NCBI RefSeq assembly: GCF_009765685.1
Contig: NZ_LMUY01000114.1
Coordinates: 34,021 to 98,020 of the forward strand
Source of the DNA: Acidisphaera sp. L21
Lineage (GTDB): Bacteria > Pseudomonadota > Alphaproteobacteria > Acetobacterales > Acetobacteraceae
Direction of reading: 5' to 3'
DNA length: 64,000 nucleotides
In this document: piece after piece, positions 1-64,000 of the stretch
Numbering within the stretch: position 1 is the first letter of the stretch
Layout of the letters: the number at the start of each line of letters is the position of its first letter
Translations under genes and position numbers: made by a program
The notes under the pieces: generated by a model
Seen by the model: the letters and a program-made list of their open reading frames with translations, nothing else
The model's database searches: none
What the model was told of the DNA's origin: nothing

Positions 1-452
1 CGGGAAATCACCACCGGGTCGGGTAGGCCGACCTCGTCCAGGAGGGCGTGCACTGCGGCGACACGCGCCGCCCGGCGGACATCGTCCGGCAACGCCTCGG
101 CAATTTGGACGCCGACCCGGCGGGTTGGATTGAGGTAGCCGAGCGGGTCCTGAAACACGATCGAGAAGCTGCGTTGCCGACGCAGCCGACGCAGCGCCGG
201 GCGGGGCATCGCGGCAATATCGGTGCCATCGAACATCACGCGGCCGGACAGTTCGGACATTGCCACATTCGGCAGCAATTGCACCATCGCGCGGGCCAAG
301 GTGCTTTTACCGGAGCCGGACTCGCCGACGATGCCGACGCATTCCCCTGGCGCCACCGTAAGGTCGACGCCGTCCACCGCGCGCACCACCGTGCGCCCGA
401 TGCGCAAATGCACGCGCACCGATTCGAGTTGCAGCAGCGGAGCCGCGGTCAT
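1..452 (-). CDS. Peptide/opine-type ABC transporter ATP-binding protein (partial, runs off left edge)
   Basis: Hydrolyses ATP to drive the importer made by the two permease genes upstream of it. Only the N-terminal 150 codons are in the window. The translation begins MTAAPLLQLESVRVHLR and carries a Walker A motif, GESGSGKS, about 50 residues in, as in DppD/OppD-family ATPases. The start is the ATG at 452, which overlaps the permease stop (ATGA), the usual sign of translational coupling. The Q-loop, signature motif and C-terminal substrate-specific extension lie outside or too near the edge to judge. The substrate cannot be read from the ATPase. A HutC-like site upstream of the operon suggests a histidine- or urocanate-related ligand, which is inference. 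Confidence 0.88.
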   Translation of the reverse strand, partial: MTAAPLLQLESVRVHLRIGRTVVRAVDGVDLTVAPGECVGIVGESGSGKSTLARAMVQLLPNVAMSELSGRVMFDGTDIAAMPRPALRRLRRQRSFSIVFQDPLGYLNPTRRVGVQIAEALPDDVRRAARVAAVHALLDEVGLPDPVVIS

Positions 453-1294
453 TCCGGCAACCCGACGAGCCGCTGCCCGGCCCGCGGGTTCACCACCTCG
501 TTCAGCCCGTCCGCGAGCAGGTTCAACCCGATCACCGCAATGCAGATCGCCACGCCCGGGAAGACGCTCATCCACCACGCGGATTGCAGGTAGGTTTGCG
601 CTGGAAACAGCAATTGGCCCCAACTCACCATGTTCGCGTCCGACAGGCCGAGGAAGCCAAGGCCGGATTCAATGAGAATGGCAAGGCTCGCATCCAGGGC
701 CACCTGCACGATGACGGGCGGCAATGCGTTCGGCAGGATCTCGCGCAGCACGATGTGCCAGGCCGGCATGTCGGCGACGATGGCCGCGGCGACGAATTCG
801 CGTTGGCGTAGATTGACGAACTGGCCGTAGATCAGCCGTGCCTCCAACGGCCAAATCGCCAGCGCGACGGCGGCGATGAGCAACCAGAAGCTGCTGCCGA
901 ACAGCGCGATGGCGAACAGCACGACGACGATCACCGGCAGGATCTGGAAGAGTTCCGCCAGGCGCATCAGCACTGCTTCGGTGGTACCCCGCCAGTAGCC
1001 CGCCAGCATCCCCACCGTGCCGCCTACCAGCAGCGCTGCGAGGGCTGCGGTGACGCCGATCAGCAGCGAGGCACGGGTGCTGATCAGCACCAGCGACAAC
1101 ATGTCGCGCCCGATATTGTCCGTGCCCATCGGAAATGCGCGTGATGGCGGCAGCAAGCTGATTCCGACCTGCTGGCGTGGTCCGTAGGGCGCCAGAACCG
1201 GTGCGAACACTGCCAACAGCACCAGCACCAGCATGATCAGCAACCCAGCGATGCCGTAGCGCGTCCCGGCGAGCCGCCCGAGCATTCCCCTCAT
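449..1294 (-). CDS. ABC transporter permease, DppC/OppC family
   Basis: Inner-membrane permease of a binding-protein-dependent peptide-type importer, 281 aa, close to the usual DppC length. A hydrophobic helix near residues 15-35 is followed by the periplasmic segment containing FPMGTDNIGRDMLSLV, a hallmark of DppC proteins (TDxxGRD). About five further hydrophobic segments follow, with the cytoplasmic EAA loop near residues 170-200 (ADMPAWHIVLREILPNALPP). It overlaps the DppB-type gene by ATGA at its start and the ATPase gene by ATGA at its end, so the three genes are one operon. It probably pairs with the 1291-2259 product as a heterodimeric channel. Confidence 0.93.
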   Translation of the reverse strand: MRGMLGRLAGTRYGIAGLLIMLVLVLLAVFAPVLAPYGPRQQVGISLLPPSRAFPMGTDNIGRDMLSLVLISTRASLLIGVTAALAALLVGGTVGMLAGYWRGTTEAVLMRLAELFQILPVIVVVLFAIALFGSSFWLLIAAVALAIWPLEARLIYGQFVNLRQREFVAAAIVADMPAWHIVLREILPNALPPVIVQVALDASLAILIESGLGFLGLSDANMVSWGQLLFPAQTYLQSAWWMSVFPGVAICIAVIGLNLLADGLNEVVNPRAGQRLVGLPE

Positions 1295-2259
1295 CGGCCG
1301 GCGCGGATCCGCGGGTCCAGCAAACCGTAGAGAATATCCACGATCAGATTCATGACGATGACGGCGAGCGATATGAACAACACCACGCCCACGACAACTT
1401 GGTTGTCGCGGTTGCGGATCGCCTCGATCAACAGCAAACCGATGCCGGGCCAGGAGAACACCGTCTCGATCAGCACCGCGCCTCCCATCGCCACACCGAA
1501 CGCGTAGCCCATGACAGTGAGCACCGGCAGGCTGGAGTTGCGCAAGATGTGGCCGCGGATGATCGCGCCGCGTGACAAGCCCTTGGCTCGCGCAGTGACG
1601 ATGTATCCGGCGCCGAGCGTCTCGATGGTGCTGGCGCGCATCAGGCGCGCGACGCGGGTGGCTTCGTAGACTGCGTAGGTGATGGCCGGCAGTGCAAGGT
1701 AGCGAACCCGCTCGAGCACGAAGGCGGTTCCCGATGCGCGGGAAAACACCGGCGCCATCCCCTGCGTGGGAAACCAGCCGAGCTGCATGGCGAAGAGGAT
1801 CACTAGCAACTGTCCCAGCCAGAACCCGGGAATGGCGTAGCCGACCAGCACCGCGGTGGTCCAGAAGCGGTCGACATTGCCACTTCGGGTGGTCGCGGAA
1901 ATCAGGCCGATGCCGATCCCCACCGGCACGCCGATGACAAACGCGGAAGCCGCTAGAAGCAAGGTCCTCGGCGCCCGTTGCAGAATCAAAGTGGCGACGA
2001 ATTCCTGCTGCTGATACGAGTAGCCAAGATCGCCGTGCAGCAGGTTGATGAAAAAATGCAGCAGCCGCACCGGCAGCGTGTCGTCCAAGTGGTACTGCAG
2101 CACGATCGCGGCGCGGAACGCCGGCGGCACGGGATAGTCGCCGACGATCGCCTGCACCGGGTCACCCGGCGTAAATTGTAGCAGGACGAAGACCAGGATG
2201 ACGACACAGGCGACCATCGGGATGGCCTGCAGGAGGCGGAGGAGGACGTATCGCGCCAT
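1291..2259 (-). CDS. ABC transporter permease, DppB/OppB family
   Basis: Second inner-membrane subunit of the importer, 322 aa. It begins MARYVLLRLLQAIPMV, the typical DppB first helix, followed by FTPGDPVQAIVGD, a conserved DppB periplasmic motif. The EAA loop lies near residues 210-240 (STIETLGAGYIVTARAKGLS). The protein ends with the usual DppB tail, VDILYGLLDPRIRAGR. It is the first gene of the minus-strand operon. No periplasmic binding-protein gene lies beside it, so that component must be to the left of the window or elsewhere. The 290-nt upstream region holds a copy of the sequence also found before hutI. Confidence 0.93.
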   Translation of the reverse strand: MARYVLLRLLQAIPMVACVVILVFVLLQFTPGDPVQAIVGDYPVPPAFRAAIVLQYHLDDTLPVRLLHFFINLLHGDLGYSYQQQEFVATLILQRAPRTLLLAASAFVIGVPVGIGIGLISATTRSGNVDRFWTTAVLVGYAIPGFWLGQLLVILFAMQLGWFPTQGMAPVFSRASGTAFVLERVRYLALPAITYAVYEATRVARLMRASTIETLGAGYIVTARAKGLSRGAIIRGHILRNSSLPVLTVMGYAFGVAMGGAVLIETVFSWPGIGLLLIEAIRNRDNQVVVGVVLFISLAVIVMNLIVDILYGLLDPRIRAGR

Positions 2260-2459
2260 GCCCGGATCTTATCGACGGCGCAGGAACGTCAGCGCAGTTG
2301 GGGAGACGCCAAGGCGGTCCGCGCCATTCAGGCGGATCGACATAGGCTTCACCTTACGGGTCGCTGCGGAGATCATGCGGTCGGGAGCACCTGTTCGAAT
2401 GCAAGGGCGGTCATCGCTCGGTCGGTGTTCCGTGAAGTGTGGGCAAGCCGCAGTCTAAA

Positions 2460-2472
2460 GTATAGACATAAC
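2460..2472. promoter_or_regulatory. Candidate HutC operator upstream of the importer operon
   Basis: GTATAGACATAAC occurs here and again, identically, at 3331-3343 before hutI. The copies bracket hutC. This copy is about 200 nt upstream of the DppB-type start codon. The core resembles the TGTATA-type sites bound by HutC. I see no other recognisable signal in the 2260-2546 gap. Confidence 0.6.
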
Positions 2473-2546
2473 GCCCCCGCAGCGGTCAATTGGGATATTG
2501 ACGACTGACTCTGACACCGACGCACCTGGCGGCAGGCGCATCCGGC

Positions 2547-3275
2547 CTATGGCGAAAAGCGGCCCACCAGATGCTGGCGCTCGCCGGCGTAGGTGATGTC
2601 GACGGTGGTCACTGGCTTGCCCAGATGCCAGGTGCGCCGATGTAATACCAAACATGCCTCCCCCGGTTTGACGTCCAACACCCGGGCAAGGCTTGCGTCG
2701 GCGCAACAGGCGCGGATTGTGTGCTCGGCTTGGCTCCAGGGCACGCGACGCAGCAGCCAGGTGCCGGGCGGGATTAGGTCGAACTGTTCGTCGGCAGCAG
2801 CGGGGACGGCGGCAAGGGCGATCAGGCGATCCTCGAACGCCACTGGCCGTTCGCCGATACTGTGGCGGCACATCACATGCAGCACCCGCGCACCATGGGG
2901 CAAGCCAGCAGCACGAGCAGCGGCTACGCCCAATCGCTTGAGGCTATGCGCCAAAATTTCATGATGATAAGGCAAGTTCAGGCGTGCCGCTTCCATGGCG
3001 AAATCCTGGATCTCCATCACCGCCTGCTCGACCTTCGGCTCCGCCACGAAGGAACCGGCTTTGCGGCGCCGGGTGATCAGTCCTTCCTGTACTAAAGCCG
3101 ACAGCGCCTTGTTCACCGTCATGCGGGAGCAGCGATATTGTCCGGCAAGTTCGGTTTCGAATGGGATGCGAGTACCGGCCGGCCAGTCGCCGGACACGAT
3201 GCGTTGCTGGATGTCGCGATGAATTCGGCCGGTGAGGGAGAGCGGCGCGATCGGCGGCTCCAGCGGGGCGTTCAT
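2547..3275 (-). CDS. hutC: Histidine utilization repressor HutC (GntR family, UTRA domain)
   Basis: Represses histidine-degradation genes and is released by urocanate in studied relatives. At 242 aa it has the standard HutC size. Residues about 15-80 form a GntR winged helix (IHRDIQQRIVSGDWPAGTRI, then CSRMTVNKALSALVQEGLI). Residues about 95-240 form the UTRA ligand-binding domain, including the HutC-like stretch RVLHVMCRHSIGERPVAFEDR. It is divergent from hutI, with an 85-nt promoter region between them. Paired copies of a 13-bp sequence lie upstream of hutI and downstream of hutC, before the importer operon. Control of both units is inferred from that arrangement. Confidence 0.93.
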   Translation of the reverse strand: MNAPLEPPIAPLSLTGRIHRDIQQRIVSGDWPAGTRIPFETELAGQYRCSRMTVNKALSALVQEGLITRRRKAGSFVAEPKVEQAVMEIQDFAMEAARLNLPYHHEILAHSLKRLGVAAARAAGLPHGARVLHVMCRHSIGERPVAFEDRLIALAAVPAAADEQFDLIPPGTWLLRRVPWSQAEHTIRACCADASLARVLDVKPGEACLVLHRRTWHLGKPVTTVDITYAGERQHLVGRFSP

Positions 3276-3330
3276 GCATCAAGTCTGGCTCCAAACTCAA
3301 CGCTAGACAAGCTGAGCGCGGGGCGGATAC

Positions 3331-3343
3331 GTATAGACATAAC
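3331..3343. promoter_or_regulatory. Candidate HutC operator upstream of hutI
   Basis: GTATAGACATAAC, identical to the copy at 2460-2472. It ends 17 nt before the hutI start codon, so a bound repressor would overlap the promoter or ribosome-binding region. A related GCTAGACAAG lies at 3302-3311 in the same divergent intergenic segment. Confidence 0.65.
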
Positions 3344-3360
3344 AGCACGGGTACGATGCC

Positions 3361-4563
3361 ATGCGGATCGACACTGTCTGGCACAACGCTCGCCTCGCCA
3401 CGCTGGACCCGGTGCTGCCAAAGCTGGGTGTGATCGAACGGGGTGCGATCGCCTGCACCGACGGCCGCATCGTGTTTGCTGGCCCGGAGCAGGACCTGCC
3501 CGCCAGCGACGCTGCCCGTTTCGATTGCGAGGGCCGCTGGATCACGCCGGGGCTGATCGACTGCCACACCCATTTGGTCCATGCCGGGGACCGCGCACGG
3601 GAGTTCGCGCAACGGCTAGGCGGCGCTACCTATGAGGAAATTGCCCGCGCCGGCGGCGGGATCCTTTCCACGGTGCGCGCGGTGCGTGCGGCCAGCCAAG
3701 CGGAACTGGTCACCCAAAGCCTTCCCCGCCTGGACGCGCTGCTGGCCGAGGGGGTCACGACGGTCGAGGTCAAATCCGGCTATGGCCTGGATCGAGAAGC
3801 GGAGTGGCGCATGCTGGCCGCCGCCCGCGAGTTGGGGCGCCAGCGGCCAGTCGGCATTACCACCACCTATCTGGGCGCCCATGCCGTGCCACCGGAGTTC
3901 GCCGGCGATGCCGATGGCTACGTCGACTGGATTTGCACCGAGATGCTGCCCGCCCTGGCTGCGGAGCGTCTGGCGGACGCGGTGGACGTGTTCTGCGAGA
4001 CTGTCGCTTTCTCGCCGGCGCAGACCTCGCGCATTTTCGACACGGCGCAACGGCTCGGGCTGCCGGTGAAGCTGCATGCGGACCAGTTATCCGACTTTGG
4101 CGGCGCGGCGTTGGCGGCCCGATACGGCGCGCTGTCGGCGGACCATCTGGAATATGCGTCCGACGAGGGCGCCGCAGCGATGGCGGTGGCGGGAACGGTG
4201 GCGGTGCTGTTGCCCGGCGCGTTCTACACCCTGCGCGAGACGCACGCGCCACCGATCTCCGCGCTGCGCCGCCACGGCACGCCGATCGCGCTGGCGACCG
4301 ACTGCAACCCCGGTTCCTCCCCGCTGACGTCACCCTTGCTGGCGATGAACATGGCGGCGACGCTGTTCCGGCTGACGGTGGAAGAATGCCTGGCCGGGTT
4401 CACCCGTGTCGCCGCCCAGGCGTTGGGGCTGCAGGCGGAGATCGGCACGCTGCAACCGGGTAAATTTTGCAACCTAGCGATCTGGGATATCGGCGCCCCC
4501 GCGGAACTGATCTGGCGCATCGGCTTCAATCCTTTGTACCGCCGGGTCTGGAGGGGGGCATGA
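3361..4563 (+). CDS. hutI: Imidazolonepropionase HutI
   Basis: Third enzyme of histidine degradation: it hydrolyses 4-imidazolone-5-propanoate to N-formimino-L-glutamate in the cytoplasm. At 400 aa it is typical of the amidohydrolase-superfamily enzyme. Metal ligands are visible: His69 and His71 in [13 protein letters not shown], His239 in [12 protein letters not shown] and Asp314 in [10 protein letters not shown]. The KSGYGL substrate-binding motif is near residue 138. The ATG at 3361 is the first in frame, with only a weak ribosome-binding site. It is the first gene of hutIHU and overlaps hutH by 4 nt. Confidence 0.97.
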
Positions 4564-6092
4564 CGATGCTGACACCCGGCGCGGTGACGCTGGACCAATG
4601 GCGGGCCGTTTATGGCGGCGCAGACTTGTCGCTGGATCGCGCCTGCATGCCGGCAGTGCGGGCCAGCGCGGCGGCGCTCGGGCGCATCCTGGCGCGGGGG
4701 GAGCCGGTGTACGGCATCAACACGGGGTTCGGAAAACTCGCTTCCGTCCGGATCGAAGCGGATGCGCTGGCCCAACTGCAGTTGAACATCGTGCTGTCCC
4801 ACGCCGCCGGGGTGGGCGATCCGATGCCGGTGCCGGTGGTGCGGCTGATGATGGCACTGAAGCTGTGCAGCCTCGCCCAAGGTGCCTCCGGCGTGCAGCC
4901 CGGCGTGCTCGGGTTGCTGGAGGGGATGCTCGTCCGCGGCGTCGTGCCGGTCGTGCCATCCCAGGGATCGGTCGGCGCGTCCGGCGACCTGGCGCCGCTG
5001 GCCCACATGACCATGGTGATGATTGGCCAGGGCGAGGCGCTGCTGGACGGCGCGGTCGTGCCTGCCGCCACGGCGCTGGACCGGGTGGGACTGCGCCCGA
5101 TCGTGCTCGGCCCAAAGGAGGGGCTGGCGCTGCTGAATGGCACCCAGTTCTCCACCGCCTACGCCCTGGCCGCGTTGTTCGAGGCGGAGGCGCTGCTGCA
5201 CGCGGCCTTGCTGACGGGCGCGCTGTCCACCGACGCGGCCCGTGGCTCCGACACGCCGTTCGATCCGCGCATCCACGCCCTGCGCCGGCACGCTGGGCAG
5301 CGGGAGACGGCGGCGGCGCTGCGGGCGTTGCTGGCCGGCAGCGCCATTCGCCAATCCCATCTGGTGAATGACGAGCGGGTACAGGACCCATACTGCCTCC
5401 GCTGCCAGCCGCAGGTGATGGGCGCGGTGCTAGACCTGCTGCGCCAGGCCGCCGACACGTTGGGGACCGAGGCCAACGGCGTGTCCGACAACCCGCTCAT
5501 CTTTGCCGGTGCCGACGAAGCGCTTTCTGGCGGCAATTTCCACGCCGAGCCGGTGGCGTTTGCGGCCGACATGATCGCCTTGGCGCTATGCGAGATCGGA
5601 AGCATTTCGGAGCGCCGAATTGCGATGCTCATCGACCCGGCGCTCTCCGGCTTGCCAGCGTTCCTGACGCCGCGGCCCGGGCTGCATTCCGGCTTCATGA
5701 TCCCGCAAGTGACCGCGGCCGCCCTGGTGTCGGAGAATAAGCAGCGCGCGACGCCGGCCAGCGTAGACAGCATCCCTACGTCTGCCAACCAGGAGGATCA
5801 CGTGTCGATGGCGGCCCATGGTGCGCGGCGGTTGCTGCCGATGGCGGCCAATTTGGGCAGCGTTCTGGGCATCGAATTGCTGGCCGCCGCCCAGGGCTGC
5901 GACTTCCATGCCCCGCTATCCTCCAGCCCGGCGTTGGAGCACGTGCGTGCCCGGTTGCGCGCCGTGGTGCCCCGCCTCGACGAGGATCGCTACATGGCCC
6001 CCGACATCGCCGCCGCCACCGCGCTGGTGCGGGGCGACACGATTCTGCCGCCGGGGCTCGACCTGCCCGGCCTGACACGGAGCGCTGCATGA
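4560..6092 (+). CDS. hutH: Histidine ammonia-lyase HutH
   Basis: Removes ammonia from L-histidine to give urocanate, the first step of the pathway. It is 510 aa, the normal length. The self-made MIO electrophile arises from Ala140-Ser141-Gly142 in [14 protein letters not shown]. Tyr51 in YGINTGFG matches the conserved catalytic tyrosine, and [11 protein letters not shown] and [17 protein letters not shown] are further family signatures. The reading frame is open upstream to 4467, but the ATG at 4560 is chosen because it overlaps the hutI stop codon (ATGA) and matches the family N-terminus. Confidence 0.97.
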
Positions 6093-7753
6093 GCCGCCTG
6101 GACAATGCCCGCCGGATTCGCGCCCCCCGCGGCTCGCAGATTACCGCCCGGTCCTGGCAGACCGAGGCCGCAATGCGGATGCTGATGAACAATTTGGATG
6201 CCGAGGTCGCCGAGCGGCCGGAGGAATTGGTGGTGTACGGTGGTATCGGCCGCGCGGCCCGCGACTGGGACAGCTTCGACCGCATCGTCGCCGGGTTGAA
6301 GCGATTGGGCGACGACGAGACCCTGCTGGTGCAGTCCGGCAAACCGGTCGGCGTGTTTCGCACCCATGCCGACGCGCCGCGGGTGCTGATCGCCAACTCC
6401 AACCTGGTGCCGCATTGGGCGACCTGGGAGCATTTCAACGAGTTGGATCGTCGCGGCCTGATGATGTACGGCCAGATGACCGCCGGGTCTTGGATCTACA
6501 TCGGCAGCCAGGGAATCGTGCAGGGCACGTACGAGACGTTTGTCGAAGCCGGGCGCCAGCATTACGGCGGCAGCCTGGCCGGGCGGTGGATCCTCACCGC
6601 CGGGCTGGGCGGCATGGGTGGCGCACAGCCGCTGGCTGCCACCATGGCCGGCGCATCGATGCTGGCCGTGGAATGCCAGCCAAGCCGGATCGAGATGCGG
6701 CTGCGCACCCGTTACCTGGACATGCAGGCGAAGGACCTAGACGAGGCGCTGACCATGATCCGGCGCGCCTGCGAGGAGGGGCGTGCCATCTCCGTCGGGC
6801 TGCTGGGCAATGCGGCGGACGTGTTCCCCGAACTGGTGCGTCGCGGGGTGCGGCCGGATATCGTGACCGACCAGACCTCCGCCCACGACCCGCTCAACGG
6901 CTACCTTCCAGGCGGCTGGAACGTCGCGGAATGGGAGGATCGCCGCGCCCGCGACCCAACCGCCGTGGCGGAGGCAGCAAAGCGGTCCATGGCAACGCAT
7001 GTGCAGGCAATGCTGGCGTTTCACCGCCGGGGCGTGCCGACCATCGACTACGGCAACAACATCCGCCAAATGGCGCACGACATGGGCGTAGCGGACGCGT
7101 TCGACTTCCCGGGCTTCGTTCCTGCCTACATCCGACCGCTGTTTTGCCGCGGCGTCGGTCCCTTCCGATGGGTGGCGTTGTCCGGCGACCCGGAGGACAT
7201 CGGCCGCACCGACGCCAAGGTGAAGGAGCTGATGCCACACGACACGCATCTGCACCGCTGGCTGGACATGGCGAAGGAACGGATTGCCTTCCAAGGCCTG
7301 CCCGCGCGCATTTGCTGGGTTGGTCTGGGCGATCGCCACCGGCTGGGCCTGGCATTCAACCAGATGGTGGCCAGCGGCGAACTATCAGCCCCTATAGTCA
7401 TCGGCCGCGACCATCTGGACAGCGGCTCCGTCGCCAGCCCGAACCGTGAGACGGAGGCGATGCGCGACGGCTCGGATGCGGTGTCCGATTGGCCGTTGCT
7501 GAACGCGCTGCTCAATTGCGCATCCGGCGCCACCTGGGTCAGCCTACATCATGGCGGCGGGGTGGGAATGGGGTATTCCCAGCACGCCGGCATGGTGATC
7601 GTGGCGGACGGCACGCCGGAAGCGGCGGCGCGGCTGGAGCGGGTGTTGTGGAATGACCCGGCCACTGGCGTGATGCGCCATGCCGACGCCGGATACGAGT
7701 CCGCCATCGAATGCGCGGTCCAGCACGGGTTGAACCTGCCGGGTCTGGCATGA
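6089..7753 (+). CDS. hutU: Urocanate hydratase HutU
   Basis: Second step of histidine breakdown: adds water to urocanate to form imidazolonepropionate, using tightly bound NAD+. It is 554 aa, as usual. The glycine-rich NAD-binding segment is [12 protein letters not shown] around residues 172-183. The catalytic cysteine is Cys409 in [29 protein letters not shown] and YGNNIRQMA are strong urocanase signatures. The start overlaps the hutH stop by 4 nt. hutG and hutF, which would process formiminoglutamate, do not follow it and are not in the window. Confidence 0.97.
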
Positions 7754-7762
7754 TTTTCTTTC

Positions 7763-7782
7763 GGGGGCACGAAAGAGCCCCC
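7763..7782 (+). terminator. Hairpin between hutU and the flavin monooxygenase gene
   Basis: GGGGGC and GCCCCC are separated by 8 nt, directly before the AAGGAG ribosome-binding site of the next gene. There is no T-run, so this may only weaken read-through or stabilise the hut mRNA end rather than terminate fully. Confidence 0.4.
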
Positions 7783-7796
7783 AAGGAGACAAATTA

Positions 7797-9134
7797 ATGG
7801 CTCGCCAAATGCATTTGTCATTCTCCGCACACCTGACGGGCGCCCATCCTGCGGGTTGGTTGCACCCCAGCACCCAACTCGACGCCGACACCGATATCGG
7901 CGCCTATATCGGCCTGGCGAGATTGGCGGAACAAGGTTGTTTCGACATGTTCTTCATTGCCGACACGCCAGCGGCGCGAACGACCAATCTGACCGCCTGG
8001 GCGCGCTACCCAATGTTCATGAACGCGTTGGAGCCGCTGACGGCGCTGACCGCAATCGCCGGCGCTACCAAATATATCGGCCTGGGTGGCACTTGCAGCA
8101 CCAGCTTTACCGAGCCGTATAATGTCGCCCGGCAATTCGCATCGCTGGATCATATCAGCCGCGGTCGCGCGGCATGGAACGTCGTTACGTCCGCCAACGA
8201 CTTCGCCGCGCAGAATTTCGGCCATGCCAAGCTGCCGCCCCATGCCGATCGCTATGCCCGCGCGCGGGAGTTCGTGGAGGTGGCCAAGGCGTTGTGGGAC
8301 ACCTGGGAGGATGATGCTTTCATCCACGACCGGGCGCAGGGCCTTTTCTTCGACCCGGGCAAGCAGCATGCGGTGCATCATGATGGCCCTCACTTCAAGG
8401 TCGATGGCGCGCTGAATATTGCGCGCTCCCCGCAGGGGCGGCCCGTCATCATCCAGGCGGGTGCGTCCGACGCCGGCAAGGCGCTGGCCGCGGAGACCGC
8501 GGAGGTGGTGTTCGGCTCGGCGATCGATATCGAGGCGGGGCGAGCCTTCTATGGTGATTTGAAGGGCCGGATGGCGGCATTCGGTCGTGCCACGGACAGC
8601 TTGAAAATCCTGGCCGGCATGCCTGTCGTCGTCGGCGAAAGCCAGCAGGAGGCCGATGATAAACACGCCGAGTTGCAGGCCATGGTGCACCCGGATGTCG
8701 GTCGCCAGCGCTTGTCCACGGATCTCGAGGTTGACCTCACGCAATTGCCGTTGGACGAACCCGTGCCAGAGGATTTGATCCCGAAAACCTCCAATTTTCA
8801 CAAAGCGTATTTCGACGAGATCGTTCGCATGATCCGGGTGGAAAAGCTGACGTTGCGCCAGCTTTACACCCGCTACGAACGGGGCACCCGATCCGTTCGT
8901 GGCACGCCCCAGCGTGTCGCAGATGTGTTGGAGGATTGGTTCAGCACGGGCGCTGCAGATGGCTTCATGTTCATCCTGCACCTGCAGCCGAAAAGCCTGG
9001 AGGATATCGTCCGTTACGTCGTCCCGGAATTGCAGCGCCGCGGTCTGTTTCGCACGGGCTACACTGGAACCACGTTGCGCGACCATCTGGGTCTGGCTCG
9101 GCCGGCCAATCGCCACGCAAAAGCTGCGGAGTAG
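7797..9134 (+). CDS. LLM-class FMN-dependent monooxygenase, NtaA/SnaA/DszA type
   Basis: Flavin-dependent monooxygenase of the bacterial luciferase-like superfamily, 445 aa, using FMNH2 from a separate reductase. The N-terminal RQMHLSFSAHLTGAHPAGW, LAEQGCFDMFFIADTP, SLDHISRGRAAWNVVTS and the insertion near residues 180-210 are typical of the nitrilotriacetate monooxygenase-like subgroup. AAGGAG lies 8 nt before the ATG. It follows hutU in the same direction, 43 nt away with a hairpin between, so co-regulation is possible. The substrate is unknown: relatives oxidise polyaminocarboxylates, sulfur heterocycles and similar compounds. No flavin reductase is encoded nearby. A second member of the family is at 54207-55514. 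Confidence 0.88.
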   Translation: MARQMHLSFSAHLTGAHPAGWLHPSTQLDADTDIGAYIGLARLAEQGCFDMFFIADTPAARTTNLTAWARYPMFMNALEPLTALTAIAGATKYIGLGGTCSTSFTEPYNVARQFASLDHISRGRAAWNVVTSANDFAAQNFGHAKLPPHADRYARAREFVEVAKALWDTWEDDAFIHDRAQGLFFDPGKQHAVHHDGPHFKVDGALNIARSPQGRPVIIQAGASDAGKALAAETAEVVFGSAIDIEAGRAFYGDLKGRMAAFGRATDSLKILAGMPVVVGESQQEADDKHAELQAMVHPDVGRQRLSTDLEVDLTQLPLDEPVPEDLIPKTSNFHKAYFDEIVRMIRVEKLTLRQLYTRYERGTRSVRGTPQRVADVLEDWFSTGAADGFMFILHLQPKSLEDIVRYVVPELQRRGLFRTGYTGTTLRDHLGLARPANRHAKAAE

Positions 9135-9510
9135 CTTGCGTTGCCGAGAGTTATCTCGCCAGTACACTGACAGACGAGCCTGCTTGTGATCAAGCACGCG
9201 CTCGATGGCACAGACATCCCGTTGCTGCAGGACCGGCGCCCGGCGCACCGTTCCCCCGCGGGGGAACGCTTGGCATTGCCCGCCGGACTATCGGACGGCT
9301 CCACCATCCGGCCCGCTCTGCGCACGCCTCCCCAAGCCCTATAATGTGCCAGTCCTTCAAAGTGCGGTGGTGGCGTTGGCTGGGGAGGCACTGGCGGCGA
9401 AGATCGGCCTCTTCGTTGCAACAGGGCCGGGCTGATTAGGGCTGCTTCTTTCCATCCCAGCCGAGCGCGACGCGGTGTCACGCTCGGTCTGGGAGGCCGT
9501 CTGGAAGACG
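9135..9510. other. 376-nt convergent intergenic region with one hairpin
   Basis: It lies between two convergent genes. Short open frames here lack ribosome-binding sites and family resemblance. The only structure I see is an inverted repeat at 9455-9494 (TCCCAGCCGAGCG against CGCTCGGTCTGGGA, one bulged base, 14-nt loop), 17 nt past the MmgE/PrpD stop. It could be a terminator for that minus-strand operon, although no T-tract follows. Confidence 0.4.
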
Positions 9511-10878
9511 CTATTTCAGGAAAAGCTGTGCGAGGGTCCTGACCGATACGCTTCCACCGGCTAGCACCATGGCCATGGCTTCTGCCGTGTTGGACGCCCC
9601 GATCACGGGCTCGGAAAGAGACTGAAACTTGTCTCGCAGTGCGTCTGGCCGCATCGGCTTGTCGCGGGAGCCAGTCGATGTGATTTGAGTTTGGCGAAAC
9701 TCGCGACCATCCTTCAGTCGCAACACGACTTCGGCTGGCCAGTTCTTGGGGAAATGCACGTCTAGGGCTGGGTCGTGAATGAGGTTGGTGCGCGACTTGA
9801 GATCCTGCACATCCTGCCCGTTCATCCTGTCACCTTCGCCTTGCGCCAGGCCAAACCGGCCGTCGATCGCCGCGGTGGCAATCACCGACCGGCAGTCGAT
9901 ATTTTGCGTCGGATTTCCATCCACGATCGAGGCGGCGTTTGGCGGCATGTGCACGTCGATGCCCTCCAGGTTGGCCGCCACGACGCCGTGCTCTTTCATC
10001 AATTCCAGCAGTGCATCCAGCGCTGCATGCATGGGCCGGCCGGCAGCATAGGACTTCTTTGCCGAATTCCAGATCTCGTAAACGGACCCAAGCCCGTTCA
10101 CCCAACTGGGATCATTGTCTTGACCGGTGAACGTGTGAACCACGTTGCGTGGCCCGGCAAAGACGGCGACCGGCCCTCGAAAGCCGTGCCGCGCCAATAG
10201 CGCGGCCGTGATGCCGTTGCGCGCGCCCATGCCCATGTGAAATGATTTGGAGTTGTGATGGGACTCAGTATGCCAGGCAAGCGTGCCGGACGCTTGGCTC
10301 GCCGTCAGTCCCAGGCTTGCATAGACCTGGTCCGCAGACGATCCCAGCAACCTGGCCGCCGCGGCAGCACAGCCGAAGCCGGATACGACGGCGGTGAGAT
10401 GGAAGCCGCGCCCAACCAGCCGTGGCATATCGATGCCCACACCGAAATGCCCCGACAGTTCGTAGCCGACCAGCGTCGCATCCAGCACCTGGTCCATGGT
10501 TGAACCGACGTGCTGTCCCAGCGCAAGGGCCGCGGCACACACCGTTGCGCCAATATGTTGTTGGCTTGGCAAATGCACCTCATCCAGTTCAAGACCGTGT
10601 CCAAGCGTCCCCCAGACGATGGCGCCGGTTTGAACGTCGACGCGCTTGTCGGTTCCGGGAACGATGACGTTACCAGGTGCGGCAAAGCTCGGTATCGCCC
10701 CGTATAACGCCTTGCCAACATCATGATGCGTGGATGCCAGCATGACCCCGAGCGAATCGAGCAACACGTAGGCCGCAGCCTCCTTCAACGCCGGCGTCAT
10801 GGACGCAGCAGAGAAGCCAGAAATCCAACGTGCCACGGTTTCGGTCGGCGCGCGATCGGCCTCGGTCAGTTCGTACAT
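9511..10878 (-). CDS. MmgE/PrpD family protein (2-methylcitrate dehydratase-like)
   Basis: Member of the family that includes 2-methylcitrate dehydratase PrpD, cis-aconitate decarboxylase and other dehydratases or isomerases, 455 aa from the ATG at 10878. An upstream TTG at 10905 is also in frame, but the ATG has a purine-rich AAAGAGAG site before it. Recognisable features are VWGTLGHGLELDEVHLPS near residues 90-105, the long helical N-terminal domain (VLLDSLGVML) and KSFHMGMGARNG near residue 215. The family has no cofactor. It is the last gene of the minus-strand run that contains a CoA-transferase and an acyl-CoA dehydrogenase, so an organic-acid substrate is likely. The exact reaction is unknown. 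Confidence 0.88.
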   Translation of the reverse strand: MYELTEADRAPTETVARWISGFSAASMTPALKEAAAYVLLDSLGVMLASTHHDVGKALYGAIPSFAAPGNVIVPGTDKRVDVQTGAIVWGTLGHGLELDEVHLPSQQHIGATVCAAALALGQHVGSTMDQVLDATLVGYELSGHFGVGIDMPRLVGRGFHLTAVVSGFGCAAAAARLLGSSADQVYASLGLTASQASGTLAWHTESHHNSKSFHMGMGARNGITAALLARHGFRGPVAVFAGPRNVVHTFTGQDNDPSWVNGLGSVYEIWNSAKKSYAAGRPMHAALDALLELMKEHGVVAANLEGIDVHMPPNAASIVDGNPTQNIDCRSVIATAAIDGRFGLAQGEGDRMNGQDVQDLKSRTNLIHDPALDVHFPKNWPAEVVLRLKDGREFRQTQITSTGSRDKPMRPDALRDKFQSLSEPVIGASNTAEAMAMVLAGGSVSVRTLAQLFLK

Positions 10879-10942
10879 AGCATCTCTCTTTCTAGGGGGC
10901 GCCAAGAGCCCATTGCTCTCGGCCAGTGGACCTCATGAGCGG

Positions 10943-11995
10943 CTAAAACCCGGTGATCTGGTTCCAGAGTTTCACGAACTTCGCGTGGTTGGCGGGCGAG
11001 CCGTAATCTTCCATGTCGGTGGGCAAGATGATCTTGAACTTCGACGTATCGGGCAGCCCGGGAATGTGGGCGTCGGGCCGGGCCGAGGACGCGCCCTGGA
11101 TGGTGTTCCAACTCTCCTGCCCCTCTTTGGACAGCAGAAAGTCGACATAGGCCTTGGCCGCATTCGGCCGCTTGGTCGGCGCGATGATGCCAACCACCTC
11201 GCTGAAGGCGGGCGTGCCCTCCGGCGGGAACACCATCTTCATCGGGACCTTCTGCCGCTGGGCGCGGACGAATTGCACCGTGTTGACCCGGCCGCCCATT
11301 TTGAGGTTGCCGGAGGTGATGTCATCGGCGAGTTGCGTCGACGAGGCGTAGGAGCGCGGCTTCTGTACCGCAAGACGATCCCAATAATCGGCCGGCACCA
11401 AATTCTTCACCAGATACCACCATGCGTATTGGCCACCTGCAGCGGCGTTCTGAAACCCCAACTGATTTTTCCAGCGGGGATCGAGTAGGTCGAGCCAGGT
11501 CTTGGGTGCCGACGCATCATCCACGTAGCGGGGATCGTACATGATCGGCCCGATATTGATGTAGTAGGTCGTCCAATAGCCCGTGGGCTCACTGCGATAC
11601 TGCGGCGCGTACGCTGCGATCTCCGGCGACTCGTAGCGGAGCAGATGGCCTTGCTTGCGCAATTGCTCCATCAGCCCGGCGTCGGAGGCGTCGAACACGT
11701 CGACCTCCGTGGCGCCTGCGCGCAATTGCGTCATCAGCTTTGGCAGCGCCACGCCAGGCAGCAAATGCTGCTGAACCGCCTCTATCCCGGTTTTGGCCTT
11801 GAAGGCATTCAGAAACTGGACAACGTCCGATTCCTGGTCGGCATGCCAGATCACCAGCGGCCCTTCCCTGCGCGCCGCCTCGAGGTCCGGCGCATCGGAC
11901 GGGGCGGCAACGGCGACAAGCGGCAGTCCCAGGGCGGCAGCCCCTAGCAATATCGCGCGCCGGCTTATCTCGGGTCCAGAAATCGACGGCTCCAT
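10943..11995 (-). CDS. ABC transporter periplasmic binding protein (family 1, iron/organic-acid type), first copy
   Basis: Secreted ligand-binding protein of 350 aa. The N-terminus has an RR motif and a hydrophobic stretch (SRRAILLGAAALGLPLVAVAA), consistent with a Tat-type or Sec signal ending near residue 30. The mature part begins with ARREGPLVIWHADQESDV, as in AfuA/FbpA-like proteins. AGGAGG precedes the ATG. It is clearly related to the 14926-15984 product: shared blocks include HADQESDVV, LRYESPEI, MYDPRYV, FQNAAAG and FPPEGTPA. The two copies flank one permease-ATPase pair. There is no obvious iron-binding tyrosine pair, so the ligand may be organic. Confidence 0.9.
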   Translation of the reverse strand: MEPSISGPEISRRAILLGAAALGLPLVAVAAPSDAPDLEAARREGPLVIWHADQESDVVQFLNAFKAKTGIEAVQQHLLPGVALPKLMTQLRAGATEVDVFDASDAGLMEQLRKQGHLLRYESPEIAAYAPQYRSEPTGYWTTYYINIGPIMYDPRYVDDASAPKTWLDLLDPRWKNQLGFQNAAAGGQYAWWYLVKNLVPADYWDRLAVQKPRSYASSTQLADDITSGNLKMGGRVNTVQFVRAQRQKVPMKMVFPPEGTPAFSEVVGIIAPTKRPNAAKAYVDFLLSKEGQESWNTIQGASSARPDAHIPGLPDTSKFKIILPTDMEDYGSPANHAKFVKLWNQITGF

Positions 11996-12056
11996 GATGG
12001 CCTCCTTTTATTGCTCTTGGACTTGCGTCATCCGCAAACCTAGGTTTTCGTGCACG

Positions 12057-13193
12057 TCACGCCGCCACACCCGCGACACCGGCCGTGGCAACGTTGCGGA
12101 GCAGCACGGCGCGGGAAGGCGGAATGTGCAGCCAGATCGCCTCGCCTTCATCGAATAGATCGGTCGGAAAGGCATGAATGTTCAATGTCCCGCCGGGCCA
12201 CTCCACCGTGTAGACGACAAGGTCCCCCAGCAGCGCCCGCCGCTTGACCTGGGCCGGCCATTGATTGACCAGCTCCGCCCGCTCGGTCCGCGCCATTTGC
12301 GGATACACCGGCCGCACTGCCACGGATTGTGGCCCAGCGATGCACGCCGCCCGCGGTGTCGTGCAGGTGAGCATCGCACGCCCGATCTGGACAATGGTCG
12401 GCTGGCCCGATGCGGTGGCCGCGACAGTGCCGGTCAAGATATTCGCGCCACCGATGAAATCGGCCACGAAGCGGGTTTGCGGGCGGTCGTAGATCTCGAG
12501 CGGGGCACCCTCCTGCTCAATCTCCCCTTCCCGCATAATGATCACGCGGTCGGATAAGGCCATGGCCTCTTCTTGATCATGCGTCACATAGATGGTGGTA
12601 AGTCCGAACCGCTGTTGTAGGTCCTTGAGCTCGGTTCGCATCCGAACCCGCAGCCGCGCGTCGAGGTTTGAAAGGGGCTCGTCTAACAACACTGCCTTTG
12701 GTCGAAACGCATAGGCACGGGCCAATGCCACGCGCTGTTGCTGCCCGCCGCTGAGCGAGGTAGCGGGGCGGTCGATGAATTCGCCCATGCCAACGCTGTC
12801 CAGCGCCTGCGCGACACGTTGGCGTAGGTCCGTCCCGCGTAGCTTTTGCATCCGCAGACCGTATGCGACGTTCTCCATCACCGTCATGTGCGGCCAGATC
12901 GCATAGGACTGGAACACCATGGACAGCCGCCGCTTCTCCGGTGGCAGATTGATCCGCCGGCTGGCGGAAAACACGGTCTGCCCGTCGATGATGATTTCAC
13001 CCTGCAGCGGCGTTTCCAACCCGGCGATGTTGCGCAAGACCGTCGACTTGCCGCACCCGGATGGCCCCAGCAGCGACAGATGGGATCCGGGTGCGACCTG
13101 CAGGCTCAGGCCTTTGACTGCGATCTTGCCGCCATACCCGGCGACCAAGTTGCGCACTTCGATGAAAGGTTCGGCGTGGATCATCGTGTCCAT
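12057..13193 (-). CDS. ABC transporter ATP-binding protein (PotA/FbpC type with TOBE domain)
   Basis: ATPase of the importer, 378 aa. Walker A is GPSGCGKST near residue 44, the signature motif is LSGGQQQRVALARAYA, Walker B is AVLLDEPLSNLDARL and the switch histidine is in YVTHDQEEAMALSDR. The C-terminal 130 residues form the TOBE regulatory region seen in PotA, FbpC and MalK proteins. The frame is open far upstream, inside the permease gene, but the ATG at 13193 overlaps the permease stop by one base and starts a canonical N-terminus (EPFIEVRNLVAGYGG). It serves the fused permease at 13193-14950. Confidence 0.94.
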   Translation of the reverse strand: MDTMIHAEPFIEVRNLVAGYGGKIAVKGLSLQVAPGSHLSLLGPSGCGKSTVLRNIAGLETPLQGEIIIDGQTVFSASRRINLPPEKRRLSMVFQSYAIWPHMTVMENVAYGLRMQKLRGTDLRQRVAQALDSVGMGEFIDRPATSLSGGQQQRVALARAYAFRPKAVLLDEPLSNLDARLRVRMRTELKDLQQRFGLTTIYVTHDQEEAMALSDRVIIMREGEIEQEGAPLEIYDRPQTRFVADFIGGANILTGTVAATASGQPTIVQIGRAMLTCTTPRAACIAGPQSVAVRPVYPQMARTERAELVNQWPAQVKRRALLGDLVVYTVEWPGGTLNIHAFPTDLFDEGEAIWLHIPPSRAVLLRNVATAGVAGVAA

Positions 13194-14950
13194 CAGGGCG
13201 TTCCTTTTGGAACGGCGGTTTCGCCGTCGTTGCGGCCGCCGCCGACCTTGCGCACGAGAACCATTGCCAGCAGCACGATCAAGCTTTGCGTGACCACCAA
13301 TGCGCTGACATGCGGCAATCCGCCTGATTCCCAAAAATTCAGGATCGCTGGCCCCAGCACCTGGGTGCCGCTGCCAGCCAGGAAGATCGAAGCGCTCACC
13401 TCGCCGATCGACACCATGAATAGCAACGTCCACGTCACCAACAACCCGCCACGAAGCAGCGGGACCGTGATGGTCCATGCCGCCCGTATACGCCCTGCGC
13501 CGTAGAGCCGCGCCGCTTCCGCCAGGCTGGCGTCCAATTGCACCACCACGCCCGCCATGCTGCGATAGGCGAGTGGCATGAACGCCACGACATACCCAAG
13601 CAGCACCGGGATGAGCGTTCCATACAGGTGGCCCGGTAAAATCAGCACCATCCACAGAAACCCGAAGCCGAAGATGAGCCGCGGAAAGGATTGCGGCAGC
13701 ATGATCAATTGTTCCAGCAAACCGATGCCACGCCCACCGGAGCGATGGACCACTAGCGCCAGAACTGCGGCCAGAACCATGCCGATCGTACCCGTTCCGA
13801 CGCCGAGCATGAGGGAGTTCTCGATCGCGGTTCGCGTGGTTGGAAAGTCGACGATGACGTATTTGAAATTCTGCAGCGTCCAATTGGCCGGTGAAAGGCT
13901 CAGCACGCTGCTTGTCTGCAGCGATGCGATGATCAGCACACCCAGCGGCAGCACGAGCGCGACCAGGATGTACAGGATCTCGAACCCGAATAGCAGCGGT
14001 GTCCAGCCTCGCATATTGATCCTACGGGGCCGATAGCTCTTGCCGGAAACGACGACATAGGACCGTCCTCTCAAGGCGCGTGAATAGAGCAGCACCGCAA
14101 GTGCAGTGATGAGGATCAACAAGATACCGAGTGCGCTTGCCAGGGGGTAATTCGGCGGGTAGCCCTGGAACAGGATGAAGATCGCCGTCGTCACGACGTA
14201 GAAACGGGAGTTGGCGCCAAGGATGGCGGGGATCGCGAACGAGCCCATCATGGACGTGAACAGGAACAAAGCCGCGCTCAGAATCGCCGGAAGCATGAGC
14301 GGCAGCGTAATCCGCAGCGCGGTGCGCAAGGTCGGGGCCCCCATGACGGACGAACACTCTTCCAGCGAGGGGTCCATTCGCTGCATCGCTGCCCCAATCA
14401 TCAAAACCGCAACTGGCGCTTCGAAAATGGCCATTACGAAGATGATGCCGGCCATGCTGGACGTGTCGATGAACGGACCGGACAAACCCGTCACCGCCGA
14501 TAGGATTTTGTTGATGAGACCGCCTTGTGGTGATCCCAACGTGTTCCAGGCAAGCGCCCCGACAAGCGGGCCGAGTGGATAGGGAACGGTAACTAATATT
14601 TCGAACAAGCGTGAGCCGGGCACGGTCGTGCGATGCAGTATCCAGGCAAGGACGACGCCGATCAGGGTGGCCAAAATGGTGCCGCCGGCGGATACCGCGA
14701 GCGTGTGACCGATCCAGTCCAGATGATCCGCGACTTCGATGATATGGTCGAAGCCGAACTGCGTCGCCGGTATATCCTCGGGGTCGCCGACATTGAAGGC
14801 GCTCTGGACAATCAGCAACAACGGAAAGGCCAAGGGCGCGGCAACGACCACGCAGAGGATCGCAACCTCCGGCCGGATGCCCAGGCCAAATTTCCAGCGG
14901 CGGGGCGGCGCCCCTGCCGCCAGAGCTATAGCCCCGTGATCTTGTTCCAC
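13193..14950 (-). CDS. Fused two-domain ABC permease (FbpB/AfuB type)
   Basis: Inner-membrane channel of 585 aa made of two permease domains in one chain, as in iron(III)-type and phosphonate-like importers. About twelve hydrophobic segments are visible. The N-terminal half carries an EAA-type loop near DPSLEECSSVMGAPTLRTALRITLP, the C-terminal half a second at DASLAEAARLYGAGRIRAAW. The start used is GTG at 14950, overlapping the end of the upstream binding-protein gene by 25 nt. GGAG lies 11 nt before it. The product would work with the ATPase immediately downstream and either of the two flanking binding proteins. Confidence 0.92.
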   Translation of the reverse strand: MEQDHGAIALAAGAPPRRWKFGLGIRPEVAILCVVVAAPLAFPLLLIVQSAFNVGDPEDIPATQFGFDHIIEVADHLDWIGHTLAVSAGGTILATLIGVVLAWILHRTTVPGSRLFEILVTVPYPLGPLVGALAWNTLGSPQGGLINKILSAVTGLSGPFIDTSSMAGIIFVMAIFEAPVAVLMIGAAMQRMDPSLEECSSVMGAPTLRTALRITLPLMLPAILSAALFLFTSMMGSFAIPAILGANSRFYVVTTAIFILFQGYPPNYPLASALGILLILITALAVLLYSRALRGRSYVVVSGKSYRPRRINMRGWTPLLFGFEILYILVALVLPLGVLIIASLQTSSVLSLSPANWTLQNFKYVIVDFPTTRTAIENSLMLGVGTGTIGMVLAAVLALVVHRSGGRGIGLLEQLIMLPQSFPRLIFGFGFLWMVLILPGHLYGTLIPVLLGYVVAFMPLAYRSMAGVVVQLDASLAEAARLYGAGRIRAAWTITVPLLRGGLLVTWTLLFMVSIGEVSASIFLAGSGTQVLGPAILNFWESGGLPHVSALVVTQSLIVLLAMVLVRKVGGGRNDGETAVPKGTP

Positions 14951-15984
14951 AGGGATACAAACTCCGAATGACGGGTTGTCGAGCGATAATCCGAGAAGTC
15001 GGTGGGGGCGAGGATTTTGATATTGTTCAATGACGGAACGTCGGCGATCTCCAAATCACCCCGGACAGAGTTGGAGCCCTGGATCCGGTTCCAAACCTCC
15101 TGCCCTTCCCGGGAAAGCAGATAGTCCACGTAGACTTTCGCCGCGTTCGGCCGCTTGGTGCCTGCAATGATTCCGGTGACTTGGCCTTGTGCGGGCGTTC
15201 CCTCGGGGGGGAAGATCATGCGAATGTCTTGGTTGAGACGTCTTGCCTTCACGTATTGATAGCTGCTGACCTTTCCGCCGATCTTCAAGCCGCCGCTCTG
15301 CATCTCCGTCAAAATCTGGGTCGACGAGGAGTAGGCCCGGGGCTTCTGCGCAGCCAGTTTCGTCCAGAAGTCTTTTGGCATCACCGTTCGCAGCAGGTAC
15401 CACCAATTATACTGCGTCCCCGCGGCGGCGTTCTGGAAGCCGACCTGCCCAACCCAGCGCGGATGCAGCAGGTCTTCATAGGTCTTTGGCGCATCGGCTT
15501 CGCTGACGTAGCGAGGGTCGTACATCATAGGGCCGATATTGATGAAATACGTCGTCCACCAGCCTGGTTCGGCACTCCGCCACTTCGTCTCGTAGGCGCC
15601 GATCTCCGGGCTTTCATACCGCATCAGCATGCCGCGCTCACGCAGCACATCCATCAGCCCCGGATCGGAGTTGTCATACACGTCGACATCGCTACCGCCC
15701 GCGCGTATCTGCGCCGCCAGCTTCGGCATGGCCTCGCCCGGCAAGGCTCGGGTCTGCGAAGACTGGATCCCCGTCTTGGCAGTGAATGCCTGCAGAAAAC
15801 TGACGACGTCGCTTTCCTGATCGGCATGCATCACCATCAGCGTGCCCTCCTTACGGGCGGCGGCCAGGTCTGGGGTGTCGGTGGCCGCAAGCGCGGGTGA
15901 CGGCAACACGGCAGGCAGGGTGATACCGAGGCCCAAGCCTGCCAGAACGTGGCGACGTTTCACGCCGCTCTTCTCCCGTTCCAT
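14926..15984 (-). CDS. ABC transporter periplasmic binding protein, second copy
   Basis: 352 aa, a paralogue of the 10943-11995 product over its whole length (both end in a LWN.ITG. motif). The signal region VKRRHVLAGLGLGITLPAVLP carries an RR pair and a hydrophobic core. The mature protein starts near TDTPDLAAARKEGTLMVMHA. A strong GGAGGAGG site precedes the ATG. Being immediately upstream of, and overlapping, the permease gene, it is the primary binding protein. The second copy may widen ligand range. That both use the same permease is inferred from position. Confidence 0.91.
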   Translation of the reverse strand: MEREKSGVKRRHVLAGLGLGITLPAVLPSPALAATDTPDLAAARKEGTLMVMHADQESDVVSFLQAFTAKTGIQSSQTRALPGEAMPKLAAQIRAGGSDVDVYDNSDPGLMDVLRERGMLMRYESPEIGAYETKWRSAEPGWWTTYFINIGPMMYDPRYVSEADAPKTYEDLLHPRWVGQVGFQNAAAGTQYNWWYLLRTVMPKDFWTKLAAQKPRAYSSSTQILTEMQSGGLKIGGKVSSYQYVKARRLNQDIRMIFPPEGTPAQGQVTGIIAGTKRPNAAKVYVDYLLSREGQEVWNRIQGSNSVRGDLEIADVPSLNNIKILAPTDFSDYRSTTRHSEFVSLWNKITGL

Positions 15985-16024
15985 ATCGATCCTCCTCCAT
16001 TCTTCTTGTTAGTTTGAAGCTATG

Positions 16025-17170
16025 TTAGGCGAAGGCGCTCAACCCCGTCAGCGTGCGGCCAATGATCAATTGGTTGATTTGGCTGGTGCCATCCGGAATA
16101 GTCAGCATACGTGCATTGCGAAAATGCCGTTCGACTGGAAACGCCTTGCTGATGCCGAATGCACCGTGAATCTGGATCGCTTGGGACGTGATGAACTCCG
16201 CCGCCTCGGTGGCGAACAGCTTCGCCATCGCGGCCTCCTGGTCGCACCTGGCGCCGTTGCTCATCAGCCACAACGCGCGGTAGACCAGTAACCGCGCCGC
16301 CGCCAGTTTGGTCGCCATCTGCGCCAACATCGACTGGACCAATTGGTGCCCGGCGATCGGCTTGCCGAACTGCACACGGTCGCCTGCGTAAGTGATGCTG
16401 GCATCCATGGCCGCCTGTGCAATGCCAAGGGCGATGGTGGAAACGAAGCACCGTGAGCGCTCGAACCCCTTCATCGTCTCGCGCAGTCCGCGGCCCGGTT
16501 CACCAAGGATGAACTCCTCTCCGACCCAGATGTCCGGCAGTTCGATCTGCCCCAAGGGCCAGGCATTCAGCCCGAGCTTGGGGATCTCCTGCGTGCGGAA
16601 ACCGTGCTGCTGTCGGTCCAGCAGGAACAATGTCAGCCCGTCCGCCTCGGTCCGCGCCAACACGATGACGAGGTCGGCAATGGCGGCATTGGACGTCCAC
16701 ATTTTCTCGCCGCGAATGCGATAGCCCTTGCCATCGCGAACGGCGCGGGTGGTGACTGCGCGCGCGTCGGAGCCCACGCCGGGTTCGCTGATCGCGGAAC
16801 AGCCGATCAGGTCACCGGACACCATCCCCGGCAAATAGCGCTCCTTGAGTGCCGCCGAGCCAGCCTGCTGCAGCTTCAACGCTGCGCCCTCTGCAACCCA
16901 TGCAACGCCAGCAAGATCGGGTGACCATCTCGCCAATTCCTCGAACAGCAACCCGCTGGACAGGAAGTCTAGCCCGGCACCGCCATCAGCTTCTGGCACC
17001 CAGCCATTGCCGACGCCGAACGCCATGCTGCGTTGCAGCAGATCGTGCGCGACCATTTTCGGATACGCGGCATCCTGATGCTCGCGGGCGATGGGCGCGA
17101 TGTCGCGTTCGACCGCACGGCGCCATCCGTCTACCGCCAGGCGTTGGTCGTCGGTGGGGGCGAAGTCCAT
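16025..17170 (-). CDS. Acyl-CoA dehydrogenase
   Basis: FAD-dependent enzyme that introduces a 2,3 double bond in an acyl-CoA, 381 aa, standard size. The three-domain layout is clear: N-terminal helices, a middle beta domain with CSAISEPGVGSDA and GEKMWTSNA, and a C-terminal helical domain. At the position of the usual catalytic glutamate the sequence is IPDGTSQIN, so Asp360 stands in for Glu. This substitution is common in carnitine/branched-chain-like subgroups and may mean different acyl specificity. It lies 3 nt downstream of the CoA-transferase gene, which would supply the CoA ester. Confidence 0.94.
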   Translation of the reverse strand: MDFAPTDDQRLAVDGWRRAVERDIAPIAREHQDAAYPKMVAHDLLQRSMAFGVGNGWVPEADGGAGLDFLSSGLLFEELARWSPDLAGVAWVAEGAALKLQQAGSAALKERYLPGMVSGDLIGCSAISEPGVGSDARAVTTRAVRDGKGYRIRGEKMWTSNAAIADLVIVLARTEADGLTLFLLDRQQHGFRTQEIPKLGLNAWPLGQIELPDIWVGEEFILGEPGRGLRETMKGFERSRCFVSTIALGIAQAAMDASITYAGDRVQFGKPIAGHQLVQSMLAQMATKLAAARLLVYRALWLMSNGARCDQEAAMAKLFATEAAEFITSQAIQIHGAFGISKAFPVERHFRNARMLTIPDGTSQINQLIIGRTLTGLSAFA

Positions 17171-17173
17171 CGG

Positions 17174-18343
17174 TCAGCCTAGGGCCGAAGGATCGTCGCC
17201 CAGCCAATCGCGCAACACAGCCTGCGTGTGCTCCCCCAGCAGCGGTGGCGCGGTCCAGCCTTCCGTGATGTCGAAGCTGCCGTATTTCACCGCCGGGCCA
17301 ATGGTCGGCAAATCGCCATAGGTAGGATGCCGCAGGGTCTGCAACATGCCGCGATGCAGCGCCTGCGGGTGGGCAAACACCTGCGCCATGTTATTCACTG
17401 GCGAGGCTGGAACCCCGGCCGCCGACAGCCGCGCCAGCAGATCCTCGACCTTGAGGCTGGCGAGGATACCATCCAGTATCTCGTACAGCGCGTCCCGGTT
17501 CTCGTTGCGGGCGGACATAGTGGCGAAGCGCGGGTCGGTCCCAATATCCTCGCGACCCAGCACGCGCAAGAACGCTTCGTAGACCTTCGGATGCCCGGCG
17601 CCGATGACGATCCAGCCGTCCGCGGCCTGGAACGCTTTGTAAGGCACCATCGTGCTATGCTCGGAGCCCCATTTGCCGCGGTTCACCCCGGTGACGAGGT
17701 ATTCCATCGCCGCGTCCATCAGATAGGTGATCTGGCCCTCGAACAGGCTGGTCTCGATCAGTTGGCCGCGCCCGGTCCGCTCCCGCACGAACAAGGCGGT
17801 CATGATGGCGCCCATCGCATATTGGCCGCACACCAGGTCGAAAGCGGAGGTGCCCAGTTTGATAGGGGCGCCGGATCGCTCGCCCGTCAGGCTCATGTAG
17901 CCGCCTTCGGCCTGAATGGTGAGGTCGAAGGCACCGACATCCTTGCTGGGTCCATCCCGCCCCATGCCGGACATGGATGCGTAGACGAGCCTGGGGCGTT
18001 CGGCGGCCAAGGCCTCGTAGCCCAAGCCCAGGCGCTCCATCACGCCGGGCCGGAAGTTTTCCACGATGACGTCGGCCTTGGCCGCCAGGCGTTGGATCGT
18101 GCCCTGGTCCTGTGCCGCCTTCAGATCCAGGACGATGGAGCGCTTGTTCCGATTAGCGGCCAGGAAGCCGAAGCTATTGTCGGCATGGAAGGGTGGTCCC
18201 TGGCGGCGGATGGCGTCGCCCTCCGGGCTTTCCACCTTCACCACATCAGCACCGAGATCGCCGAGCAGCATCGTGCAGAATGGTCCGGCATAAAGCCGGG
18301 TGAAATCCAGCACACGAAGGCCCGCAAGCGGTTTGTCGGTCAT
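17174..18343 (-). CDS. CaiB/BaiF family (class III) CoA-transferase
   Basis: Transfers CoA to a carboxylic acid through a covalent aspartyl-CoA ester, 389 aa. Family marks are LAGLRVLDFTRLYAGPFC at the N-terminus, LGDLGADVVKVESPEGD, FLAANRNKRSIVLDLK near residues 65-85, and VENFRPGVMERLGLGYEAL. The catalytic aspartate is expected in GAFDLTIQAEGG near residue 140. The start is the ATG at 18343, giving MTDKPLAG. The frame is open further upstream, but that part overlaps the flavoprotein gene and does not match the family. It probably activates the acid brought in by the operon's ABC importer. Confidence 0.94.
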   Translation of the reverse strand: MTDKPLAGLRVLDFTRLYAGPFCTMLLGDLGADVVKVESPEGDAIRRQGPPFHADNSFGFLAANRNKRSIVLDLKAAQDQGTIQRLAAKADVIVENFRPGVMERLGLGYEALAAERPRLVYASMSGMGRDGPSKDVGAFDLTIQAEGGYMSLTGERSGAPIKLGTSAFDLVCGQYAMGAIMTALFVRERTGRGQLIETSLFEGQITYLMDAAMEYLVTGVNRGKWGSEHSTMVPYKAFQAADGWIVIGAGHPKVYEAFLRVLGREDIGTDPRFATMSARNENRDALYEILDGILASLKVEDLLARLSAAGVPASPVNNMAQVFAHPQALHRGMLQTLRHPTYGDLPTIGPAVKYGSFDITEGWTAPPLLGEHTQAVLRDWLGDDPSALG

Positions 18344-18359
18344 GGCGCACTCACCTGGG

Positions 18360-20015
18360 TCATTGGATGGCGACGGTCTCGGCCCGAAGAACCCCCTCCG
18401 GGCCGTATTGGAACACGACGTGGCGTAGCCAATTCGAATTATCGGTCTTCGGGAAATCGACGCGTTGGTGCGCGCCGCGGCTTTCTTCCCGCTGCAGAGC
18501 AGACCCAACGATCGTGCGGGCCGTCAGCACCATGTGCATCGCCTCGACCGCCTCGATGGCGGTGCGGATATCCGTCACCTCCAGTCCGACGGTGATTTGG
18601 TCCTGCAAATCGAGCAGCGCTGTCGCGCCTTGCTGCAGTTGCTGCCCCGTGCGCCAGATCGGCGCTGCCTGTGATACGGTTCGACAAATTTCGCTCTTTG
18701 CCGCGATCGGCGATTTGCGACCCTGGCGCCCAATCGTGGCGAGGATCGGGTTCAGCGCCGACGCAACGGCCCTGCCCCGGTCCACCCCCGTGATGTCCCG
18801 CATGCCCCCGGCGGCGCCTCGCCCGGCAAGGCCACCGAACACCACGGTATCGCTGCATCCATTGCCTGCAATGCGACTTGCGCCATGCACGCCGCCTGCT
18901 GCCTCACCTGCCGCATAAAGGCCCGGCACGCCGGACCAGCCGTTCGCATCGATGTGAATGCCGCCCATCTGGCTATGCGCGGCCGGCCGCACGAGCGGTC
19001 CCTGAACGGCCGGGTCGAGGCCGGCCGATCGTAGGCGGCGGCAATGGGAGACATAGCTCTCCAGTCGCTCCCGCGGGACAGGCCTGGTGTCGAACAAGAC
19101 AGTGCCACCCGCCAAACCCCGGCCAGCATCAATCTCCTGCTGAATACAAAGCGCCATCCGCGCCTTCTCGATCTGGCGTTCCCCGTGACCGGGGTTATAG
19201 CGCAACATAAAGCGCTCGCCCTCTGCGTTGAGCAAATGCGCGCCATCGCCCAACATGGCAGTCGGCATTTCCATCCCTCGGCACGCCTCGGGCCAGACCG
19301 TCACGACCGGTTCGAACTGCACGAACTCCATGTCCACCAGCCGCGCGCCCGCCTCCAACGCCACGCCGTACGAGCCGGCGGATACATCTGCGGGATAGGT
19401 ACTGTCGTCATACAGGCGCCCGATGCCGCCAGCCGCAAGCACGGTGGATTTCGCATGCACTGCGCACAGGCGATTGCCCTGTTGGCGCCACAGCAGGGCC
19501 CCCACGACGGTGTCCCCGGCCTTCAACAGCCGCAGCGCCTTCCAGCCCGACATCACCGTGATGCCGATGCGGGATACCTCTTTGCCCAGCGCGTCCATGA
19601 TCGATCGGCCGGTACCGTCTGCCACATACACCGAACGGGCATAGGTGTTGCCGGACAAGTGGCGCAGGCTCGGCCGGTCATCGTCGCGCGCGAATGGGAC
19701 ACCCAGGCTGGCCAATTCGTCGAACGCCGCGATCGACTCCTCGACCATGGCACGGACGAGCCGCTGGTCGTTCAGGCCGTAACCGCCGCGGATCATGTCG
19801 GCAGCATATTCCTCCGGGCTGTCCTTCGGCTGCACCTGCATCGTCGGCACGTTGCAGCCGATGACGAAAGGTGAGGCGCCGCGGGCGACATAGGCCATCA
19901 ACACGTCGGCACCGCGCTGCCGCGCCGCGAGTGCTGCGCGATGGCCCGCGATGCCGCCACCGATGACGAGCACATCGGTCTGCACCGTCGCAATATCAGG
20001 AATGGCCGCCATCAT
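18360..20015 (-). CDS. FAD-dependent oxidoreductase, fumarate reductase/succinate dehydrogenase flavoprotein family
   Basis: 551 aa. The Rossmann FAD motif DVLVIGGGIAGHRAALAARQ is at the N-terminus, and the family segment AHSQMGGIHIDANGWSGVPG with GLYAAGEAAGGVHGASRIAGN lies near residues 355-395. The C-terminal helical domain typical of SdhA/NadB follows. No iron-sulfur or membrane-anchor subunit gene is adjacent, so it is probably a soluble oxidase or reductase of a dicarboxylate-like substrate rather than respiratory complex II. Two consecutive ATGs (20015, 20012) follow a GTG. I chose 20015; no clear ribosome-binding site decides it. It is the first gene of the minus-strand run. Confidence 0.87.
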   Translation of the reverse strand: MMAAIPDIATVQTDVLVIGGGIAGHRAALAARQRGADVLMAYVARGASPFVIGCNVPTMQVQPKDSPEEYAADMIRGGYGLNDQRLVRAMVEESIAAFDELASLGVPFARDDDRPSLRHLSGNTYARSVYVADGTGRSIMDALGKEVSRIGITVMSGWKALRLLKAGDTVVGALLWRQQGNRLCAVHAKSTVLAAGGIGRLYDDSTYPADVSAGSYGVALEAGARLVDMEFVQFEPVVTVWPEACRGMEMPTAMLGDGAHLLNAEGERFMLRYNPGHGERQIEKARMALCIQQEIDAGRGLAGGTVLFDTRPVPRERLESYVSHCRRLRSAGLDPAVQGPLVRPAAHSQMGGIHIDANGWSGVPGLYAAGEAAGGVHGASRIAGNGCSDTVVFGGLAGRGAAGGMRDITGVDRGRAVASALNPILATIGRQGRKSPIAAKSEICRTVSQAAPIWRTGQQLQQGATALLDLQDQITVGLEVTDIRTAIEAVEAMHMVLTARTIVGSALQREESRGAHQRVDFPKTDNSNWLRHVVFQYGPEGVLRAETVAIQ

Positions 20016-20162
20016 CACGGCGCCGATGACGGGGCAGTCCGCCCTCTGTGTTGTTGTACTCCCATGCTACCAGGGTAGGATTACGTTTCCGCCAGTAGCA
20101 AACGATAGAAACTTATGGTGTCATGAGTTTTCGGTCATCAAGAACCGATCGAAGGGAACGTC

Positions 20163-21086
20163 ATGTCGGCCAATCTGCCTTCGCTGTCCGCACTTCGAAC
20201 ATTCGAAGCGGCCGGCCGGCACATGAGCTTCACGCGCGCTGCACTCGAGATGCACATTACGCAAAGCGCCGTCAGCCGGCAGATCCGCGGGCTGGAGGAG
20301 ATGCTGGGCGCCACGTTGTTCAACCGCACCGGCCAGCGGGTAACGTTGACCGATGTGGGCCAAGGCTACCTTCGCGACATCAGCAGCGCGTTGGAGCGTA
20401 TCCAGGACTCGACCCTGCGCCTGCTGACCAAACATAGTGGCAGCATGCTGACGCTCGCAACGCCGCCTGCGTTTGGCATGCGTTGGCTCATCCCGCGGCT
20501 GCCGGCGTTTCACAAGCGACACCCCGAGATCATGGTGAGTCTGCTGACCCGGGCGAGCATCTTCGATTTCGCCAAGGAACCCGTCGATGCGGCCATCCAT
20601 TACGGCCACGACGACTGGCCCGGCGCCGAGACGGTACGCTTGCTAGGGGACACGATGACGCTGGTCGCGAGCCCAGACTATCTGGGGCAGCGCAAGCCGA
20701 TGAACCGCCCTGCCGATCTGCAAAATGCCGTCCTGCTACAGCACATGCGCCGGCCGACCGCATGGGCGGACTGGCTTGCCCACGCCCGCATGACCGGGAT
20801 CAACGCCTGGGCGGGTCCGCGCTTCGAACATTACTACATGTTGATCCAGGCGGCGCTTGCCGGGCTGGGCATTGCACTGATCCCCAGTATCATTGTCGCC
20901 GAGGAGCTCGGCTCCGGTCGCCTCGTGCAGCCGTTCAAGACTGGCTACATGGGCCAGGATTCGTATTGCCTGGTCTATCCAGAGACGAAACGCGCCGACC
21001 CAAACCTGCAGCGCCTGCGCCAATGGCTGGTCTCCGAGGCGAATGCTTGCCGTCAACCTTGTAGTTCCCATGATGCAGGGTCATGA
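20163..21086 (+). CDS. LysR-family transcriptional regulator (GcvA-like)
   Basis: 307 aa. The N-terminal winged helix covers residues 5-65 (LSALRTFEAAGRHMSFTRAA, then ITQSAVSRQIRGLEEMLGA). The C-terminal effector domain resembles the GcvA group (TPPAFGMRWLIPRLPAFHKRHPEI). It is divergent from the FAD oxidoreductase gene, with 147 nt between, and upstream of the MaoC and enoyl-CoA hydratase genes, so it most likely controls the whole CoA-dependent cluster. Its last codons, including the stop, lie inside a perfect 36-bp palindrome. Confidence 0.93.
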   Translation: MSANLPSLSALRTFEAAGRHMSFTRAALEMHITQSAVSRQIRGLEEMLGATLFNRTGQRVTLTDVGQGYLRDISSALERIQDSTLRLLTKHSGSMLTLATPPAFGMRWLIPRLPAFHKRHPEIMVSLLTRASIFDFAKEPVDAAIHYGHDDWPGAETVRLLGDTMTLVASPDYLGQRKPMNRPADLQNAVLLQHMRRPTAWADWLAHARMTGINAWAGPRFEHYYMLIQAALAGLGIALIPSIIVAEELGSGRLVQPFKTGYMGQDSYCLVYPETKRADPNLQRLRQWLVSEANACRQPCSSHDAGS

Positions 21087-21101
21087 CCCTGCATCATGGG
21101 A
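21066..21101. repeat. 36-bp perfect palindrome over the lysR stop codon
   Basis: Every base from 21066 to 21101 pairs with its partner. The centre is TCATGA at 21081-21086, which contains the TGA stop, and the arms begin TCCCATGATGCAGGG. No T-tract follows on either strand. It may form a cruciform or mRNA hairpin, or be a protein-binding site between lysR and the MaoC gene. Confidence 0.85.
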
Positions 21102-21189
21102 CATGAGATTGTACCATTTGCCAAGGTATCCACCGGCCTGCAGGGTAGCCTTGACGCCGCGGTAGCTTGCGGCCGGGAGGCGACAAGAA

Positions 21190-21621
21190 ATGGCAGAGTC
21201 GGGTGGGCGCGAGCCAGGCATAGGCGACGTCGTGATCGGCACCAGCGTACAGGTGGCCAAGACCATCACGGAATCAGATGTCTATCTTTATGCGGGGATC
21301 ACCGGTGATTTCTCCCCAAACCATGTCAATGCCGAGTTCATGAAGGATAGCCGCTACGGCGAACGCGTGGCTCACGGCGCGATGCTGGTTGGCTTCATGT
21401 CGGCCGCCTCCGCCAAGATGTATCTCGGACGCACGGTGTCGATGGGATATGACCGCGTCCGCTTCATGGCCCCGGTCCGCTTCGGCGACACGATCACGAC
21501 GCTATACCGTGTTGCGGCGGTTGACCTGGAAAAGCGCCGCGTTACGGCCGAAGTGACCTGCACCAACCAGGACGGCAAGCTCGTCGGGGTGGCGACCAAT
21601 ATCCGCGCCTTCATCGATTAG
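21190..21621 (+). CDS. MaoC-like (R)-specific enoyl-CoA hydratase
   Basis: Hot-dog-fold hydratase, 143 aa, the size of single-domain PhaJ-type enzymes. The catalytic motif is visible in DVYLYAGITGDFSPNHVNAEF (Asp and His of the hydratase 2 motif) and RVAHGAMLVGF. GGGAGG lies 9 nt before the ATG. It probably hydrates the enoyl-CoA made by the acyl-CoA dehydrogenase of the divergent operon. It is followed 8 nt later by an enoyl-CoA hydratase/isomerase gene. Confidence 0.92.
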   Translation: MAESGGREPGIGDVVIGTSVQVAKTITESDVYLYAGITGDFSPNHVNAEFMKDSRYGERVAHGAMLVGFMSAASAKMYLGRTVSMGYDRVRFMAPVRFGDTITTLYRVAAVDLEKRRVTAEVTCTNQDGKLVGVATNIRAFID

Positions 21622-21629
21622 GCATAGAC

Positions 21630-22397
21630 ATGTCCATCCTGCTGACTGAATCCCGCGACGCCGTGCTGACGCTGACGCTGAATCGGCCGGAATTTCGAAA
21701 CGCTCTGTCAGCGGAGTTGGCGCGCACGCTCGCCTCCGCGGTGACGAACGCTGGACACGAGGTACGCTGTGTCGTCGTGCGCGGCGCGCCAGGCGCCTTC
21801 TGCGCCGGGATGGACCTGAAAGAGCGTCGTACTCTGGATGCCGACGGAAAATGGGAACAGGCACAGTCGCTGCGGGACTTGACGGCAGCCATCATGGCAT
21901 CGCCCAAACCGGTGATCGCGGCGATTTCCGGCTGGTGCCTGGGCGGTGGTTTCGAACTGGCGTTGTCGTGCGATCTGCGCGTTGCCACCGCGGATGCGGC
22001 GTTTGGCTTTCCAGAGATGACGCTTGGTGCCTACCCCGGCGGCGGCGGCGCCGTTCTGGTCCCGCGGGTCGCTGGCATCGCAGCGGCAAAACGGCTGATG
22101 TTCGCCACCGACCGGATTGATGCTGCGGAGGCGCTTCGGCTCGGTCTGGTCGATTGGTGCGTTCCGGCAGCGGAATTGGAGGCGACGTTACAAACCATCG
22201 AGGGCGCCATCGCACGTCGTAGCCCCCTGGCGCTCGCGGCGTTGAAACGCGTCCTCGATCGGGTCAACGACCTGCCTTACCTCGATGCAGTGGCGTTCGA
22301 TGCCGCAGCACGCCGGCCACTCGAGGGCACTGCCGATTATCAGGAAGGCATCGCCGCCTTCTTCGAGCGTCGGCCCGCAGTATTCACTGGGACGTAA
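21630..22397 (+). CDS. Enoyl-CoA hydratase/isomerase (crotonase family)
   Basis: 255 aa, normal for the crotonase fold. The oxyanion-hole segments are RGAPGAFCAGMDLKERR near residue 55 and ISGWCLGGGFELALSCDLRV near residue 100. In the second catalytic segment (FGFPEMTLGAYPGGGGAVLVPR) one glutamate is present and the second acidic position is replaced by small residues, so isomerase or hydrolase chemistry is possible. Translationally close to the MaoC gene (8 nt). Likely part of the same CoA-ester pathway. Confidence 0.92.
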   Translation: MSILLTESRDAVLTLTLNRPEFRNALSAELARTLASAVTNAGHEVRCVVVRGAPGAFCAGMDLKERRTLDADGKWEQAQSLRDLTAAIMASPKPVIAAISGWCLGGGFELALSCDLRVATADAAFGFPEMTLGAYPGGGGAVLVPRVAGIAAAKRLMFATDRIDAAEALRLGLVDWCVPAAELEATLQTIEGAIARRSPLALAALKRVLDRVNDLPYLDAVAFDAAARRPLEGTADYQEGIAAFFERRPAVFTGT

Positions 22398-22439
22398 CAT
22401 CAGCTGGAGCGGCGGCGCTTCTTTGGAGAGACTCCAGCG

Positions 22440-22662
22440 ATGTCCCAGTCAAAGCCGCGCAATGGCGGACGCATTCTTGTGGATCAGCCGGAAATCCATG
22501 GGGTATCGGACGTGTTCTGCGTTCCTGGAACGCGAGTATCCCGGCCGAATGATTGCCACGCAACTCCGCCACCCGGACTTCGCCGCCTACCCGAGGCGCT
22601 CACGCCAGGCCGCTCCCTCAGCCAGATATGGAGTGCTGGTAGGTAGCGCTCCGCTCACCTAA
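22440..22662 (+). pseudogene. Remnant of a thiamine-diphosphate-dependent enzyme gene with a large internal deletion
   Basis: From the ATG at 22440 the first 30 codons read like the N-terminus of acetolactate-synthase-type enzymes (RNGGRILVDQPEIHGVSD, then VFCVPG). Near 22520-22530 this similarity stops. In a different frame it resumes with LEREYPGRMIATQLRHPDFA, which resembles a segment near the C-terminus of the same family. About 450 codons are therefore missing and the join is out of frame. GGAGA precedes the start, so a short peptide could still be made. Family assignment is from memory of the motifs. Confidence 0.65.
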
Positions 22663-22721
22663 CGGTTTTGTAACGTTCGCAGTTCGATTGCCGATTGCCT
22701 CACGCCGGGATCGGCCTGTGG

Positions 22722-23141
22722 TTAGTGCGCAAACCCTCGTTCGCTGGGATCAACCGTAATTCCAGTCAAGACCAGGAGACTGCTTCCTATCGACTGGGGA
22801 GAGTAGGTTAGCTGTCCTTCACCGCGGTAAAACTTCTCGGTCTGCGATGTGTCCCCGCCGAAGTAGAACGGAATAAAAGCCTTGCCCGTAATGTGCGAGG
22901 CGGTGTCGGTGGGAGCGCCGATGATGCTCTCAACCTCCGTGGCACCCATCCCGATCTGCACCCGGCTGAATTTCGATCCGGGGTGGATGCTCCCGTGTAC
23001 CTCGCCTTCCGTTCCGTTCAAACCGATTACCTTGTTGCCAGAGGACGCGGCGGACGTCGTAGACGGGGTTGGTGACGTGCCACCTTGGGCACAGGCGCCA
23101 AGAACCAGCAGGGCGGATAGAGCAATGTAACGGTAATTCAT
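22722..23141 (-). CDS. BamE/SmpA-like outer-membrane lipoprotein
   Basis: 139 aa. The N-terminus is a lipoprotein signal with lipobox LGAC (Cys17), followed by a Ser/Thr/Pro-rich linker to about residue 35. The rest contains FSRVQIGMGATEVESIIGAP, the start of a BamE/SmpA-type fold (short helix then strands). True BamE assists outer-membrane protein assembly, but many small lipoproteins share the fold, so the role is open. It stands alone between a gene remnant and an MFS gene. Promoter elements are not obvious. Confidence 0.75.
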   Translation of the reverse strand: MNYRYIALSALLVLGACAQGGTSPTPSTTSAASSGNKVIGLNGTEGEVHGSIHPGSKFSRVQIGMGATEVESIIGAPTDTASHITGKAFIPFYFGGDTSQTEKFYRGEGQLTYSPQSIGSSLLVLTGITVDPSERGFAH

Positions 23142-23303
23142 CGCAGATCCCCAAAAGCTGGCACAGATCTATCTAAGATGCAGGATCGGATCAATCCTAT
23201 ATCGACATGAGACACCCGCCGGAACCGGCGTAGCAGGATTGCGCGCACTGACGAGGCCCGCCGGCACCAGCAGCAGCATGGATCGGTCCATTTGCGCCGA
23301 TGC

Positions 23304-24611
23304 TCATTGTCCCCCGACAGCGAGGACCACTTTCGGGATTCCGGCTTCATGATCCGCCATGCGGTTGGCGCCACGTCCGTTCTTTTGTTCTTGGACCAGG
23401 ACCGCCAGCAAACCGGCACCCACGTAGAGCAGGCCGCCTATCAGCATGGCTCCGTGGAATCCCCCGGACGTGGTTCGCAGCCATCCGAACATCAAAGGCC
23501 CTAGAAAGCCACCGAAATTGCCGATGCCGTTGGCGACGGCCATGCTTGGCCCTGCGACACTTCTTGGCACGGCATCGGCTACCATGATCCAGTAAATCGT
23601 GATCCGACCAAACCACAGCCCCGTCGTCATGGTGAGACAGAACAGAAGCACCAACAGATGCCCTTCGCCGAACAGCGCGGCGCCGCACATGAACAGACCG
23701 GCCAGCACCGTCGGCACGATAAGGTGCCATCGCCGTTCCTGCATCCGATCCGAACTGGCCGAGATGAGGAACGCCATGCCCACGCTGACCACGTAGGGAA
23801 TCGAGGCGAGCACCCCCGCAAGGCCGATGGTGCGGCCGCCCTCCACCAGCAGCGTCGGCAGCCAGAAAGTCAGCCCCCAGAACGCCGTGAGGCCCAGCAA
23901 GTTGTAGATCGACAGGATGATGACAGTCGGGTTCCACATCGAGCGGAACCAATGCTGCTGCAGCACTGGGGCTCGCTGAGCTTCCGCATCCAGTTCCGTC
24001 ACCAGGGCCAGTTTGGTTGCCGGGTCCAACCATGCAGATTGCCGGGGATCGTCCTCGACGGCCCACCACCACACCGCGCACCACAGCAGCGAAGGGATCG
24101 CGGTGACAACGAACATCAGTCGCCATCCCACGTAACTGACGGCCAGCCCGCAGACCGCGTTGCCGATGGCTGCGGCGATGGGCGTGCCTAGCAAGGCAAG
24201 GTTGGCGCGCGCACGCTCCCGTTGGGTAAACCAGCCGCGCATCACCACTACGATGGCCGGCAGGATGCCACCCTCCGACATGCCGAGCATGAGACGGTTG
24301 ACGATCAGTTGGGTCTCCGTCTGCACCAGGGCCGTCGTCGCGGAGACGATCGACCAGCAGACTCCAAGCAGGATGATCGTACGCTTGGCGCTCCAAGCGG
24401 ATGTGAGCCTGCCGACCGGGATTTGCAGCGCGAGATAACCCCACGCAAACATGCCTACCGCGAAGCCTAGTTCCGTCGCGGTGAGCCCTAGATCGGCCCG
24501 CATGCCGGGAAAGGCAACGGCGATGTTCGACTTGTCGATCTGGGCGCAGATATAAAGGATGGTTGCGACGAGTTGTATGCGGATCCATCTGTTGCGAAGT
24601 AGGCTGGACAT
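23304..24611 (-). CDS. MFS transporter (anion:cation symporter-like)
   Basis: 435 aa with about twelve membrane helices. The N-terminus has IQLVATILYICAQIDKSNIA, and the motif GRLTSAWSAKRTI fits the MFS loop 2-3 signature. The profile resembles organic-anion carriers of the ACS group (GudP/ExuT/tartrate-like). It is the last gene of the minus-strand run aldolase-LeuC-LeuD-MFS and probably imports the hydroxy-acid substrate of that module. Substrate is inferred from context only. Confidence 0.87.
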   Translation of the reverse strand: MSSLLRNRWIRIQLVATILYICAQIDKSNIAVAFPGMRADLGLTATELGFAVGMFAWGYLALQIPVGRLTSAWSAKRTIILLGVCWSIVSATTALVQTETQLIVNRLMLGMSEGGILPAIVVVMRGWFTQRERARANLALLGTPIAAAIGNAVCGLAVSYVGWRLMFVVTAIPSLLWCAVWWWAVEDDPRQSAWLDPATKLALVTELDAEAQRAPVLQQHWFRSMWNPTVIILSIYNLLGLTAFWGLTFWLPTLLVEGGRTIGLAGVLASIPYVVSVGMAFLISASSDRMQERRWHLIVPTVLAGLFMCGAALFGEGHLLVLLFCLTMTTGLWFGRITIYWIMVADAVPRSVAGPSMAVANGIGNFGGFLGPLMFGWLRTTSGGFHGAMLIGGLLYVGAGLLAVLVQEQKNGRGANRMADHEAGIPKVVLAVGGQ

Positions 24612-24715
24612 GGGTTTCCTCCCATATTGCCGAGAGGGTCATTGGTTGCCCTCTCGTTCATCTGGTAGCCAAACTCGGAACTACGTCTTCGCCGGGCCGT
24701 TCCGAAGGACCCGAA

Positions 24716-25345
24716 TCAGGCTTGGCTGGTGATGGGCAGCCACGGGAACGCCATGCGCCGTTTTGCCTCGAAGGCGACGATCTCTGCCCCGTGGCTCTCC
24801 GTCACGCTGATATCGTCCTGGCCGAGGATCAGGCGCTCCTTGCGCAGCGGATTGATGTCAAAAGAATGTCGTGCGCCGGCCGGGTCGATAACGAGTTGGT
24901 TGGGCAGGTCGATTGTGATCTCGCTGCCCGGGCGGGCACGGACGGCAGCCCAAAGCTGGTGGATCACTGCTTCGTCGAGTGTCACGAGCAAGATGCCGTT
25001 TTGCAAGCAGTTGCCATAGAAGATCTCGGCAAAGCTGGGGCCGATCAGCGCGCGAAACCCGTAATCCATCACGGCATAGGCGGCCCCTTCGCGGGAGGAG
25101 CCGCAGCCAAAGTCGGCATCGGTCAACAGTATTTGGGGAGTGCCATAGGCGGCGTCGTTCAGCGCGCATTCGGGGCGGGGCTGCTCGTTCTCATCGAACC
25201 GGACGTCGTGCAGGAAGGCCTCGCTGTAGTCATGGCCTGGGCGACGATGCCGCCGCATGTAACGACCGGGCAGGATCATGCCGGTGTCGATCTTGGCGAT
25301 CGGCAGCGGCACCGCGGCGGCGGTCAGGATCGTGAAGGGTTGCAT
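24716..25345 (-). CDS. Aconitase-family small subunit (LeuD-like), module A
   Basis: 209 aa swivel domain of a two-subunit hydro-lyase. LTDADFGCGSSREGAAYAVM near residues 75-95 is the LeuD/aconitase domain 4 signature. The usual VDTDQIIP motif of isopropylmalate isomerase is changed to IDTGMILPGRYM, suggesting another substrate. It lies 9 nt downstream of the matching large subunit and upstream of an MFS gene. A role in leucine synthesis is unlikely, because leuA and leuB are absent and an aldolase begins the operon. Confidence 0.88.
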   Translation of the reverse strand: MQPFTILTAAAVPLPIAKIDTGMILPGRYMRRHRRPGHDYSEAFLHDVRFDENEQPRPECALNDAAYGTPQILLTDADFGCGSSREGAAYAVMDYGFRALIGPSFAEIFYGNCLQNGILLVTLDEAVIHQLWAAVRARPGSEITIDLPNQLVIDPAGARHSFDINPLRKERLILGQDDISVTESHGAEIVAFEAKRRMAFPWLPITSQA

Positions 25346-25354
25346 GGGATGTTC

Positions 25355-26773
25355 CTAAGGAGACGTCAGATGGCGTACGTCCGTCAAGCGGCCCATGATG
25401 GCTGCGGCAGCGACCATGGCCGGGCTCATGATGTGCGTCATCGCATTACGACCCTGCCGCCCCTCGAAGTTGCGATTGGTGGTTGAGGCGCAGCGCTGGC
25501 CCGGACCGACGATCTCTCCGTTGGAGCCGTTGCACATTGCGCAGCCGGAATCCCGCCACTCCAGGCCAGACTCAAGGAAGATGCGGTGCAGACCCTCCGC
25601 CTCCGCCTGGCGCTTCACCTCGCTGGACCCAGCGGACACCATCCCCGGCACCGCCACCTTGCGCCCCCGCAACACGCCGGCCGCGGCGCGCAGATCCTCG
25701 ATGCGGCTGTTGGTGCAGGACCCGATGAACACGCGGTCGATCCGGATCTCGGATAAGGGTGTCGCCGGGATCAACTGCATATACTCCAACGCACGGCCGA
25801 CATGGCGGCTGCGCTCGTGGTCGTCAAAGCTGCTGGGATCCGGCACCACCCCATCGATCGGGGAACAATCCTCCGGGCTGGTGCCCCACGTCACCATTGG
25901 CGCGACCGTGGCTGCGTCCAGATGAAGCTCGCGATCGAAGACGGCGCCGGGATCTGTCGGCAATGTCCGCCAATAGGCCAAGGCGCGGTCCCAGTGTTCG
26001 CCCTTCGGCGCGCGTTCGCATTGCGCCAGATGGGCAAACGTGATGTCGTCCGGCGCGATCATGCCGATGCGTGCGCCCGCCTCGATCGACATATTGCAGA
26101 TCGTCAAGCGCCCTTCCATCGACATGCCGCGGATCGTCGATCCGGCATATTCGAACGCGTAGCCGGCACCGCCGCCAATTCCGGTCTGCCGAATAATCGA
26201 TAGGATCACATCCTTGGCGGTGACGCCCGTTCCAAGGGCGCCGTCGATGGTGATGCGCATGGTCCGCGGTCGCTTCATCCAGACGGTCTGCGTGGCGACG
26301 ACGTGGCGCAACTGGTTCGATGCGCCGACGGGAATGGCGCAGGCCCCCATTGCACCATGTGTCGCGGTGTGGGAATCGTTGCAGGTGATCAGCATGCCGG
26401 GCTGCGAGATGCCCAGTTCCGGCCCTACCACATGAGCAATACCTTGCTTGGCGTGATGCATGTTCAAATGGGGCAGGCCGAAATCTGCAGCGTTGCCCGC
26501 CATCATGGCGACGACGTTGCGAATTTCGGGGTTTGGAATGCCCTCTACCCCCGCCGCGCGATTGATGGTCGGCAGGTAATGGTCGGTGATGGCCAGGTGC
26601 TGTTCCGGCCGGCGACTGGTGCGGCCTTCCAGCCGCAATTGGTCGAACGCGAGGAAGGAGCCACCTTCGTTGAGGTAGTTGAAATCGACGTAGAGCAAGT
26701 CCTCGCCTTGGGGCGACGTGACGATGATGTGCTCACCCCACACTTTCTCGAACAGCGTCCTTGCGCTCAGCAT
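25355..26773 (-). CDS. Aconitase-family large subunit (LeuC-like), module A
   Basis: 472 aa from the ATG at 26773, which has GGAGGG 10 nt upstream; another ATG at 26797 overlaps the aldolase stop. It binds a [4Fe-4S] cluster through Cys353 (FIGSCTNSRIEDLR) and Cys411/Cys414 (SGCAMCNGSNGE). The last motif differs from the CSMCLxMNPD of leucine-pathway enzymes. Together with the small subunit it should add or remove water across a C-C double bond in a di- or tricarboxylate. Downstream of an HpcH/HpaI aldolase gene, so the hydratase product may be the aldolase substrate. Confidence 0.9.
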   Translation of the reverse strand: MLSARTLFEKVWGEHIIVTSPQGEDLLYVDFNYLNEGGSFLAFDQLRLEGRTSRRPEQHLAITDHYLPTINRAAGVEGIPNPEIRNVVAMMAGNAADFGLPHLNMHHAKQGIAHVVGPELGISQPGMLITCNDSHTATHGAMGACAIPVGASNQLRHVVATQTVWMKRPRTMRITIDGALGTGVTAKDVILSIIRQTGIGGGAGYAFEYAGSTIRGMSMEGRLTICNMSIEAGARIGMIAPDDITFAHLAQCERAPKGEHWDRALAYWRTLPTDPGAVFDRELHLDAATVAPMVTWGTSPEDCSPIDGVVPDPSSFDDHERSRHVGRALEYMQLIPATPLSEIRIDRVFIGSCTNSRIEDLRAAAGVLRGRKVAVPGMVSAGSSEVKRQAEAEGLHRIFLESGLEWRDSGCAMCNGSNGEIVGPGQRCASTTNRNFEGRQGRNAMTHIMSPAMVAAAAIMGRLTDVRHLTSP

Positions 26774-26796
26774 CGTATCAATTCCCTCCATGTGCA

Positions 26797-27567
26797 TTAG
26801 CCGGCGCGGGCTGCCGCGAGTGACCGCTTTGCCTGGCCCAATAGCAGCGGCAAGTCACCGCCGACCGAGATGAAGCTGCATCCTCTGGCCAGCCACCCGG
26901 CGGCGAGCGACGGCTCGCCAGTGGACATGCCGACGATCTTGCCCGCGCGCAGGATGGTGGCCACGGCGTCTTCGATGGCGGCAACGACTTCCGGATGCTC
27001 GGTCTGTCCGAAATGGCCCATGTCTGCTGCCAAATCTGCCGGGCCGAACAGCAGCGCATCGATGCCATCGACGGCAGCGATCTCGGCGACATTCCTGATT
27101 GCCGTGCGCGACTCGATTTGCACGATCAGGCAGATGCGGTCTTCGCCTCGCGTGGGGCCAAGATCGAGATTGTCGTAGCGGTTGCCTCGGTGAAACCGGG
27201 CGGCACTGCGCAGGCCACGTGGTGGATACAATGCGGCGGATGCGACCCGCTGGGCCTGCGCCGCCGTTTCGACCATGGGGACGACTAGCGTCTCGATACC
27301 GATGTCCAGCAACCCCTGGATCACCGCCGGGTCATCGCTCGGCAGTCGCACCACGGCGCTGGCACCCGTGCCTGCCAAGGCCTGCGCCTGGTGTAGAACC
27401 GACATCAGGCTGTTCGGCGAGTGCTCCATATCGATGTAGACATAGTCGCAGCCCGCGTATCCGAGCGCCTCAGCCACGATCGGACTGCAGAATTGCGTGC
27501 GGATGCCGATTTGCGGTTGTCTGTCTGACAGCTTCTGCTTGAACGATGGCGTGTCAGTGGCGACCAT
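26797..27567 (-). CDS. HpcH/HpaI family class II aldolase
   Basis: 256 aa, typical of metal-dependent aldolases that split 2-keto-4-hydroxy acids or related compounds, usually releasing pyruvate. Key residues: His49 in YIDMEHSPNS, Arg74 in VVRLPS, metal ligands Glu152 in VQIESRTAIRNV and Asp178 in GPADLAADMG. It is the first gene of the minus-strand module A operon, divergent from a LysR gene with a palindromic site between. The pairing with LeuCD-like subunits suggests hydration followed by retro-aldol cleavage. Confidence 0.93.
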   Translation of the reverse strand: MVATDTPSFKQKLSDRQPQIGIRTQFCSPIVAEALGYAGCDYVYIDMEHSPNSLMSVLHQAQALAGTGASAVVRLPSDDPAVIQGLLDIGIETLVVPMVETAAQAQRVASAALYPPRGLRSAARFHRGNRYDNLDLGPTRGEDRICLIVQIESRTAIRNVAEIAAVDGIDALLFGPADLAADMGHFGQTEHPEVVAAIEDAVATILRAGKIVGMSTGEPSLAAGWLARGCSFISVGGDLPLLLGQAKRSLAAARAG

Positions 27568-27606
27568 GTCACAGATTCTCCCCGGTTACTAAACGGTTGC
27601 CAGCGC

Positions 27607-27625
27607 GCTTATACAAATTATAAGC
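27607..27625. promoter_or_regulatory. Candidate LysR operator in divergent promoter
   Basis: GCTTATA and TATAAGC are perfect inverted arms separated by CAAAT, and the site contains a T-N11-A pattern as expected for LysR boxes. It lies 40 nt before the aldolase start on one side and 61 nt before the lysR start on the other. An AT-rich island in GC-rich DNA. Confidence 0.75.
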
Positions 27626-27686
27626 TGCGTCGATTGAAGCGCAAGCTTTTCGTGCGATGCTGCGGACGGCCCCCCATGGAAGGTGC

Positions 27687-28739
27687 ATGACGACGATACG
27701 ACACGATCTCCGAGACGAACCGGCCGAGCCGCTCAACGCCCGCAGCCTCATCGGGCAAGGCCTGTCGGCCCGTGCGTTGGAGGTGTTCGTGGCAGTCGCG
27801 CGCACGGGCAGCATGAGCGCGGCAGCTCAGCATCTGGGTTTGACGCAACCGGCGGTGTCGCAATTCATCGGGCAGATGGAGCGCGCGCTGGACGTCCAAT
27901 TATTCGACCGGTCGCGCCGGCCGCCCGTGCTCACGTTGAAGGGCGCCGCCTTGCTGGAGCCCGCGCGGGCGCTGGTGAATGGCATCGAGCGGTTTGACAA
28001 TGCGCTGCGGTGGAGCACGAGCGAGCAGTTGCCGCTGCTGCGGATCGGCATGCTGAACAGCTTTGCGGAGGCGATCGGCCCCGCCGTGCTGTCGCGACTG
28101 CGTTCGATGGCAGCGCAGCTCACCGTTGAATCCGGTTTCAACGCCACCCGGGCCCGGGCGGTCGCGGACCGCGAGTTCGACTTCGTCGTGACATCCGACG
28201 AATCGCCCCCGCTACCCGGCGTGACGATCGTGCCGATCATGACCGAGCCGTTCCTGATCGTGGCGCCCCCGGATTATGCTGAGAATCCACAAGCCCTGAA
28301 GCCATTGAGCGAGACGCTGGACCTCATCCGCTTCGGGCGCGATCCTTTTATGAATTCACGGTTCGACCAGACGCTACGCTCCTGGGGTATCACGCCCCGG
28401 CGGCGCTATCACATGGATACGCATGCTGCCGTGCTGGCAATGGTGGCGGCGGGTTTTGGCTGGACGATCATGCCGCCCCTCGCCGTCTATCGCGCCATCG
28501 CCCGCGGCGAACGGTTTGCGATTGCGCCCTATCCAGACCCGTCGATGAAGCGGGTGATGATGATTGCCGCGCGCGATGGCGAGGGCGCACACGTGGTGCG
28601 CCATATTCACGAGGCGGCAACGCTAGAACTGCGATCCAGCGTGATCCCAGTCATTCGAACGCATTTGCCTGAGGTCGCCCACCTGATGACACTGCACGAG
28701 CTGGCAGAGGAGGAGCCGGGCTCGTCTGCTGCATCCTAA
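27687..28739 (+). CDS. LysR-family transcriptional regulator, module A
   Basis: 350 aa from the ATG at 27687 (GGAAGG 5 nt upstream); the frame is open from 27657. The winged helix spans residues about 25-85 (SARALEVFVAVARTGSMSAA, TQPAVSQFIGQMERALDVQL), followed by the two-lobed effector domain. A C-terminal extension of about 30 residues is richer in acidic residues. It is divergent from the aldolase-LeuCD-MFS operon and most likely its activator, binding the inverted repeat at 27607-27625. Confidence 0.92.
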   Translation: MTTIRHDLRDEPAEPLNARSLIGQGLSARALEVFVAVARTGSMSAAAQHLGLTQPAVSQFIGQMERALDVQLFDRSRRPPVLTLKGAALLEPARALVNGIERFDNALRWSTSEQLPLLRIGMLNSFAEAIGPAVLSRLRSMAAQLTVESGFNATRARAVADREFDFVVTSDESPPLPGVTIVPIMTEPFLIVAPPDYAENPQALKPLSETLDLIRFGRDPFMNSRFDQTLRSWGITPRRRYHMDTHAAVLAMVAAGFGWTIMPPLAVYRAIARGERFAIAPYPDPSMKRVMMIAARDGEGAHVVRHIHEAATLELRSSVIPVIRTHLPEVAHLMTLHELAEEEPGSSAAS

Positions 28740-29073
28740 CTGCGAGGATGGTTAGCAGCATGTTCACACGTCGGCGGCGATGTCGTGCGGGTTGACCTTC
28801 GGCATTGAGCGGTGACGGAGTTCCCGCTCACGCAGGTCAACGAAGGCATAACGCATGCAGCCGCCGAGGCGGGGCCGTTCAAGCTGACGGTGCTCAAACC
28901 CTAGCGATCTGCACGGATCGACATTCATCATTGTAAATCGCGCGTGACGGGCTGAACCAGCGTGGCCCGGCGCTCTTACAACCAGCGAGGGGCCAAGCTC
29001 TCTCATTCGAAACTCGGGGCTGCGATCAAAATGGTCGTGCCCCGTCTTGCATCGAAATACGGACGTGCCGCGT
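28740..29073. other. Intergenic region after the module A lysR gene
   Basis: 334 nt without a convincing gene. An imperfect inverted repeat at about 28729-28759 (TGCTGCATCCTAAC against GGTTAGCAGCA) begins at the lysR stop and could be its terminator. A short minus-strand frame at 28764-29006 has no recognisable domain or ribosome-binding site. The segment may be decayed DNA preceding the small gene at 29074. Confidence 0.35.
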
Positions 29074-29331
29074 ATGACAATTCACACTGATGCTGCTGGC
29101 CACACGCTCGGCGCCCGGATTCATCCGGAAACCCATCAGGTTCTACATCGTGACGTGCGCCAGCAGGTCTTCAAGGCCGACGATGGTGTCGTGGTCGTGG
29201 CTGATTTGCCGGGCTGGTATCCCGAGGCTGATGGAGAACCGATCCTGACGGCCGATGACGAGAAGATCCGGGTTCGCGCCGTAGCGGCGCTGAATGCTCT
29301 ACAACGGGGTTTTTCTCCCGCTTCTCCATAA
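29074..29331 (+). CDS. Small protein resembling the N-terminal part of MqsA-like HTH antitoxins
   Basis: 85 aa from the ATG at 29074 (an upstream TTG is in frame). The pattern RIHPETHQVLHRDVRQ, then VVVVADLPGWYPEADGEPIL, resembles the N-terminal region I recall from MqsA/YgiT-type antitoxin-regulators of Alphaproteobacteria, which normally continue into a helix-turn-helix for another 60 residues. Here the protein stops after RAVAALNALQRGFSP, so the DNA-binding half seems to be missing. No toxin-like gene lies beside it. It may be a truncated, non-functional remnant. Family assignment is tentative. Confidence 0.4.
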   Translation: MTIHTDAAGHTLGARIHPETHQVLHRDVRQQVFKADDGVVVVADLPGWYPEADGEPILTADDEKIRVRAVAALNALQRGFSPASP

Positions 29332-29362
29332 AGCGATCGCCATCGATGATGGGCTGGCGTTC

Positions 29363-30697
29363 TCACCTGGTGGCGCTGAGCCGATCAGCTTTCGGGGTCA
29401 CGATGCTGGTGTGGCCGAGATGCAGCGGAAGAAAGCGCAAGTACCAGGCAAGGCCTAATGCAAGCACGCCACCCAGCACCTCCTGCCAGACTGGCACGGA
29501 GAGCCCGAAACTGCGGACCAGCCACGCAACGACGAGCGGCGTCAGGCCCGAGACCACGGCCGTACCCACGCTGTAGGGAAATGCGAAGCCGCTTTGGCGG
29601 ATTGCGGTGGGAAACAGTGCGCAGGTCAGGCCCGAGATCAGCGAATGGATCACCCCGCATAGCGCTCCCACGATCGCCAGCCCGGCCGCGAGGCCCGCAG
29701 CGCTACCCTGCAGCGTTGGCAGTTCGGAGAAGAACCAAGTTGCAGACGCAGCATTGAGCACCCCACCGATGACAAGCAATCGCGGCCATCCCAGCAATGG
29801 GAGCATCGCACCCCAGGCGGGCATGCTCAACACGAAGGCCGCGACGCCACACATATTGGCGACGAAGACCGTGTTGGCCGGGACGTGCTGGATGCCGATG
29901 AGGTAGGTTGGTAGCCACTGAAAGTAGATGCCCGGCGTGGTGGAGAAAACGAACGTCAACACGACGGCGAACACGCATTGTGCGCGACAATCACGCAGGA
30001 TCTTGGCGATCGGCACCTGCGTCGACAGCTGCCGTTCCTCCCGGATTTGCTCGAACATCGGCGATTCTGCCAAATGGCGGCGCAGATAGGCGGCCAGCAG
30101 CCCGGACAAGCCGCCGAGGATGAATGGTAACCGCCACGCCAATGACACCCAGCCCGGGTCCAGCAGACCCGCAAATTCCTTCGCCAGGAGTGCCACCCCC
30201 GCACCCAGCAGCAAACCGCAATTCACCATGCCCAGGAACAAGCCACTGGCAGGACCCAGGCGGCGGGGCGGGGCGTGTTCGCAGATGAACACGGCTGCAC
30301 CGGGCAGCTCGCCACCCACCGCACATCCCTGCAGAATGCGCAACAGCAGCAATGCGGCTGGCGCCATCCAGCCGGCCGTCGCGTAGGTTGGCAGCAAGCC
30401 CATGAGGAAGGTCGGGAACGACATGAGCAACACGGTGAACACGAAAAGCCGCTTGCGTCCGATCCGGTCGGCATAATGCGCGATGATCATGCCGGCGATC
30501 GGGCGAACCAGGTAGCCGATGGCGAAGATACCAAAAGCCTGGACCTGGGTCTTCCACACGGAATCACCCGGTGGAAACAGATCGGTGCCAAGAGCGGCGG
30601 CGACGAAAACATAGACCTGGAAATCGAAATATTCCAGCATGCCGCCCAACGATGCCAAGCCGACGTTTTGTAGTTCCTTGATACCTTGACGGTTCAT
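29363..30697 (-). CDS. MFS transporter, metabolite:H+ symporter type, module B
   Basis: 444 aa with about twelve membrane helices. GGMLEYFDFQVYVFVAAALG, then RPIAGMIIAHYADRIGRKR and LLLLRILQGCAVGGELPGA, match the MHS group (KgtP, ProP, citrate and shikimate carriers). It is the last gene of the minus-strand run LeuC-LeuD-lyase-MFS and probably imports the carboxylate used by that module. Proton-coupled transport is inferred from family. Confidence 0.9.
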   Translation of the reverse strand: MNRQGIKELQNVGLASLGGMLEYFDFQVYVFVAAALGTDLFPPGDSVWKTQVQAFGIFAIGYLVRPIAGMIIAHYADRIGRKRLFVFTVLLMSFPTFLMGLLPTYATAGWMAPAALLLLRILQGCAVGGELPGAAVFICEHAPPRRLGPASGLFLGMVNCGLLLGAGVALLAKEFAGLLDPGWVSLAWRLPFILGGLSGLLAAYLRRHLAESPMFEQIREERQLSTQVPIAKILRDCRAQCVFAVVLTFVFSTTPGIYFQWLPTYLIGIQHVPANTVFVANMCGVAAFVLSMPAWGAMLPLLGWPRLLVIGGVLNAASATWFFSELPTLQGSAAGLAAGLAIVGALCGVIHSLISGLTCALFPTAIRQSGFAFPYSVGTAVVSGLTPLVVAWLVRSFGLSVPVWQEVLGGVLALGLAWYLRFLPLHLGHTSIVTPKADRLSATR

Positions 30698-30748
30698 GGC
30701 TCTCCCTTTCTGCCGCCGACTCTTGCGGTCGCGGTCGCCTCGTTGACG

Positions 30749-31630
30749 TCAGCCTGGCTGTAGGGTCCAGCGATCCTCATCGGCTTGCACGCCGGGTAGA
30801 TCGGTCACTTCGTTGTAGTGCGCCATTGGCATCAAGACCGACGCGACCCCCGCCAGTGAGCGGTCTCGGTGCAGGGCCTGCAACACGTGCTGCATCGCGG
30901 CTGCGGCGGCCAGCAAGGCAGCGATGGGAAACATGACGGCTGCGGCACCCGCTGCCTGCGCCGTATCAACGGTTAAATTCGTGGCGCCGGCCGCCTGGGA
31001 TACGTTGGCCAAATGGAAACCCGGGATTGCCTTGCAGACACGCGCCAGCGTCTCCGGCGTGTCGGCGCCCTGCACGAACACCATGTCCACCCCTTCCTGC
31101 TGATAGCGGCCAGCACGGTCTATCGCGGCGTCGATGCCCTCGACAGCCAAGGCGTCCGTGCGGGCACACAGCACGAAGGCCGGGTCGCGTCGCGCATCCA
31201 AGGCCGCGCGCAGCTTGGCGATCTGGTCGGCGACGGGAATGACGGCCTTGCCAGCCAGATAGCCGCAGCGTTTCGGCGTTACTTGGTCTTCGATGAACAG
31301 GCCGGCCAATCCAGCGCGCTCGAACGATCGAACGGTCTGCGCGACGTTGTGAACGCCGCCAAACCCGGTATCGGCATCCGCCAGGACCGGCACGCCAGAC
31401 GCGGCGGCGATCCGCGCATAGTGGTCGGCAAAGTCGCGCATGCCAAGCTGGCCCATATCCGGCGCCCCCAACAACGTGCCGGTCGCAGCATTGCCGCCCG
31501 ATGCCAGCGCGTCGAACCCCGTGCGGGTGGCAAGGCGGGCGGATAGGGCGTCGTGCACCCCTGGCAGCACCAGGATTTCGGGCTGGCCAAGCAATTCACG
31601 CAATCTGGATCCGGGATGGATGGGCGTCAT
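30749..31630 (-). CDS. Isocitrate lyase/PEP mutase superfamily lyase (PrpB/dimethylmalate-lyase-like)
   Basis: 293 aa TIM-barrel enzyme. Metal-binding DADTGFGG at residues 85-92 and the active-site loop PKRCGYLAGK (Cys122) are diagnostic of lyases such as 2-methylisocitrate lyase, which cleave a 3-hydroxy-dicarboxylate into pyruvate or glyoxylate plus an acid. The start overlaps the LeuD stop by 4 nt, so the isomerase and lyase are translationally coupled. In nicotinate-fermenting Eubacterium barkeri an aconitase-type dimethylmaleate hydratase hands its product to a lyase of this family; the same order of steps is inferred here. No methylcitrate synthase is present. Confidence 0.9.
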   Translation of the reverse strand: MTPIHPGSRLRELLGQPEILVLPGVHDALSARLATRTGFDALASGGNAATGTLLGAPDMGQLGMRDFADHYARIAAASGVPVLADADTGFGGVHNVAQTVRSFERAGLAGLFIEDQVTPKRCGYLAGKAVIPVADQIAKLRAALDARRDPAFVLCARTDALAVEGIDAAIDRAGRYQQEGVDMVFVQGADTPETLARVCKAIPGFHLANVSQAAGATNLTVDTAQAAGAAAVMFPIAALLAAAAAMQHVLQALHRDRSLAGVASVLMPMAHYNEVTDLPGVQADEDRWTLQPG

Positions 31631-32232
31631 AGCGGCGTCCTTAGTGTCTGGAGCCAGGGTTGGCCGGCTTTTTCCGCGGATTCCCAGCGATCTATCGCTG
31701 TGGCCTCGAGTAAGGTCATGCCTATTTCATCGAGTCCTTCCAGCAGTGCCGTCTTATCTGCAGCCGGCAAGTCGAATGCCATCTCGAACCCTGGGGACGT
31801 GACACGCTGCGTCGCCAGGTCCACCAGCAGGTGCACCGGGTCCTGGGTGTCGCGCAGCATACTGCGCAGACGTGCAAGGCCTTCCGCACCGGCGGCGATC
31901 GGCAGGATGCCGTTGCGGATGCAATTGTCTCGGAAAACCTCGCCGAAGCTGGCGGCGATCAGCACGCGGATACCGAATTCGTCCAGAGCCCAACAAGCGT
32001 GCTCCCGCGTGCTGCCACAGCCGAAATTGGCGCCGGACACCAGGATCGCGGTCTTCTCCCACCCTGGGCGATTCAGCACGAAGGCCGGGTCGCGCCGCCA
32101 CAATGCGAACAGGCCGGCGCCGTAGTCTGGGTCGATGCCGCGCATGAAGGCGGCGGGTAGCACTTGGTCGGTATCGATGTTGTCGCGGTCCAGCAGCGTC
32201 GCAACCGACTCTACGGGTTGAAAACGGCGCAT
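31627..32232 (-). CDS. Aconitase-family small subunit (LeuD-like), module B
   Basis: 201 aa. NIDTDQVLPAAFM near residue 20 and GANFGCGSTREHACWALDEF near residue 75 are LeuD signatures. The ATG at 32232 shares one base with the LeuC stop; the frame is open a little further upstream but inside LeuC. The downstream overlap with the lyase gene (ATGA) makes LeuC-LeuD-lyase one coupled unit. It is more leucine-pathway-like in sequence than the module A copy, but its neighbours argue for a catabolic substrate. Confidence 0.9.
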   Translation of the reverse strand: MRRFQPVESVATLLDRDNIDTDQVLPAAFMRGIDPDYGAGLFALWRRDPAFVLNRPGWEKTAILVSGANFGCGSTREHACWALDEFGIRVLIAASFGEVFRDNCIRNGILPIAAGAEGLARLRSMLRDTQDPVHLLVDLATQRVTSPGFEMAFDLPAADKTALLEGLDEIGMTLLEATAIDRWESAEKAGQPWLQTLRTPL

Positions 32233-33626
32233 CACTGCACCGCCCGGCGGTCGACGATGCACCCGGCCAGTGCGGCGGCGGCGGCTGTCTCCGGGCTTGC
32301 AAGATGCGTCATCACACCCGCGCCCTGCCGGCCCGCGAAGTTACGGTTGGTGGTGGATACGATCCGCTGGCCCGGCGATCCCTCCTCACCATTGACGCCG
32401 GCGCACATGGAACAGCCGGCCTCCCCCCAATCGAACCCGGCATCGAGGAAGATTTGGTGCAACCCGAGGTTCTCCGCCTCCCGCTTCACCATCGTGCTGC
32501 CGGGCACCACCGTCGCGTGCATCCCGGGTGCCACGTGCCGACCCCGCACCACGGCCGCGGCGGCCTGCAGGTCGGACAGGCGGGCATTGGTGCATGATCC
32601 GATGAAGACCCGGTCCACCGGCACGCCCGCAATCGGCGCACCCGGCTGCAACTGCATGTAGTCTAGCGCCCGGCGCAATTCCGCCCGTTCCGCGACGGGC
32701 GCGGTCTCAGGGTTTGGCACTGTGCCGGACAACCCGATGACATGCGCGGGATCAATGCCCCAGGTGATCTGCGGCTCCAACGTACCGCAATCGATGCAGA
32801 GGTCCTGGTCGAAGACTGCGTCCGCGTCGGTATACAGCGCCTTCCAAGCCTGGACCGCCTGGCCCCAGTCTGTGCCCTGTGGGGCGAACGCACGACCCTT
32901 CAACCAGGCTGCGACGCTTGCATCCGGCGCCACCAGACCGGCCCGGCCGCCAAGTTCGGTCACCATGTTGCAGAGCGTCATGCGGCCTTCCACGGGCAGG
33001 GCGCGGGCCACCGGCCCGGCGAATTCGACAGCATGGCCACGCGCCATGTCCGAGCCCCAATGGCCGATCACGAACAGGATCACATCCTTCGCCGTCACGT
33101 CCGGGGCGAGCCCGCCATCCAGCACGATGCGCATCTGCCGGGGCTTGTTCCAGGCCAGCGTCTGGGTGGCCAGCACATGCACCACCTCCGTCGTGCCGGT
33201 GGCCAGGCCCAGTGCGCCGATGCCGCCCACTGTGCAGGCATGACTGTCCGGGCAGGCTACGGTACTGCCGGGCAGCGCGATGGCCAATTCCGGCGAGATG
33301 ACGTGAACGATACCCTGCATGGGGCTGTCGATCCCTAGCAGGCGGATGCCGAATTCCAATGCGCCACTCCGGGTCCGTTCCAGGAAGGGCGCGCTTTTCG
33401 GGATCGTGCTGGTCGTCCGCCCCGTGCTGGTGGCGACCATGTGGTCGGTCACCGCGACCGTCAGGTCTGGCCGGCGCACGTCGCGGCCGGTCTTGCGCAG
33501 CTTGGCAAAGGCGGGCGGCGCATGGAGGTCATGGATCACGTGGCGGTCGATATAGACCAGGGTGCGACCGTCCTGGCGGGGGCCGACCACGTGCGCATCC
33601 CAGATCTTATCGAATAGTGTTGCCAT
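32232..33626 (-). CDS. Aconitase-family large subunit (LeuC-like), module B
   Basis: 464 aa, the normal LeuC length. [4Fe-4S] ligands are Cys345 (FIGSCTNARLSDL), Cys405 and Cys408 (AGCSMCAGVNGEEGSP). TLFDKIWDAHVV at the start and STTNRNFAGRQG near the C-terminus are family marks. The CSMCAGVNGE motif differs from that of isopropylmalate isomerase. It is the first gene of the module B operon, divergent from a FadR-type GntR regulator, and the shared promoter holds an operator-like repeat. It is probably a hydratase/isomerase of a substituted malate. Confidence 0.92.
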   Translation of the reverse strand: MATLFDKIWDAHVVGPRQDGRTLVYIDRHVIHDLHAPPAFAKLRKTGRDVRRPDLTVAVTDHMVATSTGRTTSTIPKSAPFLERTRSGALEFGIRLLGIDSPMQGIVHVISPELAIALPGSTVACPDSHACTVGGIGALGLATGTTEVVHVLATQTLAWNKPRQMRIVLDGGLAPDVTAKDVILFVIGHWGSDMARGHAVEFAGPVARALPVEGRMTLCNMVTELGGRAGLVAPDASVAAWLKGRAFAPQGTDWGQAVQAWKALYTDADAVFDQDLCIDCGTLEPQITWGIDPAHVIGLSGTVPNPETAPVAERAELRRALDYMQLQPGAPIAGVPVDRVFIGSCTNARLSDLQAAAAVVRGRHVAPGMHATVVPGSTMVKREAENLGLHQIFLDAGFDWGEAGCSMCAGVNGEEGSPGQRIVSTTNRNFAGRQGAGVMTHLASPETAAAAALAGCIVDRRAVQ

Positions 33627-33679
33627 CCCGGCTCTCTGACGTTGGTCGTTCCTTGACGGCCAGCGTCGGGCCGTTGTGG

Positions 33680-33697
33680 TCGATTGTCAACAATCGA
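33680..33697. promoter_or_regulatory. Candidate GntR/FadR-family operator
   Basis: TCGATTGT and ACAATCGA are perfect 8-bp arms around CA. The core TTGT-CA-ACAA resembles sites known for FadR-type regulators (TNGT-N-ACNA). It is 54 nt from the module B leuC start and 69 nt from the gntR start, the expected place for autoregulated divergent control. Confidence 0.75.
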
Positions 33698-33765
33698 CGA
33701 TTAAATTGCCCGATAGGCTTTGTCGTGGCATGATCCGGCTACAGCATGACAAGGGCGATCATTTG

Positions 33766-34545
33766 ATGGGGGTCGAGCGCATTCAGGTGCAGACGCTGGC
33801 CGATCGTGCCTTCGACATGCTGGAACGCGCGATCCTCAATGGCGACTTGGCGCCCGGCGCCACGCTGGGCGAGGCCGATCTGGCCGGGCAACTCGGCATC
33901 AGCCGGGGTCCGCTGCGGGAGGCCATCAGCCGTTTGGAGGGCCGCCGCCTGCTGCAGCGTGTGCCGCATGTGGGCGTCCGCGTAGTGTGCCTGTCCGATG
34001 CGGAAGTGGCCGAGATCTTCGCCATGCGTGAGGTGCTTGAGGGTCTCGCCGCAAGCCTTGCCGCCCAATACATGACAGGGCGCGACATCGACATGCTGGA
34101 GGAAGCCGCGCCATTTCGGCACCGGGCACCGGGCAGACATGGCGGCCAGCGTCACGATCCCACAGAGGATTTCCACGTTCGCATCGCTCAGGGGAGCCGC
34201 AATAGCCGGCTCATCGAGTATCTGTGCATCGATATGTATTCGCTCCTGCAACTCTACCGCATTCGCAGTGGCAGCAGCCCCATGCGTGCGGGTTCGGCCG
34301 AGGAGCATCGCGAGATCGTGGCCGCCTTGCGGGCCCGTGACGGCGTGACGGCAGAGCGACTCATGCGCGCCCATGTTCGCCGGGCAAAGGACAGCCTGAA
34401 CCTTGCGTCGATCGGCGCAAGTGCTTCGATAGTCGCCGCAGATGACAATGGTGCCGGATCGAAGGCCGTTGGGGAGCATCGGGCCAGTGGTCCCGAACTG
34501 TCCCTGGATCGCCGCCGGCGCATCGCGATGACGACGAGTGCCTGA
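33766..34545 (+). CDS. GntR-family regulator, FadR subfamily (FCD domain), module B
   Basis: 259 aa from the ATG at 33766; the frame is open from a GTG at 33676 that lies within the promoter region. The winged helix covers residues about 5-75 (ADRAFDMLERAILNGDLAPG, then ISRGPLREAISRLEGRRLL). An FCD helical ligand domain follows, with the metal-binding pattern visible as TEDFHVRIAQGSRN and later EEHREIVAALRARD. The C-terminal 45 residues (after SLNLASIGA) look non-homologous and low in complexity, perhaps an extension into former intergenic DNA. It probably represses the LeuCD-lyase-MFS operon. Confidence 0.92.
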   Translation: MGVERIQVQTLADRAFDMLERAILNGDLAPGATLGEADLAGQLGISRGPLREAISRLEGRRLLQRVPHVGVRVVCLSDAEVAEIFAMREVLEGLAASLAAQYMTGRDIDMLEEAAPFRHRAPGRHGGQRHDPTEDFHVRIAQGSRNSRLIEYLCIDMYSLLQLYRIRSGSSPMRAGSAEEHREIVAALRARDGVTAERLMRAHVRRAKDSLNLASIGASASIVAADDNGAGSKAVGEHRASGPELSLDRRRRIAMTTSA

Positions 34546-34614
34546 CGACGAGTGCCTGACGACGCGGTACTATCGAATTTGGACAAGCAGCGTCGAACAC
34601 GAAGGGAGGCAACA

Positions 34615-35343
34615 ATGATGATGTCGCAGATCATGGCAGAACTGGCGCCAGGTGGTGTCCTGCGGGCCGGGATCAACATGAGCAATTTTCTGCTCGTTAC
34701 CGGCACGAGCCCCAGCGGTGAGCCTGACGGCGTTTCCCCCGACATGGCCCGCGCAGTCGCCGACCGGCTCGGCGTTCGCGTTGAACTGGTCCCGTTCGCG
34801 AAGCCCGGCCTGGTGGCGGATGCCGCGGTGACCGGTGGCTGGACGATCGGCTTGATCGGCGCGGAGCCAGCCCGGGCCGAGACGATCGCCTTTTCCGCGG
34901 CTTATGCCGAGATCGAGTCGACCTACCTCGTGCCGCCGGGTTCGCCGCTGCATAAAATTGGCGATGTCGATCAACCCGGCAATCGCATCGCAGTGACGGG
35001 CCGCGCCGCTTACGGGCTTTGGTTGGACCGCAGCATCAAACACGCGACGCTGGTCCGGACCGATAGCCTCGATGAGGCATACGAAGTCTTCGTTCGCGAT
35101 GGGCTGGAGGCGCTGGCGGGTTTGCGGCCGCGCTTGCTGCAAGATGCCCAAACGCTGCCCGGCGCTAGAATCCTCGATGGCGGTTTCACTGCGGTACAGC
35201 AGGCGATCGGCACGCCGCGTCAAAACCAGGCTGGCGCGGCATTCCTGCATGATTTCGTTGAAGAGGCTAAAGCGAGCGGCCTGGTGGAACAATTGATCGC
35301 CAAGCACAAGGTGCAGGGGCTTTCCGTGGCACCCGCCGCCTAG
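34615..35343 (+). CDS. Solute-binding-protein-like (family 3) protein without signal peptide
   Basis: 242 aa. The fold pattern is that of amino-acid-type periplasmic binding proteins (LRAGINMSNFLLVTGTSPSG, GVSPDMARAVADRLGVRVEL, GDVDQPGNRIAVTGRAAYGL). No signal sequence or lipobox precedes it: the protein begins MMMSQIMAELAPGGVLRAG. GGGAGG lies 5 nt before the first of three ATGs. A cytoplasmic role in sensing or binding, or export by another route, is possible. It follows the gntR gene by 69 nt in the same direction and may bind the same ligand. No permease gene is beside it. Confidence 0.78.
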   Translation: MMMSQIMAELAPGGVLRAGINMSNFLLVTGTSPSGEPDGVSPDMARAVADRLGVRVELVPFAKPGLVADAAVTGGWTIGLIGAEPARAETIAFSAAYAEIESTYLVPPGSPLHKIGDVDQPGNRIAVTGRAAYGLWLDRSIKHATLVRTDSLDEAYEVFVRDGLEALAGLRPRLLQDAQTLPGARILDGGFTAVQQAIGTPRQNQAGAAFLHDFVEEAKASGLVEQLIAKHKVQGLSVAPAA

Positions 35344-35400
35344 CGCTTTCGGAGCGCGTCGTTGCGAGGCAGCGGCGTATCGCTGTTCCGGCTGGCTGCG

Positions 35401-36888
35401 TCAGCCGCCCGCGCCACGCAACGGCCGTTCCGGCAGGAACAGCACCGTCAGGAACCCCAATCCGGCGATGATTGTCCCGGTGATGAACGCCGCGGACAAA
35501 CCGGCCCGGTAGGCCCCTAGCACAAGTGAACGCTGCACGTCCGGAAGGCTGGCGATCGCCGATAGACCGCTCAACGATGACCCCCCCACCTCCACGCCCT
35601 GCAGATGGGCCGCCAGCACTGCGCCGCCCAGGGCGGCGCCGACGGCACCACCGAGCGAGCGGAAGAATGCCGCCGACGCGGTTGCCGCGCCCAATTCGCT
35701 GCGTGCGACCGCGTTCTGGATCGCGGTCGTCAAATTCGGCATGACCAGCCCGATACCAAGGCCCATCACCACCAGCACCGCCTCGATCAGCGGCGGGTTC
35801 AGATCGTTGCGCACAGCCCAGGCCAACGTTGCGTAGGACAAGGTCGCAGCCGCCAGGCCGAGCACCGGGAACAGCTTGTAACGACCCGTTCGGGACACAA
35901 GCCGACCGCCCGTGTAGGACGCGATGATCACCCCGCCCATCATCGGTGCGATCATCAACCCGGCCATGGCGGGGTTGGCGCCCATCAGCAATTGGAACAT
36001 CAGCGGCAGGAACACCACGGCGGCGAACAGCGCCATGGTCGCTAGCGCGATGGTTAGCGCGCCAAGCACGAACACCCCGTTACCGAACAGATCCGGCGGC
36101 AAGATCGGCTGGCGCGCGGCGCGCTCCGCGAAGGCCAGGCCAACAAAGGCGGCGATGGCGACCACCGTCAAACCCAGGATCTGCGGGGACGCCCAGGCAT
36201 AGGCATTGCCGCCCCAACTCAGCACCAACAGCAGGGTACCAGTGCCAGCGGTCAACAACGCCGCCCCCACCCAGTCCAGGCGCGGCGCTATGCTGGGCGG
36301 GCGCGGCCGAAGCGCCAACAGGATGCACGCCAACGCAGCGCCACCGACGGGCAGGTTGACGTAGAAGATCCAGCGCCAGGATGCGAACTGCGTGATGAAG
36401 CCGCCCAGCAGTGGGCCCGCCACCGAGCAGGCTGCGAACACGGCGGCGAACATGCCCTGATAGCGGCCCCGCTCGCGCGGAGAGACCAGGTCGCCGATCA
36501 CCGTCTGCGCCAGCACGATCAACCCGCCGGCGCCCAGTCCCTGCACCGCGCGAAACGCGATCAACCCGACCATGCTTTCGGCGAGACCGCACAGCACGGA
36601 GCCGACCAGGAAGATGGCGATCGAGCCGACAAAGGCCGGCTTGCGCCCATAGAGATCGCTTAGCTTGCCGTAGAGCGGGGCCGAGATCGTGCTGGTCACG
36701 ATGAAGCTGGTGACGACCCAGGACAGGTGAGACAAGCCGCCCAGATCACCGGTGATGCGCGGCAGCGCGGTCGCGACGATATTCTGGTCCAGCGCAGCCA
36801 GCGTCAGCGCCAGCATCAAACCAATCAACACCCAGCGAAATTCCGCCTGGGTGGGCACCAGGGCGGAACTGGTTTTGGCGTCGCTCAT
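35401..36888 (-). CDS. MFS drug exporter, DHA2/EmrB-QacA family
   Basis: 495 aa with about fourteen hydrophobic segments, the mark of DHA2 proton-drug antiporters. LMLALTLAALDQNIVATALP forms the first helix with motif D1, and LYGKLSDLYGRKPAFVGSI is the MFS motif A. QGLGAGGLIVLAQTVIGDLV and the C-terminal PNLTTAIQNAV fit the family. It is divergent from a TetR gene whose promoter region is only about 85 nt long, a common pump/repressor pair. A fusion-protein partner (EmrA) is absent, so it probably acts alone in the inner membrane. Confidence 0.93.
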   Translation of the reverse strand: MSDAKTSSALVPTQAEFRWVLIGLMLALTLAALDQNIVATALPRITGDLGGLSHLSWVVTSFIVTSTISAPLYGKLSDLYGRKPAFVGSIAIFLVGSVLCGLAESMVGLIAFRAVQGLGAGGLIVLAQTVIGDLVSPRERGRYQGMFAAVFAACSVAGPLLGGFITQFASWRWIFYVNLPVGGAALACILLALRPRPPSIAPRLDWVGAALLTAGTGTLLLVLSWGGNAYAWASPQILGLTVVAIAAFVGLAFAERAARQPILPPDLFGNGVFVLGALTIALATMALFAAVVFLPLMFQLLMGANPAMAGLMIAPMMGGVIIASYTGGRLVSRTGRYKLFPVLGLAAATLSYATLAWAVRNDLNPPLIEAVLVVMGLGIGLVMPNLTTAIQNAVARSELGAATASAAFFRSLGGAVGAALGGAVLAAHLQGVEVGGSSLSGLSAIASLPDVQRSLVLGAYRAGLSAAFITGTIIAGLGFLTVLFLPERPLRGAGG

Positions 36889-36937
36889 CGGATCACCCTG
36901 GTGTTGGTAGACGGCTTCGGTCAGGCTATGTGAGGAG

Positions 36938-36952
36938 ACTCTCGCCTAGAGT
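36938..36952. promoter_or_regulatory. Possible TetR operator
   Basis: ACTCT and AGAGT arms flank CGCCT in the short divergent region between the drug exporter and tetR. The location is right for a TetR site but the arms are short, so this is weak evidence. Confidence 0.35.
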
Positions 36953-36972
36953 AGTTGAGGATGTTCTCGCTT

Positions 36973-37569
36973 ATGTCAACCATGCTTGCCGATGCGCGCG
37001 CGCCGCAACGCCCCAAGGGCCATCAAAGGGTGGCAGTGATCCTGGCCGCGGCGGCCACGGTGTTTCAGGAGCGGGGGTTCGAGGCGGCGACGATGACTGA
37101 GATCGCTGCCCGGTCCGGCACCGCGTTCGGGTCGCTCTACCGGTTCTTTCCGTCAAAGGCAGCGTTGGCCGACGCCTTGCTGCAGCAATACGCGCAGCAA
37201 GCCCTAGACGGGCTGGCCGCGCTGGCCGAACAGGCGGCTGGGCTAACCTCCGACGGCCTTGCAGATGCCCTCGTCGATTTCGCGCTGTCGCTGCAGGCGA
37301 TGCGCAGTTTCGCCGTCGCGGTCATGGGCTCGCACTATGGCACGCTGGACCGGCGTGCCCAGTTTCGCCAGGCCGTCCATGACGGGATGGTCTTGATCCT
37401 ATGTCGTGCCTGGCCCGAACTGCCCGGATTGCAGGCGAGTAGCGTGGCGTCGGCTCTGCTCCATGTCCTGAAAGGCGCCGCTGCGGCTGCACAAGATGGT
37501 GCGGAGCCGCAGGGTCCGCTGCTGACCGAATACCGTACTCTCACGCGGCGCTACCTGGCAGGCGTTTGA
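36973..37569 (+). CDS. TetR-family transcriptional regulator
   Basis: 198 aa from the ATG at 36973, with GAGG 12 nt upstream; ATGs at 36961 and 36982 are alternatives. The helix-turn-helix is at residues about 20-65 (AAATVFQERGFEAATMTEIA, then RSGTAFGSLYRFFPSKAALA). The C-terminal helical domain is not assigned to a ligand class. Divergent from the MFS exporter, so it probably represses that pump until a drug binds. Confidence 0.9.
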   Translation: MSTMLADARAPQRPKGHQRVAVILAAAATVFQERGFEAATMTEIAARSGTAFGSLYRFFPSKAALADALLQQYAQQALDGLAALAEQAAGLTSDGLADALVDFALSLQAMRSFAVAVMGSHYGTLDRRAQFRQAVHDGMVLILCRAWPELPGLQASSVASALLHVLKGAAAAAQDGAEPQGPLLTEYRTLTRRYLAGV

Positions 37570-37681
37570 ACCTGGCGACCTTATGGCCGTGGGGGCGTAG
37601 AGCGACAACGTCACGACCGCAGATCCACCGTGCGGCCACGAGGCGGTTGCGCCGAAGTACACCTGAGCCAGATCGCGTTCG

Positions 37682-38791
37682 TTACTGAACCGTCTTCCAA
37701 TGGTTGGTCACGTCCGCCATGAAGCCGCGGACGGTGGCGTTGATGAATTCGAGATCAGCAGGCTTGAAACCCGGTGATGCCGCGACGTGCCCTTGCACCG
37801 AGGGGATCGTCACGTGACGGCCATCGGGGATCGCGGTCGTCGCCTCGATCCCTTCCTCAACCGGATTGTAAAGATCGAGTTCGCCGGACATGAGCAGGGC
37901 CTTTGCCTTGATGGACCGCAATGCGCGGATTGGGTCGCCGCCATAGATCGCCCTTCCGTCCACAAGCGTGTCACCCACATTGTGCCGGTCATAGGCCCAA
38001 CTCTGCGCAATCCAGTCATTTGCGTCGGCGCCGCTTTTCACCAAAGCGTCCTCCTGCGATTGGATCCAGGCCAGGACATCCAGCGGGGACGTGAATTGCT
38101 GCCGCATCGCGTTCGGCGTGCGGGTGCTCAACACCGACACGGCGGCGCGTGCCCGCAACCCGGCGATAGGCTCCTCCGTGTAATTGCCGCCCTTGAACGC
38201 GGGATCCAGCATCAGCGCTTGCCGCGTAGCTTGGTTCACCGCGATCGACCACGCAGACGTCCGGGCCATGGGCGTTAATGCAACAAGGCCGTCCATCATG
38301 TCCGGATGGCTGACGCCCCACTGCAATGTTTGCATCCCGCCCATCGACGCGCCGGCGACGGCAACCAAATGGGTAATGCCAAGATGCTGCAGCAGCAGGT
38401 ATTGGCTTTGAACCATGTCGCGGATCGCGAAATGCGGAAATGCCGTACCGTGCTGCGTGGTGCTGGTACTGGGCGATGTGGAGATGCCGTTGCCGATCGC
38501 GTCGGTTTTGATGACGAAAAGATGGTCGGTATCGAGTCCCTTGCCCGGCCCGATCAGATAATCGATTCTATGATGGTTTCCGCCGATCGCCGTTACCATG
38601 AGCACGGCGTTGCTTTTGGCTGCGTTCAGCGTGCCCTCGGTCATGTAGGCAATGTTGAAATCGTGTATGGTTTCTCCGCTTTCCAAAAGCAGGTCGCCGA
38701 TCTGAAACCGCTGTAAACCGGGCTCCGCCGCAGGCTGGGCCTTTACGGCCTGGCCAATCATCAAAAATGCAGCGAGTGCGAGCCATTTCAT
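37682..38791 (-). CDS. Secreted alpha/beta hydrolase, homoserine-acetyltransferase-like fold
   Basis: 369 aa with a signal peptide (MKWLALAAFLMIGQAVKAQ, cleavage near residue 18). The sequence follows the MetX pattern (IAYMTEGTLNAAKSNAVLMV) with nucleophile Ser149 in AGASMGGMQTLQWG, an acid in SGELDLYNP and a histidine in VQGHVAAS. True MetX enzymes are cytoplasmic, so a periplasmic relative probably acts as an esterase or acyltransferase on an unknown substrate. It stands alone, with no operon partners. Confidence 0.86.
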   Translation of the reverse strand: MKWLALAAFLMIGQAVKAQPAAEPGLQRFQIGDLLLESGETIHDFNIAYMTEGTLNAAKSNAVLMVTAIGGNHHRIDYLIGPGKGLDTDHLFVIKTDAIGNGISTSPSTSTTQHGTAFPHFAIRDMVQSQYLLLQHLGITHLVAVAGASMGGMQTLQWGVSHPDMMDGLVALTPMARTSAWSIAVNQATRQALMLDPAFKGGNYTEEPIAGLRARAAVSVLSTRTPNAMRQQFTSPLDVLAWIQSQEDALVKSGADANDWIAQSWAYDRHNVGDTLVDGRAIYGGDPIRALRSIKAKALLMSGELDLYNPVEEGIEATTAIPDGRHVTIPSVQGHVAASPGFKPADLEFINATVRGFMADVTNHWKTVQ

Positions 38792-38883
38792 CGAGCGCAG
38801 TCTCCACCTTTGTATTTCTTGGAGCGCACGCTAGCGACGGCTTGACGTGCGGTCAACTCGTTCCGGGCAAGAGAGGAATCTGT

Positions 38884-40617
38884 CTAGGATACACCTGATT
38901 CCACAGGCGTAGACAACGCAGCCTGTTGGCGCAGGAGAATATACGCGCTCAATGCGTCGCGTATCCGCTCCGCCTGTCGTCGCTTTTCGGGAAATACACC
39001 GGTTGCGTGAACGAGCATTGTCGCGTTGGCTTCAAACAATAATAGGCGGCCGTCCACAAGCACCGCGCAGTCCACACCGCCATAGTCAAGATCCAGCCGC
39101 CGGACAACGGCGCGTAGTGCGTCGAATGCAGTGGCTCCCATCGCGGCAACGGGGTTTGCCAGAAATGCAGTTTCTTCGTGTCGCATGGCATCGGACATGG
39201 CGGTCCGCCAATAATGCACCAACCAGTCGTTGCCGATTGCCAGATGAACCGGGAATATCTCGTTACCGATGAAGACCAGGCGGTATTTCCGGAACCGCCC
39301 ATCGTTACCGCGGAAATCGTGAAAATGGCTGAGGTAGTAGTCGCCCGGCGCTGCGGTGGATGCGGCGGCGGTCAGTTGCTGTGCGATACTCAGCCGCTGC
39401 AAATGCTCCCCGCCATGCAATCCAACCGGGCGTAGCAGCAAGGGCGGCTGCAGCGCCTGCCCCTCTACCGCATCGGCATAGGATAGAACTTCGTCACGAC
39501 TCATCCGCACGAGGAATGGCACGACCAACCCTGCAATTCCCGTCAAACGTTCTGGCAAACGGTCGCGCCGGGTCGGAGGGATTTGCCAAGGAGGATTCAG
39601 CACCGGGTATGGAAACCGGCGCAACAATGATTCCGCCTGAGCCAAGAAGGGAGCGCCGGCGTCGGCGTCGCCAATTATGTTGAACGCGATCCCGATCGGC
39701 GGCGACTGCGCCATGATCGTGTCCCAATGATGATCGGCTGCCTCATTCGGCGGCAGGAACAGGGTCACGATTTCGAACCGATTCCGATCCAGCATGAAAT
39801 CAGTTGGCAGATTACACGATCCGGCGCCCCCGAGCAGCAGCAACCGAGCGGCCGGAGCCTCCCCCAGGCATGGTTGCACCATCACCCCCTGCCGCCGCCC
39901 CACGTCGGCGCGTTCTGTCTGCGCGTCGGCAAAATGGCCGGCGCGCTCCAGGCACTCCGCCAACAACAGGCGCAACTGCAACTCCATCGGAGTGGGAGCC
40001 GCATCGGGAGCCAAACCGACGATGGTGCCGAGCCCATGGCGACATGCGTGGGCCGCTCCGGTCGCATCGTCGAAGTATAGACAAGCCGTCGCCCGGTCGT
40101 GCCAGTCGCTGGCGGAGTGGGGATGCAGGGCGAGCACGGCGTTGAACGCCGGGTCGGCTTCCGGTCGATGCAGCGAGGCGAGTAGTTTGGCTCGGTTACA
40201 CTGCGTCGTCATGGAACCCGGCGCCAGTGCGACGGCAGTGTCCAGTGCCGCTACTGCCGCCTCGTGTTCACCGAGACGAAACAGCACCGCGCCATACTCA
40301 TGCCACGCGTTTGGATTGTCGGGCTCGACCTCAACCGTACGCGCGAAGCATGCGCGCGCCTGCGGGTCCGCTCCGAGGCGCTGGTGAATTTGTCCGAGCC
40401 GCAACCATGCCAGACCGTCATCCAGGTTGAGGACCAGGTAGCGGAGGAATAGTTCCCGAGCCTCCGCCAGACCGCCTTCATCATACCGAACCAGCGCCAG
40501 CAGCAGTAATCCACGGGGATCAACCGGTTGCTGTTCAAGCAGAGCCACAAGTATGCTGGCGCTCCCTTGCAAGTCCCCTGCGTTGAAACAGCGTATTGCG
40601 GATTGTAACGAGAGCAT
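38884..40617 (-). CDS. TPR-repeat protein with ATP-grasp-like C-terminal domain
   Basis: 577 aa. Residues 1-235 are tetratricopeptide repeats (ALVRYDEGGLAEARELFLRY, AWLRLGQIHQRLGADPQARA, WHEYGAVLFRLGEHEAAVAA). From about residue 255 the protein changes character: LLLLGGAGSCNLPTDFMLD, then LLLRPVGLHGGEHL, YRLVFIGNEIFPVHLAIGND and finally DYGGVDCAVLVDGRLLLFEANAT. The last segment, with Glu529 and Asn531 (E-x-N), looks like the Mg-ATP-binding end of an ATP-grasp ligase. The domain may ligate or modify a peptide or amino acid. No substrate gene is adjacent. Confidence 0.78.
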   Translation of the reverse strand: MLSLQSAIRCFNAGDLQGSASILVALLEQQPVDPRGLLLLALVRYDEGGLAEARELFLRYLVLNLDDGLAWLRLGQIHQRLGADPQARACFARTVEVEPDNPNAWHEYGAVLFRLGEHEAAVAALDTAVALAPGSMTTQCNRAKLLASLHRPEADPAFNAVLALHPHSASDWHDRATACLYFDDATGAAHACRHGLGTIVGLAPDAAPTPMELQLRLLLAECLERAGHFADAQTERADVGRRQGVMVQPCLGEAPAARLLLLGGAGSCNLPTDFMLDRNRFEIVTLFLPPNEAADHHWDTIMAQSPPIGIAFNIIGDADAGAPFLAQAESLLRRFPYPVLNPPWQIPPTRRDRLPERLTGIAGLVVPFLVRMSRDEVLSYADAVEGQALQPPLLLRPVGLHGGEHLQRLSIAQQLTAAASTAAPGDYYLSHFHDFRGNDGRFRKYRLVFIGNEIFPVHLAIGNDWLVHYWRTAMSDAMRHEETAFLANPVAAMGATAFDALRAVVRRLDLDYGGVDCAVLVDGRLLLFEANATMLVHATGVFPEKRRQAERIRDALSAYILLRQQAALSTPVESGVS

Positions 40618-40719
40618 CGAGCGTTGCTTGATTACCAGTTGCTCGTCGGACAGTGCTGTGAGAACGTGCCGGGTGTCGAGGCAATCAAAGTTAAACCTTA
40701 GAAAGGTGCTGGACCCGGC

Positions 40720-41856
40720 ATGAAGGCAACAGGTCCCTCGGTGATGGCGTCGACCCTGCGCCCGGACATCGCGCCCGGGGTGGTTGGACGGATGGTTCTC
40801 AAGGGGGTGACCACCGCCGCTGCCTCATTCCTGCTGTCCGTGTCGGCGCTTGCGCAAGCGGTGCCGGCGGCGGAGTGGTCCCGGTCCACGCCACAAGCTG
40901 CCGGCTGGTCGCCCGACCTTCTGGGAGAGGCTCATCGCTATGCCCAGGAAATTGGGACAGCGAGCCTTTTGATCGTTCAACACGGACAGATCATCGATAG
41001 CCTAGGCGACGTCAGCCAGCGGCTCGAACTCCATTCCATGCGCAAAAGCCTGCTATCCGCGTTGATCGGCATCGCCGTGGCGGACCGGCGGATCAATTTG
41101 CATGCAACGCTGGGCCAACTCGGGATCGACGATGTCCCCCCGGCACTGACGCCAGAGGAGAAGCAGGCGACGGTTGCCGACCTGCTCGCCTCCCGATCCG
41201 GCGTGTATCACGTCGCCCTGTACGAGACGGAGGGCGAGCGCCGCAGCCGGCCACCACGGGGCAGCCACCCGCGCGGCACGTTCTGGTACTACAACAACTG
41301 GGACTTCAACGCTCTCGGCACCATTTACGAGCATGCTGTGGGTCAATCGGTCTTCGCCAGCTTTTTAACCCGCATTGCGCAGCCTATTGGCATGCAGGAT
41401 TATCGCGTGGTCGACGGGCGCTACGTCACCGGGCCGGACTCATCCATACCGGCCTATCCGTTCCATATGAGCGCCCGCGACCTGGCCCGATTTGGACTGC
41501 TATACTTGCATGGTGGCCAATGGGCGGGGCGGCAGGTGGTGCCGCCCGACTGGGTGGCAGACAGCACCAGGCCGCGTTCCGTCACGACCATCGGCTCGGG
41601 CTACGCCTATCTTTGGTGGACAGGCTGGGATGGAGCGGGCGTCCCGATCATGGGATTGCCACCGGGCGCATTCTGGGCCGATGGCGCGGAGGGCCAGTTC
41701 GTGGTCGTCGACCCGGCCGATGACCTCGTCGTCGTGCATCAAACCAAGGATGAGCCGGTCGGCCGGCGCAACTTCGGGCACCTCATGTGGCTGATACGGC
41801 GCGCCGCCCATACGGCCGATCCGGGTGCCGATCCGGAGTTGCGCAACCGCCGTTGA
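40720..41856 (+). CDS. Secreted serine hydrolase, class C beta-lactamase-like
   Basis: 378 aa. A hydrophobic signal lies at about residues 25-46 (VTTAAASFLLSVSALAQA), preceded by a 20-residue extension; a start at the ATG 40792 is an alternative. The SxxK motif is Ser106-Met-Arg-Lys109 in LHSMRKSLLS, and Tyr191-Asn-Asn193 in FWYYNNWDFN is the YxN motif. GAEGQFVVVDP stands where the KTG-like motif is expected. Such proteins include esterases, DD-peptidases and true beta-lactamases; nothing here selects one. It is divergent from the TPR gene. Confidence 0.88.
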   Translation: MKATGPSVMASTLRPDIAPGVVGRMVLKGVTTAAASFLLSVSALAQAVPAAEWSRSTPQAAGWSPDLLGEAHRYAQEIGTASLLIVQHGQIIDSLGDVSQRLELHSMRKSLLSALIGIAVADRRINLHATLGQLGIDDVPPALTPEEKQATVADLLASRSGVYHVALYETEGERRSRPPRGSHPRGTFWYYNNWDFNALGTIYEHAVGQSVFASFLTRIAQPIGMQDYRVVDGRYVTGPDSSIPAYPFHMSARDLARFGLLYLHGGQWAGRQVVPPDWVADSTRPRSVTTIGSGYAYLWWTGWDGAGVPIMGLPPGAFWADGAEGQFVVVDPADDLVVVHQTKDEPVGRRNFGHLMWLIRRAAHTADPGADPELRNRR

Positions 41857-41902
41857 CCGACTTGGGCTGGCGTTGCCGTCAGCGCGTAGCCAGACTTGGT
41901 TT

Positions 41903-42124
41903 CTACCGCGACCTGTAGTTTTCGCTGATCAAACTGAAATCGTCCAGCGAGATCATGACCGTGCCATCCGCATCAGCCGCGGCGGCGGCAAGGTTTTGCA
42001 GGTCGATAAGCAGAGCTACCTTTTGGGGACCCGACGCATGCGTCTGCCCCGATTGTGAGATCAACCCGATGGCCGCGTCGCACGCCTTGACGATCTGCTT
42101 AGCCGGCAAAATTGCAGAGGTCAT
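41903..42124 (-). CDS. Small conserved-looking protein of unknown function
   Basis: 73 aa, beginning MTSAILPAKQIVKACDAAIG and containing KVALLIDLQNLAAAAADADG. It has balanced composition and a predicted helix-loop-helix character, unlike the arginine-rich antisense frames around it. There is no signal peptide and no domain I recognise. It lies convergent with the serine hydrolase gene and its 5' end overlaps only untranslated DNA before the next hydrolase. The ribosome-binding site is weak. Confidence 0.5.
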   Translation of the reverse strand: MTSAILPAKQIVKACDAAIGLISQSGQTHASGPQKVALLIDLQNLAAAAADADGTVMISLDDFSLISENYRSR

Positions 42125-42240
42125 GTGTGATCCACCCGTTCGGTGGCGCTAACGCTGTTCCAGCGGAACGAGTTGCGCCAGGATTGCCGGCGCCAGTGGT
42201 CGGTTTTAGCATATCGACGGGTGCCCTATTGGAGCAGCAG

Positions 42241-43383
42241 ATGGCCGCGCCGCCCTTGATTTTGGACCGCAACGGGGCCGTGTTCGAACGACACAGCTAC
42301 AGCCACGACGACCTCGAACTCGTGGCGTGGGTCATCCGCCCGCCTGGACCCGGTCCCTTCCCCTTACTCATGCAGAACCACGGTTCCGGCATTGGCGTCG
42401 GCCCGCATGGCACGCTCACCGGTGATCCATCGCGCGCGACGGTCGATCCCGAGAACCCGGCATGGGCGCGCATCATAGATGGCGGCGCTCTGGTTCTGTT
42501 CCCAGAAGGTCGTGGCTATGGCGGCTCGGACGGGCCGAACCCACTCGAAACTGTGCGCCGGGGCACCGAAGCGACGTTCGAGATGCTGCTAGGCCGGGCT
42601 GCCGATGCCAATGCCGCGGCGGATTGGGCTTGCAACCGTCCCGACGTGGACGCTGCGCGCTGCGTCATCGTCGGTGCCAGCCATGGCGCCGTCGTCACAT
42701 TGCTGGCCGCCTCCCAGCGTGCCTACGGGGCAGCCATCGCGCAGGCTACCGGCGCCGCATATGGCCACACCGAGGCAAGCATTCGCCCCATCGCCAACGC
42801 CGCTTCGCGCATCACGGCGCCCGTATTGTTCCAGCACATGCGGACCGACACGATGGTCCCGATGGCGGGTGCCCAGCACATCTTCGATTGGAGCAGCCGC
42901 CTGCGGCCCCAGCAGCGGTGGCGCGACTATCCCGGCGCACCCGGCGTCGAAGGGCACAACATCTTCAATCCCGCCAACTGGTCACAGGTTCGCCCCGACT
43001 ATATCGCGGCCATTCGCGCCGGGTTCAACGCTGCCGCATCCGCGCCACAGGATCCGCCGGAGCAGTGGCAGACCTTGGAGTTCCTGCTACCAGAAACGCT
43101 TCGTCCGGATGCTGCGCGCTGGGCTGGGCGGTTCGGCCCAGAGGGACCAGCCGCCATGGTCGCCTTGGACGGGGAGCAGGTGGTTTATTCTTGGAAAGAT
43201 CGAGATTCACGCGGCTACGGCGAAGCGGCGATCATCCATCGTGGGGATGCGCTGTTTTTCGAGCCATGGCCGGGTATCTCCCTTCTGCTGGAGCCACTGC
43301 CGAATAACGCGTTGCAGGCTACGTTCGAGCGGCGCGACCGTCGCTCGGTGGCGCAGCTCGATCCGGTTGGTCAGGGTCCATAA
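42241..43383 (+). CDS. Alpha/beta hydrolase, dienelactone hydrolase/S9-peptidase-like
   Basis: 380 aa from the ATG at 42241 (GGAG 8 nt upstream); the frame is open from 42112 but that part resembles nothing. The nucleophile is Ser147 in VIVGASHGAVVTLL, the oxyanion part is LMQNHGSGIGVG, and LFPEGRGYGGSDGP is typical of the fold. The aspartate is expected near FQHMRTDTMVPMAG and the histidine near GVEGHNIFNP. Residues about 300-380 form an additional C-terminal domain of unknown role. No signal peptide. Confidence 0.84.
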   Translation: MAAPPLILDRNGAVFERHSYSHDDLELVAWVIRPPGPGPFPLLMQNHGSGIGVGPHGTLTGDPSRATVDPENPAWARIIDGGALVLFPEGRGYGGSDGPNPLETVRRGTEATFEMLLGRAADANAAADWACNRPDVDAARCVIVGASHGAVVTLLAASQRAYGAAIAQATGAAYGHTEASIRPIANAASRITAPVLFQHMRTDTMVPMAGAQHIFDWSSRLRPQQRWRDYPGAPGVEGHNIFNPANWSQVRPDYIAAIRAGFNAAASAPQDPPEQWQTLEFLLPETLRPDAARWAGRFGPEGPAAMVALDGEQVVYSWKDRDSRGYGEAAIIHRGDALFFEPWPGISLLLEPLPNNALQATFERRDRRSVAQLDPVGQGP

Positions 43384-43396
43384 CCGCGAAGAACCG

Positions 43397-44419
43397 TCAC
43401 AATAGACCCGGAGATAGTTTGTCGCGCTCCCAGGCCAGCAGGAACCCGACCTCGCGTTCCAGCCAGGCGGCCGACAGAACTTCGCGTCCCCATTCTGCCG
43501 TCCGCCCGGCATATTCGCCCATCAGCCAGATGTGCCGGATCGCCACGAACAGGGGGGTTGCCGCCTCGTCCACCGGCGTCATAGGGCGAACGGTCCGGTA
43601 ACCCTGGTCGAACGCTTGCCACACGGCATGCCGCCGCCGCCCGAACGACACCTGCGCCCAGAGATGCACCGCCAAGTCGTACGCCAGGTAGCCGAACCCG
43701 CCATCGTCAAAATCGAACAACACTGCTTGCCCGGCGTAACGGCCGGCCGCGGGAATACGAGCGTTCAGCCCGTGACAATCGCCGTGGCAACGCGTGCGTG
43801 TCAGATCACGATCAACGCGTTCAACCGCCGTGGCGAGCCGCTGCGCCAGCGCTGTCAGGTCACCCCGGGCCTGTGGCGCTTCGAAATCGAGCGCCAGCAC
43901 CGCCGCCACTTGCCGGTGCAGCAAGTGATCCAAATCCAGCCGGTAGCGCCCCTCCGCGCGGCCAGGGTACCGATCGGCGGCATGATGCACGCGGGCCAGG
44001 GCCGCCCCTTGGACCCGCGCGTCATCGGGATTGTCGAGATTCGGCGGACGTCCGGCGACATGCTGGAACAACACGGCGGCGCGGGGACCATCCGGTAGTG
44101 CAACACTGGTGAACAGTGCGCTGTCTCTCGCCGGCACGGCTTCTGCAACTGCCACACCCTCGGCACCGAGGAAGGCGAGGAATGCTGTTTCGGAGGCGAC
44201 GTCGGCTGGCCCGCGGGCGCGGTGACCGGCGACACGGAATATGAAGCGGTTCCCAATCCCGGCGTTCACCTCGTAGACGTCGTTGAAACCGCGATGCAGC
44301 AGGTGGCAGGTTACGCTTCGCCCTACATCGAATTGCTTGGTCACGAATTCGGCGACGGCCTCCGCCGAGGCGGTCGCATAGCTCACAGGGAGTTTGGCAG
44401 GGGTTGAGGACGGCGACAT
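43397..44419 (-). CDS. Phosphotransferase/kinase-like enzyme (APH family)
   Basis: 340 aa from the ATG at 44419, giving MSPSSTPAKLPVSYA; the frame is open to 44644 but the extra part is not family-like. The Brenner motif is RCHGDCHGLN (catalytic Asp) and the metal-binding motif is VLFDFDDGGFGYLAYDLAVH. The N-lobe begins near FNDVYEVNAGIGNRFIFRV. The closest groups are homoserine-kinase-like and SrkA-type stress kinases rather than drug-resistance enzymes. It is divergent from the GGT-family gene and convergent with the hydrolase at 42241. Confidence 0.88.
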   Translation of the reverse strand: MSPSSTPAKLPVSYATASAEAVAEFVTKQFDVGRSVTCHLLHRGFNDVYEVNAGIGNRFIFRVAGHRARGPADVASETAFLAFLGAEGVAVAEAVPARDSALFTSVALPDGPRAAVLFQHVAGRPPNLDNPDDARVQGAALARVHHAADRYPGRAEGRYRLDLDHLLHRQVAAVLALDFEAPQARGDLTALAQRLATAVERVDRDLTRTRCHGDCHGLNARIPAAGRYAGQAVLFDFDDGGFGYLAYDLAVHLWAQVSFGRRRHAVWQAFDQGYRTVRPMTPVDEAATPLFVAIRHIWLMGEYAGRTAEWGREVLSAAWLEREVGFLLAWERDKLSPGLL

Positions 44420-44625
44420 CAAGCAATGCTGAGCTCGCCGGCAATGGTCTGCAAGGGTGCGGAAACGACTCAGATGCTGAGCCAATGCGGGCTGGCGCCG
44501 TATTGGGGGCCAAGATGCTCGGTAACGGGTTCCACATTGCAAACCGAGGATGCCCGATATTGAATGGGTCGCCGTCCCTGCGTGCCGGGTCTTCTTCGCG
44601 CCTTCCCAGAACAGAGGAAAAAGCC

Positions 44626-46377
44626 ATGGCGTTCGCTCTGCCAACGACGAAATCCAACCGTCCGCTGCTGATGGGCAACAGCCACGTGGTGGCGGCAGGA
44701 CATTACCTGTCCGCCCTGGCCGGGCTGGAGATGCTGGAAGCGGGCGGTAATGCGATCGATGCCGGGGTCGCCGCGGGCATTGCCACCGGTGTGCTGGAAG
44801 GCACCCATGTCAGCTTCGCCGGCGTGGCGCCCATCATCATCCGCATGGCCACCGGCGTGGTGGAGACGATAAGCGGTCTCGGCTATTGGCCGGCTGCCGC
44901 CACCCCCGACTATTTCGCACAACATTTTGGCGGCAAAATCCCGCCGGGGGTTGCCCGAACCGTGATCCCCGCCGCGCCAGATGCCTGGATCACCGCGCTG
45001 GAGCGCCACGGCACGATGAGCTTCGCCGACGTCGCGGCACCATCCATCCGACTCTGCAACGAGGGCTTTCCGGCGCACGCCTTCATGGCAAACTTCATCG
45101 CCAAGCGCCGCGCCATGATCGAACGCTACCCGAGTACGGTCGAGATCTATCTTCCCGGCGGCCAACCCCCCGCCATGGGACAGGTGTTCGTGCAAACAGA
45201 TCTGGGTGCGACGCTGCAGTACATGGCGGATGAAGATCGTGCGCAGAGCCGGCATGGCCGTCTCGCCGGGCTCGCCGCAGCGCGCGCCTCGTTCTATCGC
45301 GGCGACATTGCGCAGAAGATCGTTGCCTTCCATCGGGCGGAGGGCGGGTTGATCACCGCGAAGGATCTTGCCGGTTTCCGGGTGGGTATCGAAAAGCCCG
45401 TGGAGGGGCGGTTTGGGGATCTCATGGTTTGGACCTGTGGACCGTGGTGTCAGGGACCGATGCTACTGCAAACGCTGAACCTGCTGGACCCTGCCGCCCT
45501 GCGTAGCGCCGGCCACAACTCAGCGGAGGCGATCCACGCCATAACCGAGGCCATCAAGCTCGCCGCCGCCGATCGTGAAGCCTATTACGGCGATCCGCGA
45601 TTCATGGACGTGCCGATCGATGCCTTGGTGAGCCCAGCCTATGCCGCCAGGCGCCGCATGCTGATCGATCCTGGCCGCGCCGCGCCCGACATGCCGGCGC
45701 CCGGCTCCGTCACCGGCGAACCGTGGCATGGAGACCTGCTGCGCAATTCGCTGGACCACGCCCCGGCACCGATCGAGGAGGATGAGAGCGCCGCCGACAC
45801 CTCGTATTGCTGCGCCGTCGATCGCTGGGGCAACGTATTCTCCGCCACGCCCAGCGACGGGAACACGGCCTGCCCGGTGATCCCCGGCACCGGCTTCGTC
45901 GCGTCCGGCCGCGGGTCGCAATCACGGGCCGATCCGGACCATCCGGCTTGCCTGGCGCCGGGCAAGCGCCCACGCCTTACGCCCAACCCGGCGATTGCGA
46001 TGAAGGCCGGTGAATACGTCATGCCGTTCGGGACGCCCGGCGGGGACGTGCAGGTGCAGGCGATGGTGCAATGCCTGGCCAACATGGCGGTCTATGGCAT
46101 GGATCCGCAATCAGCCGTTGAGGCGCCACGCTTCGCCAGCTACAGCTTTCCATCCTCATTCGCCCCATACGACTATCGTCCCGGCGTGCTGGCCGTCGAA
46201 AATCGCATTAGGACGGAAACAGCCGACACGCTGGCGGCGAAGGGTCACATCATTGAATGGTGGCCGGCTTTGGCTGGCGAGGCAGGTTCGGTCTGCATGA
46301 TCCACCACGATCTGAACAGCAACGTGAAGTCCGGTGGCGCCGATCCGCGGCGAACGGCCTATGCGATGGGGCGGTAA
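44626..46377 (+). CDS. Gamma-glutamyltransferase family protein (Ntn hydrolase)
   Basis: 583 aa from the ATG at 44626 (AGAGGAAA upstream). The family N-terminus reads MLEAGGNAIDAGVAAGIATG. Autocleavage is expected before Thr392 in AADTSYCCAVDRWGNVFSAT, giving large and small chains. GKRPRLTPNPAIAMKAG and PFGTPGGDVQ are small-chain signatures. Unlike classical GGT there is no signal peptide, so it may be cytoplasmic, as in the glutamyl or cephalosporin-acylase-like and oxamate-type relatives. A remnant of a formamidase follows, suggesting that the original context was amide breakdown. Confidence 0.9.
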   Translation: MAFALPTTKSNRPLLMGNSHVVAAGHYLSALAGLEMLEAGGNAIDAGVAAGIATGVLEGTHVSFAGVAPIIIRMATGVVETISGLGYWPAAATPDYFAQHFGGKIPPGVARTVIPAAPDAWITALERHGTMSFADVAAPSIRLCNEGFPAHAFMANFIAKRRAMIERYPSTVEIYLPGGQPPAMGQVFVQTDLGATLQYMADEDRAQSRHGRLAGLAAARASFYRGDIAQKIVAFHRAEGGLITAKDLAGFRVGIEKPVEGRFGDLMVWTCGPWCQGPMLLQTLNLLDPAALRSAGHNSAEAIHAITEAIKLAAADREAYYGDPRFMDVPIDALVSPAYAARRRMLIDPGRAAPDMPAPGSVTGEPWHGDLLRNSLDHAPAPIEEDESAADTSYCCAVDRWGNVFSATPSDGNTACPVIPGTGFVASGRGSQSRADPDHPACLAPGKRPRLTPNPAIAMKAGEYVMPFGTPGGDVQVQAMVQCLANMAVYGMDPQSAVEAPRFASYSFPSSFAPYDYRPGVLAVENRIRTETADTLAAKGHIIEWWPALAGEAGSVCMIHHDLNSNVKSGGADPRRTAYAMGR

Positions 46378-46390
46378 ACCGCTGAGACAG

Positions 46391-46594
46391 CATGGCTGGA
46401 TTGAAACGACGACCTTGGACCTGGCGATGAAGCAAGCGCTGACGGAGATGATCGCCTTCATCTGCGAGCGCACCGGCTGGGAACCGGTGAACGCCTATCA
46501 AACCTGTTCCAAGGCCGTCGATTTTCACGTCACGCAGAACGTCAATGGCGAAAAAGGTGTGCACGGTATGCTGCGAAAGGGCCTGCTGTTCTAG
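46391..46594 (+). pseudogene. C-terminal remnant of an acetamidase/formamidase gene
   Basis: A 68-codon frame reads HGWIETTTLDLAMKQALTEM, then NAYQTCSKAVDFHVTQNVNG and EKGVHGMLRKGLLF, which matches the last part of FmdA/AmdA-type amidases. The N-terminal four-fifths of the gene are missing: the upstream DNA belongs to the GGT-family gene, whose stop is 14 nt away and in another frame. The piece is probably not translated alone, although an ATG at 46427 exists. Identification is from remembered motifs. Confidence 0.62.
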
Positions 46595-46611
46595 CGACGC
46601 GCCCTGGCCGC

Positions 46612-48198
46612 CTATGCGGACTTCGTCACGTTCCAGAATATCTGCAATGGCGTCGGGGCGAAGCCAGCCAGGGTGCGGCGCCAGGCAAAGGGGGAGGCGA
46701 ATTGCCCGGCGGGAATATATGGGATCACCTGCCAAAGACGCTGCTGCAGGGCGTCCAGCGCCACTCGCTTGGCGTCCGGCTCAGTCTGCGCGAGATAGCT
46801 TGTCTTGAGCGCGGAGGCCTCATCATCACAGGCGCCGCCAACGAGCGCACGTGACCCACAGGTCGTGTCCGCCGTCTGGTTGGTCAACGGCTGGTGGAGC
46901 GAGGCACCTGTGCCATAGCTGGCATAGATGTTCCAACTGCCATTCGACGGGTATTTGCTGGTGACGCTGGTCATCTGACCCCACGCCATCATCCGCAAGT
47001 CGACGTTGAAGCCGATGTCGCTCATGCGCCGGGCCAGCACCGCCGTCATGCCGCCGATCGGGGGCAACTCGTCGGTTCCGATGACGACGACCGGCTCACC
47101 GTTATAGCCCGACGCAGCCAACATCCGCCTGGCCTCGTCCAGGTTGGACTGCGCGTAAGGTTCGCTTCCGGCCAACGTCTCGTTCGGGGAGCCGCAGACG
47201 AAGAAAGAGTGGCATGGGGAAAACCAGGCCGGATCCCCGACGGCGGCCTGCATGAACTCCGTCTGGTCAACCATCTTGGCGACTGCCCGGCGAACGAGGA
47301 CATTATCGAACGGCGCCTCACTCTGGTTCATCCGGATCGTGCCGACGGAGGGTAGTGGGAGGAGCCGATCGATGATGACATCCGGGCTCCGGCGCAGTGT
47401 CGGCAGCAGGTCGATCGGCACCGTGTCCCAGAAATCCATCTCACCCGCGATCAGGGCGGCAGCGGCGGTGGCGGCATCCGGGATCACATGCCATTCTAGC
47501 CGGTCGATTTCGACGATGCGGGCGCCTGCGAGTCCATCTGGCGGTTCGCTCCGCGGGATGTAGTCGGGGTTCTTCTCGTAGACGACCAAAGATCCCGGCA
47601 CCCACTCGGACGCCACGAAGCGGAACGGGCCCGAGCCGATAATGTCTGTCACGGCCTTATTGGGGTCGGTCTGCGCATCGCGCTCGCGCATGATCTGCGG
47701 CAGGATGGCACCGACGGCACCTAGGGTATACTCGACCCACGGATAGGGCGCCTTCAGTCGCAGGCTGAAGACGATGTCGCTCTCGATGTCATAGGCGGCG
47801 ATCTGGGCGGCCAGGCGCCCGCCGGACGCATCCTTGGCCATCCATCGCTTCAGCGAGGCGACGACATCCCGCGATCGGACCGGCTGGCCATCGTGGAACA
47901 GCATGCCGGCACGCAGAGTGAAGCGATACACCAGCCGGTCGGACGAGACTGTGTATGATTCTGCCGCCATCGGCCGAACGTTCAACTTGGAATCCCACGT
48001 CAGCAACGTCTCGTAGACCAGGGCGCCGTGCATCTTGGTGATCTGCGCGCCGCTCAGATGCGGGTCGAGAACGCGAAGATCTGCCTGGGGAATGACCTTG
48101 AGCACGCTAGGTCCCGCGGCGCGGCCCGGCGTCGTGGACAGCCCGACCAGCGTTGCGGCCGCGGCGGTTGTCATTAAGGATCGCCGGCTGGCTGTCAT
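46612..48198 (-). CDS. Orphan ABC transporter binding protein, family 5 (peptide type)
   Basis: 528 aa from the ATG at 48198 (a GTG two codons upstream is possible). The signal peptide carries an RR pair, MTASRRSLMTTAAAATLVGL, with cleavage near residue 28. The mature part has PQADLRVLDPHLSGAQITKM, AESYTVSSDRLVYRFTLRAG, FHDGQPVRSRDVVASLKRWM and the SEAPFDNVLVRRAVAKMVDQ region, all typical of DppA/OppA proteins. No permease or ATPase is adjacent in this direction; the 48808-55514 importer has its own binding protein. It may use that importer or the one at the left edge. Confidence 0.92.
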   Translation of the reverse strand: MTASRRSLMTTAAAATLVGLSTTPGRAAGPSVLKVIPQADLRVLDPHLSGAQITKMHGALVYETLLTWDSKLNVRPMAAESYTVSSDRLVYRFTLRAGMLFHDGQPVRSRDVVASLKRWMAKDASGGRLAAQIAAYDIESDIVFSLRLKAPYPWVEYTLGAVGAILPQIMRERDAQTDPNKAVTDIIGSGPFRFVASEWVPGSLVVYEKNPDYIPRSEPPDGLAGARIVEIDRLEWHVIPDAATAAAALIAGEMDFWDTVPIDLLPTLRRSPDVIIDRLLPLPSVGTIRMNQSEAPFDNVLVRRAVAKMVDQTEFMQAAVGDPAWFSPCHSFFVCGSPNETLAGSEPYAQSNLDEARRMLAASGYNGEPVVVIGTDELPPIGGMTAVLARRMSDIGFNVDLRMMAWGQMTSVTSKYPSNGSWNIYASYGTGASLHQPLTNQTADTTCGSRALVGGACDDEASALKTSYLAQTEPDAKRVALDALQQRLWQVIPYIPAGQFASPFAWRRTLAGFAPTPLQIFWNVTKSA

Positions 48199-48406
48199 TC
48201 TCACGTCCCACTCGACTGCCGAAACACCCTATATGGGCGGCCTCAGACGCTCAATGCCGTGCGGACGATCGTGCTGCTGGCAGGTGTCCGCACCGGCGCG
48301 GCGTCGCTTCTAAATCACCACTGCGCGATTGTGTGATAATCCGGCAACTACGGAGTCCGGCGGGCATTGAGGTGACAGAACTAGGCACTCGTAAGGACCC
48401 GCCCCC

Positions 48407-48775
48407 ATGCGTTCGAGCACCATCGCCCTCATTGTCGGCTTGATCGCTGCGCCGGCTGCCATCGTGCTGGCGCCGCAAACCCAGGTCTTTGCCGCGGAGC
48501 TATTTCCACTCGTCGACAACACGCTCACCACGTCGACATTTGGTCCTCGCCAGTTTGAACCGGCGCCGATGATCGCACCGGCCGTCGGTGTGTCCCGTGT
48601 CGAATTGCTCGCTGCACCGGGGAGCCGCGCGACAGGGTCGGGGCCCATCAACGGCACGCCTTTCAGTGCGGGGCCGGGCAGCGTGTTTTCAGAGGGCGGC
48701 GCCCAGACTTCGCAGGCCGATCGCACGCTGACGGCCGACGGCATCGATGGTGCCACGCCCAGCCTGGGTAAGTAG
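48407..48775 (+). CDS. Small secreted protein of unknown function
   Basis: 122 aa. A clean signal sequence (MRSSTIALIVGLIAAPAAIV, cleavage probably after FAA near residue 30) precedes a Gly/Ser/Pro-rich, cysteine-free mature part with few predicted strands (SVFSEGGAQTSQADRTLTAD). AAGGA lies 9 nt before the ATG, supporting translation. It is inserted between two minus-strand binding-protein genes, in the opposite direction. I do not recognise a family. Confidence 0.55.
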   Translation: MRSSTIALIVGLIAAPAAIVLAPQTQVFAAELFPLVDNTLTTSTFGPRQFEPAPMIAPAVGVSRVELLAAPGSRATGSGPINGTPFSAGPGSVFSEGGAQTSQADRTLTADGIDGATPSLGK

Positions 48776-48807
48776 GCGGAACCCGGTCAGTTGGTGACGC
48801 CTGCCTA

Positions 48808-50454
48808 TCAGGCTTTGGGCTTCAGATAGGCGTAGCGTGCATAGGGGTCTTGGGAGAAGGTCACACCAGTGATCTTCGGGCTCGTGACGATGGTGCGGCC
48901 CATGACAACGAGTGGGTTGGAGGTCGCGCAGGACTCTGCAAGTTTGTTTTGGATGGTCTGGTAGGCGGCTACTCGGGCTGCGACGTCGACCGAGTTCCGA
49001 TATTTCTCGTGCAGGGCGTCAGCTTCCAAATCGCTGTAGCGCGCCCAATTCGTGACGCCCCCCGTGGCGCTCTTGGTGACGACAGTCAGATTGGTCAGCG
49101 TTGACGGGTCGTTCAACCAGATCGTGTTTTCCGCCATATACATGCCCGACATCATTTGATCTGTGCCATTGATACGGGCACGGAAGGCGTCCAGCAGTTG
49201 CAGCGCGGGCGTCGGCTTGAGGGAAGCTGTCACGCCAATGCGCTTCATCGAGGCTTGGATCAGAATTGCGATGTCGTTGTTGTAGGGAATGGACGAGCTA
49301 TACCAGAAGTCGAAGCTGAAGGTTTCCTGGCCCGCCTCCTTCAAGAGCGTCTTCGCTTTGTCCAGGTTTAGCGCGTAGCGCGCGAAGCTGTCATTGTTCG
49401 TGACGTCTTCAGGGTTGTAAAATCCGGTGGCTCGCTTGCCGCGGCCGGATAGCGCGGTGCGGATGATCTGATCGATCGGGATGGCATACATCATGGCCTG
49501 GCGCACACGCGGATCGGTAAAGGGCGCTTTGTCCATGGCCAGGGAGACGCGTAGCATATCGGGCGTTTCGCCATGCAGGACCGGGAAACCGGCGGAAGCC
49601 AAGGCGTCGTATTGACGCCCTGTAAGGCCCTCGGCGCAGTAATCGACGACACCCCCACGCACCAATGCGACAAGGTCGGCATTGCCGCGGATACGCAGGA
49701 TCACCGTCTCGAACGCCGGCTGCGATCCCGACCAGTGGTTTGGCACCGCCTTCAGTTCCAGCTGCGTATTCGGGTCGCGGCTAGCGATGTAGTACGGGCC
49801 GGTCGTCGCGAGATTCTTGATCAGCCATTGATTGGCCCATGGGTCATCCGCCGTGACGTGCTTCTTCACCTCGACTGAGTCCAGGATGGCAAATTGCTGG
49901 AACTTCATCGATGTCAGCGCGACGGGAATGGCCGTCGGCGTTCCGAGGTTGTCGGTGAAGGTGATGCGCACGGTTTGTGGGTCGACTGCTTCAATTTGCT
50001 TGGCGTCGTAGATCCCAGCCACCGCCGCCTGATTTTTGCCATTGCCGACGATGCGGATCAGGCGCTCGAAGCTATAGCGCACGTCCTCCGCCGTTACTGG
50101 ATTGCCCGTAGGATAAAACTTCACACCCTGGCGCAGTTTGAATGTTATCACCGGGCCTTCGGCGACCCAGCTCTCCGCAAGCTGCGGCACGACGTCCGTC
50201 GGATGGGCCGCCAGCGTTCCGTCCGGTTGCGGCAAGAATTTCATCTGCACCAGGCGCTCGTAGACGTTGACGAGGATCTCCTGGTCCTGCTGGTTGCGGA
50301 TGTCGACCGGGTCAAGGCTTGCGACATCGTTCGGGATCGCATGCACCAGCGGCTTGGCGGCTTGTGCGCGAGTGTCTACGGCATGCAGCCCGGCAATGGC
50401 GACAACGCCGCCCCCGAATGCGAGCTTGCCCAATCCGCGGCGATCGATCTTCAT
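48808..50454 (-). CDS. ABC transporter binding protein, family 5 (peptide type)
   Basis: 548 aa from the ATG at 50454, which has AAGGA 7 nt upstream; an in-frame ATG at 50478 is less likely. An RR-containing signal (KIDRRGLGKLAFGGGVVAIAG) ends near residue 30. Family 5 marks include NDVASLDPVDIRNQQDQEIL, ESWVAEGPVITFKLRQGVKF, GNPVTAEDVRYSFERLIRIV and DPRVRQAMMYAIPIDQIIRT. It is the last gene of the minus-strand operon of importer genes and is 24 nt from the ATPase gene, so it is the dedicated ligand receptor of that importer. Confidence 0.94.
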   Translation of the reverse strand: MKIDRRGLGKLAFGGGVVAIAGLHAVDTRAQAAKPLVHAIPNDVASLDPVDIRNQQDQEILVNVYERLVQMKFLPQPDGTLAAHPTDVVPQLAESWVAEGPVITFKLRQGVKFYPTGNPVTAEDVRYSFERLIRIVGNGKNQAAVAGIYDAKQIEAVDPQTVRITFTDNLGTPTAIPVALTSMKFQQFAILDSVEVKKHVTADDPWANQWLIKNLATTGPYYIASRDPNTQLELKAVPNHWSGSQPAFETVILRIRGNADLVALVRGGVVDYCAEGLTGRQYDALASAGFPVLHGETPDMLRVSLAMDKAPFTDPRVRQAMMYAIPIDQIIRTALSGRGKRATGFYNPEDVTNNDSFARYALNLDKAKTLLKEAGQETFSFDFWYSSSIPYNNDIAILIQASMKRIGVTASLKPTPALQLLDAFRARINGTDQMMSGMYMAENTIWLNDPSTLTNLTVVTKSATGGVTNWARYSDLEADALHEKYRNSVDVAARVAAYQTIQNKLAESCATSNPLVVMGRTIVTSPKITGVTFSQDPYARYAYLKPKA

Positions 50455-50478
50455 CGGTGTGTCCTTTCCAGGTCGCAT

Positions 50479-51495
50479 TCAGGCGGCAGTCTGTGACGGC
50501 ATGGGTCGGTCAAGCGCCGACTGGCCAAGGGTAGCCGACTGGCCGAGGGTAATAGGGCACGCTGCCTGGTGCCCATTGGCAACGGTCAATAGGGCGGGCT
50601 CGGCGGTGCGGCAGGATGGCTGCTCCAGCGGGCAACGTCCGACCAGCCGGCAGGCATCGGGCGGATCGACCGGGCTACCGATCTCACCAGCCAGGCGTAG
50701 CCGGTCGCGCTTGACGCCCCACTGGGCGATCGGCGCCGCAGCGATCAGCGCGCGGGTATACGGATGTGCCGGGCGTTCGAAGATTTCGGCCGTCGGCCCG
50801 ATTTCCACGATGCGGCCGAGATACATCACCGCCACGCGATCGGCCATGTGGCGCACCACCGGCAGGTCGTGGCTGATGAAGAAATACGCCAGCTTCAGCT
50901 CCCGCTGCAGCCGCCGCAACAGCGCCAGGACCTGCCCCCGCACGGAGACATCGAGCGAGGCCGTCGGCTCGTCCAGGATCACCAAATTCGGTTCGGCGGC
51001 GATCGCGCGGGCGATGCCCACACGCTGGCGCTGCCCACCGCTGAGCTCATGTGGATAACGGTCGAGATGGGCAGGCGCCAGCCCCACCAGTTCGACCAAC
51101 GCACGCGCCCGCGCCTCCCGCTTATCCCGGGGCATCGCCAAATGCAGGCGCAGTGGCTCGTGCAGGACCTGGCGCACGGAAAGCCGGGGATTGAGGGAGG
51201 CGTTCGGGTCCTGGAAGACCATCTGCACCTCCCGGTACAGGCTCGCCAGCGCCACCGAATCCAGCGGCCTGATCGAGCGACCATTGATCCGCACGTCACC
51301 CGCAGTCGGCTCTATCAGCCGGGTAACGCACCGGGCGACGGTGGATTTGCCGGACCCGCTCTCGCCCACCAGCGCCAGGGTTTCGCCAGCGTGGAGCGTC
51401 AGGTCGATCCCGTCCACCGCATGCAACCGCCGCCCACCGGCGAGCGGGAAAATCTTGCGCAGCTTGTCGACCTGTAGAACGGCGTAATCGCTCAT
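50479..51495 (-). CDS. Peptide-type ABC transporter ATP-binding protein, DppF/OppF family
   Basis: 338 aa. Walker A GESGSGKS is at residues 44-51, the signature motif is LSGGQRQRVGIARAIA, Walker B is LVILDEPTASLDVSV and the switch is ISHDLPVVRHMADRV. The C-terminal extension contains CRLVGRCPLEQPSC, the cysteine-rich region typical of OppF/DppF. The start overlaps the previous ATPase gene by ATGA. The final residues contain a doubled TLGQSA caused by an 18-bp tandem repeat. Confidence 0.95.
   Translation of the reverse strand: MSDYAVLQVDKLRKIFPLAGGRRLHAVDGIDLTLHAGETLALVGESGSGKSTVARCVTRLIEPTAGDVRINGRSIRPLDSVALASLYREVQMVFQDPNASLNPRLSVRQVLHEPLRLHLAMPRDKREARARALVELVGLAPAHLDRYPHELSGGQRQRVGIARAIAAEPNLVILDEPTASLDVSVRGQVLALLRRLQRELKLAYFFISHDLPVVRHMADRVAVMYLGRIVEIGPTAEIFERPAHPYTRALIAAAPIAQWGVKRDRLRLAGEIGSPVDPPDACRLVGRCPLEQPSCRTAEPALLTVANGHQAACPITLGQSATLGQSALDRPMPSQTAA
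50516..50551. repeat. 18-bp direct tandem duplication in the ATPase C-terminus
   Basis: Two 18-bp units (50516-50533 and 50534-50551) differ at one base, adding six codons in frame (TLGQSA twice) to the dppF-like gene. Likely a recent replication slip at a non-essential tail. Confidence 0.85.
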
Positions 51496-52295
51496 ACCGG
51501 CTCCCCAAGCTGGCTGGCGGCAAGTAGGCGGCGCGTGTATGGCTCGGCTGGGGCAGTAAAAATCTGCTCGGTGCTACCCGTCTCGACCACGCGGCCGGCA
51601 TGCATCACCACGACTGCGTCGCATGTCTCCGCTACCACGCCAAGATCGTGGGTAATCAGGCACGCGGTCAGCCCCTGGTCGCGGCACAGCTCGACGATCA
51701 GCGTCATGATGTCGGCCTGGATCGTGACGTCCAGGCCGGTGGTGGGCTCGTCCAGGATCAGCAAGCTGGGCTGGCAGATGAGTGCGGCCAAGGCGATCAT
51801 CGCGCGTTGCGCCATGCCGCCCGAGAATTCATGCGGATATTGCCGGGCCCGGCGCTCCGGCTCCGGGATGCGGACCCGTCCCAGGGCCTCGATCGCGCGG
51901 TCCATGGCGTGCCGTGCGCTGCCGCCATGATGCAGGCGAAACACGTCCGCCATCTGCCGCCCGACGGTGAATACGGGGTTCATCGCGGCGCGGGCATCCT
52001 GGAACACGATACTGATCCGCGCGCCCCGAATAGTGCGCATGGCCGCCGCATCCAACGACAGCAGGTCGCGCCCCCCGAACAGGATGCGGCCGCCGGTTCG
52101 CCGGAACGCTGGCGGCTGGATGCCGAGCACCGACAGCGCGGTGAGCGATTTGCCGCTTCCCGTCTCCCCCACAACCGCCGTCAATTGACCCGGCATCAAG
52201 TCGTAGCTGACCGCGTCCAGCACCGGGGCGATGCCGCCATCGGCGCCCAAAAAGCCGCCGCTGAGTCGATCGATCGAGAGCAACGCCGCGGTCAT
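51492..52295 (-). CDS. Peptide-type ABC transporter ATP-binding protein, DppD/OppD family (short)
   Basis: 267 aa from the ATG at 52295, overlapping the permease stop by 4 nt. Walker A GETGSGKS is at residues 43-50, Walker B is LLILDEPTTGLDVTI and the signature is FSGGMAQRAMIALAAL. It ends soon after EPYTRRLLAA, so the cysteine-containing C-terminal extension normal in DppD (about 320 aa) is missing. The partner OppF-type protein retains its extension. Such short forms occur and are probably functional in the heterodimer. Confidence 0.92.
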   Translation of the reverse strand: MTAALLSIDRLSGGFLGADGGIAPVLDAVSYDLMPGQLTAVVGETGSGKSLTALSVLGIQPPAFRRTGGRILFGGRDLLSLDAAAMRTIRGARISIVFQDARAAMNPVFTVGRQMADVFRLHHGGSARHAMDRAIEALGRVRIPEPERRARQYPHEFSGGMAQRAMIALAALICQPSLLILDEPTTGLDVTIQADIMTLIVELCRDQGLTACLITHDLGVVAETCDAVVVMHAGRVVETGSTEQIFTAPAEPYTRRLLAASQLGEPV

Positions 52296-53188
52296 CGCCG
52301 CCGCCGCGGGTCGGTGAGGTCGGAGATCGCATCGCCCAGCAGGTAGAAGGCGCCGGTCATGCCGAGGATGGCCAGGCCGGGAAAGAAGGAGATCCACCAT
52401 TCCCCGGTCATCACCGCATCCTGCCCGCGCGCGATCATATTGCCCCATTCCGGGGTGTTCGGGCTGAGGCCCAGGCCCAGGAAGCCGAGGCTGGCGGTGA
52501 TCAGCGCCACGAAGGCGGCGTTGATGGAGGTGAAGGCCAAGACTGGGCCGATGCTGTTTGGGAGCAGATGGAGGAATGCGACCTGCCAGGCGCGGTTGCC
52601 GACCATGCGCGCGGCCTCGGCATAGGGCCAATTGCGCCGTGCCTGCACTTCGGCCCGGGCAAGCCGCAAATAGTCCGGGATGCCGATGAACGACATGACC
52701 ACGATGATGTTCAAGACGCCGGGCCCGACCGCCTTGACGATCAGCATGGCGAATAGCAGCCCGGGGAAGGCCTGAAACATCTCCACACCGCGTAGCAGAA
52801 CGACATCCACCACACCGCCATAATAGCCGGCGATGACCCCCAGGATGGTGCCGAGCGTCAGCGCGACGGCGACGGCGACCAGGGTGATGCCCAGGTCATA
52901 TTGCGCGCCGGTCATCAGGCGCGATAGCAGATCGCTACCCAGGCGATCGGTGCCGAGCCAGAAATCCTGGCCGGGCGGCAGGAAGCTGTCGCCCACGCCG
53001 GGTGCAAGCGGATCGTAGGGCGTCCAGAACACCGATAGCATTGCGACCGTGACGTAGACGCCCAAAATCCCCAGGCCGATCCGCATCGACCAGGACAGGC
53101 GCAGTCGGCGCCGGGTGCGGATTGTGGCCCCCGGCGCCGAGGCTGCCTCCGCCAGTTCCAGCCCTTCCAGCGGTGCGAGCGGCTTCAT
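52292..53188 (-). CDS. ABC transporter permease, DppC/OppC family
   Basis: 298 aa with about six hydrophobic segments. The first follows a basic leader (TIRTRRRLRLSWSMRIGLG), and FWLGTDRLGSDLLSRLMTG matches the DppC TDxxGxD motif. The EAA loop is near AARMVGNRAWQVAFLHLLPN. Overlaps both neighbours by ATGA. Forms the transmembrane channel with the 53185-54201 product. Confidence 0.94.
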   Translation of the reverse strand: MKPLAPLEGLELAEAASAPGATIRTRRRLRLSWSMRIGLGILGVYVTVAMLSVFWTPYDPLAPGVGDSFLPPGQDFWLGTDRLGSDLLSRLMTGAQYDLGITLVAVAVALTLGTILGVIAGYYGGVVDVVLLRGVEMFQAFPGLLFAMLIVKAVGPGVLNIIVVMSFIGIPDYLRLARAEVQARRNWPYAEAARMVGNRAWQVAFLHLLPNSIGPVLAFTSINAAFVALITASLGFLGLGLSPNTPEWGNMIARGQDAVMTGEWWISFFPGLAILGMTGAFYLLGDAISDLTDPRRRR

Positions 53189-54201
53189 TGCCGGATCCGT
53201 GGATCGATGAGCATGTACAGGATATCGACCACGAGGAAGGCCAGCACATACAGCAACGAGGCGTAGATCACGAAACCCTGCAAGGCGGCGAAATCGGATG
53301 AGTCGATCGCTTGCAGCGCGTACTGCCCCAGCCCCGGCCAGCCGAAGATCGATTCAAGCAGCACGGCGCCCCCGAAGATGTGCCCGGCGACCCCGCCGAT
53401 GAGCGTGACCACCGGCAGCAATGCGTTGCGCAGGCCATGACGAAACCACACGGTCCGATTGGTGTGTCCCATGGCCGTGGCGGTGCGAATGTAATCGCTC
53501 TGCAGCGCCTCCACCATCGAGGCGCGCGTGACCCGGGCGATCGGCGCCAGCGTGGTCAAGCCCAAGGTCGCGGCGGGAAGTGCAAGCTGTTTCAGCGCCA
53601 TGAACCACAGATCTGGACGCCCCGCCGCCAGGGTGTCGATCAGCATGAAACCGGTGAGTCGCGACGGTGGATCGATACCGACCGGAAGACGGCCGACCGG
53701 ACCCGGCAGCCAGTTCAGGGTGACGAAGAATACCCAGATCAAAACCAACCCGATCCAGAATTGCGGCAGCGCCATCCCGCCTAGCGTTACGCCGCGCACG
53801 AGAAAGTCTGGCCAACGCTCCCGGTTCACCGCGGCAATGACCCCGAGCGGGACCCCCAATAGGATGCCGATCGTCAAACCGGTGAAGCCGAGTTCGAGCG
53901 TTGCGGGCAGCCGGTCCCACAGGTCGATGAGTACTGGCCGATTGGTCGAGAAGGACATGCCCAAATCGCCACGCAGCAAGGCGCTGATATAGTGGATGTA
54001 CTGAACCCAAAGCGGATCGGCCAGGCCAAGCCGTATTCGGATGAGGGCGCGGAGCGCATCGGTGGCATCCGGCGGCGCGTACAGCTCGGTTGGATCACCC
54101 GCGAAGACGCGCGCAGCGAAGAAGGTGATGGTCACCACGCCCAGTGCGACCGGCAGAACCCAAAATACACGGCGCAAGATCAAGCGAAGCAGCGGTGGCA
54201 T
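53185..54201 (-). CDS. ABC transporter permease, DppB/OppB family
   Basis: 338 aa. The N-terminal helix LLRLILRRVFWVLPVALGVV and FAGDPTELYAPPDATD fit DppB; the EAA region is SMVEALQSDYIRTATAMGHT, and the tail is VDILYMLIDPRIRQ. It lies 5 nt downstream of the flavin monooxygenase gene, so the enzyme and importer share a transcript. The monooxygenase probably acts on the imported ligand. Confidence 0.94.
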   Translation of the reverse strand: MPPLLRLILRRVFWVLPVALGVVTITFFAARVFAGDPTELYAPPDATDALRALIRIRLGLADPLWVQYIHYISALLRGDLGMSFSTNRPVLIDLWDRLPATLELGFTGLTIGILLGVPLGVIAAVNRERWPDFLVRGVTLGGMALPQFWIGLVLIWVFFVTLNWLPGPVGRLPVGIDPPSRLTGFMLIDTLAAGRPDLWFMALKQLALPAATLGLTTLAPIARVTRASMVEALQSDYIRTATAMGHTNRTVWFRHGLRNALLPVVTLIGGVAGHIFGGAVLLESIFGWPGLGQYALQAIDSSDFAALQGFVIYASLLYVLAFLVVDILYMLIDPRIRQ

Positions 54202-54206
54202 GGCGC

Positions 54207-55514
54207 TCAGAACGCCATCAGATTGTCACGGAATTGCGCATGCTCGTATGCTGTGCGCACCACCCCGCGGTCTTGCAGCGCCGGGGTCAAGCCGTCGGCG
54301 ATTTCGGCGATATACCGCCGGGTCAGCGTGCCGGTGAGGATGAAGCCGTCGCCGCCGACTTCCTCCATGATCTCCGCCATCTGGCCAGCGACCGAGTCCG
54401 CTGTGCCATGCAGATGATCGAGCCCGTAGCGGTAATTGCGGGCGACCTCACGCAGCGTGCTGCCCTGGGCCAGGAACTGCTTCAAAGTGCCTTGCTGGCC
54501 GTTGGTTTTGAAATCCGCCAGCGGTGCGTCGATGTCATATTGGGAAAAGTCGATGTCGGTGAGCCCCGCCATGCGCGCGAGCACAAGCTCGGGCGAGGCG
54601 TTGGCTGCGATCTGCTTGCGTTCGTAGCGTTCACGCGCCTCCGCGTTGGTCTCGCCAAGGGTTGGCGAGGTGACGAACATGATCTTGCAGCTTCGTGGAT
54701 CACGTCCGAATTGGACGAGCCGGCGACGTAGATCGGCGCAGAACTCCCTCATCTGGTCCACGCCGCTATAGGCCGCGATGACGACATCCATATGATGGGC
54801 GCCGAATTGCCGACCCTGCGGTGAACTGCCGGCCTGCACCAGCACCGGATGGCCCTGCGGTGGTTGCGCGGTATTCATGGGCCCGCGTGAGGTGAAGAAC
54901 CGGCCCTTGTGCGCAATCGGGCGGACCTTGGATGGATCGACGAAGCGGTCGCGGTCGCGGTCCATCACGATGGCGTCGGCATCCCAGGACGCCCACAGCT
55001 TTAGGCAGACTTCCACGAATTCGTCGGCCATCGCGTAGCGTGAATCGTGCTCGATATGGTCGTCATAACCGTAATTCTGCGCCGCGCGCGCCGCGGTGGA
55101 GGTGACGAAATTGCAGCCCACGCGGCCGCCGGTCATCAGGTCCAAGGTTGCCATCAACCGGGCGAGTAGAAATGGCGGGTAGAAGGATGTCGAGATGGTC
55201 GGCACGATACCGAGGTGTTTCGTGGCTTGCGCCATCAGCGGCACCAGCGGCATTGGGTCGTTCTTTGAGGCGCGCATTGCGCGCTCGAGATAATAATCCA
55301 TCGACCCACCGAAACTGTCGGGTACGAAGGAGGAATCTTCCATCAGCACGAAGTCGAAACACGCACGGTCCAGCGCCCGCGCCAGGTCGAGATGGAGATC
55401 TGGTTGTGCCCAATCGCGCCCCGACGTCCCGCCCACGCCGTCTTCCATCCATGCACGCCAAACCCGTTGCCGAGGAACCAAGCGAGGTGAAAGGGACGCG
55501 GCATCGAAGACCAC
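54207..55514 (-). CDS. LLM-class FMN-dependent monooxygenase (NtaA-like), second copy
   Basis: 435 aa. DLARALDRACFDFVLMEDSS, LMATLDLMTGGRVGCNFVTS and YDDHIEHDSRYAMADEFVEV are typical of the NtaA/DszA-type LLM subgroup. The start used is GTG at 55514. A strong alternative is not apparent, since the next ATG (MEDGVGG) would remove the first strand. It is the first gene of the operon that encodes a complete dipeptide-type importer, unlike the copy at 7797, which follows hutU. Needs a flavin reductase encoded elsewhere. Probable function: oxidation of an imported N- or S-containing compound. Confidence 0.87.
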   Translation of the reverse strand: MVFDAASLSPRLVPRQRVWRAWMEDGVGGTSGRDWAQPDLHLDLARALDRACFDFVLMEDSSFVPDSFGGSMDYYLERAMRASKNDPMPLVPLMAQATKHLGIVPTISTSFYPPFLLARLMATLDLMTGGRVGCNFVTSTAARAAQNYGYDDHIEHDSRYAMADEFVEVCLKLWASWDADAIVMDRDRDRFVDPSKVRPIAHKGRFFTSRGPMNTAQPPQGHPVLVQAGSSPQGRQFGAHHMDVVIAAYSGVDQMREFCADLRRRLVQFGRDPRSCKIMFVTSPTLGETNAEARERYERKQIAANASPELVLARMAGLTDIDFSQYDIDAPLADFKTNGQQGTLKQFLAQGSTLREVARNYRYGLDHLHGTADSVAGQMAEIMEEVGGDGFILTGTLTRRYIAEIADGLTPALQDRGVVRTAYEHAQFRDNLMAF

Positions 55515-55724
55515 TCAGATCCGACTGATGCCGACTACAGCGCCAGCGCTGCAACGGGGTCAAGCCGCGCGCTGCCGATAAGACCGAGAGATTGCATGCG
55601 CTAGATGAGGATGATCAAAATTCGTGCAGAATGAAGCTGAGGCGAGCCATTCCATTGGCATTTAGGGTATGCGCTGCTGGGGCAGCTTGCTACGCTATCA
55701 CTCTAGTTTCGAGGGATTTGGCGA

Positions 55725-56672
55725 ATGGAAACCCCACTCACTCACGATTATTCGCGTGATCTCATCGGGTACGGCGCAACGCCGCCGCATCCGCAATGGC
55801 CGGGTGGCGCGCGCATAGCGGTCAATTTCGTCATGAACTACGAAGAGGGATCGGAACCTTCCTTTCTGGATGGCGAGGGACGTACGGAGACAGGCTTAAC
55901 CGAGAATCCGAACACCTCGCTCAGCGGCCGAGATCTCGCCGGGGAGGGAATGTATGAGTATGGGTCGCGCGTTGGCTTCTGGCGTCTGATGCGGCTGTTC
56001 AAGCAGCGCAATCTGCCGATGACGATTTTTGCCTGTGCGCTCGCGCTGGAGCGTCATCCGCCGGCGGCCGCTGCGATCCGTGAGGCGGGCCATGATTTCA
56101 TCTGCCATGGCTGGCGTTGGGTGGAACATTTCAAGCTGACGAAGGATGAGGAGCGCGAGCATATCCGTATGGCGATCGAAAGCCTGCAGAAGACACTCGG
56201 CAGCCGTCCGCTTGGCTGGTATTGCCGCTATGGGCCGAGCGTGAATACCCGGGCGCTGCTGGTGGAGGAAGGTGGTTTCCTGTTCGACAGCGACTGCTAC
56301 AACGACGAACTGCCATACTGGGTGCTGCAGGACGGCAAGCCGCATTTGGTGGTGCCATACTCCCTGGTGACGAATGACAGCAAGTTCGGCCGGGGCTTCT
56401 TCAGCACCGCGGACGACTATTTCACGTTCCTGCGCGACCAGTTCGACATGCTTTACGAGGAAGGCGCTGAGCAGCCGAAAATGATGTCCTGTGGGCTGCA
56501 CATGCGGATGATCGGCCATCCTGCCCGGGCGGTCGGCCTGGCAAAATTCATGGATTACATTCTGGCGCACGATAAAGTCTGGGTCTGCAAACGCACTGAT
56601 ATTGCCGATCATTGGCGCAAGGTTTTTCCATATCAGCCCGGTATGGAGCAGATTGCCAAGGTGAGCCGCTGA
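55725..56672 (+). CDS. puuE: Allantoinase, polysaccharide-deacetylase family (PuuE)
   Basis: Hydrolyses allantoin to allantoate in purine degradation, using the NodB-like fold rather than the amidohydrolase fold. It is 315 aa, as usual. Signatures: SRDLIGYGATPPHPQWPGGA near the start, VNFVMNYEEGSEPSFLDG, ICHGWRWVEHF and LGWYCRYGPSVNTRALLVEE. The ATG is 210 nt from the divergent monooxygenase start, an ample promoter region. The stop overlaps the next start (TGATG), coupling it to the ureidoglycolate lyase gene. Confidence 0.94.
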   Translation: METPLTHDYSRDLIGYGATPPHPQWPGGARIAVNFVMNYEEGSEPSFLDGEGRTETGLTENPNTSLSGRDLAGEGMYEYGSRVGFWRLMRLFKQRNLPMTIFACALALERHPPAAAAIREAGHDFICHGWRWVEHFKLTKDEEREHIRMAIESLQKTLGSRPLGWYCRYGPSVNTRALLVEEGGFLFDSDCYNDELPYWVLQDGKPHLVVPYSLVTNDSKFGRGFFSTADDYFTFLRDQFDMLYEEGAEQPKMMSCGLHMRMIGHPARAVGLAKFMDYILAHDKVWVCKRTDIADHWRKVFPYQPGMEQIAKVSR

Positions 56673-57145
56673 TGCGCTCGCTGAAGCTGGAGCCGTTGAC
56701 GGCGGAGGCCTTCGCCCCGTACGGCGATGTGATCGACCCGCCCGCCCCCGGTGAGCGCGATCTGCTGTCGGACACATTATCGGCGGTCGATGGCGCCGAC
56801 TCACCGCGTCTGTCGTTTGGGCATCCGAAGCCTTGGACGCTGCCGCTAACTGCTACGGAGATGGAGCGCCACAATCGTTCGAGCCAGTGCTTCGTGCCAT
56901 TGGACGTGTCGCGCTTCGTGGTCATGGTCGCGCCCGACAAGGACGGAAAGCCCGACGCCACGCAGCTCCGCGCGTTCGTGGCGCGTGGGGACCAGGCGGT
57001 CAACTATCACGCCGGTACATGGCATCACCCCTCACGGGCCTTGGACCGTCCGGCACGATTCGCCACACTCATGTGGACGACCGGCGAGAAGGCATTGGAC
57101 GAAGAGTGGTCGACCCTTCCAGAACCGGTGTTGCTGGTTGAGTGA
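56672..57145 (+). CDS. allA: Ureidoglycolate lyase AllA
   Basis: Splits ureidoglycolate to glyoxylate and urea, a late step of allantoin use. At 157 aa it is typical. LKLEPLTAEAFAPYGDVIDP starts the protein, and NYHAGTWHHPSRALDRPARF is the family active-site stretch. The ATG at 56672 shares one base with the allantoinase stop. The upstream frame is open but antiparallel to PuuE coding constraints. Allantoicase and uricase genes are not in the window. Confidence 0.93.
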   Translation: MRSLKLEPLTAEAFAPYGDVIDPPAPGERDLLSDTLSAVDGADSPRLSFGHPKPWTLPLTATEMERHNRSSQCFVPLDVSRFVVMVAPDKDGKPDATQLRAFVARGDQAVNYHAGTWHHPSRALDRPARFATLMWTTGEKALDEEWSTLPEPVLLVE

Positions 57146-57212
57146 CGTCACGTCGGACGCACCAAGACGATCAAGATGGATGACCTACGGTGAAACGAAA
57201 GGCGTTGATGCG

Positions 57213-57527
57213 ATGGATCAGGCAGTCGATTTTGCAGAGATCTTCGGTCGTCTGGCGAGCGAGGCGCGCAGTGAGGAGACGGCGCAACTTGGTGGCGTGA
57301 CCATACGCGCCGTGCGGATCAAGAGCGGGGGTGAAGGGCGGTGGGACCACCACGACTCGACAACCGAGACCGTCGTGGTCTGGAGCGGTGACTTTACCGT
57401 CGAGTTTCGGGACCATGTCGTAGAACTGTCCAGCGGCCAATGCTGCGTGGTGCCGATCGGCGCCGAACACCGCGGCACGTCAAAAGCCGGCGCCGAAGTG
57501 ATCCTGTTCCAGCAGGCCGCTCGATGA
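57213..57527 (+). CDS. Small cupin-domain protein
   Basis: 104 aa from the ATG at 57213; a start at 57180 is possible. The cupin motif is visible: WDHHDSTTETVVVWSGDFTV then CCVVPIGAEHRG, with His pairs and Glu in the first motif. Single-domain cupins of this size act as metal-dependent dioxygenases, isomerases or regulators. Following allA by about 70 nt on the same strand, it may belong to ureide metabolism. Function unknown. Confidence 0.78.
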   Translation: MDQAVDFAEIFGRLASEARSEETAQLGGVTIRAVRIKSGGEGRWDHHDSTTETVVVWSGDFTVEFRDHVVELSSGQCCVVPIGAEHRGTSKAGAEVILFQQAAR

Positions 57528-57625
57528 GTATTCCTGAGCAGGGTTGGCCGATCTCGCGGCCGGAACCGTTTGCGGTAGTTTGACGTTCCGCCGTTTCGGC
57601 GAACCCACGACGAGGCGCTTGTTCT

Positions 57626-57927
57626 ATGCCAGACAATCGGCTCCGCTTCCACCGCGAGGCGTTGAACGCCGTCCGCGCTGTCTGGCCGGAGCAATTGCCA
57701 TTGACCATCGTTCATGGTGCAACGGAGCAATCGGGTGCGACGAGTTGATCGATTTGGTGTTTCTTGGGAGGCCGGCGATTGCCAATCCGCACTGGCCGAT
57801 CTGGGCAGCGCGCGAGCTTGCCCATAACGATCCCTTTTCGATGTTGCCGCAAGACTGGTCATGGTGGCTGAATAATCGGCCAGGGTCGGAAAACTCGCAT
57901 GGCTGGCCGGCAGCCAAAACGGGCTAA
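57626..57927 (+). pseudogene. Remnant of an NADH:flavin oxidoreductase (old yellow enzyme) gene with internal deletion
   Basis: One frame from 57626 reads MPDNRLRFHREALNAVRAVW, then PEQLPLTIVHGAT, resembling the mid-barrel segment of OYE-family enzymes, and then stops. In another frame, 57730-57927 reads CDELIDLVFLGRPAIANPHW, then PIWAARELAHND and WSWWLNNRP, resembling the family C-terminus. The N-terminal half and the part between the pieces are missing. This looks like deletion decay rather than a working gene. Confidence 0.68.
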
Positions 57928-58083
57928 TTGACAAGCACGGCAGCGATTATGGCGCGAGGGCGTTTGGCGGTGCTTGCCATGTAGATGGCATGTTACGTTT
58001 CGTTACAGAACGGGACCCGTCCGCAATCGACATGACCGAGTGGACTGCGTAGGCTCGGCGTAATTGCGGGGAGATGATCGCCC

Positions 58084-59301
58084 ATGCGCGTCGCCCTGAG
58101 CGTCACGCTGTTATTGGCATTGAGCGGGGCTGCTGCCATCTGGTTTGGCGCCATGCCATGGGACATTCACGCGTTACGGCAGGCGACCTCGGCCTGGACC
58201 GCGCCACCCCCCGTCGCTGCGCCTGCGGCCCCGGTGGCGGTGAGAGTGGCTGCAGCCCGGACGGGTGACTTGCCGATCTACCTGTCGGGCATCGGCACGG
58301 TTCAGGCCTATAATACCGTCATGCTGAAGAGCCGGGTGGACGGCACGATCACCCAGATCCTGTTCACCGAGGGACAGGACGTGCATGCCGGCGACCCGCT
58401 GATCATCATCGACCCGCGGCCATTCCAATCGCTGCTGGCGCAGGCCCAGGCGATGCGGGTGAAGGACCAGGCGACCCTGGATGGCGCCATGCTCGACCTG
58501 TCCCGCTACGCCAACCTGGTGCTGAAGGATTTCGCCAGCCGCCAGCAACTGGACCAGCAACGCGCCACGGTGGAGGCGACGCGGGCGCAGATCGTCAATG
58601 ACGAGGCGCAGATCGCCTATGCGCAGACGCAGTTGGGCTACACCACCATCCGCTCCCCGATCGAAGGCCGGGTGGGAATTCGCCAGGTGGATGGCGGCAA
58701 CGTCGTGCATGCCAGTGACACCGGCGCGCTGGTATCGATCACGCAGTTGCGGCCGATTTCGGTGGTGTTCACCCTGCCCGCCGGTGCGGTGGCGCTGGCG
58801 CATTTGACGCCGGGCAAGGTGAGCGTTCCCGTTACCGCCTATGCGGCCGATGACGCCACCCTGCTGGATCGGGGCACGGTCGAACTGGTGGACAACACGG
58901 TCGACCCGAGCACGGGCACGATCAAGCTGAAGGCAAGTTTCCCGAACACCGACATCCATCTTTGGCCCGGCACCTTCGTGAATGGCAAGCTCGTCATCGA
59001 AACCCGCCACGACGCCGTCACCGTGCCGACCCCGGCGCTCCGTCACGGCCCCCGTGGGGATTTCGTGTGGATCGTCCGTGCGGACAGCACCGTGGTCAGC
59101 CGCGGCGTGGTCGCCGGACAGGCCGATGGCGGCCGCGTGCTGATCGAGCGCGGGCTGGAGCGTGGGACCAAGGTCGTCACCCAGGGACATTTCCGGCTGG
59201 ACGAGAACACGAAGGTCGAAGTCACGCAGGAGGAAACGCCCCGACGGTCTGGCCCCCAAACGTCGCCCCAAGCTTCGCCCCGGGCCGCCGCGCCGGGCTG
59301 A
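58084..59301 (+). CDS. RND efflux periplasmic adaptor (MdtA-like membrane fusion protein)
   Basis: 405 aa. A single N-terminal hydrophobic anchor (MRVALSVTLLLALSGAAAIW) is followed by a Pro/Ala linker, the biotinyl-lipoyl part (NTVMLKSRVDGTITQILFTE), a coiled-coil hairpin near residues 115-185 (SRYANLVLKDFASRQQLDQQ), and the beta-barrel domain (GYTTIRSPIEGRVGIRQVDG). The C-terminus is a low-complexity Pro/Arg-rich tail. It links the inner-membrane pumps to an outer-membrane channel. It precedes the first pump gene by 4 nt. Confidence 0.93.
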   Translation: MRVALSVTLLLALSGAAAIWFGAMPWDIHALRQATSAWTAPPPVAAPAAPVAVRVAAARTGDLPIYLSGIGTVQAYNTVMLKSRVDGTITQILFTEGQDVHAGDPLIIIDPRPFQSLLAQAQAMRVKDQATLDGAMLDLSRYANLVLKDFASRQQLDQQRATVEATRAQIVNDEAQIAYAQTQLGYTTIRSPIEGRVGIRQVDGGNVVHASDTGALVSITQLRPISVVFTLPAGAVALAHLTPGKVSVPVTAYAADDATLLDRGTVELVDNTVDPSTGTIKLKASFPNTDIHLWPGTFVNGKLVIETRHDAVTVPTPALRHGPRGDFVWIVRADSTVVSRGVVAGQADGGRVLIERGLERGTKVVTQGHFRLDENTKVEVTQEETPRRSGPQTSPQASPRAAAPG

Positions 59302-59305
59302 GCGT

Positions 59306-62300
59306 ATGTCCGCCCCCTTCATCCTGCGGCCGATCGCGACGACGCTGATGATCGTTGCGATCCTCTTGCTGGGTGCGCTCGGCTACCGCGTGCTGCCCGT
59401 GGCTGCCCTGCCCAGTGTCGACTTCCCGACGCTGCAGGTGACCACCAGCTTCCCCGGCGCCTCACCCGAGGTGGTGGAGACGTCGATCACCGCCCCGCTG
59501 GAGCATTATTTCGGCCAGATTTCGGGCCTCACCTCCATGGGGTCGATCAGCAGCTACGGCACCAGCCAGATCACGCTGCAGTTCAACCTCAGCCGCCCGA
59601 TCGACGCCGCAGCGCAGGATGTGCAGGCGCAGATCAATGGGGCGGAGGGTTGGATCCCCCTCGCGCTGTTGCCGGGGCCGCCGACCTATCGCGAGGTGAA
59701 CCCTGCCGACACCCCGGTCATCATCCTGGCGCTCACCTCCGACACCTTGCCGATGCAGGAGGTGGATGATTTCGCCGAGACCGTGATCGTGCAGAAACTG
59801 TCCCAGGTGCCCGGCGTCGGCGCGGTGACGGTTGAGGGTGGGCAGACGAGGGCGGTGCGCCTGCAGGCCAACCCGGCGCAACTCGCCGGGCTGGGCCTGT
59901 CGATGGAGGACGTGCGCAAGGCTGCGGCAGCCGCCACCACCGACAATCCGAAGGGGAGCCTGGACGGCCCGGCGCAGGCCTTCCAGATCGGCGCGAACGA
60001 CCAATTGTTTGGGGGCGCCGCCTATAACGACGTGGTGGTGGCCTACCGCAACGGCGCCCCGGTCCTGCTACGCGACGTCGGCCAGGCGGTCGATGGGGCA
60101 GAGAACTCCGAACTCGCGGGGTGGTTCAACGGGCGCCCGGCGGTCATCCTGGATATCCAGCGCCAGCCCGGCGCGAATACCATTGCCGTGGTCGATGCCG
60201 TAAACGCTCTGCTGCCGAAGCTGCGGGCGTCGCTACCGCCCGGGCTGAAGGTGGTGGTGGCGACCGACCGCACGGTGACGATCCGCGCCGCCATCGCGGA
60301 CGTGCAATTCACCATGATCATCACCATCGCGCTCGTGGTGCTGGTGATCTTCTTGTTCCTTCGCAAGCTGTGGGCGACGGTGATCCCCAGCGTCACCCTG
60401 CCCGTCTCGCTGATCGCGACCTTCGGGGCGATGGCGCTATGCGGGTTCAGCCTGGATAATCTGTCGCTGATGGCGCTGACGGTCGCGTCGGGCTTCGTCG
60501 TGGACGACGCGATCGTCATGATCGAGAACATCGTTCGCCATATCGAGGCTGGGGAGGCGCCACTGCCGGCGGCGCTGAAGGGGGCGCGGCAGATCGGGTT
60601 CACCGTGGTCTCGCTGACGGTCTCTCTGGTGGCGGTGTTCATCCCGCTGCTGTTGATGGGCGGTGTCGTTGGCCGGTTGTTTCGGGAGTTTGCGATCACC
60701 CTGTCCTTGGCGGTGGTCGTGTCCGGCGTGGTGTCGCTGACGCTGACGCCGATGATGTGCGCCAAATTGCTGCAGCCGCACGACGCCAATGCCCGCCCCA
60801 ACGCCCTGTTCCGCATGAGCGAGGCCGGGTTCGACACCCTGTGCGCCGGGTATGTCCGCGGGCTGGACTGGGTGCTGTTGCATCGCCGGCTGACCATGCT
60901 GGGCTTCGTGCTGACGCTGGCTGCCACCGGGTGGCTGGCAGCGGTGGTCAACAAGGGGTTCCTGCCGATCCAGGACACCGGGCTGCTCATCGGCACCACC
61001 GATGCCGCGCAAGATACCTCGTTCGCTGCGATGTCCCGGCTGCAGCAGCTTGTGGCCGATATCGTCGGCCGTGACCCGGCGGTGGTGACGGTTGAAAGCT
61101 TCGTCGGCGCGGGCACCACCAACCCCACGCTCAACAGCGGGCGTATCTATATCGACATCGGCGCGCCCGACCACCGCCCCCCGGCCAGGGTGGTGATGGA
61201 GCGGTTGCGCCAGGCAGTGGCGCATGTGGACGGGATCGACCTGCACCTGCAGGCCGCGCAGGATTTTGCCCTCGAAACCCGGGTGTCTCGTACGCAATAC
61301 CAGTATCAACTGCAGGATCTGGACCCGGAGGAATTGCGGCTATGGGCCGGGCGTCTGCAGGCGGCGTTGCGCACCGAACCTGCCTTGGCCGATGTCGCAA
61401 CCGACCAGCAGGATGACGGCTTGCGAATGACCCTGACCGTGGATCGCCAGGCCGCCGCGCGCATGGGCGTCACGATGAACGACATCGACCAGACCCTGTA
61501 TGACGCGTTCGGCCAGCGCCAGATTGCGACGGTCTATTCTCCGTTGACGCAGTATCACGTCATCCTGGAGGTCGATCCGCGCTATCGCGACGACCCGGCG
61601 GTGCTGAACAAGATCTACGTCACCTCGGGCAGTTCGCAGGCCTCCACCGGCAGCGAGCTTTCCAGCGGCATCGGCGCCGGGTTTGGCCAATCCTCTCCTC
61701 CGATCCCGCTCTCCGCATTCGCTCGGGTCCAGCGCCGCCTGGCGCCGCTGGCGATCACGCATCAGGGGCTGTTCCCGGCCACCACCATTTCGTTCAACCT
61801 GGCGGCAGGCGCCTCACTCGGCCAGGGCGTGGCGGCGCTGCACCGGGCCGAACGACGGATCGGTCTGCCGGATACGGTCCAGACCAATCTGGTCGGCGCC
61901 GCGGCGGAATTCGCGTCTTCCTTGGCAAGCGAGACAGGATTGGTGCTGGCGGCGATCGTCACAGTGTACATCGTGCTGGGGGTGCTGTACGAAAGCTTCA
62001 TTCACCCGATCACCATCCTGTCCACCCTGCCCTCCGCCGGGGTCGGCGCGTTCGCCGCGTTGATGCTGGCGGGGATGGATTTGGACCTGATCTCCGTCAT
62101 CGGATTGGTGCTGCTGATCGGCATCGTGAAGAAAAACGCGATCATGATGGTGGATTTCGCCCTGGAGGCAGAGCGGGAGCATGGCATGACGCCGCTCGCC
62201 GCCATTCGCGAGGCCTGCGTGCTGCGCTTTCGCCCCATCATGATGACTACCATGGCCGCCCTGCTCGGCGCATTGCCACTGGCGCTGGGGACCGGCACCG

Positions 62301-62452
62301 GGTCGGAATTGCGGCGGCCCCTGGGGGTGGCGATCGTGGGGGGCCTGCTGTTGAGCCAGGTGCTGACGCTGTATACCACGCCCGTCATCTATCTGGGGTT
62401 CGACGCGCTGCAACGGCGGCTAACCCGGCGCCGGTCTGCGGCGGTGGCATGA
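59306..62452 (+). CDS. RND multidrug efflux inner-membrane pump (MdtB-like)
   Basis: 1048 aa, the standard RND size, from the ATG at 59306; the frame is open from 59162 but overlaps the adaptor gene. Twelve membrane helices with two large periplasmic loops. The N-terminal helix is FILRPIATTLMIVAILLLGA. The proton-relay aspartates sit in GFVVDDAIVMIENIVRH. KKNAIMMVDFALEAEREHG near residue 940 is a classical RND motif. It probably pairs with the next pump as an MdtBC-type heteromultimer. Substrates unknown. Confidence 0.95.
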   Translation: MSAPFILRPIATTLMIVAILLLGALGYRVLPVAALPSVDFPTLQVTTSFPGASPEVVETSITAPLEHYFGQISGLTSMGSISSYGTSQITLQFNLSRPIDAAAQDVQAQINGAEGWIPLALLPGPPTYREVNPADTPVIILALTSDTLPMQEVDDFAETVIVQKLSQVPGVGAVTVEGGQTRAVRLQANPAQLAGLGLSMEDVRKAAAAATTDNPKGSLDGPAQAFQIGANDQLFGGAAYNDVVVAYRNGAPVLLRDVGQAVDGAENSELAGWFNGRPAVILDIQRQPGANTIAVVDAVNALLPKLRASLPPGLKVVVATDRTVTIRAAIADVQFTMIITIALVVLVIFLFLRKLWATVIPSVTLPVSLIATFGAMALCGFSLDNLSLMALTVASGFVVDDAIVMIENIVRHIEAGEAPLPAALKGARQIGFTVVSLTVSLVAVFIPLLLMGGVVGRLFREFAITLSLAVVVSGVVSLTLTPMMCAKLLQPHDANARPNALFRMSEAGFDTLCAGYVRGLDWVLLHRRLTMLGFVLTLAATGWLAAVVNKGFLPIQDTGLLIGTTDAAQDTSFAAMSRLQQLVADIVGRDPAVVTVESFVGAGTTNPTLNSGRIYIDIGAPDHRPPARVVMERLRQAVAHVDGIDLHLQAAQDFALETRVSRTQYQYQLQDLDPEELRLWAGRLQAALRTEPALADVATDQQDDGLRMTLTVDRQAAARMGVTMNDIDQTLYDAFGQRQIATVYSPLTQYHVILEVDPRYRDDPAVLNKIYVTSGSSQASTGSELSSGIGAGFGQSSPPIPLSAFARVQRRLAPLAITHQGLFPATTISFNLAAGASLGQGVAALHRAERRIGLPDTVQTNLVGAAAEFASSLASETGLVLAAIVTVYIVLGVLYESFIHPITILSTLPSAGVGAFAALMLAGMDLDLISVIGLVLLIGIVKKNAIMMVDFALEAEREHGMTPLAAIREACVLRFRPIMMTTMAALLGALPLALGTGTGSELRRPLGVAIVGGLLLSQVLTLYTTPVIYLGFDALQRRLTRRRSAAVA

Positions 62453-64000
62453 CGCTGTCCAAACCATTTATTCGGCGCCCGGTTGCGACACTCCTGGTCG
62501 CGATCGGTATCCTGCTGCTGGGCGCCCTGTCCTATTTCAATCTACCGATCGCTGCCTTGCCCAATGTCGACCGCCCGACGATCAGTGTCTGGGGATATCT
62601 ACCGGGCGCCAGTGCCGACACCGTCGCCACGTCTTTGGCCCAGCCGTTGGAGCGCCAGTTGGGGACCATTCCGGGCATCGTCGAGATGTTCGCCTATAGT
62701 GGCGCCGGGGGCTGCGAAATCGACATCCAGTTCGATCTGGACAAGGACGTCGATGCCGCCGCGACGGCCGTGCAGTCGGCGATCAACGCTGCCGGGCCAA
62801 ATTTACCGAAGGATCTGCCTCTGCCGCCGGGCTACTGGAAGGCGAACCCGTCCGGCGCGGCGGTGATCGTGCTGGCGATGATGTCGGACGTTTTGACCCC
62901 GTCCGAGGTGTATGAGGCCGCGGATAGCGTCGTGGGCGAAAAACTGTCCCAACTCCCCGGCGTCGCTCGCGTCAATATTGCCGGGGCCGAGCGTGGCGCC
63001 GTGCGCATCCGTGCCTCCCCCCGGCAGATGGCCAATCTGGGCGTGTCGCTGGAACAGGTGCGTCAGACGGTGCAGAACGCCTCGCTCAATCTGCCGAAGG
63101 GTGTGGTCGAGGACGGTGACCAGCAATGGACGCTGGAGGCGAACGACCAGTTGCTGAAGGCCGAGGATTATCGCGATCTGGTGGTCGCCTGGCGCAACAA
63201 TGCAGCGGTGCATCTGAGGGATATCGCCACCGTCACCGACAGCGTCATCAACAGCAAGCTTGCGGGCTGGTATAATGATCGACGGGCCGTGGTGATCCAG
63301 GTGTACAAGCAGCCGGACGCCAACGTGGTGGAAACGGTGGATGCGGTGAAGGCCGCGCTGCCCGGCCTTGCCCGCTGGCTGCCGCCGTCCGTCCGGATGG
63401 TGCCGGTCTATGATCGCACGACGCTGATCCGCGCCTCCATCGCCGACGTGCAGATGACCATCGCAATCGCCATCGGGTTGGTGGTGCTGGTGGTGCTGCT
63501 GTTTCTGCGCCGGGTATGGGCAACGTTGATTCCCGCGCTGGCCATTCCGGTCGCCCTGGCCGCCACGGCGGTTACGATGCGCCTGTTGGGATATACGCTG
63601 GACAATCTGTCCCTGATGGCGATGGCGGTCGCGATCGGCTTCGTCGTGGACGATGCGGTGATCGTGGTGGAAAACGTCATCAGCCGGATGGATGCGGGCC
63701 AGAATGCAGCCGCGGCCGCCTTGGGCAGCGCCCGTCAGATGGGTTTCACCATCGTCGCGATCTCGGCCGCCTTGGTAGCCGCGCTTACCCCGGTGCTGTT
63801 CATGCCCGATGTGGTGGGGCGCTATATGCGCGAATTCGGCGTGACCCTGGCTGTCACCATCGTGTTTTCCGCCCTGGTGTCGCTGACCCTGACGCCGATG
63901 CTGTGCAGCCGCTTGTTGGCCCATGCCCGGCCACATGCCGAGCGCCGGTCGCTGGCACTGGTCGCCTATACACGCAGCCTGGACTGGTCGCTGCGACATC
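62449..64000 (+). CDS. RND multidrug efflux inner-membrane pump (MdtC-like), partial at right edge
   Basis: The first 517 codons are in the window. The start overlaps the first pump's stop (ATGA). It begins MTLSKPFIRRPVATLLVAIG, with LPIAALPNVDRPTISVWGYL, and the relay aspartates are in GFVVDDAVIVVENVISRM. It ends in the window after the helix LTPMLCSRLL. Two consecutive RND pump genes with one adaptor is the MdtABC arrangement. An outer-membrane channel gene, if present, would be to the right. Confidence 0.95.
   Translation, partial: MTLSKPFIRRPVATLLVAIGILLLGALSYFNLPIAALPNVDRPTISVWGYLPGASADTVATSLAQPLERQLGTIPGIVEMFAYSGAGGCEIDIQFDLDKDVDAAATAVQSAINAAGPNLPKDLPLPPGYWKANPSGAAVIVLAMMSDVLTPSEVYEAADSVVGEKLSQLPGVARVNIAGAERGAVRIRASPRQMANLGVSLEQVRQTVQNASLNLPKGVVEDGDQQWTLEANDQLLKAEDYRDLVVAWRNNAAVHLRDIATVTDSVINSKLAGWYNDRRAVVIQVYKQPDANVVETVDAVKAALPGLARWLPPSVRMVPVYDRTTLIRASIADVQMTIAIAIGLVVLVVLLFLRRVWATLIPALAIPVALAATAVTMRLLGYTLDNLSLMAMAVAIGFVVDDAVIVVENVISRMDAGQNAAAAALGSARQMGFTIVAISAALVAALTPVLFMPDVVGRYMREFGVTLAVTIVFSALVSLTLTPMLCSRLLAHARPHAERRSLALVAYTRSLDWSLRH

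Follow-up and report, generated by a model that had tools for sequence, protein, structure and literature searches.

Introduction

In the nicotinate fermentation of Eubacterium barkeri, the aconitase-family hydratase DmdAB is followed by dimethylmalate lyase, a member of the isocitrate lyase/PEP mutase (ICL/PEPM) superfamily. Another catabolic hydratase, the maleate hydratase HbzIJ of the direct-hydrolysis gentisate route, was reportedly described by Liu, Xu and Zhou in 2015 (cited in PMC12294151); it is a LeuCD-type heterodimer of the aconitase superfamily, and its role may resemble the one that we propose for the LeuCD pairs below. We know of no C-C lyase partner of HbzIJ. In biosynthesis, pantaphos clusters pair the PEP mutase HvrA with the LeuCD-like HvrDE (PMC7858074). 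Catabolic operons that join LeuCD to an HpaI-type aldolase or to a PEPM-family protein were not found described in the open-access literature, which is not proof of their absence.

Organization of the two LeuCD modules

The window, the whole stretch of 64,000 nucleotides that was analysed, carries two modules in which a LeuCD pair lies in operon-like packing with a candidate C-C lyase and a carrier, opposite a divergent regulator. All ten genes proposed by the earlier note are present where they were placed, with their families well above the Pfam cut-offs in both modules; two start sites, those of LeuD_B and the GntR regulator, required revision. Module A begins with HpaI_A, an HpaI-type class II pyruvate aldolase (26797..27567, minus strand), whose TGATG junction with LeuC_A lets stop and start share one base. 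The LeuC-type [4Fe-4S] large subunit LeuC_A (25355..26797, minus strand; PRK12466, 654 bits), the LeuD-type small subunit LeuD_A (24716..25345, minus strand; PRK01641, 205 bits) and an MFS carrier of the ACS/galactonate-HpaX type family (23304..24611, minus strand; PF07690, 167 bits; TIGR00893, 207 bits, cut-off 395) follow. The divergent LysR regulator (27657..28739, plus strand; PF00126 and PF03466) is separated from HpaI_A by a candidate operator, GCTTATA-CAAAT-TATAAGC (27607..27625), which is weak when taken alone (p about 0.047 against shuffles).

Module B consists of LeuC_B, a LeuC-type [4Fe-4S] large subunit (32232..33626, minus strand; PRK12466, 634 bits), the LeuD-type small subunit LeuD_B (31627..32232, minus strand; PRK01641, 196 bits), the ICL/PEPM-superfamily lyase-like protein PEPM_B (30749..31630, minus strand), which overlaps LeuD_B by four bases, and an MHS-family metabolite:H+ symporter (29363..30697, minus strand; TIGR00883, 270 bits, cut-off 443). 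The LeuD_B reading frame is open from 32262, and its true start is most likely 32232, where it shares one base with the LeuC_B stop (TGATG). Sequence inspection and domain matches (PF00392 and PF07729) identify the divergent gene as a GntR/FCD regulator (33766..34545, plus strand). Its frame is open from a GTG at 33676, but the in-frame ATG at 33766 is most likely the start, because the earlier one would place the operator palindrome within the gene. That palindrome, GTCGATTGT-CA-ACAATCGAC (33679..33698), has a p of 0.006 against shuffles. The operator GATTGTnnACAATC is common to module B and an orthologous operon in Roseomonas haemaphysalidis and occurs once in the 6.4-Mb genome; its core, GATTGTNNACAATC, likewise recurs in the Roseomonas module and is single copy in the own genome. 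The genome-wide search found the exact operator only this once and thus no further targets of a module B regulon. The candidate GntR site of module B can be written GTCGATTGTCAACAATCGAC. In both modules, the palindrome that separates the divergently transcribed genes is probably where the local regulator acts. No specific family model reached its cut-off for the carriers and regulators of either module, so no substrate can be read from them.

Proposed chemistry of module B

PEPM_B falls in the ICL/PEPM superfamily (PF13714, 159 bits), and its closest solved relatives are methylisocitrate lyases of the PrpB type (1mum, 171 bits), followed by the 2,3-dimethylmalate lyase 3fa3 (148 bits). It differs from PrpB in scoring below the prpB cut-off (TIGR02317, 234 versus 354 bits) and at two active-site positions. 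Motif alignment of its loop, EDQVTPKRCGYL, shows Tyr for His in KRCGH (KRCGY) with the Cys retained, so that the K[KR]CGH catalytic loop of 2,3-dimethylmalate and methylisocitrate lyases is not matched, and Gln occupies the position of PrpB Glu188, which is Glu in nearly all aligned lyases; here and for HpaI below, the roles of active-site residues are those that we presume. Both replacements are preserved in Roseomonas, and other LeuCD operons include two whose PEPM-family partner has lost the catalytic Cys. A single-sequence structure prediction of PEPM_B gave a mean pLDDT of 38.6 and was set aside. Lyase activity is not assured given the His to Tyr change and the Gln in place of a near-invariant Glu, and we lean toward PEPM_B being a true C-C lyase.

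The earlier note had read module B as dimethylmaleate hydratase plus 2,3-dimethylmalate lyase, the steps known from E. barkeri, and a citraconate/3-methylmalate version can be added. The order of enzyme types is indeed alike, two matching reaction types being adjacent, and 3fa3 is a relative of PEPM_B. However, E. barkeri DmdB belongs to the LeuD/DmdB model, whereas both window small subunits represent the long bacterial form and score below its cut-off (TIGR02087; LeuD_A 58 and LeuD_B 69 bits, cut-off 109), the catalytic signature of PEPM_B is changed at two positions, and the window genes examined included no further gene of nicotinate fermentation. The parallel thus holds as an analogy, and as a literal assignment we consider it unlikely. 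The route that we prefer for module B would likely convert a substituted maleate to a 3-substituted malate, which an unusual subtype of ICL/PEPM-superfamily lyase would cleave to a 2-oxo acid (glyoxylate or pyruvate) and a carboxylate.

Proposed chemistry of module A

HpaI_A aligns over its full length with the 4-hydroxy-2-oxoheptanedioate aldolase HpaI/HpcH, and alignment to the E. coli HpaI structure 4b5s shows the same active-site residues. It differs from that enzyme in its score on the HpaI equivalog model (TIGR02311, 244 bits, cut-off 369), in an altered acceptor-side loop and in having LeuCD as its partner. Since the catalytic residues of HpaI are kept, release of pyruvate from a 4-hydroxy-2-oxo acid is the most likely reaction of HpaI_A, a chemistry unlike that of module B; that the LeuCD_A-derived product is such a pyruvate aldol is, by a small margin, our expectation. 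The suggestion that module A is a similar route to module B using a different lyase is consequently improbable in detail, as a pyruvate-aldolase site implies a 4-hydroxy-2-oxo acid and not a 3-alkylmalate.

A more specific assignment would make LeuCD_A a 4-oxalomesaconate hydratase and HpaI_A a 4-carboxy-4-hydroxy-2-oxoadipate (CHA) aldolase, yielding pyruvate and oxaloacetate. On chemical grounds the aconitate/alkylmaleate skeleton of oxalomesaconate suits LeuCD, the catalytic residues of HpaI_A are present, and a sister LeuCD pair (L168) adjoins an RraA-type aldolase that scores 177.8 bits on the CHA aldolase model, just under the cut-off of 179. Aldehydes are, however, the usual acceptors of HpaI-type enzymes, and the genome encodes a LigK-family CHA aldolase (above cut-off) beside a PIG-L-type (GalB-like) protein on another contig, C79, and no LigB-type dioxygenase; the route would therefore be redundant and lack an aromatic supply, and we regard it as slightly less credible still than the dimethylmaleate assignment of module B. 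The RraA-type protein beside L168 is a second predicted pyruvate-aldolase family paired with LeuCD.

Recurrence of the LeuCD-lyase partnership

A search for the two gene orders, as the earlier note had proposed, showed that both recur. The module A trio was found in Burkholderia sp. Ax-1724, Rhizobium mayense and a Rhizobiaceae MAG, with LeuC identity of 72-74% and HpaI identity of 51-54%, and in these relatives an Fe-dependent alcohol dehydrogenase accompanies the HpaI-type aldolase. LeuC_A orthologues were absent from 250 genomes of the order and from 399 of the phylum. A LeuC_B orthologue was present in one of the 250 genomes of the order, that of R. haemaphysalidis, which carries the orthologous module B operon. 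The conserved partnership of LeuCD with PEPM-family proteins extends to a second pairing in the own genome (contig C4) and to plasmids of Skermanella, Terrarubrum, Mesorhizobium, Azospirillum, Variovorax, Arthrobacter and Roseomonas. A PEPM gene lies within 1.5 kb of four of 11 extra LeuC genes versus none of 37 biosynthetic ones (p = 0.0017). Elsewhere LeuCD is accompanied by LeuB, by HMG-CoA-lyase-like enzymes or by RraA-type enzymes. LeuCD-LeuB modules with an ABC transporter (own contigs C97 and C83; Caballeronia and Paraburkholderia plasmids) likewise hold extra LeuCD in a transport-linked operon, but their partner is a LeuB-type decarboxylating dehydrogenase, whereas that of the window modules is a candidate lyase. 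The isochorismatase of C4-type modules was considered as a maleamate amidase, a reading that was not adopted: its best solved matches are unnamed isochorismatase-family proteins and RutB/YecD-type proteins, and 3ot4 and 3uao, the latter presumably maleamate amidase, reach only 22 bits.

Relationship to the leucine biosynthetic isomerases

Both pairs retain the features by which LeuCD-type [4Fe-4S] hydro-lyases are generally recognized, namely the three cluster cysteines (in LeuC_A all three, within GSCTN and GCAMC) and the small-subunit motif GCGS[ST]RE. LeuD_A has the loop IDTGMILPGRYMRRHRRPGHDY and retains GCGSSREG; LeuD_B has GCGSTREH, with Thr for Ser, in common with its Roseomonas relative. 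The earlier note had pointed to LeuC motifs unlike the leucine-pathway form, and the alignment bears this out: biosynthetic LeuC nearly always reads CSMCL[AG]MN(A/P)D and second copies mostly CSMC..xNG(D/E), and the window proteins read CAMCNGSNGE and CSMCAGVNGE. Of 57 alphaproteobacterial genomes, 43 encode exactly one LeuC at 744-829 bits on TIGR00170, and extra copies score at most 704; LeuC_A (about 587) and LeuC_B (about 537.5) score under every biosynthetic LeuC surveyed, above and below the cut-off of 560, respectively. The two are only 44.7% identical, which excludes a recent duplication. In the LeuC tree the own copy from contig C55 joins E. coli in a 23-row biosynthetic clade (support 96/80), LeuC_B lies in a separate 14-row clade (100/100), and LeuC_A falls outside the biosynthetic clade in a catabolic one (86/91). 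Constraining LeuC_B to the biosynthetic rows was rejected by the AU test (p 0.006), and grouping LeuC_A with them was not (p 0.095). The sequences thus firmly separate the LeuC_B lineage from the leucine lineage and do so moderately for LeuC_A.

Could the window LeuCD be spare leucine isopropylmalate isomerases, with the lyases as unrelated neighbours? The family models do name these proteins LeuC and LeuD, LeuC_A is barely over the TIGR00170 cut-off, and its grouping with the biosynthetic rows survives the AU test. A complete leuCDB set, however, adjoins an rplS-like gene on contig C55. As had been claimed, the modules and their immediate surroundings contain neither leuA nor leuB: the leuB genes are on other contigs, and leuA is in two pieces, each at a contig end (C161 and C16). 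Scores, tree and partner genes are unlike those of biosynthetic copies, the genes overlap with those of the lyases, and the pairings are conserved across other genera, all of which leaves this explanation very improbable. Placement of both pairs within the leucine isomerases with leuA and leuB nearby, named beforehand as decisive against a catabolic role, was not observed, clearly for B and with moderate force in the tree for A. That module B belongs to a pantaphos-like phosphonate cluster, which would likewise combine a PEPM-superfamily enzyme with LeuCD, is highly improbable on motif and score, as the PEPM_B loop is of the lyase form EDQVTPKRCGY and not EDKxxxxxNS, which we take to be the PEP mutase motif, the PEP mutase model TIGR02320 gives 117 bits against a cut-off of 320, and no phosphonomethylmalate synthase-like ORF was noted near module B.

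Discussion

Both modules are probably self-contained cassettes that couple a catabolic LeuCD to C-C bond cleavage. The direction, substrates, products and regulation of both are what we infer from sequence. The module's own carrier would import a dicarboxylate-type acid; a LeuCD-type [4Fe-4S] hydro-lyase of the bacterial isopropylmalate isomerase family would hydrate or isomerize it; and a C-C bond-cleaving enzyme would break the product into central metabolites, with the divergently encoded regulator of each module controlling expression, probably via the palindrome. In module A the LeuCD product would most likely be a 4-hydroxy-2-oxo acid, which the HpaI-type aldolase would split into pyruvate and an aldehyde or oxo acid. 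The general proposal of the earlier note stands: these are separate, catabolic-looking modules outside the leucine pathway, in which LeuCD is coupled to C-C lyase families that are unrelated to each other, each module having its own importer and regulator. Its detailed chemistries are not supported as a literal assignment for B and are unlikely for A.

More tentatively, LeuCD may have been recruited repeatedly as a "prepare for cleavage" enzyme ahead of at least five interchangeable follow-up enzymes, with modules A and B as undescribed pathways. The five types in this reading are the PEPM-family lyase, the HpaI aldolase, the RraA aldolase, a CoA-transferase with an HMG-CoA-lyase type enzyme, and LeuB. 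Module A would be a LeuCD/pyruvate-aldolase route, and module B would use a lyase subtype with a re-worked loop (KRCGY, Glu to Gln) on a new substituted malate. If the catabolic reading is right, concrete pathways would be open to testing, and biosynthetic and catabolic LeuCD could be told apart from sequence by a simple rule based on the score of LeuC, its CSMC motif and the partner gene. Many annotated leuCD genes would then encode catabolic hydratases of organic acids, with the neighbouring enzyme revealing the bond that is cut. In Roseomonas, Skermanella and Mesorhizobium, among others, public annotation assigns such genes to leucine biosynthesis.

Gene content and origin of the two LeuCD modules

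The ten genes that the earlier note claimed for the two modules are all present, each with the domains stated, in a 6.38 Mb alphaproteobacterial draft genome of 162 contigs, in which the window is contig C85, 34021-98020. Module A encodes an MFS carrier, LeuD, LeuC and an HpaI-type aldolase (HpaI_A), in order of increasing coordinate and all on the reverse strand, followed by a divergent LysR gene; module B likewise encodes an MHS carrier, an ICL/PEP-mutase (PEPM) superfamily protein (PEPM_B), LeuD and LeuC, followed by a divergent GntR gene. The HpaI_A and LeuC_A genes overlap by 1 base, as do LeuC_B and LeuD_B (with the LeuD start taken as 32232), and LeuD_B and PEPM_B overlap by 4 bases; such tight packing would indicate operons and translational coupling. 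What had been observed is confirmed, and its interpretation is supported in part; the modules are real, recurrent and catabolic-looking.

The proposal that neither LeuCD pair belongs to the leucine pathway is borne out by a separate housekeeping set, by family scores and, for module B, by phylogeny. The genome contains six intact LeuC copies and one broken copy, and leuC-leuD-leuB on contig C55, adjoining an rplS-like gene, is the housekeeping leucine set. Across a sample of 57 alphaproteobacterial genomes scored against the LeuC model TIGR00170, each of the 43 LeuC-positive genomes encodes exactly one LeuC at 744-829 bits, and all further copies reach at most 704 bits (LeuC_A 586, LeuC_B 537). 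The maximum-likelihood trees were midpoint-rooted and their clades give no direction of descent. C55 and Escherichia coli LeuC share one 23-row clade (support 96/80); LeuC_B lies outside it, in a clade of 14 rows (100/100) with many PEPM partners, and forcing it together with the biosynthetic rows was rejected (p 0.006). LeuC_A belongs to a clade (86/91) whose members are linked to transport or hydrolase genes, and groups with its three HpaI-linked relatives (100/100); its forced grouping with the biosynthetic rows was not rejected (p 0.095).

Contigs C97 (locus L014), C83 (L016) and C96 (L017) each carry one more leuC-leuD-leuB set together with SsuABC-like transporters, the last with a broken leuC beside leuDB. 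These are probably catabolic modules of LeuCD plus a LeuB-type decarboxylating dehydrogenase.

Recurrence and candidate operators

The HpaI-LeuC-LeuD trio of module A also occurs in Burkholderia sp. Ax-1724, Rhizobium mayense and one Rhizobiaceae MAG (identities to module A: LeuC 72-74%, LeuD 66-67%, HpaI 51-54%), where an Fe-dependent alcohol dehydrogenase gene precedes the aldolase gene and an SsuABC-type transporter follows the trio if the contig reaches far enough. The trio is rare: neither 250 genomes from the order nor 399 from the phylum yielded a LeuC_A orthologue. In Bradyrhizobium guangxiense, a plasmid encodes an HpaI-family protein with 31% identity to HpaI_A beside a B-clade LeuC, which by the tree would represent a second, independent pairing.

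One orthologous module B operon was found, on Roseomonas haemaphysalidis plasmid p546-2 (LeuC 73%, LeuD 55%, PEPM 66%, divergent GntR 33% identity), with different, TctC-type transport parts. More widely, a PEPM-superfamily gene lies at or near LeuCD in Azospirillum, Variovorax, Mesorhizobium, Terrarubrum, Skermanella, Sulfitobacter, Arthrobacter and further genomes; in the 57-genome sample 4 of the 11 extra LeuC genes, versus none of 37 biosynthetic ones, have such a gene within 1.5 kb (Fisher p 0.0017). Elsewhere LeuCD is linked to LeuB and an ABC transporter, or to a CoA-transferase and an HMG-CoA-lyase-like protein.

Between LeuC_B and GntR is a 20 bp palindrome, GTCGATTGT-CA-ACAATCGAC (33679-33698; p 0.006, mononucleotide shuffles), and its counterpart at the corresponding position in the Roseomonas module is ACAGATTGT-AG-ACAATCTGT. 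The window genome has a single copy of their common core, GATTGTnnACAATC, and across 192 loci the core is confined to copies of these two modules. The conservation in Roseomonas and the single genomic occurrence are good evidence for the palindrome as a candidate dedicated GntR operator. The candidate operator of module A, a LysR-like palindrome GCTTATACAAATTATAAGC (27607-27625), is weak by itself (p 0.047).

Predicted chemistry

Motif alignment shows the three cluster cysteines kept in LeuC_A and LeuC_B, and GCGS[S/T]RE kept in both LeuD proteins; the substrate-loop region of LeuD_A, IDTGMILPGRYMRRHRRPGHDY, is unusual, and LeuD_B reads GCGSTREH, each common to its relatives. LeuCD-type heterodimers do reportedly act as catabolic hydratases, as in the HbzIJ maleate hydratase (Liu et al. 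2015).

HpaI_A aligns over its full length to E. coli HpaI (4b5s) and keeps the D-x-E-H, R, Q-x-E and GPADLxxD residues, which we take to be the active-site set; what is presumably the acceptor-side segment changes from RGVGSALARASRW to RSAARFHRGNRY, one residue shorter. Because the catalytic residues are kept and the acceptor-side segment is replaced, HpaI_A is best read as a putative pyruvate aldolase with a new acceptor, which would need a 4-hydroxy-2-oxo acid. An RraA-type aldolase just below the 4-carboxy-4-hydroxy-2-oxoadipate aldolase cut-off, encoded beside a sister LeuCD (locus L168), points the same way. Oxalomesaconate is the obvious specific candidate for the module A substrate, but it is weakened, since the LigB dioxygenase was not found in the window genome, which already holds LigK and a GalB-like PIG-L protein.

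PEPM_B belongs to the ICL/PEPM superfamily, with PrpB nearest among solved structures. Its loop reads KRCGY rather than KRCGH, and Gln occupies the Glu188 position; Roseomonas keeps both changes. In the family alignment, changed CGH loops are confined to rows from loci with a B-clade LeuC, and two of these rows, from Mesorhizobium and Terrarubrum, have lost the cysteine. Given these changes, lyase is only a best guess for PEPM_B. The Eubacterium barkeri dimethylmaleate hydratase/dimethylmalate lyase pair, which the earlier note had invoked for module B, is a fair functional analogy but not a family assignment, because LeuD_A and LeuD_B both fail the LeuD/DmdB model (TIGR02087) and PEPM_B does not have the classic lyase loop. 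In pantaphos clusters LeuCD is paired with a PEP mutase (PMC7858074), but PEPM_B is not a PEP mutase. No description of LeuCD with HpaI or with PEPM as catabolic operons was found in the open-access library searched.

Related operons and neighboring genes

A third cleavage solution beside LeuCD is found in L168 (genome G015, 3674-8924), a tight run of 2-hydroxyacid dehydrogenase, RraA-type aldolase, Ldh_2 dehydrogenase, LeuC and LeuD. On contig C4 of the window genome, locus L015 (8462-11962) is a LeuC-LeuD-PEPM(KRCGH)-isochorismatase operon. Its relatives in Azospirillum ramasamyi (L126), Sulfitobacter (L131) and genome G107 (L124) also contain hydantoinase A/B and an FAD oxidoreductase, which suggests that a cyclic amide or imide is degraded. 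In the Sphingomonas sp. JE1 pJE1 locus (L188, 1185-8015), LeuCD is accompanied by two polysaccharide-deacetylase-family proteins, an isochorismatase, an HMG-CoA-lyase-like protein and a CoA transferase, a set reminiscent of imide hydrolysis. One run of genes on Arthrobacter plasmid pLDW-10 (L136, 6837-10810) comprises leuB, leuC, leuD and a PEPM-family gene, and so would offer the LeuCD product two alternative fates at one locus. PEPM-superfamily proteins of two LeuCD operons (L132, 10027-10905; L187, 8053-8931) have lost the catalytic cysteine loop.

Contig C79 of the window genome (L200) encodes a LigK-type CHA aldolase over the cut-off and the PIG-L protein, with a sulfomuconolactone-hydrolase-like amidohydrolase, a sugar-acid-dehydratase-like enolase-superfamily protein and an HpaX-like carrier. 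Beside module A, window positions 14926-22397 are another acid-degradation cluster (ABC solute-binding protein, acyl-CoA dehydrogenase, CoA-transferase III, FAD fumarate-reductase-like flavoprotein, LysR, MaoC and enoyl-CoA hydratase), and the same catabolic neighborhood includes an NtaA/DmoA-type FMN monooxygenase (7797-9134) and an MmgE/PrpD-family protein (9511-10905).

Follow-up and report, generated by a model that had tools for sequence, protein, structure and literature searches.

The window analysed here is a 64-kb stretch of DNA from Acidisphaera sp. L21, and one of its genes raises the question of what a protein built from TPR repeats and an ATP-grasp-like domain might join together. 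A preliminary description, made by reading the sequence, had proposed a peptide or amino-acid ligase. That proposal is plausible, and the modelled fold points to an ATP-dependent carboxylate-amine or similar ligase. The data presented below are best read as pointing to an ATP-grasp ligase with a TPR docking arm whose substrate would be a protein, with flagellin as one candidate. On balance, the evidence tilts slightly towards regarding the window protein as a TPR-docked carboxylate-amine ligase.

The gene and its TPR arm

The open reading frame was found exactly in the interval first assigned to it, 38884..40617, as a single frame of 577 amino acids with an ATG start. It is located on the minus strand, a point on which the preliminary description was silent, and the plus strand of the same interval contains many stops in the frame translated. 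The N-terminal TPRs, earlier put at 235 residues, were recovered by several Pfam TPR models above their curated cut-offs (matches included TPR_2, E 2.7e-12; TPR_14, E 2.5e-12; TPR_16, E 3.9e-11). In the AlphaFold2 model they form a solenoid of 14 helices at residues 4-242 (39892..40608, minus strand), in keeping with the tandem 34-residue helix pairs of TPR proteins. No signal or membrane segment was apparent in the protein sequence, and for this reason the enzyme is probably cytosolic and soluble.

Fold of the C-terminal domain

The full-length AlphaFold2 model, built on an alignment of 71 homologues, reached a mean pLDDT of 93.8 and placed an alpha/beta domain at residues 245-570 after the TPR helices. 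Modelled alone, the C-terminal domain gave a pLDDT of 92.9. When this domain alone was compared with known structures by Foldseek, the best PDB match was the D-Ala:D-Ala ligase (Ddl) 3n8d (E 3.5e-12), with the further Ddl structures 2i87 and 4me6 among the best matches, and LysX/ArgX 5k2m was found at E 1.3e-11 with a target TM of 0.67. The structure prediction that had been proposed as a check therefore returned a complete ATP-grasp domain. It comprises a pre-ATP-grasp subdomain at about residues 245-340 (39598..39885, minus strand; its boundary follows from the models and the template of PMC4431377) and a catalytic core at about residues 341-540 (38998..39597, minus strand; models and Foldseek matches to Ddl and LysX). 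The strand pair quoted at the outset, YRLVFIGNEIFPVHL, corresponds to residues 445-459 and falls on the adjacent strands 442-450 and 453-462.

One scan of genome contigs with the C-terminal domain alone retrieved 194 relatives among its candidate stretches, of which 80 were kept. Together with the Foldseek score for Ddl, this indicates that the ATP-grasp observation is not due to chance. No Pfam family was matched by the C-terminal half of the window protein, and its sole NCBIfam match was TIGR04187 (ATP-grasp maturase), at 13.7 bits against a cut-off of 350.

Catalytic residues

Residue conservation was counted over 105 aligned C-terminal domains, in the numbering of the window protein. The positions were compared with the ATP-grasp template of basic ATP-contacting residues, a strand-4 acidic residue and a strand-5 ExN motif (PMC4431377), equivalence being assigned by sequence position and predicted strands, without superposed structures. 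The basic residue of the linker, Lys in most ATP-grasps, is R351 (39565..39567, minus strand), and that at the end of the RAGNYA strand (strand 2), likewise usually Lys, is R396 (39430..39432, minus strand); both are Arg in 104 of the 105 domains. By position, two basic ATP-contacting residues are thus present, with Arg for Lys at both. The acidic residue of strand 4 is D516 (39070..39072, minus strand; 105/105), a predicted Mg ligand, and the ExN motif of strand 5 is E529-A530-N531 (39025..39033, minus strand), with E in 105/105 and N in 94/105, so that the elements of the kinase-like domain are in place. The DYGGVDCAVL...LFEANAT ending singled out in the preliminary description spans the strands which bear these residues. 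Neither the fold nor the ATP ligands were therefore missing, but the two canonical lysines proved to be arginines family-wide.

Two further motifs were observed. In RKYR, residues 443-446 (39280..39291, minus strand), R443, K444 and R446 are invariant in the 105 domains. The family-specific motif H458...W465..H468-Y469 (39211..39246, minus strand) has an invariant H458 and nearly invariant W465, H468 and Y469, and it is a possible acceptor pocket. Judging by these residues, the family looks like a group of active carboxylate-amine ligases with an acceptor pocket of their own.

Distribution of the family

The kept relatives include proteobacteria, acidobacteria, Eremiobacterota and a few Bacillota. 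Of 299 sampled Pseudomonadota genomes, 22 carried the family, as did 90 of the 398 sampled from the Acetobacteraceae, the taxonomic family of the window. The window genome holds three members on three contigs; the two besides the window copy had not been noticed before. Among the 398 Acetobacteraceae no close orthologue of the window protein was detected, the best among the matches listed having 46% identity over part of the domain; outside these genomes, a partial match of 47% covered only 153 residues. Some carriers are tractable, such as Rhizobium tropici CIAT 899, in which a member is located on a megaplasmid.

For the neighbourhoods, 143 loci of at least 8 kb were examined, which do not count as 143 independent cases since some overlap or are near-relatives. 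Eight loci (L008, L023, L026, L041, L058, L070, L158 and L240) carry a further family member in the same stretch. In L023, L041 and L058, loci of the same kind in three genomes, two different members are divergently paired, a hint of cooperation between two subclades. A Rhizobium tumorigenes member (L118:7683-9395) carries an extra C-terminal Cys/His pattern, by eye reminiscent of C39-type peptidases.

Association with a PLP decarboxylase

Five acidobacterial members (L027, L028, L046, L049 and L083) carry a group II PLP decarboxylase (PF00282) fused ahead of the TPRs, and in a short-armed subclade this decarboxylase is encoded by a neighbouring gene in operons. This link of the relatives, like the weaker flagellar one described below, was absent from the preliminary description. 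Among the sampled Pseudomonadota genomes, the decarboxylase subfamily was found in 17/22 family-positive versus 3/277 family-negative genomes (Fisher p 1e-20), a value which overstates independence because the sampled genomes are related and because linked loci, in part from the same genomes, had served to build the profile. The limit of about 680 bits was fixed after viewing the list, at a gap below which the next match scored 639 bits. When the listed positions were compared, the decarboxylase was within about 1.7 kb of a family member in 16 of the 17 genomes. Within the Acetobacteraceae the association was weak (5/9 versus 3/17, p 0.08).

The window genome has one copy of the decarboxylase, on contig C35 (L175 / G000:C35:2-1267), which is cut by the contig edge and adjoins none of the three family members. 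For the window gene the link is a genome-level association only, and the decarboxylase was rejected as its own partner on the grounds of non-adjacency and of the p value of 0.08. By eye, a cysteine-synthase-like gene lies beside the copy on C35.

Other genes were noted at related loci. A second PLP-like gene of about 440-590 amino acids (alignment A3) turns up repeatedly next to the genes for the ATP-grasp protein and the decarboxylase, often so in the short-armed subclade (L118:9430-10971, L163:5182-6825, L166, L168, L169, L170, L172, L173 and L021:3491-4984). The members scanned had no Pfam match and no clear PDB relation by sequence; the invariant SGT, D270 and K297 make them look like fold-type I PLP enzymes as far as motif reading goes. 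At L188:6780-10497 the decarboxylase adjoins a PLP-like gene, and the scanned stretch holds no member of the ATP-grasp family. In four loci a SerC-like class V aminotransferase replaces the decarboxylase at the ATP-grasp gene (L016:9836-10912, L074:1721-2812, L117:8915-10009 and L174:5561-6805).

These partners bear on a rival explanation, a small-molecule amide synthetase that would couple the product of the decarboxylase or the SerC-like aminotransferase, an amine or amino acid, to another metabolite, with the TPRs serving oligomerisation or complex assembly. The decarboxylase fusions and operons, the aminotransferase at the four loci and the second PLP-like gene in the cassette all point in this direction, and there is a precedent of a PLP decarboxylase with an ATP-grasp amide ligase in MfnA/MfnD of methanofuran synthesis (PMC8141765). 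However, the N-terminal arms, which range from about 95 to more than 500 residues across the family, are likelier to dock a protein than to bind a metabolite, and no partner gene of this sort accompanies the window copy. This explanation is possible, but we do not favour it.

Association with flagellar genes

Flagellar genes adjoin family members in about nine lineages. The member in L061 lies between the FlbT and FlgE genes, those in L163, L164, L166 and L168 are beside FlgK, FlgL and FlbT, and that in L028 directly follows MotB; in L026 flhB is 268 bp away, and in L257 and L258 flagellin is at most 0.7 kb away. As a test, loci with such a gene within 10 kb were counted, giving 16/143 for flagellar genes versus 14/143 when some 50 housekeeping genes from E. 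coli served as the control, a comparison which favours the flagellar count, as only the flagellar query set included proteins from these very loci, and which was made at one of more than one distance limit looked at. The adjacency is only modestly above background; with the control this close it was rejected as proof and serves as a lead only. In the Acetobacteraceae, 65 of 68 high-quality genomes with a family member had flagellin, against 206 of 264 without one (p 0.0004, hand count), a difference confounded by the loss of flagella in reduced genomes.

The corresponding explanation is a modifier of flagellin or a hook-associated protein, in which the TPRs would bind flagellin and the ATP-grasp domain would amidate surface carboxylates or add an amino acid. 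It narrows the best explanation to one kind of target, and the rivals overlap in part. Besides the neighbours and the co-occurrence, it draws on FlmG of Caulobacter, whose TPR half binds flagellins, so that a TPR arm can bring an enzyme to flagellin (PMC7591256), and on the ATP-grasp proteins found in Shewanella (sfmE) and C. difficile within gene clusters for the modification of flagellin. Apart from the housekeeping control, two findings stand against it: the window copy is not near flagellar genes, the flagellins of its genome being on contigs C101 and C91, and at least one near-complete family-positive genome (G428) had no flagellin at the limit used. We consider this explanation doubtful, and the same holds for flagellin as the target of the family in general; for the window copy itself flagellin is a less probable target still.

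Neighbourhood of the window gene and weaker alternatives

Downstream by 93 bp and on the same strand, an alpha/beta hydrolase gene (37682..38791, minus strand) is a possible operon partner. The divergent gene 103 bp upstream, of the beta-lactamase fold (PF00144; 40720..41856, plus strand), is probably unrelated. Neighbour clustering revealed no recurrence of either gene at related loci, and with the profiles used the window yielded neither a decarboxylase nor a flagellar gene nor another member of the family. A universal operon partner was rejected, none being found across 93 loci or in the Acetobacteraceae loci; many family members adjoin nothing recurrent. RND/MFS efflux genes are neighbours in some related loci. 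Elsewhere in the window, reading of the translations placed a gamma-glutamyltranspeptidase-like gene next to the binding protein of a peptide-type ABC transporter (44404-46377 and 46612-48204).

Two other readings of the domain fare poorly. The replacement of both canonical ATP-contacting lysines would suit a catalytically dead ATP-grasp acting as nucleotide sensor or scaffold, but the near-invariance of the Lys-to-Arg swap, the conserved Mg ligands and the presence of Arg at these positions in carbamoyl-phosphate synthetase, whose profiles match the family weakly, make this very improbable. A graspetide-type RiPP maturase with a ribosomally made precursor peptide as its substrate, for which the fold and the TPR proteins reported near some graspetide loci (PMC8939145) might speak, was rejected as the most improbable of all, given that neither flanking gap holds a small ORF of note (the preliminary description had seen no obvious precursor peptide nearby) and that the maturase model matched far below threshold.

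Proposed mechanism and meaning

For the TPR-docked ligase favoured here, the following sequence of steps may be proposed. The TPR solenoid would dock a protein or peptide substrate, as the architecture and the analogy with FlmG suggest, while the ATP-grasp domain would bind Mg-ATP through R351, R396, D516, E529 and N531. A carboxylate would then be phosphorylated to an acyl-phosphate, as is expected from the superfamily, and attack by an amine would yield the amide. We infer ATP turnover, the acyl-phosphate, the acceptor and the TPR partner alike. With less confidence, the amine might be supplied by the decarboxylase in members linked to it, and flagellin or another flagellar protein might be the target in some lineages. 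The most specific version, where flagellin or some other surface protein would be selected by the TPR arm and the Arg/Arg ATP-grasp domain would attach the decarboxylase-made amine as an amide counterpart of FlmG glycosylation, is unlikely.

The family is widespread in bacteria, and on the catalytic domain of the window protein all curated Pfam and NCBIfam models stay below cut-off. The decarboxylase fusions and operons make the amine donor of the linked members a testable guess. Should the partner of the TPR arm prove to be a flagellar protein, amide chemistry would be added to flagellin modification.

Comparison with known systems

No description of the family was found in the literature searched for TPR combined with ATP-grasp or RimK, and in sequence terms the family looks set apart from both RimK and R2K. 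It shares the ATP-grasp fold and catalytic layout with RimK/LysX/ArgX (TIGR00768, PF08443), and TIGR00768 was matched by 22/71 members at E <= 0.01. This model was not among the NCBIfam matches of the window protein up to E 1, and no match in its genome reached the RimK cut-off of 143.4 bits. Unlike RimK/LysX/ArgX, the present family has Arg at both ATP positions, the H...W..HY motif and the TPR arm. Ddl structures are the best PDB fold matches of the ATP-grasp domain, but identity is 11-17%, the peptidoglycan context is absent and the acceptor-side residues differ.

The R2K clade (CDC123; PF14243, PF18299), described as predicted protein-peptide ligases, is approached by weak Pfam matches, which 9 of 62 members show to the one model and 7 to the other. 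Its definition demands a linker without basic residue and two lysines (or Lys plus Lys/Arg) in RAGNYA (PMC4431377), whereas the present family retains the basic R351 in the linker and has Arg (R396) on the RAGNYA strand. Membership was rejected because R351 fills the linker position.

The remaining two systems are similar in organization. In MfnA/MfnD (PMC8141765) a PLP decarboxylase also feeds an amine to an amide-forming ligase, but these are separate enzymes with no TPR reported, and the likeness noted here is one of pathway. FlmG (596 aa; PMC7591256) differs in its catalytic domain, a GT-B glycosyltransferase where the present family has an ATP-grasp. Both are cytoplasmic (the window enzyme probably so), and both place a TPR substrate arm at the N-terminus and a modifying enzyme, putative in the present family, at the C-terminus.
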